The notes under the pieces are model-generated. The model was not told the origin of the DNA and searched no databases. It was given only the letters and a program-made list of their open reading frames with translations. A program made the position numbers and the translations under genes. 34,612 nt of DNA from NCBI RefSeq assembly GCF_014696925.1, contig NZ_JACJQY010000053.1:1-34612 (forward strand), read 5' to 3'. Within the stretch, counting starts at the first letter, position 1. Each line of letters begins with the position of its first letter. The DNA comes from Phormidium tenue FACHB-1050. GTDB taxonomy: Bacteria; Cyanobacteriota; Cyanobacteriia; Pseudanabaenales; Pseudanabaenaceae. Shown one piece after another: positions 1-34,612 of this stretch.

Positions 1-107
1 GACAGCACCGCCCCTTCATGCACTATCCCTAACTTGCCATAGCGATCCAAAGCTTCATAATAATTTTTGATCGGCTTGTGCGATGGCTTGAGGCTGAGAC
101 TGGGCAT
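1..107 (-). CDS. N-terminus of a probable DNA methylase / restriction-modification enzyme (partial)
   Basis: An open frame starts at an ATG (107-105) and runs off the left edge after about 35 codons. An in-frame TAA lies a few codons upstream, so this ATG is a plausible start. The peptide begins MPSLSLKPSHKPIKNYYEAL and continues through a KLGIVHEGAV-type stretch. That pattern resembles the first residues of large type ISP / type IIG-like restriction-modification proteins of cyanobacteria, in which a short helical N-terminus precedes a nuclease, helicase or N6-adenine methylase body. Only the extreme N-terminus is visible, so no catalytic motif can be checked and the assignment rests on recalled family similarity. 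Confidence 0.45.
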   Translation of the reverse strand, partial: MPSLSLKPSHKPIKNYYEALDRYGKLGIVHEGAVL

Positions 108-179
108 ATGGGCTATATGAAGTTTTTATGCAATAACACTACTATAGACTGTGTAAGAAAATAAATGTGATCTCTTTGG

Positions 180-278
180 CAAGTCCTATTAGTGACTGGG
201 CGATCGGCAGGTTGGGTCAGTGCTTTGGTGAATTATTTACCTATTGAAGGCGCGATCACGGAGAATTCAAGCTTACTT
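180..278 (+). pseudogene. Fragment of a HAD-type phosphatase gene, a partial duplicate of the gene at 1095
   Basis: Translated from 180, this stretch reads QVLLVTGRSAGWVSALVNYL followed by a PIEGAITENSSLL-like run. It matches residues of the intact HAD phosphatase downstream (nucleotides about 1239-1337) almost position for position, with a few substitutions. There is no HAD motif I upstream and the similarity stops near 278, just before the antitoxin gene. It is therefore a remnant of a second copy, left by duplication or by recombination between direct repeats roughly 1.06 kb apart. Confidence 0.75.
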
Positions 279-337
279 GGTTGGTGGCAATGGATTGTTA
301 TAATTTTAATGACACCTTTCTACTACTCCCAAATGCT

Positions 338-586
338 ATGTCAACCATCACTATTCATCAACTAGAACCAGACATTGCCCAACAGCTAGAACAACGCGCC
401 GCCCAACATGGGCGCACCATTGAGCTTGAAATTAAAGCAATTCTCAAAAGCGTATTAGCACCCAAAAAGCCAAGCAATATTGACCTCGCTACCGCCATTA
501 ATAGACGCTTTGCAGACTTTGGAGACTTTGAAATCCCCGAAATTCCTAGAGAACCCATGCGTCCCTTACCAACATTCGATCTATGA
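338..586 (+). CDS. FitA/VapB-type antitoxin of a type II toxin-antitoxin pair
   Basis: The 82-residue product starts MSTITIHQLEPDIAQQLEQR. This is the ribbon-helix-helix N-terminus typical of FitA-like antitoxins that pair with PIN-domain toxins, in which a short beta strand and two helices bind operator DNA. The C-terminal tail is rich in Pro, Phe and acidic residues, as expected for a toxin-wrapping segment. I choose the ATG at 338 because an upstream in-frame ATG at 281 adds residues that look non-native and abut the HAD remnant. The stop overlaps the start of the toxin frame by four bases (ATGA), the usual coupling in these operons. The toxin is truncated, so the antitoxin may now be an orphan. 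Confidence 0.75.
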   Translation: MSTITIHQLEPDIAQQLEQRAAQHGRTIELEIKAILKSVLAPKKPSNIDLATAINRRFADFGDFEIPEIPREPMRPLPTFDL

Positions 587-702
587 AGATTGTTCTTGAT
601 ACCAACGTCCTGTCAGAACTGATGAAACCCCAAGGTTCACAAACCGTCAAATCTTGGGTTGCTGCTCAGCCTAGAGAAAACCTAAACCCTTGGGACTATT
701 GA
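583..702 (+). pseudogene. Truncated VapC/FitB-like PIN-domain toxin
   Basis: The frame overlaps the antitoxin stop (ATGA) and begins MKIVLDTNVLSELMKPQGSQ, a textbook PIN-domain start with the first catalytic Asp (D6). It stops after 39 residues, whereas members are usually about 130-145 residues. The text departs from the family after AAQPREN, and the other conserved acidic residues of the active site are absent. I see no continuation in the other frames over the next 100 bases, so the 3' part was probably deleted. The product should be inactive. Confidence 0.75.
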
Positions 703-746
703 GCGATCGCGGGTGTATTTGGGTTTTGATTTAGGCGATCGCTATA

Positions 747-899
747 CTAAAAAATGTTAGATCCTTCGATCAACTGCTCAACATCAGAAGGAAAATCACC
801 CTTCTCAACCATTTTCCAAAAAACCCTATAACAATCATTCTTCCCACCCTCATTCCTTGGATATCCCAACCAAACAATCACAATCAATTTTCCATCCAT
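747..899 (-). CDS. Small ORF, 50 aa, unknown
   Basis: The minus-strand ORF begins MDGKLIVIVWLGYPRNEGGK and ends DVEQLIEGSNIF. AGAGG sits about 4 bases before the ATG. It lies directly downstream of, and in the same frame as, the 45-aa ORF at 909-1046, separated by TGA and TAG codons plus three codons. The two could be a coupled pair, or one roughly 100-aa protein broken by stop codons. I do not recognise the family. The composition looks protein-like (WLGYP, Cys/Tyr/Trp-containing core) rather than random. Confidence 0.35.
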   Translation of the reverse strand: MDGKLIVIVWLGYPRNEGGKNDCYRVFWKMVEKGDFPSDVEQLIEGSNIF

Positions 900-908
900 T
901 GACCTCTA

Positions 909-1046
909 TCAATCTATCTCAACTCCCTCAGTAAGCGCCGAAATTCTAGCATCCATTTCACTTAGATAAGAGACTAGATTCAAAGGATTTTTCTTCGCAT
1001 CATTCCACAAAAAATCAAGAAAACTTTTTATATTTTTTCTGCTCAT
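909..1046 (-). CDS. Small ORF, 45 aa, unknown; possible partner or 5' half of the next ORF
   Basis: The minus-strand ORF starts with ATG at 1046 and reads MSRKNIKSFLDFLWNDAKKN, then a helical segment ending GVEID and TGA-TAG. The highly helical, charged sequence and its placement before another short ORF are compatible with a small toxin-antitoxin-like or regulatory pair, but this is inference only. The alternative is a single decayed gene with the ORF at 747-899, because both are in the same frame. It lies just upstream of the plus-strand HAD phosphatase and diverges from it. Confidence 0.35.
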   Translation of the reverse strand: MSRKNIKSFLDFLWNDAKKNPLNLVSYLSEMDARISALTEGVEID

Positions 1047-1094
1047 ACTGCGACTTACAATTTATTGCTGCTAGCCTATTCGTATCATAACACC

Positions 1095-1874
1095 ATGCCA
1101 CTATCCCCCCTAAATCAAAGCACCTTATCAAATATTCGCCTCATTGCTTCTGATGTGGATGGCACTCTTACCCACAATGGAAAATTCTCCTCTGATTTCA
1201 TCTCAACTCTTCTCGATTTACAATCAGCAGGAATCAAAGTCCTATTGGTGACAGGTCGCTCGGCAGGTTGGGTCAGTGCTTTGGTGAATTATTTACCTGT
1301 GGCAGGGGCGATCGCAGAAAATGGTGGCTTATTTTTGCTTCCTAATGGTCAACAAGATTTACTCTCTTCTATTCCCAATATATCTAGACATCGCATTCTT
1401 CTAGAAAATGCTTTCCATCAAATCAAACAGCTATTTCCAAATCTTCAGACTTCCACCGATAACCAGTTCCGTATTACCGATTGGACTTTTGATGTCAATG
1501 ATTTATCAACTGATGATATTCAAGCCATCTCTTCGCAATGTCAGCAAATGGGTTGGAGTTTCACGTACAGCAATGTCCAATGTCATATCAAACCACCGCA
1601 CCAAGATAAAGCAACTGGCTTAGATGCTGTACTCAAAAATCATTTTCCTGAACTCAATTCGCAGCAAGTCCTAACCATTGGCGATAGCCCCAATGATGAG
1701 GCGATGTTTAATCCTGCAAAATTTCCCGTTTCGGTCGGTGTAGCCAATGTTCGTCACTATCAAGACAAGATGCTGCATTTACCTAAATACATGACTCATG
1801 CCTCTGAGTTTGCTGGCTTCCAAGAGTTAGCCCAGCTATTACTCAAAAATAGTGTCTTAGATGACAGAATGTAA
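1095..1874 (+). CDS. HAD-superfamily (Cof-type, subfamily IIB) phosphatase
   Basis: This is a hydrolase of the haloacid dehalogenase superfamily, probably cytosolic and acting on a sugar phosphate or similar small phospho-compound. Motif I is ASDVDGTLT (nucleophile and acid/base Asp), motif II is the VTGR Thr, a Lys sits in HQDKATGL, and motif IV is GDSPNDEAMF. The stretch between motifs II and III fits a type IIB cap. I prefer the ATG at 1095 (MPLSPLN) over the ORF's first start at 1065, since the extra ten residues look non-native. Length (259 aa) is normal. A 33-residue partial copy of its motif II region lies at 180-278. The substrate cannot be told from sequence. Confidence 0.85.
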   Translation: MPLSPLNQSTLSNIRLIASDVDGTLTHNGKFSSDFISTLLDLQSAGIKVLLVTGRSAGWVSALVNYLPVAGAIAENGGLFLLPNGQQDLLSSIPNISRHRILLENAFHQIKQLFPNLQTSTDNQFRITDWTFDVNDLSTDDIQAISSQCQQMGWSFTYSNVQCHIKPPHQDKATGLDAVLKNHFPELNSQQVLTIGDSPNDEAMFNPAKFPVSVGVANVRHYQDKMLHLPKYMTHASEFAGFQELAQLLLKNSVLDDRM

Positions 1875-2033
1875 GCGCGACAAACCTATTCAGACTGATA
1901 TCTATGAAATTTTGATCTTTTTTTGATCTTTTATAGATCAGATCTAGAGCGATCGCTGTATGCTTAAATTGCAGTTTTTTATCTACAGGAGATTACTTAG
2001 TTAGTTTTCCCCTTCAAACACAAAAAAGCCAGT

Positions 2034-2090
2034 GACTGCGAACTCACTAGCTTTCTTGTAAACCCGAAGGTTTTTAAATTTAATATCCGA
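2034..2090 (-). pseudogene. Possible remnant of a four-helix-bundle (23S rRNA intervening-sequence type) gene
   Basis: On the minus strand, codons within a 69-aa open frame read SDIKFKNLRVYKKASEFAV. This is the characteristic opening of the four-helix-bundle family found in 23S rRNA intervening sequences ('F..L.VY..A.EFA'). It lacks an ATG at the right place and the similarity ends after about 19 codons. An intact relative sits at 20843-21202 in this window. The match is short, so this is tentative. Confidence 0.35.
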
Positions 2091-2358
2091 AAATGGACAG
2101 ATGTTGCTTTGGACGGCAATTTTGTTCAGTGCTTTCTTATATCTTAACGCAAGATATAAGTTTAGCAATAGTTTTTGCTGCGAATTTTTAAAGTTTTTTG
2201 CAAAAGCCAATAATTGATTATTGAACTGAATTCAAAAAGTCTGTCTGTTTTCTGATTGAAGTCGCTACAAACCTTACAATCAGGACAATCTAGATGTTTT
2301 TAATTTTGCAATCCTTGCAGGAACAGATCTTTGTTGAGATCTTCTTTAGCAAGCTCAT

Positions 2359-2365
2359 GGGAGGT
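2359..2365 (+). promoter_or_regulatory. Strong Shine-Dalgarno site for the replication gene
   Basis: GGGAGGT lies eight bases before the ATG at 2374. It is a near-perfect anti-16S match and fixes the start of the CyRepA1-like gene. Confidence 0.8.
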
Positions 2366-2373
2366 CAAAAATA

Positions 2374-5300
2374 ATGATCTCCCTAAATAACCAGTATTCT
2401 TCCCGAAAGTTTTCACCAACTAAATCAAATAATCCTTGCCCGATCTGCGATGACATCACAGGAAAATGTCGAATTGCTTCGGATAATCAAGATTTTGTCC
2501 TCTGCATGACCCATCCCAGTGATGCAGATCTCACAGATTGGAAATATCTTGGCGAAACTAATGGCAGTTACTTTGCGGGTAAGTATGTCCGCAAGCGTCC
2601 TGAGTCAGAGTCGGATCGCCAAGAGCGTCGTGACAGAAATTTAAAACTGCGAATAGCTCAACAAAAGGCAAAGCGAGATGGTTTGGCGAAGTTGCCTGAT
2701 GCTACTCAACGCGATCGCCTTTATCAAAATTATTTGCAGAAACTTGATTTAAACAGTTTAGATAAGGCTGACTTAGAAAGTCGTGGCTTATCTGAGCTAG
2801 AAATCAAATATTTAGGTGCTAAATCAACTAATTCTGGCTATATCCTGCCAATTAAGAATCCTAATGGCAAAATCCTCGGTTTTCAAATCCGTCTGCGTGA
2901 TGCTACATCAGGACGCTATCGTTGGCATAAACCTTTTGGGATCTCGGCGCAACAACAAAATGGTGAGTTGCCCCTCGCTTTTCATGGTGATATTCAGGTT
3001 GATTGTCAGCGTGTGGTCTTGGTTGAAGGGACAGGAGTTAAGCCCTATCTTGCTGCTAAGTTACGTGGTTGTGTAGCGATTGGCGCTTCGGGCGGTCAGT
3101 TTGTCGCTAGTAAAGAAACTTTACAAAGTTACTTTGACGTGATTGGGGCAAAGCCTGAGTTGACTCGTTTGGAATATGCGATCGATGCAGGTGATATTGC
3201 TAATCCATCTGTAATGCGCCGCCATGAGAAAAATCTCAATTTTTTAGCTGACCTTGACTATGCTATTGAAGTTCTCTGGTGGGGTCAGGTTGCTAAAACT
3301 GATGATGATATTGATGAATTATCTAGTGAAATAGATATTCGGCTTTTGACGGTTGAGCAGTTTTGTCAGATCGCTAATTATCAGCCTAAGCCTAAGTTTT
3401 CACCTTTCCAATGGTTGAAAGATAAGCTTTTTCCCAAGAAAGCAGCTAATGGTTTTACTAATAAGTCTGACAAACCAAGGAGATCGCCTCAACCCACATT
3501 ACCTAAATTTGTATATGAGGCTGAGGCAAGGATTAAAACTTGGCGTGATTCGCTATTAACGAATAAACATATTCTTGATGCTTCGGCGACGGGTACGGGC
3601 AAAAGTTACGATGCGGGGCGGTTGCGTCCTGAGCTATTTGATGGTGTTGAGCGGATCATCTATATATCTAATGATTCGCGCAATGTCACCACAGCAACTT
3701 TGCAGGATTGGGAGATTTTACCTGCGCGTCACAACGGACTAACTAATAAATCTGGTAAGTTACGCCGTGCTAAGTTAGGTGAAACTCTTCATGCTCAGGC
3801 GAATTGCTCTAGAACTGGAGCGATCGCTGCTTTACGCGATAAGGCAATTACTGATACTAAGGTCATTTGTGAGACTTGTCCTTTGCTGAATGCTTGCCGT
3901 GGCAGTTCAGGTGATGGGTTTGGGTTTCGACATCAAAGGGCGATCGCTTTTAATTCTAAAATCTTGCGATCTCATCCTGCGAGTTTGCCTAGTCCCACTG
4001 AGTTTGATTATTCAAAAACTTTGCTGGTATGGGAAGAGGTTTCAGAAAGTTTGACGACGATGCGCCAGATTTCCGTTGGTCGAGAGGATGTGGATCAGGC
4101 GATCGCTTTGCTAACTCGTTCTCATCTTGACCATAAGCAGCAAATTATTGATGTGCTGAATAAATTGCATGGGTTATTGGCTTATAAGTCTTACCACGGG
4201 ATTGATTTTCATGGGATTAAATCGGCTATTCCTGATGTTATTGATACGACTTTGCTGGCTGAATTACTTAAACCAGATCTATCGATTCTCGATACGGTTG
4301 ATGGCATTGCGGATTCTGAGTTTGAGAATGCTAGGGGCAAGGATAAGCGCGAGTTGGCTAAGTTTCATGCTTTGCTGAAACGAGAAACTACTTTCCATGC
4401 TGATGATATTAGGCAAAAGATTGATCGTGAGGTTTTAAAGCAATGGCTGGTTGAGTTTTTGGATATTCTCTCTGGAGCTATTTCCCACGGTGATTTGCAT
4501 ATTCAATATGAAAAGTTAACTGTTTCTCTAGATGACTCTCGCTTACGGGATATCGCCCACAGATCAGCAGCTAATCTTTATCTGGATGCTACGGTTGATG
4601 TGACTGATCTGCAAATGCGTCTCGATGCTCCTGTCCATACCATTAAGCAATCAGGTGAGTTGGTTATGCCGCAGATTTTTCAGGTGCATAATCTGGGGCG
4701 TTTAGGGATGCAGCGTCGTGAGGAGAAGACAGCTAAAGTTCAAGCGATTATTGCTCATCTTACTGAGCTTGATCCTTCGACTAGAGTGATTGATTTTAAA
4801 AAGTTTGCTAATTCTGAGGCTCATGGCTTTTGGTTCCGTGATTCCCGTGGCTCCAATGATTTCAAAGCGGCGAAAACTTTTGTGATTGTTGGGACTCCTT
4901 GTGCCAATATTGCGATGCTTCGTGCTGATTATGTGGCGATGACGGGGTTACATCCAATGGATAAGGATGCTGATTTTGCGGCGTTTGTTGATCGCCATAT
5001 TTTGGCTACTGTCCAGCAGTGTTTTGGCAGAAAGGCAGGCGATCGCTTTCAGGATGGGGACAAGATTTATTTCTTGTCGGATTTTGATCTGGGTGATATT
5101 CCCCATACTCTGATTAAGTCTGGTGATATCACTGCGGAGGCGATGTCTAATTTGGAGCTTTTACAATTTAGGGTGGCTCAGGTGATTAATTCTGTTGCGG
5201 ATGGTGGTTTTGATTTGCTCAATGCGTCAGAACGCCATTTATGTCAGTATTTCGGGATTAAGCGCGGGATGCTGCGTTACCATTTTGATTGGATCAAACT

Positions 5301-5574
5301 GTTATTAGATTCTCTATATAACCAATTGATCCATAGTTTTAATGAAAATATGCTTTCTCTTACCGACTCTCAGGATTTTGAAATAGTTGATCTTTGGGTT
5401 GGTACAACTGAGTTGTTTTTAGCTGAAGAGATCCCGATAAAGGAGACTTTGGCTGGAATATTTGAATTTTTTGCGGAACATATTCCGCTTTATCTACATA
5501 GTCATGTTATCTCAAGGCTTTCTGATAATGCTCGTCATAAGTTGTTCTCAACTTTGGCTGTGTTGGCGTTCTAG
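2374..5574 (+). CDS. CyRepA1-family plasmid replication protein (primase-like N-terminus plus helicase)
   Basis: The 1066-residue protein probably initiates plasmid replication. The N-terminus has a zinc-finger-like cluster (C22, C25, C32, C44, H47). A Toprim-like region follows, with VVLVEGTG near residues 213-220 and DAGD near 271-274. The second half is a P-loop helicase: Walker A ATGTGKS with K410, a WEE acidic motif near 551-553, and a late GRKAGDRF segment. Four cysteines (C478, C499, C502, C508) lie between Walker A and the acidic motif, the position of the iron-sulphur cluster in XPD/DinG-type helicases. Domain order and length match cyanobacterial CyRepA1 proteins such as the pSYSA initiator. 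The neighbouring parA/parB operon supports a plasmid replicon. It is unlike DnaA- or RepC-type initiators. The family name comes from recalled architecture. Confidence 0.7.
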   Translation: MISLNNQYSSRKFSPTKSNNPCPICDDITGKCRIASDNQDFVLCMTHPSDADLTDWKYLGETNGSYFAGKYVRKRPESESDRQERRDRNLKLRIAQQKAKRDGLAKLPDATQRDRLYQNYLQKLDLNSLDKADLESRGLSELEIKYLGAKSTNSGYILPIKNPNGKILGFQIRLRDATSGRYRWHKPFGISAQQQNGELPLAFHGDIQVDCQRVVLVEGTGVKPYLAAKLRGCVAIGASGGQFVASKETLQSYFDVIGAKPELTRLEYAIDAGDIANPSVMRRHEKNLNFLADLDYAIEVLWWGQVAKTDDDIDELSSEIDIRLLTVEQFCQIANYQPKPKFSPFQWLKDKLFPKKAANGFTNKSDKPRRSPQPTLPKFVYEAEARIKTWRDSLLTNKHILDASATGTGKSYDAGRLRPELFDGVERIIYISNDSRNVTTATLQDWEILPARHNGLTNKSGKLRRAKLGETLHAQANCSRTGAIAALRDKAITDTKVICETCPLLNACRGSSGDGFGFRHQRAIAFNSKILRSHPASLPSPTEFDYSKTLLVWEEVSESLTTMRQISVGREDVDQAIALLTRSHLDHKQQIIDVLNKLHGLLAYKSYHGIDFHGIKSAIPDVIDTTLLAELLKPDLSILDTVDGIADSEFENARGKDKRELAKFHALLKRETTFHADDIRQKIDREVLKQWLVEFLDILSGAISHGDLHIQYEKLTVSLDDSRLRDIAHRSAANLYLDATVDVTDLQMRLDAPVHTIKQSGELVMPQIFQVHNLGRLGMQRREEKTAKVQAIIAHLTELDPSTRVIDFKKFANSEAHGFWFRDSRGSNDFKAAKTFVIVGTPCANIAMLRADYVAMTGLHPMDKDADFAAFVDRHILATVQQCFGRKAGDRFQDGDKIYFLSDFDLGDIPHTLIKSGDITAEAMSNLELLQFRVAQVINSVADGGFDLLNASERHLCQYFGIKRGMLRYHFDWIKLLLDSLYNQLIHSFNENMLSLTDSQDFEIVDLWVGTTELFLAEEIPIKETLAGIFEFFAEHIPLYLHSHVISRLSDNARHKLFSTLAVLAF

Positions 5575-5590
5575 CTGACTATAGTTGAAC

Positions 5591-6190
5591 TCACCTTAAG
5601 ACTCTAAATCTAGCCAGATATTCTTCCCCATAACGTGAGGCAATTGAATTACTGACTGGTGAGATGTTAGATGCGTCAAAACTAGCTGAGAATAAATCTA
5701 GGATTTCCTCAAGAGTCGTTCCAAACGGTGGTCCATCAGGTCGATTGTGCGCCCAGAATAAGGCAATCAATTCTCCAGTTGGTTTTAAAATTGAACGCAC
5801 CATTTTTACATAATCGGAGCGTTGTTCGGGACGGATCGCGCAGAAGCAAGTATGTTCGATCGCATAGTCGAAACTGGCTGGAAATTCTTGGGGCAATGCA
5901 AAAATATCTCTTTGCAGAAATTGTATTGATATTCCCATTGTTTGGCTTAGCTTTTGCCCAAGGGCGATCGCGCTAGGTGCAAAGTCAAAACCAATCGTAT
6001 CAAAGCCATGCTTGGCAAATAAAATCGCATCATGTCCTTGACCGCAGCCTACCACGGCTGTCTTTCCTGCGATCGGTGCTTTGGTTGAGGCTAATAAACT
6101 AGCAAATGGAGGAGCTGCCATGCCGATATCCCACTTGGCTGTATCTTCTTGATAGCGCTGTTCCCAGTATTCTGGATTGGTTGTTAGCAT
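5591..6190 (-). CDS. SAM-dependent methyltransferase, thiopurine S-methyltransferase (TPMT)-like
   Basis: A 199-residue class I methyltransferase. The N-terminal YWEQRYQEDTAKWDIGMAAP block is the TPMT-family signature. Motif I is VVGCGQGHDAILFA, and the acidic end of motif II is FDFAPSAI. A DYAIEHTCFCAIRPEQR stretch follows, with the conserved ExTCFCAI pattern, then a PTGELIALFW strand. Bacterial homologues methylate small thiols, selenium or tellurium compounds, or halides, and the substrate here is unknown. It ends close to the convergent stop of the replication gene and is divergent from the ICMT-like gene, with only 36 bases between their start codons. The two could share a bidirectional promoter. 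Confidence 0.85.
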   Translation of the reverse strand: MLTTNPEYWEQRYQEDTAKWDIGMAAPPFASLLASTKAPIAGKTAVVGCGQGHDAILFAKHGFDTIGFDFAPSAIALGQKLSQTMGISIQFLQRDIFALPQEFPASFDYAIEHTCFCAIRPEQRSDYVKMVRSILKPTGELIALFWAHNRPDGPPFGTTLEEILDLFSASFDASNISPVSNSIASRYGEEYLARFRVLR

Positions 6191-6226
6191 AAAGTCTAAT
6201 GAAATAAAATTGTGAATGGGTGAGTT

Positions 6227-6739
6227 ATGAAACTGTTATCAGACTGGGGCATTACTAGTGACTGGTGGCGAGGGTTACGTGGTGAATATTGGGTGATTGC
6301 TCAAGGTGTTTTATTGTTCTGCTTCGCAATTTTACCGAATGAGCAACCCAGTTTTATTAATATAGATTCACCTGTTTGGAATTACTCAAGTTTAGGGCTA
6401 ACTGTTGTTTTTGGTGTTGGGGCAATGATTTTGTTGGGGCGATCACTTTTCGATCTAGGTCAAAATCTGACTCCATTACCGCACCCTAGAGATGAGGGTC
6501 AGTTAGTGCAAACGGGGATCTATAGTGTGGTGCGACATCCTTTATATAGTGGTGTTATTTTTCTTGCCTTTACCTATGCTAGTTGGCAAATAAGTTGGGT
6601 ACATTTTTTAGGTGCGATCGCTCTATTCATTTTCTTTGATGCTAAAGCGAGAAAAGAGGAAGTGTGGCTTACAGACAAATTTCCTGCATATTCCACCTAT
6701 TGTACTTCTGTAAAAAAGCTAATTCCTTGGATTTATTAG
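6227..6739 (+). CDS. Isoprenylcysteine carboxyl methyltransferase (ICMT/PEMT)-family membrane protein
   Basis: A 170-residue membrane protein with hydrophobic segments near residues 22-37, 52-72, 103-118 and 125-140. The family signature GIYSVVRHPLYSG (RHP) and the C-terminal pattern with DAKARKEE and FPAYSTY form the SAM-binding end of bacterial ICMT/PEMT-like methyltransferases. Bacteria do not prenylate proteins in the eukaryotic way, so the substrate is likely a lipid or other isoprenoid but is unknown. The TAG stop overlaps the TAA stop of the convergent rarA gene. It is divergent from the TPMT-like gene. Confidence 0.85.
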   Translation: MKLLSDWGITSDWWRGLRGEYWVIAQGVLLFCFAILPNEQPSFINIDSPVWNYSSLGLTVVFGVGAMILLGRSLFDLGQNLTPLPHPRDEGQLVQTGIYSVVRHPLYSGVIFLAFTYASWQISWVHFLGAIALFIFFDAKARKEEVWLTDKFPAYSTYCTSVKKLIPWIY

Positions 6740-8937
6740 CTTACGACAGTTATAGTAATCATTGCTGCTGAACTTGCCCAATCTACTGTCTTATTCAATA
6801 GTTTATTGGTTAGCAACTGTTGGACGATCGCAATTTCGTCATCGGTGAGAAACTTGGTTAGATGGCTGGCATAGGATGGCTTTGTTTGAGATTTGCTAAA
6901 CCAACGGTTTAACAAAGCCGTAGAAATTTGCATTGGCGTAGTAATGCGTTCTACTTCTATTTCAACAGCTAAACCCACTTTCTCAAAAGCCGATCGCAAA
7001 TCATCAATATCCCAATTTGTCATCGAGTCATCAGGATTGGCATAGATTGCTTCTTCCGCTTGTATCCAGCGATCGCCAAATTCATCAGGTAAATCGAGCA
7101 ATCGATAAATTCGCTGTGTGTGTTTGGGAATTGATTCATAGAGAGCAATTTTGCCGTGAGGTTGCAAGAGATTTGCTAATTGCTCTATGCAAGCTAATTT
7201 GTCAGGTTCTCGCATCAGTGTGTTATAGCCAATAATCGCTTCAAACTTCATAGAGGCGATCGCTTCAGGAAGTTCTATGAAAGAACCATGCATAACAATT
7301 GGGCGCAAAAGTTCGGGCAAACTTGCTGCTTGTTCTTGCAAAGCGATCGCTTCTGATTTTTGATAAGTTATTGCATAGACTCCGCCTTCTGGAACCGATC
7401 GCAACGCTTCCCATGTGAATAATCCTGTGGCTGCATTTAGGTTGAGAACTACATCATGACGTTGCAGCGATAACTTGGAGAATAGGCGATCGCGTATTGT
7501 TGCTAATCTTTCACCCGCCTGTCCGATGGTGCGTTGTAACCAGCGATCGCTTTTGGTATCAGTTGGGCTAAAGGTAAGAATTTCAGGCAATTCTACGACT
7601 ACACCGCTTACCATTGCGGCTAATTGAGCTTCACGGCGACGTTCTACTTGCAACTTAACCTTGGCTTCTGCGCCTTGATCTGATGGTTGATAGAATACCT
7701 GTCCTTGTAAGCTGCTGGGTAAATATTGCTGCTCGATCCAATGGTCGCGATAGGCGTGGGGATAGAGATAGCCAGCCCCATGACCGAATCCTTTTTTATC
7801 ACGATTACCATCTTTGAGAGGATTAGGAACATCGGATTGACGTTCCTGCTCTACGGCGGCGATCGCGTCGAAGAAGCCCATGAGACTATTGGATTTGGGA
7901 GCATTGGCTAGATAGAGCGTGGCTTGGGCTAAATGATAGCGTCCTTCAGGCAACCCAATGCGGTCAAAGGCTTCAGCGCAAGCATTCACCACCACCACAG
8001 CTTGCGGGTCAGCAAGTCCGATATCTTCACTCGCCAAAATCAGTAATCGTCGCAAAATAAAACGGGAATCTTCTCCTGCATAGACCATTTTAGCTAGCCA
8101 ATAGAGAGCCGCATCAGGGTCGGAACCACGCACGCTTTTGATGAAGGCGCTAATTGTATCGAAGTGAGCATCGCCTTCTTTGTCGTAGAGAACGGCTCTT
8201 TGTTGAATGGATTCTTCGGCGACGGATAGAGTAATGGCGATCGCCCCATCTTCATCTGGTTCTGTTGTTTCTACTGCTAGTTCTAAGGCATTCAGCAGCG
8301 ATCGCGCATCACCGTTGGCGACATTGGCTAAATGGGTGATCGCTTTTTCGGTCACATTTACGTTGAGGTTGCCGTAACCTCTTTGGCGATCGCTAATTGC
8401 TTGTTCTAATACGCGCCGCAAATCTGCTTCGGTTAAGGGCTTTAATTGGAATAATCGCGATCGGCTGACTAAGGCTTTATTCACTTCAAAGAAGGGATTC
8501 TCAGTAGTTGCGCCGATAAGAATGATTGTGCCGTTCTCTACCCAAGGCAGTAATGCGTCCTGTTGGGATTTGTTGAAGCGATGCACTTCATCGACAAAGA
8601 GGATCGTGCGTTGATTGTGATAGCCGCGTTGAGTTTGAGCGGTTTCGATCGCTTCTCTGATTTCTTTTACACCTGCGAGAACGGCATTGATGGCGATGAA
8701 GTGGGCGTTGGTGGTGTTGGCGATAATTCTTGCTAGGGTGGTTTTGCCTGTCCCTGGGGGGCCATAAAAGATGAGGGATGATAGGCGATCTGCTTGGATG
8801 GCGCGGCGGAGCAGTCTTCCTTGTCCGAGGATATGTTCTTGTCCGATAAATTCATCAAGGTTGCGCGGACGTAGGCGATCTGCAAGCGGGGCTTCTGATG
8901 CGGTGATTTGCTGTCGGTGGTTCTCGAATAGGTTCAA
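6736..8937 (-). CDS. rarA: RarA/MgsA-type AAA+ recombination factor fused to a methyltransferase-like domain
   Basis: The protein is 733 residues, while RarA alone is usually about 430-450. The first part is a clamp-loader-like AAA+ ATPase acting at stalled replication forks. It has LADRLRPRNLDEFIGQEH, Walker A GPPGTGKTT (59-67), Walker B LFVDEVH (D116/E117), sensor 1 GATTENP, and the RarA C-terminal signature AKMVYAGEDSRFILRR. A second part from about residue 460 to 640 looks like a class I SAM methyltransferase fold (VLNLNAATGLFTWEAL, then VYAIT and an EAIIGYN strand) with degenerate motif I glycines, so it may be inactive. The gene starts nine bases after parB stops, suggesting one parA-parB-rarA transcript. 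Such fusions occur in other cyanobacteria. Confidence 0.9.
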   Translation of the reverse strand: MNLFENHRQQITASEAPLADRLRPRNLDEFIGQEHILGQGRLLRRAIQADRLSSLIFYGPPGTGKTTLARIIANTTNAHFIAINAVLAGVKEIREAIETAQTQRGYHNQRTILFVDEVHRFNKSQQDALLPWVENGTIILIGATTENPFFEVNKALVSRSRLFQLKPLTEADLRRVLEQAISDRQRGYGNLNVNVTEKAITHLANVANGDARSLLNALELAVETTEPDEDGAIAITLSVAEESIQQRAVLYDKEGDAHFDTISAFIKSVRGSDPDAALYWLAKMVYAGEDSRFILRRLLILASEDIGLADPQAVVVVNACAEAFDRIGLPEGRYHLAQATLYLANAPKSNSLMGFFDAIAAVEQERQSDVPNPLKDGNRDKKGFGHGAGYLYPHAYRDHWIEQQYLPSSLQGQVFYQPSDQGAEAKVKLQVERRREAQLAAMVSGVVVELPEILTFSPTDTKSDRWLQRTIGQAGERLATIRDRLFSKLSLQRHDVVLNLNAATGLFTWEALRSVPEGGVYAITYQKSEAIALQEQAASLPELLRPIVMHGSFIELPEAIASMKFEAIIGYNTLMREPDKLACIEQLANLLQPHGKIALYESIPKHTQRIYRLLDLPDEFGDRWIQAEEAIYANPDDSMTNWDIDDLRSAFEKVGLAVEIEVERITTPMQISTALLNRWFSKSQTKPSYASHLTKFLTDDEIAIVQQLLTNKLLNKTVDWASSAAMITITVVS

Positions 8938-8946
8938 GATTTTTGC

Positions 8947-10068
8947 TTAACCATTTGTAATTTCTAAGATAGACTCAATTTCTGCCAGCTTTTGCTGAAA
9001 AAGTGTGCGTAGATCTGTTAGCTGTTGTGGATCTATATTGGCGATATTTTCCTTAGATAATTTCTCGACGCTACGTTGTATTGCTGTAATTTCCTTTGAA
9101 GGACTATGCTCTGACTTAATGTATTTAGCCTTAATTTGAGCAATAAGTTCTCTAGTCTTGGCTACATTTAAATCCTGTGATAGTACCTGCTCAGTCGCTT
9201 TGATCCGTTCTTTCGATGCTATTTTTTCTGAAGTTTCTAAGGTCTTAGCGGATAGGACAGAGAGTGCTAAAGCATGAGCGCCCTTGAGTCCACGTTCCCT
9301 AATTGCTTGTTTTAAGTCATTAGGCAAGGACAGCATCGGCATCAGATTTGCTTTTACTGATGTTGGATTGAGCGCTAAACCTAGCAACACTAACAGTAAT
9401 TTTTCTTCAGCTTCATTCACGCCTAAACTTTGAAGTCCTGAGATCTGCTCTTCGGTAGTGGCGGTGACAAGACTTGTTAGTTGACTTGTTTGTTTTTGTC
9501 TTTCTAAACGTTTTAATACAGTTGCCAGAACTGTCAATATCTCCTCTGTTCCCATGCTGGTAACGTCAGCAACTTCTTTAAAGATTGCTTCGGCTTTGTC
9601 AAGAGGATTAAGATCCTCATGGTGAATAAATGTCAATAACGCTTTGCGATGTAAGTCATTGGGCATGATGGCGATGACCGATCGCAATGTTTGCCATCCT
9701 AAGATTTTGGCTGCTTCCCAACGGCGTTGACCATCTAATAGGAGATAGTTGTCATCTTGAGGAATCACAATTAATGGGGTGATTTGTCCGTCTTTTTCGA
9801 GACTTCTAGCAATGATTAGGATACTTTCATTGGTAATAGTCTGACGCGGTTGATGAGGATTTGCTTGAATCTTGCTTACCTCAATATCTTTTTCCCCCGA
9901 CTGTTCTTGTAGCTGAGATCTGAGGGTTTCAATTTGCTGTTCGAGAACAGGAGACTGAGAAGATCGCAGCTTTTCTACTTCGGCTTGTAGTTCAGAAATA
10001 CGTTGTGCTTGATCTGTCGCTTGGATTGCGCCAGTAAATCTTTGTGAAATTGATGGAATCTTTCCCAT
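8947..10068 (-). CDS. parB: ParB/Spo0J-family partition protein
   Basis: This 373-residue protein should load onto a centromere site and stimulate ParA. The N-terminal 60 or so residues form a coiled coil (repeated Q/E/L-rich heptads), which is unusual before the ParB core. The core begins IEVSKIQANPHQPRQT (ParB box I) and includes LLLDGQRRWEAAKILGW, corresponding to the GERRxRA box. A helical middle (LNPLDKAEAIFKEVAD) is where the HTH DNA-binding motif is expected, and a helical C-terminus ends with QQLTDLRTLFQQKL. It is the second gene of the parA-parB-rarA operon, 61 bases after parA. Confidence 0.85.
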   Translation of the reverse strand: MGKIPSISQRFTGAIQATDQAQRISELQAEVEKLRSSQSPVLEQQIETLRSQLQEQSGEKDIEVSKIQANPHQPRQTITNESILIIARSLEKDGQITPLIVIPQDDNYLLLDGQRRWEAAKILGWQTLRSVIAIMPNDLHRKALLTFIHHEDLNPLDKAEAIFKEVADVTSMGTEEILTVLATVLKRLERQKQTSQLTSLVTATTEEQISGLQSLGVNEAEEKLLLVLLGLALNPTSVKANLMPMLSLPNDLKQAIRERGLKGAHALALSVLSAKTLETSEKIASKERIKATEQVLSQDLNVAKTRELIAQIKAKYIKSEHSPSKEITAIQRSVEKLSKENIANIDPQQLTDLRTLFQQKLAEIESILEITNG

Positions 10069-10129
10069 TGTGATGTTTCCTGTTTGAATTTATGTGTTCT
10101 AACATGGTCGGCACTTTGCGCCGCCCATC

Positions 10130-10921
10130 CTAACCTTTTAATAATTTAATGATGTCTTTGGTGATCGCTTGAAAATCGCTGCAAGCAGGATGATTTGGTC
10201 GATATTTTTGTAATGGCAACCCATTAGCGCTACAGTTTTTGAATTCCGATGAATCACGGATATGGGGATAGAGTTTGATCCTTAATTGTTCAGTTATTTC
10301 TGGCAACTGTTGTAAATATTGTCGATGGATTGCACGGCTACTGTCATAAAGGCTCGGTACTAGTCCAAGTATCTGTGGAGAAGGATCGAGTTTGAGATCA
10401 TCTGTGATGGCGATCGCCCATTCGACTAAATCCGCAACTCCAGATATGGACTTCATTTCTAGCTGGATCGGTACAAGCAAGCCTGTACTTGCCGCGATCG
10501 CATTTTCGCAAATTATGCCCATTGTGGCGGGGCAGTCCAAGATCACCACATCGTGACGGAGGGGATGACTTTTTAAGCGATCGGCGAGAGCATATTCGCC
10601 TCGGCGACGAATCACCAAATCATCGGCTAGTCTTGCCATGCTGGGATGCCCTTGACAGACTTCGATGTTAGGAAGATCCCATGCAGGAACCAATGTCCAA
10701 TCACCTGTAAATTCTTTAGACAAAGCGCCAACTATTGATGTTTCTGGGGTTGCGGGTGGGAGTCCACAGAAAACATCCAAAGCACGTTGAGGATCAAGAT
10801 CGATTAATGCAACAGATATTTTATGCTTGCTCAATTCATAGGCGAGGTGGACAGCGAGAGTTGATTTCCCCACTCCGCCTGCATTTGCAACGATTCCAAT
10901 GATGATTTGTTTTTTGCTCAT
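10130..10921 (-). CDS. parA: ParA-family partition ATPase
   Basis: A 263-residue P-loop ATPase of the ParA/MinD class that would move or position the replicon. The Walker A region is IVANAGGVGKST (residues 10-21). The position of the signature lysine in KGGVGKT is Ala here (A14). Motif A' is ALIDLDPQRA and motif B is DVVILDCPATMG. There is no long N-terminal HTH extension, so it resembles the short ParA type and any autoregulation would need ParB or another factor. A near-perfect inverted repeat lies 14 bases before the ATG (10935-10958) and overlaps the likely -10 region. ParB and RarA genes follow. Confidence 0.9.
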   Translation of the reverse strand: MSKKQIIIGIVANAGGVGKSTLAVHLAYELSKHKISVALIDLDPQRALDVFCGLPPATPETSIVGALSKEFTGDWTLVPAWDLPNIEVCQGHPSMARLADDLVIRRRGEYALADRLKSHPLRHDVVILDCPATMGIICENAIAASTGLLVPIQLEMKSISGVADLVEWAIAITDDLKLDPSPQILGLVPSLYDSSRAIHRQYLQQLPEITEQLRIKLYPHIRDSSEFKNCSANGLPLQKYRPNHPACSDFQAITKDIIKLLKG

Positions 10922-10934
10922 GTCATTGCCAGCG

Positions 10935-10958
10935 ATGTCGTATTTTAATATACGACAT
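10935..10958. promoter_or_regulatory. Palindrome at the parA promoter (candidate operator or parS)
   Basis: Arms ATGTCGTAT and ATACGACAT are perfect inverted repeats separated by six AT bases. The site is 14 bases upstream of the parA ATG and is a near copy of the palindrome at 11038-11065. Placement suggests a repressor or ParB binding site controlling the par operon. Confidence 0.6.
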
Positions 10959-10965
10959 AAAGCCC

Positions 10966-11008
10966 AAAAAAGTTATGGCGCACGCTTCGCGTGCGCCATA
11001 ACTTTTTT
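10966..11008. terminator. Strong hairpin, 20-bp stem with a 3-base loop, between the two par palindromes
   Basis: The stem reads A-run, then GTTATGGCGCACGC, loop TTC, then the exact complement and a T-run. With A and T runs on either side it could terminate transcription in both directions. Its core GGCGCACGC-TTC-GCGTGCGCC also recurs, in varied form, in hairpins at 12102 and 13902, so it may be a member of a dispersed palindromic repeat family. Confidence 0.65.
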
Positions 11009-11037
11009 TGGTGTTTGATGCTAGATTGGCAGTGATA

Positions 11038-11065
11038 GTATGTCGTATTTTAAAATACGACATAC
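11038..11065. promoter_or_regulatory. Perfect 28-bp palindrome upstream of the cupin gene (second par-type site)
   Basis: A perfect dyad containing ATGTCGTATTTT and its complement, centred near 11051. It repeats the site at 10935-10958. It lies 40 bases before the cupin ATG, so the divergent parA and cupin genes each carry a copy next to their start. Confidence 0.65.
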
Positions 11066-11105
11066 TAAGATTTTCTTTGCTGCTAATTTTTGGATGTGCT
11101 TAACC

Positions 11106-11429
11106 ATGCAAAATATCTATGAACTACCTCAAGAGCTAAATCATCTAGAAAAATTTGAACAAATTGTTTCTGGTAAAAATATCCAGATTGAGCGCATCAT
11201 TTCCACGGGACAAACTACTCGCTCTGGACAATGGTATGACCAAACTACCGATGAATGGGTGATTTTACTTCAAGGTGAAGCCGAGCTTTCCTATTCAGAT
11301 GATTCGAGAATAAAACTAAAAGCTGGAGATTATCTGCTCATTCCCGCCCATACAAAACATCGTGTTGAATATACTAGTGTCGAGCCAGCCTGTATTTGGC
11401 TTGCCGTGCATGGACAACTTTCCCCTTAG
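11106..11429 (+). CDS. Small cupin-domain protein
   Basis: The 107-residue protein starts at ATG 11106 (MQNIYELPQELNHLE). The longer frame from 11040 begins inside the palindrome and looks non-native. A single cupin beta barrel is indicated by the GQWYDQTTDEWVILLQGEAE and LKAGDYLLIPAHTKHRVEYT motifs. The second contains the conserved PxHxxH-like metal site, and in the first motif the usual His-x-His is replaced by DQTTDEW with Glu. The function is unknown; such stand-alone cupins are often annotated as phosphoribosylaminoimidazole carboxylase-like or sugar-binding without proof. The stop overlaps that of the convergent gene. Confidence 0.8.
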   Translation: MQNIYELPQELNHLEKFEQIVSGKNIQIERIISTGQTTRSGQWYDQTTDEWVILLQGEAELSYSDDSRIKLKAGDYLLIPAHTKHRVEYTSVEPACIWLAVHGQLSP

Positions 11430-12088
11430 TTAATCCAAAGCTCTTTTGAATCATAAAAATTCCCTCGTTGCTCAAGTTTAAAATCACCCAAAAGTAAACC
11501 TAGCCAAATTTCTATGATGGGTAAAGACAGAGCTGCTTGTAAATCCATCAAGCGAATAGGCGAAGAACTATTAGCAATGCAATGCGCGATCGCCTTAATC
11601 CAACTTGAAACATCTTCAGCATGAGCAGTACTAATCGCCCGTTCAAATTCCTCCTCCATACTAAGCAAATTTTCTTGCTCTAAAGATTGAATCAAAACCT
11701 CCTTATCAATTTCGCCAACTATCGAATTACCATGTTTCGTTGGTTCAGAAATCTTCCTAGGTAAACTCTGCAAAGGCTCAATAAACTGGTCAAAATCCAC
11801 CACCATCGACTGACGCACATAACGATCAAAAGCATCATCAGACATGATCGGCTCACCATTAGCTGCACGAGAATGTAACTCTTCAAATAAAAAGTTAGAG
11901 CGATCGCAAAACAAATCAGCAATCTGACTTACCGCTTCTCCTGCAATTCTCAACTGCGATCGCGTATCAAGATCTACCAGAGTCAAATCTAAAAGCTGAA
12001 ACACCATTGGCAAATTTGCATCTTCAGGAGTCAGTCTTGCTGTAGAAAGGACATCCCATAAATCCAACTCAAGCTGTTTAACTTTCAT
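11426..12088 (-). CDS. Conserved cyanobacterial protein of unknown function (220 aa)
   Basis: I do not recognise a named domain. The protein starts MKVKQLELDLWDVLSTARLT and is largely helical and acidic. A C-terminal segment (SSPIRLMDLQAALSLPIIEI) could form a small helical DNA- or protein-binding unit. It has no signal peptide or membrane segment. It lies 47 bases downstream of the 163-aa zinc-motif protein on the same strand, with a hairpin between them, so they are probably co-transcribed with some attenuation. The stop codon overlaps the stop of the cupin gene on the other strand. Confidence 0.65.
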   Translation of the reverse strand: MKVKQLELDLWDVLSTARLTPEDANLPMVFQLLDLTLVDLDTRSQLRIAGEAVSQIADLFCDRSNFLFEELHSRAANGEPIMSDDAFDRYVRQSMVVDFDQFIEPLQSLPRKISEPTKHGNSIVGEIDKEVLIQSLEQENLLSMEEEFERAISTAHAEDVSSWIKAIAHCIANSSSPIRLMDLQAALSLPIIEIWLGLLLGDFKLEQRGNFYDSKELWIN

Positions 12089-12101
12089 AGCTTTTCCAGA
12101 A

Positions 12102-12136
12102 ATTCTGTGGTGAGTGCTTCGCGCTCACCACAGAAT
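12102..12136. terminator. Hairpin between two minus-strand genes (possible attenuator)
   Basis: Sixteen-base arms (ATTCTGTGGTGAGTGC and its near complement, one mismatch) surround the loop TTC. The right arm touches the stop codon of the 163-aa gene and the left arm lies 13 bases before the ATG of the next gene. There is no T-run, so it may be an mRNA processing or stability element. It shares its loop and GC core with the hairpin at 10966-11008. Confidence 0.6.
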
Positions 12137-12627
12137 CAGTCAGAATGACAAGGACAAGGGCGCAAAGGACAAAGCCAAGGATCGAGACGTTCTTGGCTAG
12201 CAAATTTCTTAATCCCATAATTTGACTCTATCAAAACCAATACTTTCTGAACATAATTATGTACTTGAGACGCAACCATCCCTGCACAATGGATCGGTGT
12301 AATTTCTGCAAATTTCTCTTGACCTTTCCAGATTTGTGCTGCGATCGCATGGATCGGTGTATCAGTTCCTGATTGTCGGTAAACCACTAGCACAGCCCAA
12401 AATACTGAGGCAAATTCATCAGTGTTTACAACTAAGTTCTCATGTGAATTATTACGTTTTCGAGAGCGAATTAGATTATGGCGATCGCGATGACGGGCAT
12501 AGGAACGGCGACTATAGCAAACCGCAGGATTCCAACAGCGATCGCCCAACTCACCATGTAGTTCTTGAGCTTGAGTAGCTGAAAGCATCGCACATTTTTT
12601 ACACTTTTCGGGGATACCTTTAGCCAT
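12136..12627 (-). CDS. Conserved cyanobacterial protein with a Cys-rich N-terminus (163 aa)
   Basis: It starts MAKGIPEKCKKCAMLSATQA, followed by DRCWNPAVCYSRRSYARHRD. The four cysteines in two pairs (CxxC and CxxxxxC) suggest a zinc finger, followed by a very basic RxRH-type segment that could bind nucleic acid. The C-terminal half (PIHAIAAQIWKGQEKFAEIT, then HNYVQKVLVLIESNYGIKKF) belongs to a family of unknown function that I recall from cyanobacterial genomes and plasmids. It is the first gene of a likely two-gene unit. No catalytic motif is evident. Confidence 0.7.
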   Translation of the reverse strand: MAKGIPEKCKKCAMLSATQAQELHGELGDRCWNPAVCYSRRSYARHRDRHNLIRSRKRNNSHENLVVNTDEFASVFWAVLVVYRQSGTDTPIHAIAAQIWKGQEKFAEITPIHCAGMVASQVHNYVQKVLVLIESNYGIKKFASQERLDPWLCPLRPCPCHSD

Positions 12628-12787
12628 GATTTGGGAAAAACAACCTGATAGAACTGATTAAAGCTTTTCGTTAGATTCACCGATTAAGCTCTGGTATTGT
12701 GTGCTAGAAAATCAAATGTGTGATGAATACATATCATTCAATCAGGAAAGAACAGCAGAAATTACCTGTGAATAGAAATTCTAGAAG

Positions 12788-12830
12788 GCTTCGACTTCTT
12801 TATTTACTTTAAACTAAGAGAAGTCGAAGC
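12788..12830 (-). terminator. Inverted repeat just downstream of the formamidase gene
   Basis: GCTTCGACTTCT (12788-12799) and its exact complement (12819-12830) form a 12-bp stem with a 19-base loop. It begins ten bases after the formamidase stop on the minus strand. It probably terminates or stabilises that transcript. The 12628-12787 stretch holds nothing else I can recognise. Confidence 0.55.
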
Positions 12831-12840
12831 TTCTTCTAAT

Positions 12841-13839
12841 CTATTTCGGACTGCTATAAGTTCGCTCAGGCACAGGAAATCCGCAGGAAGTTCCATCTTT
12901 GTGGATGACTTCTTCTTCCCAAGGTAGAGAATACTTGCCTTTTACCATATCCTGCATATATGTATAGGGACAGTCTTGAGCGCCACCTTTGACAGCCACA
13001 TAACCTCGATGTCCAAATTGGTAAATATTATTTTCTACACTCCAATATTTGCGAGCTTCACGGACTAGATCGGGACGAACTTCAGCAGTAATAATCTCAT
13101 CAGGACGGTGACTACCCATCACCAAGGGCTGACCATCAAAGTTAACAATCATCCCTTCCCCCATAGAATCAAAGCTGCCATCAGAGCCACACATGCAGAC
13201 CGAAGTTGTCACCATCAGATTACAGAAAGCATTTGCTTGATTAGTAATTTGCCAAGAATGACGAATTGGAGCAGTATAGCCAGCAGTACGAATCATGATT
13301 TCTGCACCTTTATAGGCACATTCTCGCGCCATTTCAGGAAACATGCCATCATGACAAATAATCAGGGCGATCGTACTGCCATTAGGACCTTCACAAACTG
13401 GGATTCCGATATCTCCAGGTTCCCAAGGTTCGACAGGAACCCAAGGATGTAGTTTGCGATAGTAAAGTTTCAAGTCGCCTTGATTGTCAATGATAATTCC
13501 ACTGTTATAGGGATTACCTTGAGGATTATATTCCATCAATGAGAAGCAACCCCAAATATTATTGTCAATGCAAGCTTGTTTAAATGCTGCCACTTCTGCC
13601 CCATCTAAGCTACACATGATCTCTGGATTGGTATCCATCGATAGACCATGCAAGGAGTATTCTGGGAATACGACTAGATCCATGGTTGCCATGTTTCGCC
13701 TTGCTTTGGCGACCATCTCGCAAATACGTTGAGTTTGGGTAGCTAAGTCTTGTTTGGTGACAACTGTGGGCAATTGAAGTTGCACCATCCCTATTACTAC
13801 ACCGTTAGGGGTTTTATTTAATCCGCCAAGTCCGCTCAT
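12841..13839 (-). CDS. amiF: Formamidase (aliphatic amidase family, nitrilase superfamily)
   Basis: A 332-residue nitrilase-superfamily enzyme likely to hydrolyse formamide to formate and ammonia in the cytoplasm. The catalytic triad is visible: Glu60 in VVFPEYS, Lys129 in YYRKLHPW, Cys162 in ICHDGMFPE. The start MSGLGGLNKTPNGVVIGMVQ and the later VEPWEPGDIGIPVCEGP, SVENNIYQFGHRGYVA and KYSLPWEEE segments align in memory with Helicobacter pylori AmiF better than with AmiE. The triad is offset from AmiF by only about four residues. The gene stands alone, next to the distal end of the CRISPR array, and is followed by an inverted repeat. AmiE-type activity on acetamide cannot be excluded. Confidence 0.85.
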   Translation of the reverse strand: MSGLGGLNKTPNGVVIGMVQLQLPTVVTKQDLATQTQRICEMVAKARRNMATMDLVVFPEYSLHGLSMDTNPEIMCSLDGAEVAAFKQACIDNNIWGCFSLMEYNPQGNPYNSGIIIDNQGDLKLYYRKLHPWVPVEPWEPGDIGIPVCEGPNGSTIALIICHDGMFPEMARECAYKGAEIMIRTAGYTAPIRHSWQITNQANAFCNLMVTTSVCMCGSDGSFDSMGEGMIVNFDGQPLVMGSHRPDEIITAEVRPDLVREARKYWSVENNIYQFGHRGYVAVKGGAQDCPYTYMQDMVKGKYSLPWEEEVIHKDGTSCGFPVPERTYSSPK

Positions 13840-13901
13840 GATTGTACAAAGTTTCTAATTTTATAAGATTGGGTAGTTAGGCTTACTTAAAAACTAGAGC
13901 C

Positions 13902-13936
13902 AAAACCTGTGGCGCACGCTGTGTGCCACAGGTTTT
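13902..13936. repeat. GC-rich hairpin between the formamidase gene and the CRISPR array
   Basis: Sixteen-base arms (AAAACCTGTGGCGCAC and its near complement, one mismatch) flank the loop GCT. The GTGGCGCAC core matches the hairpins at 10966 and 12102, supporting a dispersed palindrome family. It lies about 60 bases upstream of the amiF start. Confidence 0.6.
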
Positions 13937-13969
13937 GGGGTTTTATATTTAATTGCGCCTAGCTACTTG

Positions 13970-14000
13970 GGACTTACGCATTGGTTAGATGAGTAAGTCC
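13970..14000. repeat. Small inverted repeat of the GGACTTACGCA type (possible MITE/IS remnant)
   Basis: GGACTTAC (13970-13977) and GTAAGTCC (13993-14000) are exact inverted repeats. GGACTTACGCA-like ends are common at cyanobacterial miniature elements. The remainder of 13840-14120 contains no recognisable gene and ends at the oldest CRISPR repeat. Confidence 0.4.
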
Positions 14001-14120
14001 TAGAGTTTTATTATTAAGGGTATATTTCACAGAGATCGTATTGTTTGATAGATAATCGGTAATAAAGTGCGAACTCAAGCAAGAAAAGCAATCGCCAATT
14101 CAAGGATGCTCTAAGCCGTT

Positions 14121-17100
14121 GTTTCAATCCCTAAAAGGGTTTCAGAGGCCTTGAATCCCTTGCATAGTCCAAAATCACTTGAGCAGGTTTTGTTTCAATC
14201 CCTAAAAGGGTTTCAGAGGCTTTGAAGCCAAGCTAGCTCAAGAGGCAGAGCTAGCCGCATTCAGTTTCAATCCCTAAAAGGGTTTCAGAGGCTTTGAATC
14301 AAGATACGTATATCTCCGATCTCTCTGTTCATCAGGTTTCAATCCCTAAAAGGGTTTCAGAGGCTTTGAATCATCAAAAGAAATGCTTCCAGATCTGGTA
14401 GTCGCTCGTTTCAATCCCTAAAAGGGTTTCAGAGGCTTTGAATCTGAGAGTCCTGCCCGTGCTTGACCAGGGGTAAACCAGTTTCAATCCCTAAAAGGGT
14501 TTCAGAGGCTTTGAATCAAGCATTAATGAATACGTTGAGGTTTGCTGATTCTGTTTCAATCCCTAAAAGGGTTTCAGAGGCTTTGAATCCACAATAGCCT
14601 TAAGTGCAGGTCTACTTGCAATTGTTTCAATCCCTAAAAGGGTTTCAGAGGCTTTGAATCTCCAAGCTATCAAGCACGCGATCGCCACATCGAAAGTTTC
14701 AATCCCTAAAAGGGTTTCAGAGGCTTTGAATCACTTTGTTGCTGGCGATTGGAGCGCGCCGCTTGGGCTGTTTCAATCCCTAAAAGGGTTTCAGAGGCTT
14801 TGAATCGTCCGCCGCGTCCGTCGATGCTTACAACGTTTCCGTTTCCGTCTGTTTCAATCCCTAAAAGGGTTTCAGAGGCTTTGAATCAGGGTTTGTAGCT
14901 TCTCTCACTTGCGTGAATTTGGAGTTTCAATCCCTAAAAGGGTTTCAGAGGCTTTGAATCATTGTCCACAAGCTCTGATTGTTTGCAATGGCTACGTTTC
15001 AATCCCTAAAAGGGTTTCAGAGGCTTTGAATCATTGGATAAGCTCTCGCAATGCAAATAGAATTAGTTTCAAAGTTTCAATCCCTAAAAGGGTTTCAGAG
15101 GCTTTGAATCTCAAGTTCAGTTTGCAAAGTCTTGATATCAGTTTCAGTTTCAATCCCTAAAAGGGTTTCAGAGGCTTTGAATCTGGTTTAGTTGTTTTTG
15201 TTTGGTTTCACTTATTATGTTTCAATCCCTAAAAGGGTTTCAGAGGCTTTGAATCATAATCGACAAAATTATTTCATATGCTCATATCGGCGAGTTTCAA
15301 TCCCTAAAAGGGTTTCAGAGGCTTTGAATCATCGGCGGCTTTGCAAAGAGCGCAACTGAACTTTGCCCCTGTTTCAATCCCTAAAAGGGTTTCAGAGGCT
15401 TTGAATCTGAAAATGTCTAACCTCACACCTGAACTCAAAAGTTTCAATCCCTAAAAGGGTTTCAGAGGCTTTGAATCCGCCTTTCTTGTATGAAATAGAA
15501 AGTATTTTAATTGTTTCAATCCCTAAAAGGGTTTCAGAGGCTTTGAATCATCGGATTAAGGCGACTGTAGCGTCCACAAATGTGGTTTCAATCCCTAAAA
15601 GGGTTTCAGAGGCTTTGAATCCAGCATCAAAAACGTCTATCCCGTTGGAAGTAGTGAGTTTCAATCCCTAAAAGGGTTTCAGAGGCTTTGAATCCAACGG
15701 AGATTCAAGATTTTGAGGTTTACAGCTCAAGTTTCAATCCCTAAAAGGGTTTCAGAGGCTTTGAATCGATTGTAAACATCAAAGATCCAATCATCACCCG
15801 TGTTTCAATCCCTAAAAGGGTTTCAGAGGCTTTGAATCGATCCACCACAGGATCAACTTAAAGGATCACCTTGTTTCAATCCCTAAAAGGGTTTCAGAGG
15901 CTTTGAATCAATATCGGAGAGCCCATAGGCTAGGGTCATCAAATGTTTCAATCCCTAAAAGGGTTTCAGAGGCTTTGAATCAGCAATACGAGCGCGCTTC
16001 GACTGCGCCTCAGCCACGTTTCAATCCCTAAAAGGGTTTCAGAGGCTTTGAATCCGCTGTAATCAAGTCCCTGAATCGGTGAAGATCTCTGTTTCAATCC
16101 CTAAAAGGGTTTCAGAGGCTTTGAATCTAAGTTGCTTAGTTAATAAACTTTTACCATGGATGTTTCAATCCCTAAAAGGGTTTCAGAGGCTTTGAATCAA
16201 TGGCTGCAATTTCTCCTTGCTTGGCACACCAGCGTTTCAATCCCTAAAAGGGTTTCAGAGGCTTTGAATCGAGATGATATCAAATTAAGATTAACGGAAG
16301 CAAAGTTTCAATCCCTAAAAGGGTTTCAGAGGCTTTGAATCAGTATTTCAGTATTTCTAAATAGTTGTTAATCATGTTTCAATCCCTAAAAGGGTTTCAG
16401 AGGCTTTGAATCCCCAAAGGGGCAGGGCGCAAACCTAGCCCCGATCCGTTTCAATCCCTAAAAGGGTTTCAGAGGCTTTGAATCAGGCAAATCAGCAAGC
16501 ATCGAAGCTCGCCTTTGATGTTTCAATCCCTAAAAGGGTTTCAGAGGCTTTGAATCAGTGTGCGTAATGCTTTTGAAGTACCGCTATACCCGTTTCAATC
16601 CCTAAAAGGGTTTCAGAGGCTTTGAATCAAACCTGAACAAAGTTGGGTAGCGGTCGTATAAAAGTTTCAATCCCTAAAAGGGTTTCAGAGGCTTTGAATC
16701 AAAGGTTATACCCCAAATGTAAATGGGAACGTTTTGTTTCAATCCCTAAAAGGGTTTCAGAGGCTTTGAATCCCTAATCGCTTTGTGAAGTCATCTTTTC
16801 TGGCATTGTTTCAATCCCTAAAAGGGTTTCAGAGGCTTTGAATCTTCGGCAAGCTTGGTGAATACTTCGTCCCTACTACGGTTTCAATCCCTAAAAGGGT
16901 TTCAGAGGCTTTGAATCTTCTCAAAGTCTTCTCTATCCTTCCTAAGTTGAGCGTTTCAATCCCTAAAAGGGTTTCAGAGGCTTTGAATCAGTCCCACCGC
17001 CACTACGCACCAAACCGCTAGTAGTTTCAATCCCTAAAAGGGTTTCAGAGGCTTTGAATCGATATTAGTGCAATCATGCCGAGGATACCGTTAATGTTTC

Positions 17101-18655
17101 AATCCCTAAAAGGGTTTCAGAGGCTTTGAATCGCTGAGGGTGGTACTTTGCGATCGCAGAAATTGGCAGTTTCAATCCCTAAAAGGGTTTCAGAGGCTTT
17201 GAATCATCTTGTATTTCGCAAAGCAAGAGCGTTTTTAGCACGTTTCAATCCCTAAAAGGGTTTCAGAGGCTTTGAATCTTACCATGTTCAATATCGCGGA
17301 TGGACTAGCTCCAATAAGTTTCAATCCCTAAAAGGGTTTCAGAGGCTTTGAATCTTATAGCTGCTGTGAGCGTCGTTGTAGCTGTCGTGTTTCAATCCCT
17401 AAAAGGGTTTCAGAGGCTTTGAATCTAATCAATACACGATATCTATAGCGCCCTTTTTTGTTTCAATCCCTAAAAGGGTTTCAGAGGCTTTGAATCCTAT
17501 GGTGATTGATTACAAGTCTTTGGGAGAATCTGCGTTTCAATCCCTAAAAGGGTTTCAGAGGCTTTGAATCAGTTTAGAAGTAATCGTCATCAATCACTTT
17601 CTTTGTTTCAATCCCTAAAAGGGTTTCAGAGGCTTTGAATCTGCCAATGTTTGCCATGTTCAGCTAGTTTTCTGTAGTTTCAATCCCTAAAAGGGTTTCA
17701 GAGGCTTTGAATCACTTCGTGTCTGCATCGCTTAGTATGGTGGTAGTAGGTTTCAATCCCTAAAAGGGTTTCAGAGGCTTTGAATCGTTCTCAATTTTTC
17801 CATAGCGCCGCCATCGTTAGCGGTTTCAATCCCTAAAAGGGTTTCAGAGGCTTTGAATCGCGTATTTGTGTCGCCTTTCCCTAATGAAGATGTGTTTCAA
17901 TCCCTAAAAGGGTTTCAGAGGCTTTGAATCGTGCAACCCCCGTCAGAGTCACCACCGTACAGTTGTTTCAATCCCTAAAAGGGTTTCAGAGGCTTTGAAT
18001 CCATTGAGTAATATGGCTATCAAAAAGTACGAATCTGTTTCAATCCCTAAAAGGGTTTCAGAGGCTTTGAATCACAAGTCTCTCAAGAGGCAGTTGGGCG
18101 AACCTTTTGTTTCAATCCCTAAAAGGGTTTCAGAGGCTTTGAATCTTTAATCCTATCTTCCATATCCTTGGTACAAGATGGTTTCAATCCCTAAAAGGGT
18201 TTCAGAGGCTTTGAATCCATTACTCATGCAAGGTGAAGGGTCAAACGGTAAAGTTTCAATCCCTAAAAGGGTTTCAGAGGCTTTGAATCATAAACATCCA
18301 TGTCACCACAGGGGCAAGTTTCGTGTTTCAATCCCTAAAAGGGTTTCAGAGGCTTTGAATCCGATTATCGCCTTAATTGCTTCTAATACTCAGTTTGTTT
18401 CAATCCCTAAAAGGGTTTCAGAGGCTTTGAATCGGATCGCGCACATCCGCCAAGCAAGCGAGTGGCATTATGCGTTTCAATCCCTAAAAGGGTTTCAGAG
18501 GCTTTGAATCTTCTTCGCCCATGGCATTCAAATTGGAGATCATTGGTTTCAATCCCTAAAAGGGTTTCAGAGGCTTTGAATCGAGAAATTCGACTGGTTA
18601 GACGAAGGCTCTAGATACGTTTCAATCCCTAAAAGGGTTTCAGAGGCTTTGAATC
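14121..18655 (-). CRISPR. Type I-D CRISPR array, 63 repeats and 62 spacers
   Basis: The 37-base repeat begins GTTTCAATCCCTAAAAGGGT and ends TTCAGAGGCTTTGAATC on the plus strand. I counted 63 copies with spacers of 33-44 bases, mostly 34-36. In the reverse orientation the repeat ends ATTGAAAC, the usual 5' handle of type I crRNAs, and holds a CCCT-TTT-AGGG stem-loop for Cas6 cleavage. Transcription is therefore leftwards. Only the two leftmost repeats deviate (C at 14150, G at 14227), as expected for the old, leader-distal end, while the right end is intact next to the leader and cas2. The spacer at 14807-14850 is unusually long (44). Two spacers (14661-14695 and 17133-17168) contain GCGATCGC. 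Confidence 0.97.
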
Positions 18656-18922
18656 CGCCCGCGCTTATGAAGCATATCATATTTAATTTTCAAGGTGCAT
18701 TTGCGCGAAGCATACAAATTGTAGCAGATTTGGACTTGCTGAACAGGATTTACAACTTGCACCAGCCAATAAAAAGCTATATTTACCAACATATTCCAGC
18801 CCTGCGCGAACCGACAAACTCGCCCGATCGCCATCAAAAACATACCAGCCAAGACTTGTAAAACACCAAACTGCATACTATTAAAAAACATCCACCAACT
18901 CGCGCAACTAATGAACTAGAAA
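18656..18922 (-). promoter_or_regulatory. CRISPR leader
   Basis: This AT-rich 267-bp interval lies between cas2 and the newest repeat, at the end opposite the degenerate repeats. It should hold the array promoter and the sequence recognised during spacer integration. An 83-aa ORF (18640-18891, minus) crosses it into the first repeat, which argues against it being a real gene. Confidence 0.8.
18718..18745 (-). promoter_or_regulatory. Candidate crRNA promoter in the leader
   Basis: On the minus strand TGTTCA (18745-18740) and TACAAT (18723-18718) are spaced 16 bases apart, with TGC directly before the -10 hexamer. Transcription would begin near 18711, about 55 bases before the first repeat. 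The -35 match is weak. Confidence 0.45.
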
Positions 18923-19195
18923 TCAAGCGAAAAATATTGTATTATCTCGCACCTGTTCACCTCCAATACGTTCTATTTTAGGCTGACAGCAAGCACATAG
19001 CATATAAAAACGGATACTATCCTCATCAGGCTTGATTAGCTTACTCAAACGCGATCGCAATTTTGCATATTGAGCATCCGTCAGCTCACACTCAAACACA
19101 CTAAACTGCATCCATTGCCCATAGGATTTGAGAATCTTATGAATCTTAGTACGGCGCTTATCTTCAGAAATATCGTAGGAGATGACTAGGAACAT
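18923..19195 (-). CDS. cas2: Cas2, CRISPR adaptation endoribonuclease-fold protein
   Basis: A 90-residue protein with the Cas2 ferredoxin-like fold. It starts MFLVISYDISEDKRRTKIHK, with the conserved Asp after the first beta strand (YDIS), then KSYGQWMQFSVFECELT and a C-terminal IRFYMLCACCQ strand. It forms the Cas1-Cas2 integrase core that inserts new spacers. It is the last gene of the cas operon, three bases after cas1, and directly next to the leader. Confidence 0.95.
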   Translation of the reverse strand: MFLVISYDISEDKRRTKIHKILKSYGQWMQFSVFECELTDAQYAKLRSRLSKLIKPDEDSIRFYMLCACCQPKIERIGGEQVRDNTIFFA

Positions 19196-19198
19196 AAT

Positions 19199-20203
19199 TT
19201 ATTTCAAAACCAAAGGAGGATACTTATCCGTCTCATCCATTAGATACTTAGCCAACAGCCTAGCCTGAAGCTCAAACGCCTCCTGATAAGTACATTTACG
19301 CCCCATCACAGGATGCTTAAATTCTGACTGTTTCTTCTGCTCGTACAGCGTCAAAAATACTTTTCTCGCTTCATTAGACAGAGAAATTGCCTTACTCAAA
19401 GGCTCAGCAGTAAAATCTTTAGGCGCGATCGCCTTACGATTAATTGCCGACAGAACGATCGCATCAACAATCAAGGGGCGAAACTCCTCCATCAGATCGA
19501 GGGCAAGACTGGGACGACCATAACGCTCCGTATGCAAATAACCAAGATAGGGATCGAAACCGACAATATTTAGCGCCCCCTGTACATCATGACGTAATAG
19601 AGAATAGCCAAAACTCAACATTGCATTTACAGGATCAGTCGGTGGGCGGCGGTTGCGAGTCGTAAAGCTAAAACCATCGGCACGAATTAATTTCGGGAAG
19701 GCTTGCCAATAGACAGCGCTGCCATGTCCTTCCACACCCCGCAAACTAGGAATTTCCTGATGCAGACTAATCGAATTGATCGCCTGTTCGAGAGCATTAA
19801 TCGCTTTCTGTAAATCATTATCAGGATAATCCCGCAGATGCCGCATCAATGACGCACGATAATTCTTTAACTTACCGCGCACAAAAGCTTGCACTATATG
19901 GATCGCCTTCGGAGTTTCTCCTGCTGCATTCCACTGCGATCGCCTTACAAAAATATTTTTAGTTAGCTCAGGTTCTAAACGCCCCAAAAAGCGCCCTGTT
20001 CCAGTCATGAAGGACATCGGGATTTTTCGCTCTAGCAGTTCCATCACTGCCGCAGGTGAAATTGTCGCCCGACCGAGGATTACCAACCCATCAATTTTGA
20101 TTAGTGGAATATCTAGGATTTGCTTTTTCTCAGCCTTTACCGTTAAGCGTTCATCGGTCTTGCCAATAAACGAGTCATCCTGACTTACATAAACCGTTCC
20201 CAT
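19199..20203 (-). CDS. cas1: Cas1, CRISPR spacer integrase
   Basis: A 334-residue Cas1 with an N-terminal beta domain (MGTVYVSQDDSFIGKTDERL) and an alpha-helical catalytic domain. The metal ligands are visible as Glu158 in GVEGHGSAVYW, His224 in GYLHTERYGRPSLALDLMEE, and acidic residues near 236-240 ahead of FRPLIVD. Length and motifs are normal for type I-D/I-B-like Cas1. It lies five bases downstream of cas4 and three upstream of cas2, so the adaptation genes form a tight cassette. Confidence 0.96.
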   Translation of the reverse strand: MGTVYVSQDDSFIGKTDERLTVKAEKKQILDIPLIKIDGLVILGRATISPAAVMELLERKIPMSFMTGTGRFLGRLEPELTKNIFVRRSQWNAAGETPKAIHIVQAFVRGKLKNYRASLMRHLRDYPDNDLQKAINALEQAINSISLHQEIPSLRGVEGHGSAVYWQAFPKLIRADGFSFTTRNRRPPTDPVNAMLSFGYSLLRHDVQGALNIVGFDPYLGYLHTERYGRPSLALDLMEEFRPLIVDAIVLSAINRKAIAPKDFTAEPLSKAISLSNEARKVFLTLYEQKKQSEFKHPVMGRKCTYQEAFELQARLLAKYLMDETDKYPPLVLK

Positions 20204-20208
20204 TGCTT

Positions 20209-20793
20209 TTAAGCTCCTTCCTTATATTTACTAACCTTTTCCTTCGCCATCGGTACACACTGAGTAAACAGGCTGCAACCCTTACAGCGATTGTCATAGA
20301 TTGCAGGAGGCATCTTGCCAGTCTCCATCATTTGTGTGATTTCGGTAATCATTGCGATCGCCTCTTTTCGCAACTCAGCCGTAATCTCAATCTCCTGTCT
20401 TTGGTGCGTTTGAGCATAATAAACATATCCCTTAGCAATGCTTCTTCCCGTCATCTCTTCTAAACAGAGCGCTTGAGCCACAACTTGCATCGCATCGTTA
20501 TCCCACTCACCTTTATGTCCACGTTTATATTCAATGGGATAGAGATTGCCATCAACTTCTTCAATCAAATCTGATTTGCCAATCAAGCCATATTGTTCCG
20601 ACTTCAGCCAGATCGCTCTGATTTGCCAAGTCTCCTCTCGTTGATTTTCGCCAACTGTATGCACGCGCTGATGTAAATCCGTCCCCTCAATTGTGAAATG
20701 ATTTTCCACAAACTCCCCCGCACAAAACATCCGCCAGCACCGATGAGGGCAATAGGCATATTGGTTTAAAGCGGCGATGGGGATTGGTTCCAT
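20209..20793 (-). CDS. cas4: Cas4, RecB-like Fe-S exonuclease of the adaptation module
   Basis: A 194-residue Cas4 that processes pre-spacers and helps select the PAM. An N-terminal cysteine group (C15, C19, C24) and the C-terminal trio C170, C173, C179 in NRCKGCSLFTQC would hold the [4Fe-4S] cluster. The RecB-type nuclease motifs are GKSDLIEEV (Asp) and LYPIEYKRGHKG (Glu and Lys). The start MEPIPIAALNQYAYCPHRC is typical. The ATG is separated from the upstream four-helix-bundle gene by a heptamer repeat tract that begins four bases before the start codon. Confidence 0.95.
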   Translation of the reverse strand: MEPIPIAALNQYAYCPHRCWRMFCAGEFVENHFTIEGTDLHQRVHTVGENQREETWQIRAIWLKSEQYGLIGKSDLIEEVDGNLYPIEYKRGHKGEWDNDAMQVVAQALCLEEMTGRSIAKGYVYYAQTHQRQEIEITAELRKEAIAMITEITQMMETGKMPPAIYDNRCKGCSLFTQCVPMAKEKVSKYKEGA

Positions 20794-20796
20794 GAT

Positions 20797-20831
20797 GGTG
20801 ATTGGTAATTGGTAATTGGTGATGGGTGATT
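20797..20831. repeat. Heptanucleotide tandem repeat, five units, left arm
   Basis: Exactly five 7-bp units of the form GGTGATT / GGTAATT / GGTGATG lie between cas4 and the four-helix-bundle gene. They are an inverted version of the seven-unit tract at 21207-21255, so the two could pair as arms of a long stem around that gene. Confidence 0.8.
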
Positions 20832-20842
20832 ATTTTTCTTTC

Positions 20843-21202
20843 TTATCTATTTAGGGAGTTTAGGTAGGCGTTGAGTTTTGGGAGTAGTGGGTTTAGAATG
20901 GATTTAAGTTTTTGGACTTGTTCGGGTTTTAGAAGTTTGCGGCGGTAAGCTAGTCTGAGCCAACTGGTTGTTTCATAGAGTGAACCTCTTGCAATTCTGA
21001 TAAATCTTTGATTGTCTTTTAAACTTCCTCTTCCTCGTCCTTCGGCAATATTCGCGCAAACACTATCTGCCGATCGCACAATTTGTTTGCCCACAGTATC
21101 TTTAGCAAACTGATCCCACAAACTCACCATATCCCATACCTCATTAGCCAAACTTTCTGCCAACTGATAAACTTCCAAATCCTCAAAATCAGGTCTACCC
21201 AT
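20843..21202 (-). CDS. Four-helix-bundle protein, 23S rRNA intervening-sequence (S23/IVP) family
   Basis: The 119-residue protein reads MGRPDFEDLEVYQLAESLAN, then VGKQIVRSADSVCANIAEGR, the two hallmark segments of the family. It ends with helical KPEQVQKLKSILNPLL. Members are found inside rRNA intervening sequences, as scattered solo genes and near diversity-generating systems, and the molecular role is unproven. I take ATG 21202 rather than an in-frame TTG at 21208, which belongs to the heptamer repeat. It sits between cas6 and cas4 on the same strand, framed by inverted heptamer tracts, and looks like an insertion in the cas operon. Confidence 0.88.
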   Translation of the reverse strand: MGRPDFEDLEVYQLAESLANEVWDMVSLWDQFAKDTVGKQIVRSADSVCANIAEGRGRGSLKDNQRFIRIARGSLYETTSWLRLAYRRKLLKPEQVQKLKSILNPLLPKLNAYLNSLNR

Positions 21203-21206
21203 AACC

Positions 21207-21255
21207 AATCACCAATCACCAATTACCAATTACCAACTACCAACTACCAATTACC
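21207..21255. repeat. Heptanucleotide tandem repeat, seven units, right arm (contains the cas6 stop)
   Basis: Seven consecutive 7-bp units of the form AATCACC / AATTACC / AACTACC. The last four codons and the stop of cas6 (GSW and TAG at 21239-21237) are read from this tract. It is complementary to the tract at 20797-20831. Confidence 0.8.
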
Positions 21256-22112
21256 CGCCTAACCATTCCCATCCCCATCGTCGTCTTCCTTCCAATTCCT
21301 GCGAACATCGCAAAATCTGCTAGAGCGTTAATTTGTTTGATTGTCTCTGGTGAGGCATCACCGAGAATCCGATAGCCAATTTCGCCAACACAACCGATAA
21401 AACTATGGGTGTCATAGTTTTTGACTACTTCTGTTTTAATCTCAAAACGGCTAGGAAAGATATATTCGATAATTTCGGGACTGATGGGGATTTCGCTGTA
21501 GGTATTCCAGCGATCGCATAGACTTTTAAATACATTGTCGCGAGTTGGCAATGGCGAATCATATTTACCCTGACGGAAAGCGGTGGGAGTGGCGAGGTGA
21601 AAGGTAATGTTTCGTTCAGTTTCGGAAGCGCGATCAAAAATTTGTTGATAGGTCGCAAAATTTGACCATGGCTGACTCGATTGAGGTGTGCCAAGAATAC
21701 TGGTGATATAGAGGTCGGCGGAACCGAGATGAAAAGCGCGATCGGGGTTAAGATTGAGCCATAGACCTGTGAGTTTGCTAAAGAGAACTTCATCTAAAAG
21801 GGAGATGCGCCACCAGCAGGGAGTTGAGGGAGAGATTTCTTGATGATGCCAAGAGAGGCTTTTAGCTTTTAGCTGTTGGCTGTTAGCTTTCTTTAGTTGT
21901 GGTTTATTCAAGTTCCTATCATAGCTAACCGCCAATTGAATTGGACTCAACCCAAATCCTTTATTCGCTTTTTCACCATGCAGGCGATCGCCTAATTCTT
22001 TATCTACAGAACTAACTAAGGTTAAAAAAAGTGCATGAATATGCCGTCCTGTTAGGTATTCAGGATAAATCGGCGTTTTCGGCATGAAATTTACAACGAG
22101 ACTATGGGGCAT
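21237..22112 (-). CDS. cas6: Cas6, crRNA-processing endoribonuclease (type I-D)
   Basis: A 291-residue Cas6 that would cut the repeat transcript at the base of the small hairpin and leave the ATTGAAAC handle. The N-terminal RAMP fold includes YLTGRHIHALFLTLVSSVDK, containing likely catalytic His residues. The C-terminus has the glycine-rich loop IGRKTTMGMGMVRR. Residues about 74-86 (KKANSQQLKAKS) are encoded by a heptamer repeat tract (21857-21891), a probable in-frame insertion between the HGEKANKGFGLSPIQ region and the following conserved strand. The stop lies inside another heptamer tract. It starts four bases after the Uma2 gene. Confidence 0.92.
   Translation of the reverse strand: MPHSLVVNFMPKTPIYPEYLTGRHIHALFLTLVSSVDKELGDRLHGEKANKGFGLSPIQLAVSYDRNLNKPQLKKANSQQLKAKSLSWHHQEISPSTPCWWRISLLDEVLFSKLTGLWLNLNPDRAFHLGSADLYITSILGTPQSSQPWSNFATYQQIFDRASETERNITFHLATPTAFRQGKYDSPLPTRDNVFKSLCDRWNTYSEIPISPEIIEYIFPSRFEIKTEVVKNYDTHSFIGCVGEIGYRILGDASPETIKQINALADFAMFAGIGRKTTMGMGMVRRVIGSW
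21857..21891. repeat. Heptamer repeat inside cas6, five units
   Basis: Five 7-bp units in series: GGCTTTT, AGCTTTT, AGCTGTT, GGCTGTT, AGCTTTC. They code for a Lys/Gln/Ala-rich loop in Cas6. Two further units of the same class (AGCTAAC, AGCTAAT) occur near 22702-22715 between the Uma2 and 115-aa genes. Confidence 0.75.
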
Positions 22113-22115
22113 ATT

Positions 22116-22670
22116 CTATAACTCGACATCTTCATAAATATCTGAAAGGGCGATCGCTAAATCAATTGACTGCAACTGTAAGATTTCTCCCACACTTAAG
22201 GATTGGACTAACCAACCTTCAGGATCACGGCGATAGAGTTCTACTTTGATTTCAGACTGAGAAACTAAGACGTATTCTTGCAAAGTTTCCAATTTCTGAT
22301 AGTTGAAAAGCTTTTCTCGCCGATCTAGCATGGCTGTGGAAGGAGATAGAACTTCGATTAAGAGACAAGGTTTTTGCTTGACATAGGGATCGCTATCAGT
22401 GCGATCGCAAACTACCATCACGTCAGGGTAGTAGGTGGCGTTATTTGCCGAGGCGATCGTGAGTTTCATCGCTAGAGCTAACAACCGAGAGCCAGTACCG
22501 CGCAAATGTGGATGGATACAACCAACTAAATTGCCAACAATCAAATTATGATTTTCATCTTCCTCAGCCATTGCAAAAGCTTGTCCATTTACAAACTCAT
22601 GCTTAGTGAGGCTAGTTTGTTCGTAGGCGAGATATTCTGAGTAGGTTAGGTCTGGGTGTCTAGCAAGCAT
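22116..22670 (-). CDS. Uma2-family (DUF820) PD-(D/E)XK endonuclease-like protein
   Basis: The 184-residue protein belongs to the family hugely expanded in cyanobacteria. The opening LTYSEYLAYEQTSLTKHEFV and the nuclease-fold residues are visible: Asp in YYPDVMVVCD, Glu in CLLIEVLSPST, and Lys/Asp in LDRREKLFNYQKL. The role of these proteins is not established, though they are often suspected to be nucleases linked to mobile DNA. It lies in the cas operon between the 115-aa gene and cas6. A C-terminal fragment of a second Uma2 copy lies upstream of cas10d at 30656-30712. Confidence 0.9.
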   Translation of the reverse strand: MLARHPDLTYSEYLAYEQTSLTKHEFVNGQAFAMAEEDENHNLIVGNLVGCIHPHLRGTGSRLLALAMKLTIASANNATYYPDVMVVCDRTDSDPYVKQKPCLLIEVLSPSTAMLDRREKLFNYQKLETLQEYVLVSQSEIKVELYRRDPEGWLVQSLSVGEILQLQSIDLAIALSDIYEDVEL

Positions 22671-22721
22671 TTGCCATATCCTTAAAATATATTCTATTTC
22701 ACAGCTAACAGCTAATCGCTC

Positions 22722-23069
22722 CTAATCCAAAAGTCCCGATCGCTCTAAAATCCGATCTGACCAGATCTGTGCTTGTGCTGCAACTTCCATGCGTTGTGCT
22801 GGATCTGCCCAGATTTTTGTCCAGCGCAATTGCCACAATGCAAGCTGAATCTGTAATTCCACGAGTTCGCCAGCCGTGTCGATGTCAGCATCACTAGCTG
22901 TCCATTCGATGAAAAACTTGCTTTCTCTGATCAAGTATTCAATAGTATTTTGGCTGATTGCCTTACCTGTCAAGGTTTTGATTCGAGCTAGATTTGCTGA
23001 TAGTCCACCTAAACGGTTGGGGAGCAAATCACTTAAATATCTTGCTTTTAATGTATTCCAATCTTTCAT
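22722..23069 (-). CDS. Conserved cyanobacterial hypothetical protein (115 aa)
   Basis: The protein begins MKDWNTLKARYLSDLLPNRL, then LSANLARIKT and a helical ESKFFIEWTASDAD region, and ends ILERSGLLD. It is all-helical and resembles a family I recall from many cyanobacterial genomes with no known role. Its ATG overlaps the stop of the DUF5674 gene by four bases (ATGA), so it is translationally coupled to it. There is no catalytic motif, signal or membrane segment. Confidence 0.75.
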   Translation of the reverse strand: MKDWNTLKARYLSDLLPNRLGGLSANLARIKTLTGKAISQNTIEYLIRESKFFIEWTASDADIDTAGELVELQIQLALWQLRWTKIWADPAQRMEVAAQAQIWSDRILERSGLLD

Positions 23070-23401
23070 AGGTTACTCAATAGATTTTTGGCAATTTCTT
23101 CGATTTTTACACGAACGTCTGGAATTAGAACCTCTAGTGTTCTATTACCCTGTTTTGGACGAATATTAATTAGAGATTCATAAGTTACCTCTTGAGCATC
23201 TGGATACCAATCGGCTCCCCAAATATTTTGTTGTTCACTACCATCTTCTAGCAAAACGCTCTCACAGTCAGCATGAAATTCACCGCCACCTGCTAAAATT
23301 CCACGTTCAATATCGACGGCTAACTTGATATATTCACCAAGTTCTTGCAGCATTTCGTCAATTTGTTCTTTAGTAGCGCGATCGCGAATTAAGTAAATCA
23401 T
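23066..23401 (-). CDS. DUF5674-family protein (111 aa)
   Basis: The hallmark stretch LAVDIERGILAGGGEFHADC, followed by ESVLLEDGS, NIWGADWYPD and YESLINIRP, identifies the family. Conserved Glu, His, Asp and Cys residues in this core look like a possible active or metal site, but no function is known to me. A strong Shine-Dalgarno (AGGAGG) sits inside the end of the preceding 49-aa gene, and the start overlaps its stop (ATGA). It is the middle gene of a coupled trio placed between cas3' and cas6. Confidence 0.85.
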   Translation of the reverse strand: MIYLIRDRATKEQIDEMLQELGEYIKLAVDIERGILAGGGEFHADCESVLLEDGSEQQNIWGADWYPDAQEVTYESLINIRPKQGNRTLEVLIPDVRVKIEEIAKNLLSNL

Positions 23402-23547
23402 TTATCCTCCTGTTTTAAATTTATTTGTAGAATGCGATCTAGGTCACCTCTATATTGTGAGAGGTTCAACCATTTACGCTCAAAGCTGTAGCCTAAATCT
23501 TTTGTAAGGTCTTGGGCTTCAATATCGCATAGTTCTTGAATAGTCAT
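23398..23547 (-). CDS. Small protein upstream of DUF5674 (49 aa)
   Basis: This ORF reads MTIQELCDIEAQDLTKDLGY, then SFERKWLNLSQYRGDLD, ending KQEDK. Evidence that it is real: coupling by an ATGA overlap to the DUF5674 gene, an AGGAGG for that gene inside its 3' end, and a composed helical sequence. It lies 31 bases downstream of the cas3' stop. I do not recognise a family. The small-partner arrangement resembles an antitoxin or adaptor, but that is only a guess. Confidence 0.65.
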   Translation of the reverse strand: MTIQELCDIEAQDLTKDLGYSFERKWLNLSQYRGDLDRILQINLKQEDK

Positions 23548-23578
23548 AGTTTTTTATTCCCCGAAATAAATCCTGTAT

Positions 23579-25963
23579 TTAGACAATCCAATATTCTAAT
23601 TTTTTCTCTAGTGCATAAAGATATCTTTGAATTCTCGAACCTAAAATATAAGCATTAGTTCCTATAACTGCATGATATTTAACGACTTTAGAATCTGGAA
23701 AAGTAACTGCAATTAAAGGATAGCTAGTCTGCATATTTCTTGTTTTACCTTGTATTTCTCCTAAAGCACCTCCTTGCTCTGGAAATAAAAGACAAGTAAT
23801 ATATTGTTCTTTTATCGCATCTGTAAGGCTTGGAGAAAGTGACAATGAAGATTGATCTTTTTTCTTAGTAGCTATTATTTTTAGACCATTTATAGCAATT
23901 GGTTTGTCGCAGTAGCGCCGATTAAATAATTCTTTTTCATGCTGAGTCTCCAAAGCAAATGAAATGATTAAGCTTTCTTCTTTTTCTTTATAGCTAGTTA
24001 CTTGGCAATAAAGATCAGATTCATTTACATAAATACCATCACTAAAAGACGTTAGAAATTCTTTGTGTGATTTATACCAACGTAAATTGTAATATTTGAG
24101 CAAATGAAATAGATCGTAATAAACTACTGGATCGCAATCAGAAATCACATTATGAGGATCGTAAACTGCACAAGATAATGATTGAAAAGAATCTCTAAAA
24201 CTAAACAAGCTTTGTAAAGCATAATATTCTTCGAGGGTATAGTTTTTTATTTGATTAATAGAGTTACTTTTTTTCTCTTTCAATGCTTTTTTAAATGAAG
24301 CAAAAAGATTTTCATCAACCTGATTCGTTTTGTTCATCCAAAATAAGACACTATTTAAAAACTCACGAACTAACTGATCGCTATAATTTTCATTGTTTTT
24401 AGCAGCTTGCAAAGAATTAAATCTTGCAATACTGCCTACATAGTAGCGATACCCTCTTTTACTATTGGGTGCAAATATTTCTCTAACTCTCTCAAACACC
24501 TCTTGGATACGCTCTTCTGACCTAGTTTGTTGCCTGAGTTCGTATAGTGGGCGGAACGACTCAAGGACTGAATACGAGCTTATGTATTCATTTAGAAAAG
24601 GTTTTTGAGGAAAAACACTCAAACTAGGCGATAGCAATAAGTTTTTTAATTGCTTTCTAGATAAAGAAGAGTTAGTTTTCAACTGATTCTGCAACTTAGC
24701 AAATATTTCAGATGAAACTAAAGCAATAGATTCAGACTGTATATCATTTTGAGGTTTGCCAAGAACACGTCCTGTTCTTCCCAAGCGTTGCCAAAACTCA
24801 TCAGCATATTTTGCTGTAAAAACTACAAAGTCTAAATTCTGTCGAGTCTTAGTCTGTTTGACAAAGTTATAACCGATATCTACAGTTGGAGTAGCAACAA
24901 TTAATGGCTTTTTAGCTGATTGTTTACGTTCCTTTCGAGAAACTGCTCCTGTAATTCTGCCAAAGTCTTGCTCAGCATCCAGACCACATTTTTTTAAATG
25001 CCCAACTGCTCGATTAACGTCAATGAGAGAATAACTAATTAATGCACCATCTAGAGAGTTTTGGATACGATGTTTTATCTCAGATGCTTTTAAACTTAGA
25101 TAGTTATCTAAATCATCCGATTCACAGAATTGTAATTTTACAGGCGCTAAAGTTCTTATAGCTCTAGAATGATTTGAGTCAACCTGAATAGGAGCAACTT
25201 CTTTCCACTGAAGCCCCTGACTACTTAATCTATCTAGATATTTGTATACTTGTTCGTCTGGTGTTGCCGAAAGCAAACATATTTTTCGGTTTTCATGTTG
25301 AAAGTATCCAAAATCGAGAGATAGCGCCAAGAAAAAAAGAAAATTAGCTAATTGTTTTGCATTATAGTAATGAAATTCATCAATAATGATGTATTCAAAA
25401 GATGCAAATATTGTTTCAAAAAGGTTACGCTTATCCAATCTGCTATAACAAGCATAAAGACTGTAATAAAACAGATCAGGATTAGTCACAAGAATGATAG
25501 GTCTTCGTAAAGCTCTCTCTTCTTCTGGAATTCCTAATTGTTCCGCAAATTCTAAAGGATTAGTTATAAGCCGATAAAATCTCTCTCCCTGTCGATGTAG
25601 TTCATTTTCGGGATCTATCGCTCGAATTGCTCTTGCATCAGCTTTGCAGACAAGATGTTCCAATTTAGAATTTTTGACAAATTCTTGAACATCTTCATAG
25701 TGCTGATCGATTAATTCATTTGTTGGTGCAATAAATAGAGTTTTTGCTTTTGGATTATTCAATAAGTGAAATAGTGCAGCTTTAGTTTTACCTGTTCCAG
25801 TAGGAAATGTATTTAAAACTAGGTCATAATCTTTCTGAAACTGACAAGTTTTGACTTGATGATCTAAAGGGCTACTAACACACGCAAGAATTCGTCCTGA
25901 AACTTCAGACAAATCTGCTAACAGTTCATAGTGTGGCTCAAGTTCTATCTCTATTGTTTTCAT
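23579..25963 (-). CDS. cas3': Cas3', type I-D helicase without HD domain
   Basis: This is a superfamily 2 helicase of 794 residues from the preferred ATG at 25963. The longer frame from 26005 overlaps csc1 by 38 bases, while this ATG lies four bases after the csc1 stop. Walker A is FPTGTGKT (53-60), motif II is IIDEFHYY (D195-H198), motif III is LLSATP (230-235), and motif VI is RLGRTGRVLGK. No HD nuclease precedes the helicase, as in type I-D where the HD domain belongs to Cas10d. It would unwind target DNA after Cascade binding. It follows csc1 in the operon rather than leading it. Confidence 0.93.
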   Translation of the reverse strand: MKTIEIELEPHYELLADLSEVSGRILACVSSPLDHQVKTCQFQKDYDLVLNTFPTGTGKTKAALFHLLNNPKAKTLFIAPTNELIDQHYEDVQEFVKNSKLEHLVCKADARAIRAIDPENELHRQGERFYRLITNPLEFAEQLGIPEEERALRRPIILVTNPDLFYYSLYACYSRLDKRNLFETIFASFEYIIIDEFHYYNAKQLANFLFFLALSLDFGYFQHENRKICLLSATPDEQVYKYLDRLSSQGLQWKEVAPIQVDSNHSRAIRTLAPVKLQFCESDDLDNYLSLKASEIKHRIQNSLDGALISYSLIDVNRAVGHLKKCGLDAEQDFGRITGAVSRKERKQSAKKPLIVATPTVDIGYNFVKQTKTRQNLDFVVFTAKYADEFWQRLGRTGRVLGKPQNDIQSESIALVSSEIFAKLQNQLKTNSSLSRKQLKNLLLSPSLSVFPQKPFLNEYISSYSVLESFRPLYELRQQTRSEERIQEVFERVREIFAPNSKRGYRYYVGSIARFNSLQAAKNNENYSDQLVREFLNSVLFWMNKTNQVDENLFASFKKALKEKKSNSINQIKNYTLEEYYALQSLFSFRDSFQSLSCAVYDPHNVISDCDPVVYYDLFHLLKYYNLRWYKSHKEFLTSFSDGIYVNESDLYCQVTSYKEKEESLIISFALETQHEKELFNRRYCDKPIAINGLKIIATKKKDQSSLSLSPSLTDAIKEQYITCLLFPEQGGALGEIQGKTRNMQTSYPLIAVTFPDSKVVKYHAVIGTNAYILGSRIQRYLYALEKKLEYWIV

Positions 25964-25967
25964 GTGT

Positions 25968-26759
25968 TTAGATTGTTGATTGAGGTCGTAAACATTCGAC
26001 ACCAAATTTCATTCCTGCTGGCAACCACAAATCTTTAGATAGCTGGAAGAAATCACAAGTTAGAAATGAATTCCGAATTAAAGGAACTGGATGAATACTA
26101 TAGGTGTCATAGCTTGCTACTTCTACTCCTGTGGGTAGGTCTAAAGGATTAAGAAGGAAATTAGTAAACTGAGACTGTTTACTTTCAATTTGCGGATTTT
26201 TATGGATAGTAGTATCTACTCGTGCCTTACTCATAAATTTTCCCAGCCTAATATACCGAGGAATAGTCAAGTCATTCTGAGAAATCACGAAAAAATCCAG
26301 TACAGTGTTAATTCTCATCGCTTTAATGAATCCTACTTGAGGATAATTAACAGCTTTTTCATGTTTTTTTTGTTCTCCAGTTTGTTTGTCAATCCGAGTC
26401 CAAACCTTCTGCGAACTCAAGACCATTTTATGACCACTGGGGCGCTGTACAAGGCAGTTTTTGCCCATAGCAAACCAATATGTATCTGGTACAGAGTTGA
26501 ACTGTGAGAATGAAAACTTAGCTTCTTCATTCGGTGGGATTGTTGCAGGAGTAACATATATTCCCTGCTCATTTAGACTACTTAGATGCTCATAGTAGTA
26601 AATCTCACCAGTATTTTTGTATGGAGATTGTGCTAATCCAAGAGCGTAGGTTAGAGCATAATTTCCGACAAGTGGTTCTGTTAAGTAGAGATCGTTAATT
26701 TCTCGACTAGCAAAAAAAGTGTTTTCTAGTAAAGTCAACTTGCAATGGTAAACCAACAT
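25968..26759 (-). CDS. csc1: Csc1 (Cas5d), type I-D Cascade subunit
   Basis: A 263-residue RAMP protein that would cap the 5' handle of the crRNA in the type I-D complex. The family features include the opening MLVYHCKLTLLENTFFASRE, LVGNYALTYALGL, TYWFAMGKNCL and the late EVASYDTYSIHPVPLIRN segment. It is three bases downstream of csc2. Length is normal. No truncation seen. Confidence 0.92.
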   Translation of the reverse strand: MLVYHCKLTLLENTFFASREINDLYLTEPLVGNYALTYALGLAQSPYKNTGEIYYYEHLSSLNEQGIYVTPATIPPNEEAKFSFSQFNSVPDTYWFAMGKNCLVQRPSGHKMVLSSQKVWTRIDKQTGEQKKHEKAVNYPQVGFIKAMRINTVLDFFVISQNDLTIPRYIRLGKFMSKARVDTTIHKNPQIESKQSQFTNFLLNPLDLPTGVEVASYDTYSIHPVPLIRNSFLTCDFFQLSKDLWLPAGMKFGVECLRPQSTI

Positions 26760-26762
26760 AGT

Positions 26763-27713
26763 TTAAATATCCCCATATGAATTAGACAAACGCTCAAAGA
26801 AAGACTGCGGATCTTGATAAATTTCTTTGACCTCATTGAGGAGTGTATTTAATTCATCTTGAGGAAGAACCTCATAACGTCCAATTACATTTTGAATAAG
26901 TTCTTCAGAATAACCGAGAGTAGCTTGTTGTAGAACATCATCAGATAGAGGGAAATCAGGTTCATCTTCTGGTTTGTGTTGTGTCAAAACATCATAGACA
27001 CCTTGAGTTAGTTCCAACGTGCTGAAAATTTCTGTATCACTAAAGATAATCTGAGCAATTGTGTTTTTCACCTTGCCGATACGAGTAGCGATCGCTCCAT
27101 AGCGGCTGGAACGCAAAATGTTTCCTAGAACATAAAATAGCTCATCAGGAGTGACATCTTTGAGGGTTTCAATATCTAGAAAATGGGTTTCTGGACGTAC
27201 ATACTCACTATTAAACAAGCTCTCAGAAGCTTTGCCTGAAATATCTCTCATTGTGCCTGTTTCATACAGAGCGTTAGAAGTCCGTCTGTCTAAAACTTGA
27301 CCTGTGGATAAAACCGAAAAAGCATCTTCTGTAATTACTCTCGATCTTCTAGCTCCACCTTGACCAACTGCAAAACCATACAAATAAGCGTCAATGGAAG
27401 AATCGACAACAGTACCATCTTCGTTCAAGCATGGTAAATTATTCTTGCGAAGATCTTCACGTCCAGTCCGTCTCTCAACAGCCGTTTGCTTTCTCTTGGT
27501 TATGACTACTCGTTGAATTGGATCGGTCTGTCGCTTTTTGACTCCAGCTTGAACAAATTCTCGACATAATGGCTCGCCACTACCCTCAGTACGAAAAATT
27601 GCTTCTGACTGAGTTTTACGAATAATGATTAGATTGACATACCGACCAGTGGGATAATCAGCATGGTGGTCAAGCAAAAATTTGGAATACTTGGGTTGCT
27701 GTAAAATACTCAT
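26763..27713 (-). CDS. csc2: Csc2 (Cas7d), type I-D Cascade backbone subunit
   Basis: A 316-residue Cas7-type RAMP protein that forms the crRNA-binding filament. Family segments include YPTGRYVNLIIIRKTQSEAI, a basic REDLRKNNLPC region, DAYLYGFAVGQGGARRSRVI and THFLDIETLKDVTPDELFYV, then SRYGAIATRIGKVKNTIA. The ATG overlaps the stop of the small 143-aa gene in a GTATGAGTA junction, with a GAGGAAA Shine-Dalgarno just before it. Confidence 0.94.
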   Translation of the reverse strand: MSILQQPKYSKFLLDHHADYPTGRYVNLIIIRKTQSEAIFRTEGSGEPLCREFVQAGVKKRQTDPIQRVVITKRKQTAVERRTGREDLRKNNLPCLNEDGTVVDSSIDAYLYGFAVGQGGARRSRVITEDAFSVLSTGQVLDRRTSNALYETGTMRDISGKASESLFNSEYVRPETHFLDIETLKDVTPDELFYVLGNILRSSRYGAIATRIGKVKNTIAQIIFSDTEIFSTLELTQGVYDVLTQHKPEDEPDFPLSDDVLQQATLGYSEELIQNVIGRYEVLPQDELNTLLNEVKEIYQDPQSFFERLSNSYGDI

Positions 27714-28141
27714 ACATTTTCCTCGTCTGTTTCTTCTTTAGGCGTGATTTCGTTTCTGATATAAAACAAGTAAGCGGCTTTGATGATTTTTTCATCTGGC
27801 ATCAGTTTAGAAAGCTTACCTCCATAGATACCTTGTAAAAGGTCTACAAAAAAGCAATCGACAAATTCTTCAACCCTCAGACGTTTTTCACGTCCAGGCT
27901 TAAATTGTGGTTTTGTGGGATCGTGAATTCTCTCCAAATAAGTGAAAATCTCAGTGACAATCGCTGCTTGCAAAGTATCAAGATCTAATAATTGTTGTTG
28001 CCTCCTTAAATGATCAAAAACTTCGTTGATAGGCATCAGAAGAGGACTTCGTTTTAATCCTTTTCCTTTAATTTTTGCCTTCCAAGCAATAGCTGCCATC
28101 TTTTTGATGACCATTGAAGCAATGGGTTTATTTGTACTCAT
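27710..28141 (-). CDS. Probable standalone type I-D small subunit (Cas11d-like), 143 aa
   Basis: The gene sits between cas10d and csc2 and overlaps both by ATGA (GTATGAGTA at both junctions). An AGGGAG lies about eight bases before its ATG. The product is basic and helical: MVIKKMAAIAWKAKIKGKGL, then NEVFDHLRRQQQ, and a C-terminal block RVEEFVDCFFVDLLQGIYGG followed by KLSKLMPDEKIIKAAYLFYI. That block resembles the C-terminal region of full-length Cas10d, which in studied type I-D systems is also made separately as Cas11d by internal translation. Here Cas10d is shorter (818 aa) and the small subunit has its own gene. The homology is judged from pattern memory, so the function is an inference. 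Confidence 0.65.
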   Translation of the reverse strand: MSTNKPIASMVIKKMAAIAWKAKIKGKGLKRSPLLMPINEVFDHLRRQQQLLDLDTLQAAIVTEIFTYLERIHDPTKPQFKPGREKRLRVEEFVDCFFVDLLQGIYGGKLSKLMPDEKIIKAAYLFYIRNEITPKEETDEENV

Positions 28142-30594
28142 ACGTTACTCCCTGACATAACAATTTGATCCATCCATGTTTTGAGCTTTCTTGTTAGACC
28201 TCTGGCGGCAGAGTCTTTATCAATACCTTGTTTACTCCTTTTACTTATATGAGCAGCTTTTTTTTCGATCAAGCGATCTACTACAAAAAAGATCTGCCCT
28301 TCACCTCCAGAAAATGCTTCCGCCACAGCCACCAATTCATTCTCTTTTGTTTCATTAAGCCAAAGTAAATCACACATTTCTCGAATAGCGTGTAATCTTT
28401 GCCAGAGTATATCTCCAGATCCTAAAGGTTCTGTATTTTTGTCACGACAGAAATATAAGTTTTCTGATGGAACTAATCCTCTTAGTAAAGAAGGGACACC
28501 ATCCAAGAAAATGTCTATTTCTTGTGATTCAGTTAAATTCATAATCGGAAAAGCTAGTTCAGACAATAAAATTTTGACTCCAAAGTGTTTGTATAACAGC
28601 AAAGCATACTCAATGGCATTCAAATATTTTTCTGTTTGATTATTGCCAAGAGGATTTAATGGTAATGAAATTACGTTTCCTACTAGATCAGAAAATTTTG
28701 GCACTAGAATACCTCCAGCTTTTTGATGCTTAATTGGCAATACACAATATTTTTGATTACTAAAAAACTGTATCGCTTCTTTAACAGATAAACTAACTGC
28801 TGAAACATCGATCTTACTTAGCTTCTGAAAAAGAGATTTGAAGCTTTCGATAAATGGAGCAGTCATAAAAGAGTATGGCATTAGGTGGAGGTAAAGAGAT
28901 TTGTCCCCACCAGATATATAATTCAATTTTTCAATTGAAAATTGTTGTTGAACAATAGGATCAATGTATCTTTTTGGTTCGCTTTGGCTACCTGCTAGTA
29001 GTCTATTTGAGAACTGCTGTACTTTAATTCCTTTGAGTACACTTGGGGACATCCATTTTGATGCTGAAAAACTTGAACTGGCATAACAAGACTGTCTGTT
29101 ACGATCTTGGCAATATGTTTGAAAGTTTTGGGAAAAATCTTGAATTGAAAAATTGTCAAAATCAAAAGAGAGATTGTTAATCACATAAGTAGCTATATGA
29201 CTATTTAAAGATGTTTCCTGAGTTATAGTTTCTAGCTGTTCTTGTTTTTCATTATTCATTAAATTATCTAATTCTTGAGAAATTAATCCCAAAAGATAAT
29301 CATATGTAATATTTTCAAGATATTGGGCAACTACATAAGAACGATGAAAATTCTGATCAAATACATCATATCTGTCTGAATTTTCAATTTCCAACAATAA
29401 ATTCAAATATTTCCAAGGATTACTGAATTCTCTGTTTTTACTAATTAGAGACTGCTTACAATGCTTACTTAAAAAGATATAAAATGTTCTCAATAATTCT
29501 CCAAGTCTCATTAAATCTTGATCTTGAGGAAGTATCCTCGGCTTCTGTAACCACTCTTGAATTACTTCTTGGTGAAGAGATTTAGGATCTTTAAGTGTTT
29601 CTGATAGTTTATTACGGTAAGCCTGTTCAAGTTCATCAACTTTGTAGCTCTTTCTCTGAATTAATGTGTTGACATAAGCAAATATTTCATCGTATGTCAG
29701 TCCTAGTTCTAAAACTTCACCATCAATCTTAATTCCCTGATTTCCAGCTTTGATAAATTTTCCATATTCTTCGGCTTTCATTTGATGAACTTTTTGTTCT
29801 ACTCCTTGGCTAATAGTAAGACGATCTTGATTGGTTAAAGTCAAATCCAAACCTACAGGAGCGAGGTAATGAGTTCCTTGGGGATATAAAAATATTGGCA
29901 AAGCATTAAATTTTTCTTGTAAAAATTCAGAAACTTGGTTGTGAATTATATTAGTTAATATTCCTCTTTGCTCCGTTATTTGATGAGCAACAAGCTGATA
30001 TTGCTGCACTGTAAATCTATTCAAATGACTTAAAAAAGCTCGCTTGTGTTTACGCTCTGAATAGCTTTGGGATAAATCAGCAACATCAGCAGCTCTAATA
30101 ATTTCATCTAGCTCTGTTAGTCTTCTTTTCCCCAGTTTGGTAGGATCAGAACGGCGATCTAAAGAATCACCACGAACACTGTTATGTCCTGAATGACCAC
30201 GAATTAACTCAGTTATATCCTCAATGAAATCTCTCCAATCTTCTAAAAAAACATCAAATCCAATTTTCTCGATTTCCTGAACTACATTTTTAGGCACAGC
30301 AATTTTGCCATAGCTTGTCTCAGCTCCTTGATAAGTTTTATTGATGTCATGAACGCAAAACGCAATAGTTAGAACTTTGAGGTCAATAGATGAGAGATTT
30401 AAAATTTCTTGTAAAGAATGAATTAGGAAAACTCCAGATACAACATGGTTGTAAAGTGATTGCCCTTTATGAACCCCGTACTGAACTACTTTTTGATATT
30501 GTTGCAGACCTTTATTAGCTACCTCTTCAATAAAAAGAGATAGTACAGGACGTTCTTCTATTCCCAGAAATTCAAGCAATTCACTGTCTGACAT
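28138..30594 (-). CDS. cas10d: Cas10d (Csc3), type I-D large subunit with HD nuclease
   Basis: The 818-residue protein is the signature of type I-D. The N-terminal HD domain shows NHVVSGVFLI (H50), AFCVHDINK (H82, D83), RGHSGH (H134, H137) and AADVADL (D170), all needed for the DNA nuclease. A middle motif YISGGDKSLYLHL near residue 563 could be the relic of the palm-like region without a full GGDD. The protein ends in a basic TRKLKTWMDQIVMSGSNV, shorter than typical Cas10d; the missing C-terminal part seems to be the next gene (27710-28141). AGAGG precedes the ATG. It is the first gene of the roughly 11.7-kb minus-strand operon. Confidence 0.9.
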   Translation of the reverse strand: MSDSELLEFLGIEERPVLSLFIEEVANKGLQQYQKVVQYGVHKGQSLYNHVVSGVFLIHSLQEILNLSSIDLKVLTIAFCVHDINKTYQGAETSYGKIAVPKNVVQEIEKIGFDVFLEDWRDFIEDITELIRGHSGHNSVRGDSLDRRSDPTKLGKRRLTELDEIIRAADVADLSQSYSERKHKRAFLSHLNRFTVQQYQLVAHQITEQRGILTNIIHNQVSEFLQEKFNALPIFLYPQGTHYLAPVGLDLTLTNQDRLTISQGVEQKVHQMKAEEYGKFIKAGNQGIKIDGEVLELGLTYDEIFAYVNTLIQRKSYKVDELEQAYRNKLSETLKDPKSLHQEVIQEWLQKPRILPQDQDLMRLGELLRTFYIFLSKHCKQSLISKNREFSNPWKYLNLLLEIENSDRYDVFDQNFHRSYVVAQYLENITYDYLLGLISQELDNLMNNEKQEQLETITQETSLNSHIATYVINNLSFDFDNFSIQDFSQNFQTYCQDRNRQSCYASSSFSASKWMSPSVLKGIKVQQFSNRLLAGSQSEPKRYIDPIVQQQFSIEKLNYISGGDKSLYLHLMPYSFMTAPFIESFKSLFQKLSKIDVSAVSLSVKEAIQFFSNQKYCVLPIKHQKAGGILVPKFSDLVGNVISLPLNPLGNNQTEKYLNAIEYALLLYKHFGVKILLSELAFPIMNLTESQEIDIFLDGVPSLLRGLVPSENLYFCRDKNTEPLGSGDILWQRLHAIREMCDLLWLNETKENELVAVAEAFSGGEGQIFFVVDRLIEKKAAHISKRSKQGIDKDSAARGLTRKLKTWMDQIVMSGSNV

Positions 30595-30655
30595 AATTTT
30601 ATCCTCTAAAGTATTTTTACAAATTTCAGTTACTGATTTATTTTAAAGTCTGTTT

Positions 30656-30712
30656 TTATAACTTCACATCCTCATAAATATCTGAAAGCGTGATCGCCAA
30701 ATTAATTTGTAC
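30656..30712 (-). pseudogene. C-terminal remnant of a Uma2-family gene
   Basis: Read on the minus strand, this stretch gives VQINLAITLSDIYEDVKL and a stop. It matches the last residues of the Uma2 protein at 22116-22670 (SIDLAIALSDIYEDVEL), and the nucleotide similarity is clear as well. Nothing of the rest of the gene remains. It lies 62 bases upstream of cas10d. Confidence 0.8.
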
Positions 30713-30779
30713 TTAACTTGTTGCTTTTGCCTATTCTTACACAGATAATTAAAGTAAACAAGAGCTTAAACGTGCAAAA

Positions 30780-30789
30780 TGTACGTACA
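30780..30789. promoter_or_regulatory. Perfect palindrome TGTACGTACA upstream of the WYL regulator
   Basis: A 10-bp dyad lies ten bases before the ATG of the WYL gene, in the roughly 200-bp interval shared with the divergent cas10d. It is a candidate operator for autoregulation or cas control. TTTGTACTT near 30707 is a possible half-site. Confidence 0.4.
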
Positions 30790-30798
30790 AAATAATCA

Positions 30799-31656
30799 AT
30801 GGGACGTAAAGGTGAATCAATCACATTATCTATATCTGATCGCGACAAAACCCAGTTAGAGGAAATAGCCCTCGAACTGGGCATGAAATGGGGCGATCGT
30901 CCCAACATCTCCAAACTAGTCGAAGCGATCGCCCGTAAGCAAATTCAAATCTCAAAAAATAATGACTGGTCAAGCGATCTCATTGAAGCCCTAAATCTTA
31001 CTTGGGGACTATTAATCGACTACGGTGAAATCGAGCTTGCCAAAGCGATCGCCAACTTATTGCTAGAACGTAGCGAAATCACTACACCATTACGTCGAGA
31101 CATTGAGCGATTTTTAGACAAACCTCCCGAAATTTGGCGACAAGTACTAGATCGATATATCAAACAAAATCAACCCTTTCGGTTGATCTATCGAGATGCC
31201 GCCGATCACCCCCATGAATTCTCAATCTATCATGCCAAAATCAGCCCCCACGACAAACGGCTCTACCTTGATTGTTGGTGTGAAGAAACAACAGGAAGCG
31301 ATGACATCGAATCCCTCAGACACAATCGCTGTCTCAGGATTGATCGCATCCCTACCGAAGCCGCAATTACCCCAATTCAAGGTAAATGGCGATCGCAACT
31401 TGCTCAAATTACTGTCACCTTCCAACTTTCAGGCAAACTCGCCTTTGCCTACAAACCGAAAAAAGATGATGTCGATGATATTTGGCTAAATGATTACCCC
31501 ATTCGCCAAATTAGCCGTACAGTTAGCAGTACTTTTTGGTTCTATCGCGAAATTATGCCCTATGCCGAAGATTGCGAAATTCTTGAACCTGATGATGTGC
31601 GTGAAAAGTTCAAAGCAAAAGTGCGATCTCTATACCTCAAATATTCAAGTGATTGA
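30799..31656 (+). CDS. WYL-domain transcriptional regulator divergent from the cas operon
   Basis: The 285-residue protein has an N-terminal ribbon-helix-helix-like segment (MGRKGESITLSISDRDKTQL, then RPNISKLVEAIARKQI). A linker follows, then a WYL domain: FRLIYRDAADHPHEFSIYHA, KRLYLDCWCEE and HNRCLRIDRIPTEAA, and a C-terminal extension. WYL regulators bind nucleic acid or nucleotides. In Synechocystis pSYSA a WYL protein (Sll7009) next to the type I-D locus lowers crRNA accumulation, and this gene occupies the equivalent position. It probably controls the cas operon or its own transcription through the 200-bp divergent region. Confidence 0.88.
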   Translation: MGRKGESITLSISDRDKTQLEEIALELGMKWGDRPNISKLVEAIARKQIQISKNNDWSSDLIEALNLTWGLLIDYGEIELAKAIANLLLERSEITTPLRRDIERFLDKPPEIWRQVLDRYIKQNQPFRLIYRDAADHPHEFSIYHAKISPHDKRLYLDCWCEETTGSDDIESLRHNRCLRIDRIPTEAAITPIQGKWRSQLAQITVTFQLSGKLAFAYKPKKDDVDDIWLNDYPIRQISRTVSSTFWFYREIMPYAEDCEILEPDDVREKFKAKVRSLYLKYSSD

Positions 31657-31667
31657 TTTGTCAATCA
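31650..31667 (+). terminator. Small hairpin at the end of the WYL gene
   Basis: TGATTGA, loop TTTG, TCAATCA overlap the TGA stop and are followed a few bases later by an A-run. It is a weak terminator candidate. Confidence 0.4.
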
Positions 31668-31720
31668 TTCATTAAAAAAACAATCCTATTGAACTCTAAT
31701 TGTCACAGAAACATCTTAGA

Positions 31721-31743
31721 GCAAATAATCATCAATTATTTGC
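31721..31743. promoter_or_regulatory. Inverted repeat upstream of the AAA ATPase gene
   Basis: GCAAATAAT and ATTATTTGC flank CATCA. The 9-bp perfect arms are AT-rich, with no T-run, about 120 bases before the ATPase start. It could be an operator for the ATPase-recombinase pair or a weak terminator. No gene is visible in 31668-31863. Confidence 0.4.
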
Positions 31744-31863
31744 CATTAAATTTATGTGAATGAGTATAAATACTTGGTATTGCTAACGTGTTTTCAAGGT
31801 TTCAGGAGTTTGCTTGGCGCGTTGTTATATATTGAAGGGGTATTTGCTTTGTTAGTTGTCGTC

Positions 31864-33408
31864 ATGCAAAAATGGTTTAATACTGCTGGTCCTTGTCAGG
31901 CTGATATTCATTACATATTGCCATCTACAGGGCGGTTGCCTGAGTTAGTCAATCTAATTTCGCAGCGGAATTATTTTGTCCTCCATGCGCCAAGACAAGT
32001 GGGTAAAACTACAGCAATGATTTCGCTGGCAAAGGAGTTAACATCTAGCGGGCAATATACGTCTGTGATGTTGTCTTTGGAAGTGGGAGCAGTATTTTCT
32101 CACGATCCTGAGTTGGCAGAGAGAGCCATATTAGATGAATGGCAGGATGCGATTAGATTTTATTTGCCACCAGAGTTACAGCCAAGTAATGGAATTTTAG
32201 GAGAATCAGGTCGTCAAATCGGTGCTTTTTTGGCAGCATGGTCACAAGAATCATCGCGTCCTCTAGCCGTGTTTTTGGATGAAATTGATGCTTTGAGTGA
32301 TGAGACATTGGTTTCAGTCCTGCGACAAATCCGCTCTGGGTTTCCTCGTCGTCCACAGGGATTTCCGCAGTCAGTTGCCTTGGTAGGGATGCGAGATGTT
32401 CGGGATTATAAATATGCATCAGGAGGGAGCGATCGCCTAAATACCTCTAGCCCTTTTAATATCAAAGTACGCTCTTTCACGCTGAGTAATTTTACTCTTA
32501 AGGATGTGAGGAATCTTTATCAGCAACATACAGATGCTACAGGACAAATATTTACGCCAGAAGCTGTTGATTTAGCTTTTCATTTGACACAGGGTCAGCC
32601 TTGGTTAGTCAATGCGATCGCTAAGGAAATTGTTGAATATATTACTAAAGATTCATCTATTCCCATTACTGCTGAGTTAGTGAATCAAGCGAAGGAAATA
32701 CTCATTAAGAGACAAGATACGCATCTGGATAGCCTTGCGGAAAGACTAAGAGAAGATCGAGTCAGAGCAGTGATTCAGCCTATTCTCGCTGGGCAGGAAC
32801 TGCCAGATGTGCCACAGGATGATATTCGCTACGTTTTAGATTTAGGACTTTGTACTAACGAAAATGGTTTGACTATTGCTAATCCTATTTATCAGGAAGT
32901 CATACCAAGAGTGCTTGCCTATGTAACAACTGCGTCAATAGGATATGTTCAACCAATCTGGCTAAGCGAGCAAGGGGAATTTTTACCCAATCGCTTGCTA
33001 GAAGCGTTCTTATTATTCTGGCGGCAACATGGGGAACCTTTGTTTGGAAGTACACCCTATCCAGAAATTGCACCACATCTGGTGCTGATGGCTTTTCTCC
33101 ATCGAGTCGTTAATGGAGGTGGGACGCTGGAAAGGGAATATGCGATCGGTTCGGGGAGAATGGATATTTGTTTGCGCTATGGCAAAGTGACTTTGGGTAT
33201 GGAGTTGAAAGTTTGGCGAGACAAGAAATCAGATCCGCTCAAAGAAGGATTGCCACAATTGGATAAATATTTATCGGGGTTGAGTTTGGATACAGGTTGG
33301 TTGGTGATTTTCGATCGCCGTTCTGGTTTGCCGCCACTAAGCGATCGGACTACGACGGAGAATGTCATTAGCCCCGCAGGGCGTGAGATTATCGTGATTC
33401 GAGGCTAA
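31864..33408 (+). CDS. AAA-family ATPase with a PD-(D/E)XK nuclease-like C-terminus
   Basis: From ATG 31864 (MQKWFNTAGPCQADIHYILP) the protein has 514 residues. An upstream in-frame ATG at 31756 would add a hydrophobic, non-family extension. Walker A is HAPRQVGKTT (K48, T49) and Walker B is AVFLDEIDAL (D139, E140). A sensor-like ALVGMRDVRDY follows, then a winged-helix-like region. The C-terminus has GSGRMDICLRYGKVTLGMEL and KVW, an Asp followed by Glu-x-Lys (near 434, 447, 449) as in PD-(D/E)XK nucleases. The family is common in cyanobacteria and its job is not known; related proteins are proposed to act in DNA metabolism or defence. It is 12 bases upstream of a recombinase gene, so the two may be an operon. 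Confidence 0.8.
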   Translation: MQKWFNTAGPCQADIHYILPSTGRLPELVNLISQRNYFVLHAPRQVGKTTAMISLAKELTSSGQYTSVMLSLEVGAVFSHDPELAERAILDEWQDAIRFYLPPELQPSNGILGESGRQIGAFLAAWSQESSRPLAVFLDEIDALSDETLVSVLRQIRSGFPRRPQGFPQSVALVGMRDVRDYKYASGGSDRLNTSSPFNIKVRSFTLSNFTLKDVRNLYQQHTDATGQIFTPEAVDLAFHLTQGQPWLVNAIAKEIVEYITKDSSIPITAELVNQAKEILIKRQDTHLDSLAERLREDRVRAVIQPILAGQELPDVPQDDIRYVLDLGLCTNENGLTIANPIYQEVIPRVLAYVTTASIGYVQPIWLSEQGEFLPNRLLEAFLLFWRQHGEPLFGSTPYPEIAPHLVLMAFLHRVVNGGGTLEREYAIGSGRMDICLRYGKVTLGMELKVWRDKKSDPLKEGLPQLDKYLSGLSLDTGWLVIFDRRSGLPPLSDRTTTENVISPAGREIIVIRG

Positions 33409-33420
33409 AGACTGCTTGCT

Positions 33421-34362
33421 ATGTCAATACCAGAGCCAATATTAGTCATTTACAGTGAACCGCCTAAAGCGATCGCCACCACAGACTTGCGCCAAGCAAG
33501 AGTTGATGAATTTTTAGCATCGAGGTCTTTACAGCCAAAGAGTCGTAAGGCTTATCAAGCAGATTTGCAGATATTTATGGATTGGTGCGATCTGGCATGG
33601 GTGGATGTGAGTCGGCGAAAAGTGACGCAATTTAAAACTTTTTTGCTAAAGGAACGTGAGTTAGCGTTGAGTTCCGTAAATCGGGTGCTGCGGACTCTGA
33701 AATCGTTTTATCGGTGGATGTTGCTTTCGGAATATGTGGTTGCCGATCCGACGATTGGGATTCAGCAGGAGCGATTGACTGATCCTGTGGCAAAAGATCT
33801 AGAAGATGATGAGGTGTTGCGGATTTATGAAGCGATCGCTTTGAGTAAAATGATGTTACGCGATCGGGCTTTGTTTTCTATTTTGTTGCATGGATTGAGA
33901 GCAGAGGAGGTTTGTCGGTTGAATGTTGAGGATTATGGGAATGGGGAATTGGTGATTAAGGAGGCGAAGTGGGATAGTAAGGGGGAAGTACCTTTGACGA
34001 AGTTGGGTATTCAGGATTTGGATGCTTATTTAGATTGGCGGAGGGAGCAAGAAGGGGAGTTATTGTCTGATAGTGCTTTGTTTGTGTCTTGCTCTAATCG
34101 TAGTCAGGGTAAGCGGTTGACCTATTGGGGTGTTCGGCATGTGATGGATGATTTGGCGGAGAAGACGGGGATTGATTTGCATTCCCATCGGGGACGACAT
34201 ACGTTTGCGACAAATTTGATTGTGAAGTATGAGTTAGATCCTTCTTTGGCAATGGAGTTAACTCGACATCGGGATGTCAGAAGTTTTAGGCGTTATACCA
34301 ATCGTAAGAATAAGATTGCGGCGAAACGGGCTTTTTTGAAGGCGGCAGAGAGGTTAGATTAG
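33421..34362 (+). CDS. Tyrosine recombinase (XerC/D-like integrase)
   Basis: The 313-residue protein has an N-terminal SAM-like core-binding domain (residues 22-108, LASRSLQPKSRKAYQADLQI) and a C-terminal catalytic domain. Catalytic residues are visible: R160 in LLHGLRAEEVCRL, a Lys in the EAKWDSKG beta hairpin, H256 and R259 in SHRGRHTFATNL, H283 in TRHRDV, and nucleophile Y292 in RRYTNR. It could resolve plasmid dimers or integrate an element. It follows the AAA ATPase by 12 bases and is followed directly by a 150-bp repeat-flanked element. Confidence 0.92.
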   Translation: MSIPEPILVIYSEPPKAIATTDLRQARVDEFLASRSLQPKSRKAYQADLQIFMDWCDLAWVDVSRRKVTQFKTFLLKERELALSSVNRVLRTLKSFYRWMLLSEYVVADPTIGIQQERLTDPVAKDLEDDEVLRIYEAIALSKMMLRDRALFSILLHGLRAEEVCRLNVEDYGNGELVIKEAKWDSKGEVPLTKLGIQDLDAYLDWRREQEGELLSDSALFVSCSNRSQGKRLTYWGVRHVMDDLAEKTGIDLHSHRGRHTFATNLIVKYELDPSLAMELTRHRDVRSFRRYTNRKNKIAAKRAFLKAAERLD

Positions 34363-34372
34363 GTGAACTAGA

Positions 34373-34522
34373 TAAACTCCAGACGTTTGTTATACCAAAA
34401 CACAAAAAGGCTATGCTATTTTGTGTTTTTAAAACCCTTACTGGGTTTGGTTTTTAACCCACGAAGAAAGTGTTGCCACACTTTCGTGGGCTGATATTAT
34501 AGCAAAAAAAGACTGGAGTTTA
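34373..34522. mobile_element. MITE-like element with nested hairpins
   Basis: TAAACTCCAG (34373-34382) and CTGGAGTTTA (34513-34522) are exact inverted repeats, and the outermost TA on each side would fit a TA target duplication, as in IS630/Tc1-type elements. Inside are three hairpins: AAAACACAAAA with TTTTGTGTTTT (about 34399-34435), AAACCC with GGGTTT (about 34434-34450), and CCCAC..GAAAGTG with CACTTTCGTGGG (34458-34490). There is no ORF. The first hairpin, close to the recombinase stop, may also serve as its terminator. The last 90 bases (34523-34612) hold nothing recognisable. Confidence 0.5.
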
Positions 34523-34612
34523 GACTAAAAAAGGAAAAAAGGCAGAGTAAAAGAGATACAAACTGCCTAAAGTAGATGAAAAAGAAAAAGCACATCTACA
34601 GTCATGATTATT

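What the first reader, a model, noticed from the sequence alone, without database searches (positions are those of the whole stretch)
27710..28141. Type I-D small subunit encoded by its own gene instead of within cas10d
In the type I-D systems studied, Cas11d is produced by internal translation from the 3' end of cas10d. Here cas10d stops early (818 aa) and a 143-aa gene with its own Shine-Dalgarno and ATGA overlap follows, so 818 plus 143 is close to a normal full Cas10d. Its C-terminal block looks like the Cas10d C-terminus. This would be a natural split of large and small subunits, either ancestral or derived by frameshift. The frame differs from cas10d by one base, which would also fit a single-base indel.
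Basis: partly seen in the sequence, partly recalled or inferred. Interest (0 to 1): 0.75.

Follow-up and report, generated by a model that had tools for sequence, protein, structure and literature searches.

The report
Stand-alone cas11d gene split from cas10d
In this cyanobacterial CRISPR system a protein normally hidden inside a bigger gene has its own gene, cut just where the hidden start signal lies in relatives, which suggests how one gene making two proteins can become two genes.

Summary
A complete type I-D locus (63 repeats; cas2, cas1, cas4, cas6, cas3', csc1, csc2, cas11d, cas10d) has an 818-aa Cas10d without a detectable Cas11 domain, followed by a 143-aa gene for the Cas11d small subunit. 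A profile of fused Cas10d C-termini finds it (E 1.5e-18), and its AlphaFold model matches the Cas11 domain of Synechocystis Cas10d (7SBA 826-975, Z 14.4). It is not a sequencing error: three other cyanobacterial genomes (two are MAGs) carry the same stand-alone gene, 55-63% identical, and the four group together in Csc2, Cas10d and Cas3' trees. Its start aligns with a Met of 24 fused relatives (23 in the same column); 21 of those have an SD-like motif before it. All four split genes keep GGAG-N6-ATG. Stops in both frames at the junction make a read-through fusion unlikely. A second split at the same boundary, also with a 4-nt overlap, is in the archaeon Halococcus dombrowskii (one genome). Best reading: gene fission at the internal translation start, giving a type III-like two-gene arrangement. 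The direction (fission, not fusion) is favoured, not proven; complex assembly and function are inferred. New variant of a known kind.

The parts
27710..28141 (-). cas11d, stand-alone small-subunit gene, 143 aa
   Evidence: PADLOC Cas10_Id C-terminal match E 1.1e-31; HMM of fused C-termini E 1.5e-18; AF2 model matches 7SBA Cas10d 826-975
28138..30594 (-). cas10d large subunit without a detectable Cas11 domain, 818 aa, HD motif (HDINK) kept
   Evidence: TIGR03174 and PADLOC Cas10_Id; no Cas11-domain match in its C-terminus; motif
28148..28152 (-). Shine-Dalgarno-like GGGAG; its GGAG is 6 nt before the cas11d ATG
28145..28147 (-). TAA stop in the cas11d frame two codons before its ATG
26763..27713 (-). 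csc2 (cas7d)
   Evidence: Pfam Csc2 2.2e-99, TIGR03157
25968..26759 (-). csc1 (cas5d)
   Evidence: TIGR03159 E 2.7e-42
23579..26005 (-). cas3' helicase (TGTGKT, DEFH, QRLGRTGR motifs)
   Evidence: TIGR03158 E 3.3e-58; motifs
21237..22112 (-). cas6
20209..20793 (-). cas4
19199..20203 (-). cas1 (type I-D Cas1d)
   Evidence: TIGR04093 E 4.2e-131
18923..19195 (-). cas2
   Evidence: 90-aa ORF next to cas1 that matches ORFs next to cas1 in the other loci; no family scan was run on it
14121..18655 (.). CRISPR array, 63 repeats of 37 nt, 62 spacers, 53 of them 34-36 nt

Best explanation
[quoted passage not shown] Shown: it is homologous to the Cas10d C-terminal domain and predicted to share its fold; the large subunit has no detectable copy of that domain; its ATG lies where fused relatives have a Met with an SD-like motif, the likely internal Cas11d start; the arrangement is shared by four cyanobacterial genomes. 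Inferred: an in-frame internal gene became an overlapping downstream gene when a small indel near the old ribosome-binding site shifted the large-subunit frame, so that cas10d ends at the TGA inside ATGA while the old SD and ATG kept making Cas11d. Inferred: translation is coupled by termination-reinitiation at the ATGA; the minor filament is built wholly of free Cas11d copies (Synechocystis has two free copies plus the Cas10d domain, PMC9123187); Cas10d docks them without a covalent link, as Cas10 does with Csm2/Cmr5 in type III. The system is presumably an ordinary dsDNA-targeting I-D defence.
For: Homology: PADLOC; an HMM built only from 24 fused class-A C-termini hit, among all ORFs of 60 aa or more in the 41 loci searched, those 24 fused proteins and the four small ORFs and nothing else up to E 10; small ORFs 56-63 bits, best of 4000 shuffled copies 12 bits; hhalign probability 98.5. 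Fold: pLDDT 82.8, pTM 0.78; Foldseek's first four hits are type I-D chains (7sba_J, a 146-residue chain, by its length Cas11d; 7sbb_I; 7sba_I; 6yes_B); Z 14.4 to 7sba_I 826-975 and 9.6 to 6yes_B 718-844, with the best unrelated row at 6.2. Start: the Met falls in the same column as a Met of 23 of 24 fused class-A proteins, and one residue off in the last; SD-like match of 4+ nt before it in 21 of 24 fused genes against 11% of 190 other Met codons; GGAG-N6-ATG in 4 of 4 split genes. Conservation; one group in three trees; dN/dS 0.26, 0.22, 0.07 for the 3 of 6 pairs with an estimable dS. Separate polypeptides: a stop in the small-gene frame 2 codons before the ATG in three genomes and 6 in L029; no -1 slippery heptamer within 80 nt of the junction. 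Parallel: Halococcus dombrowskii 833 aa + 145 aa with a 4-nt overlap, against three fused haloarchaeal relatives. Locus complete, HD and helicase motifs kept.
Against: No expression, complex or interference data. The AF2 alignment held fused C-termini, so the fold match is not independent of the homology; with the four split proteins alone the model was poor (pLDDT 49.5). All Foldseek E-values exceed 0.001, and the tool warns that helical models can reach Z 13-14 by chance. The 24 fused genes are related, and their GGAG partly encodes a conserved Leu-Glu, so the SD count is not 21 independent cases; 3 of 24 lack it. Two of the four genomes are MAGs, one with a further frame break in cas10d (L030) and one with a short cas3' (L029), so some copies may be decaying. 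The AU test does not reject the split clade as first branch (p 0.30), and the trees carry long-branch warnings; the Csc2 tree puts Thermotogota, not class A, beside the split clade (93/83). No match of the array in the phage collection, so activity is unshown.
Confidence: 0.87

Rival explanations
1. Sequencing or assembly indel, or a recent disabling frameshift, in an ordinary fused cas10d.
For: The two frames differ by one base; L030 has a further frame break inside cas10d, so breaks do occur in this gene.
Against: The same split, at the same place in the sequence, in four genomes placed in different families; SD and upstream in-frame stop before the ATG; dN/dS well under 1 in three pairs.
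Confidence: 0.03
2. The split is ancestral (type III-like, two genes) and the fused form with an internal start arose later by fusion in the other I-D lineages.
For: Type III systems have separate small-subunit genes (PMC3150331, passages); the AU test does not reject the split clade as first branch (p 0.30).
Against: Fused form shown here in class A and haloarchaea, weakly in class B, and in Sulfolobus by PMC7689449 (passages); single ORFs of full length in Thermotogota and Chloroflexota. A Cas3' tree rooted on 11 other Cas3 helicases puts class B first and the split clade with class A and Thermotogota (92/94). In haloarchaea the split is one among fused relatives.
Confidence: 0.17
3. Programmed ribosomal frameshifting still makes a full Cas10d-Cas11 fusion, with the separate product beside it.
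For: The frames overlap by 4 nt.
Against: In the 120 nt upstream no -1 slippery heptamer in three genomes, one at -84 in L030, none near the junction; stops in the small-gene frame 2-6 codons upstream leave almost no room; G129 has a further cas10d stop 29 nt upstream.
Confidence: 0.03
4. The 143-aa protein is an unrelated helical accessory protein that replaced the domain.
For: Only 23-30% identity to fused C-termini.
Against: Colinear profile match, eleven invariant columns (G26, R31, P37, L69, Y106, D116, A122-F126) across 28 split and fused sequences, same start position, same predicted fold.
Confidence: 0.02

Closest known systems
Cas11d of type I-D (Synechocystis, 7SBA; internal product of cas10d)
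   Same: Homologous domain, likely same start position, predicted fold, operon context
   Different: Own gene in another frame; large subunit has no detectable copy of the domain
Class-A cyanobacterial I-D loci (cas10d about 900 aa, csc2, csc1, cas3', cas6, cas4, cas1, cas2; my label)
   Same: Gene order; highest median bit scores for Cas10d core, Csc2, Csc1 and Cas3'
   Different: Cas10d fused, with a likely internal start; median identity about 23% (Cas10d core) and 46% (Csc2)
Halococcus dombrowskii I-D locus (NZ_CP095009.1)
   Same: Split at the same boundary, 4-nt overlap
   Different: Archaeal, apparently a separate origin since its near relatives are fused; one genome only; both CDS annotated cas10d
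Type III Csm2/Cmr5, and the type III-H Cas11 that replaced the Cas10 C-terminus (PMC12669027, passages)
   Same: Separate small-subunit gene beside a Cas10-like large subunit
   Different: No profile match found here; fold similarity weak (Z 4.5-5.7)

Membership tests
Type I-D CRISPR-Cas | cas10d/csc3 with HD, csc2, csc1, separate cas3' | tested here: met
   TIGR03174, TIGR03157, TIGR03159, TIGR03158 all above their cut-offs; HD and helicase motifs
Cas11d small subunit | Homology to the Cas10d C-terminal domain | tested here: met
Cas11d small subunit | Small-subunit helical fold | tested here: met
   predicted model only, made with fused C-termini in its alignment: Z 14.4 to 7sba_I, Foldseek first hit 7sba_J
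Cas11d small subunit | Sits in the Cascade minor filament and supports target binding | not testable with these tools
   needs a purified complex
Internally translated Cas11d (the arrangement described for studied I-D systems) | Start codon inside, and in frame with, cas10d | tested here: not met
   Separate ORF in another frame; cas10d stops at its start codon
Type III small subunit (Csm2/Cmr5) | Family-level relation | tested here: inconclusive
   weak fold rows only (8bmw_E Z 5.7, 9l7d_G 5.2, 4gkf_A 4.6, 2zop_F 4.5); no such family in the scans

The most novel reading that the evidence does not exclude
Cas10d has repeatedly undergone gene fission at its internal cas11 start, at least once in cyanobacteria and once in haloarchaea, each time giving genes that overlap at an ATGA and a large subunit without its Cas11 domain. 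Such lineages would be living examples of how separate cas11 genes arise from a gene within a gene, and their Cascade would build its minor filament wholly from free subunits.
Probability: 0.65. Interest if true: 0.65.

Novelty: new variant of a known kind. Interest (0 to 1): 0.56.

Why it matters
Passages seen here describe type I-D as having no cas11 gene (PMC7689449: 'the lack of a cas11 gene in the type I-D systems'; PMC3150331: the small subunit is missing in the operons of these subtypes), and PMC10212523 says that the evolutionary lineage of Cas11 in type I systems is unknown. The split loci give a natural comparison of fused and separate forms. They bear on use as well: PMC10212523 reports that the Synechocystis I-D system edited 5% with separately expressed Cas11 and 0% without it (while a Microcystis I-D system edited without it); this clade has a large subunit that evolved without the attached domain. 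They would also allow a test of whether the covalent Cas11 domain is needed to couple PAM recognition to movement of the minor filament, as proposed in PMC9123187.

Tried and rejected
Sequencing error, programmed frameshift and unrelated protein: see rivals. The first AF2 job with four rows gave a poor model (pLDDT 49.5) and was not searched. phmmer of the small protein against PDB found nothing up to E 10. tblastn of the small protein in plasmids and phages, E up to 0.01: none (the tool says near relatives of the window may be left out there). Viral-contig scans with Csc2 and with the small proteins: no relatives. Rfam at gathering threshold on 13900-34612: none. The whole array against phages: none; against plasmids: 4 records, two of which match over 98-99% of the array's length; repeat and spacer matches were not told apart. 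The Thermotogota Cas10d C-terminus was not shown to hold a Cas11 domain (0.5 bits at 732-854 in L032, hhalign 1.7%); it is one ORF of 829-863 aa with no ORF before csc2. Class-B C-termini match only weakly (6.6-13.3 bits), L075 not at all, and the HMM of class-A C-termini alone found neither group. I first blamed an A7 run for the frame break in L030; one search shows the break near 9254-9270, away from that run. A 17-nt distance from a Met in the cas10d frame to the new ATG occurs in both the window and H. dombrowskii, but L029 lacks that Met and L030 has one a residue off, so I treat it as coincidence. In one search seven of eleven outgroup rows were lost through strand handling; the tree was rebuilt with all eleven, where class A was thinned to 13 rows.

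Full report
What is there. The window is the whole of contig C49 of a 5.6-Mb assembly. The genus is probably Pseudanabaena: genome G456, marked as same genus, has a contig of 111,135 bases with csc2 at the same place as plasmid NZ_AP017565.1 of Pseudanabaena sp. ABRG5-3, and the array resembles arrays on Pseudanabaena plasmids. On the minus strand the window holds a complete type I-D locus: cas10d, a 143-aa gene, csc2, csc1, cas3', cas6, cas4, cas1, cas2, then 63 repeats of 37 nt. HD and helicase motifs are present.

The small gene is Cas11d. PADLOC model PDLC01588 takes cas10d for positions 5-714 and the small protein for 736-858 of 859. An HMM built only from 24 fused class-A C-termini gave the four small proteins 56-63 bits; the best of 4000 shuffled copies got 12; in the ORFs of the 41 loci searched nothing else was hit but the 24 fused proteins themselves. 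Identity of the window's protein to fused C-termini is 23-30%, with eleven invariant columns in 28 sequences (G26, R31, P37, L69, Y106, D116, A122-F126). AlphaFold with those 28 rows gave pLDDT 82.8 and pTM 0.78; with the four split proteins alone it gave 49.5. Foldseek's first four hits among 350,542 chains are type I-D chains, though with E-values of 0.04 to 0.6. VIA-align put the model on residues 826-975 of Synechocystis Cas10d (Z 14.4) and 718-844 of Sulfolobus Cas10d (Z 9.6); the best unrelated row has 6.2. The alignment held fused C-termini, so this is not independent of the homology. The profile of split and fused sequences finds no such domain in the large subunits of the split loci.

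It is conserved but rare. The small protein was sought in 386 genomes across the phylum: 27 match, with 28 places, of which 2 are stand-alone genes (window and G129) and 26 lie in ORFs of 897-1161 aa. In G129's family 13 of 61 genomes match, 1 stand-alone, 12 in ORFs of 562-936 aa, the shortest on a 6-kb contig. In the window's family 5 of 38 match, 1 stand-alone, 4 in ORFs of 893-988 aa. A Csc2 scan of genome contigs gave 6 loci: 2 with stand-alone genes, an Acaryochloridaceae MAG (L029) and a Scytonematopsis contorta MAG (L030); 3 with a single cas10d ORF; 1 that does not reach cas10d. In 388 genomes of the class, 3 have a Csc2 match at E 1e-90: window, G129 and G852, which is the L029 contig by its length and coordinates. 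In 388 genomes of G129's order only G129 reached E 1e-20 (which scored at most 10 candidates a genome). These samples overlap. The four split loci group together in the Csc2 (99/98), Cas10d core (SH-aLRT 100) and Cas3' (100/99) trees. dN/dS is 0.26, 0.22 and 0.07 in three pairs; dS could not be estimated in the other three.

The junction. The small gene's Met falls in the same column as a Met of 23 of 24 fused class-A proteins, one residue off in the last. Before it, 21 of 24 fused genes have an SD-like match of 4 nt or more (19 GGAG with 6-nt spacing, 2 AGGAG with 4), against about 11% of 190 other Met codons; these genes are related, and the motif also encodes conserved residues. All four split genes have GGAG six nt before the ATG. 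In all four the cas10d frame meets the TGA inside ATGA; in G129 a TAG 29 nt upstream stops cas10d first, so its genes do not overlap. In the small-gene frame a TAA stands 2 codons before the ATG in three genomes and 6 in L029, and no slippery heptamer lies near the junction. The two products can hardly be joined by frameshifting.

A second case. Of 21 plasmid records with a related Csc2, I looked at the cas10d region of 18: 16 by their annotation and 2 as loci L074 and L070, matched by record length. One, Halococcus dombrowskii NZ_CP095009.1, has cas10d of 833 aa and a second CDS of 145 aa overlapping it by 4 nt, both annotated cas10d. The other 17 have one CDS or ORF of 886-1158 aa there. PADLOC PDLC02023 takes 22-823 and 822-961 of 964 for the two pieces. 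Three haloarchaeal relatives are fused, with C-termini 47-56% identical. MAFFT did not put the small protein's start on a Met of all three; moving the gap by eye puts it on a Met of two of them, and the third has a Met three residues off. This is one genome, and its small-gene frame is open 33 codons upstream, so a recent event or an error is not excluded.

Direction. Fused forms are shown here in class A and haloarchaea and weakly in class B, and in Sulfolobus by PMC7689449; Thermotogota and a Chloroflexota plasmid have full-length single ORFs whose last domain I did not confirm. A Cas3' tree rooted on 11 other Cas3 helicases puts class B first and groups the split clade with class A and Thermotogota (92/94), but an AU test does not reject the split clade as first branch (p 0.30). 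The Csc2 tree puts Thermotogota beside the split clade (93/83), and the trees carry long-branch warnings. Fission is favoured, not proven.

Modules. Window cas1 scores about 700 bits with genus-mates L074 and L075 but 473-483 with split loci L030 and L052, while window csc2 scores 478-504 with the split loci and 142-256 with those genus-mates. The effector module, with its split, has probably moved between hosts that kept their own adaptation genes (inference).

Against what is known. In studied I-D systems Cas11d is an internal product of cas10d (PMC10212523, PMC9123187; passages). PMC7689449 (passages) speaks of the lack of a cas11 gene in I-D; PMC3150331 (passages) says the small subunit is missing in the operons of these subtypes. 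PMC10212523 models a separate cas11 gene as arising by duplication in some type I systems; here I see no second copy. PMC12669027 (passages) gives a parallel in III-H, where Cas11 apparently replaced the Cas10 C-terminal domain. I found no report of a natural stand-alone I-D cas11 in the listings or in the passages of the eleven papers I opened; the library holds open-access papers only. McBride et al. 2020, which reported the internal translation, was not looked up, and the Hsieh and Peters I-D transposon paper is not held.

Verdict. A real, conserved, rare variant: the small subunit as its own gene at the likely old internal start, with an apparently independent archaeal parallel.

Noticed in passing
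L108:2994-5929 (Halococcus dombrowskii plasmid): Second natural split of cas10d at the Cas11 boundary, both CDS annotated cas10d; an archaeal-type SD (GTGATC, consensus recalled) stands 5 nt before the small ATG.
   Followed up: partly
L030:9254-9270: cas10d of the Scytonematopsis MAG has its own frame break about 300 nt upstream of an intact cas11d; assembly error or decay.
   Followed up: partly
L029:11727-15948: cas3' of the Acaryochloridaceae MAG is only 684 aa, followed by ORFs that match none of my cas queries before cas6.
   Followed up: no
window:8947-10921 and 10935-11064: ParB-like and ParA-like genes and a repeated palindrome suggest the contig is a plasmid; no terminal overlap of 20-200 nt was found.
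   Followed up: partly
window:18923-22112: cas6-cas4-cas1-cas2 resemble genus-mates with other I-D effectors, while cas10d to cas3' resemble distant hosts: module shuffling.
   Followed up: partly
window:20843-21208, 22116-23401: Non-cas ORFs sit between cas4 and cas6 (121 aa) and between cas6 and cas3' (184, 115 and 111 aa); not identified.
   Followed up: no
window:6736-8937: RarA/MgsA-type AAA ATPase with a C-terminal extension that weakly resembles a methyltransferase (below Pfam's cut-off).
   Followed up: no
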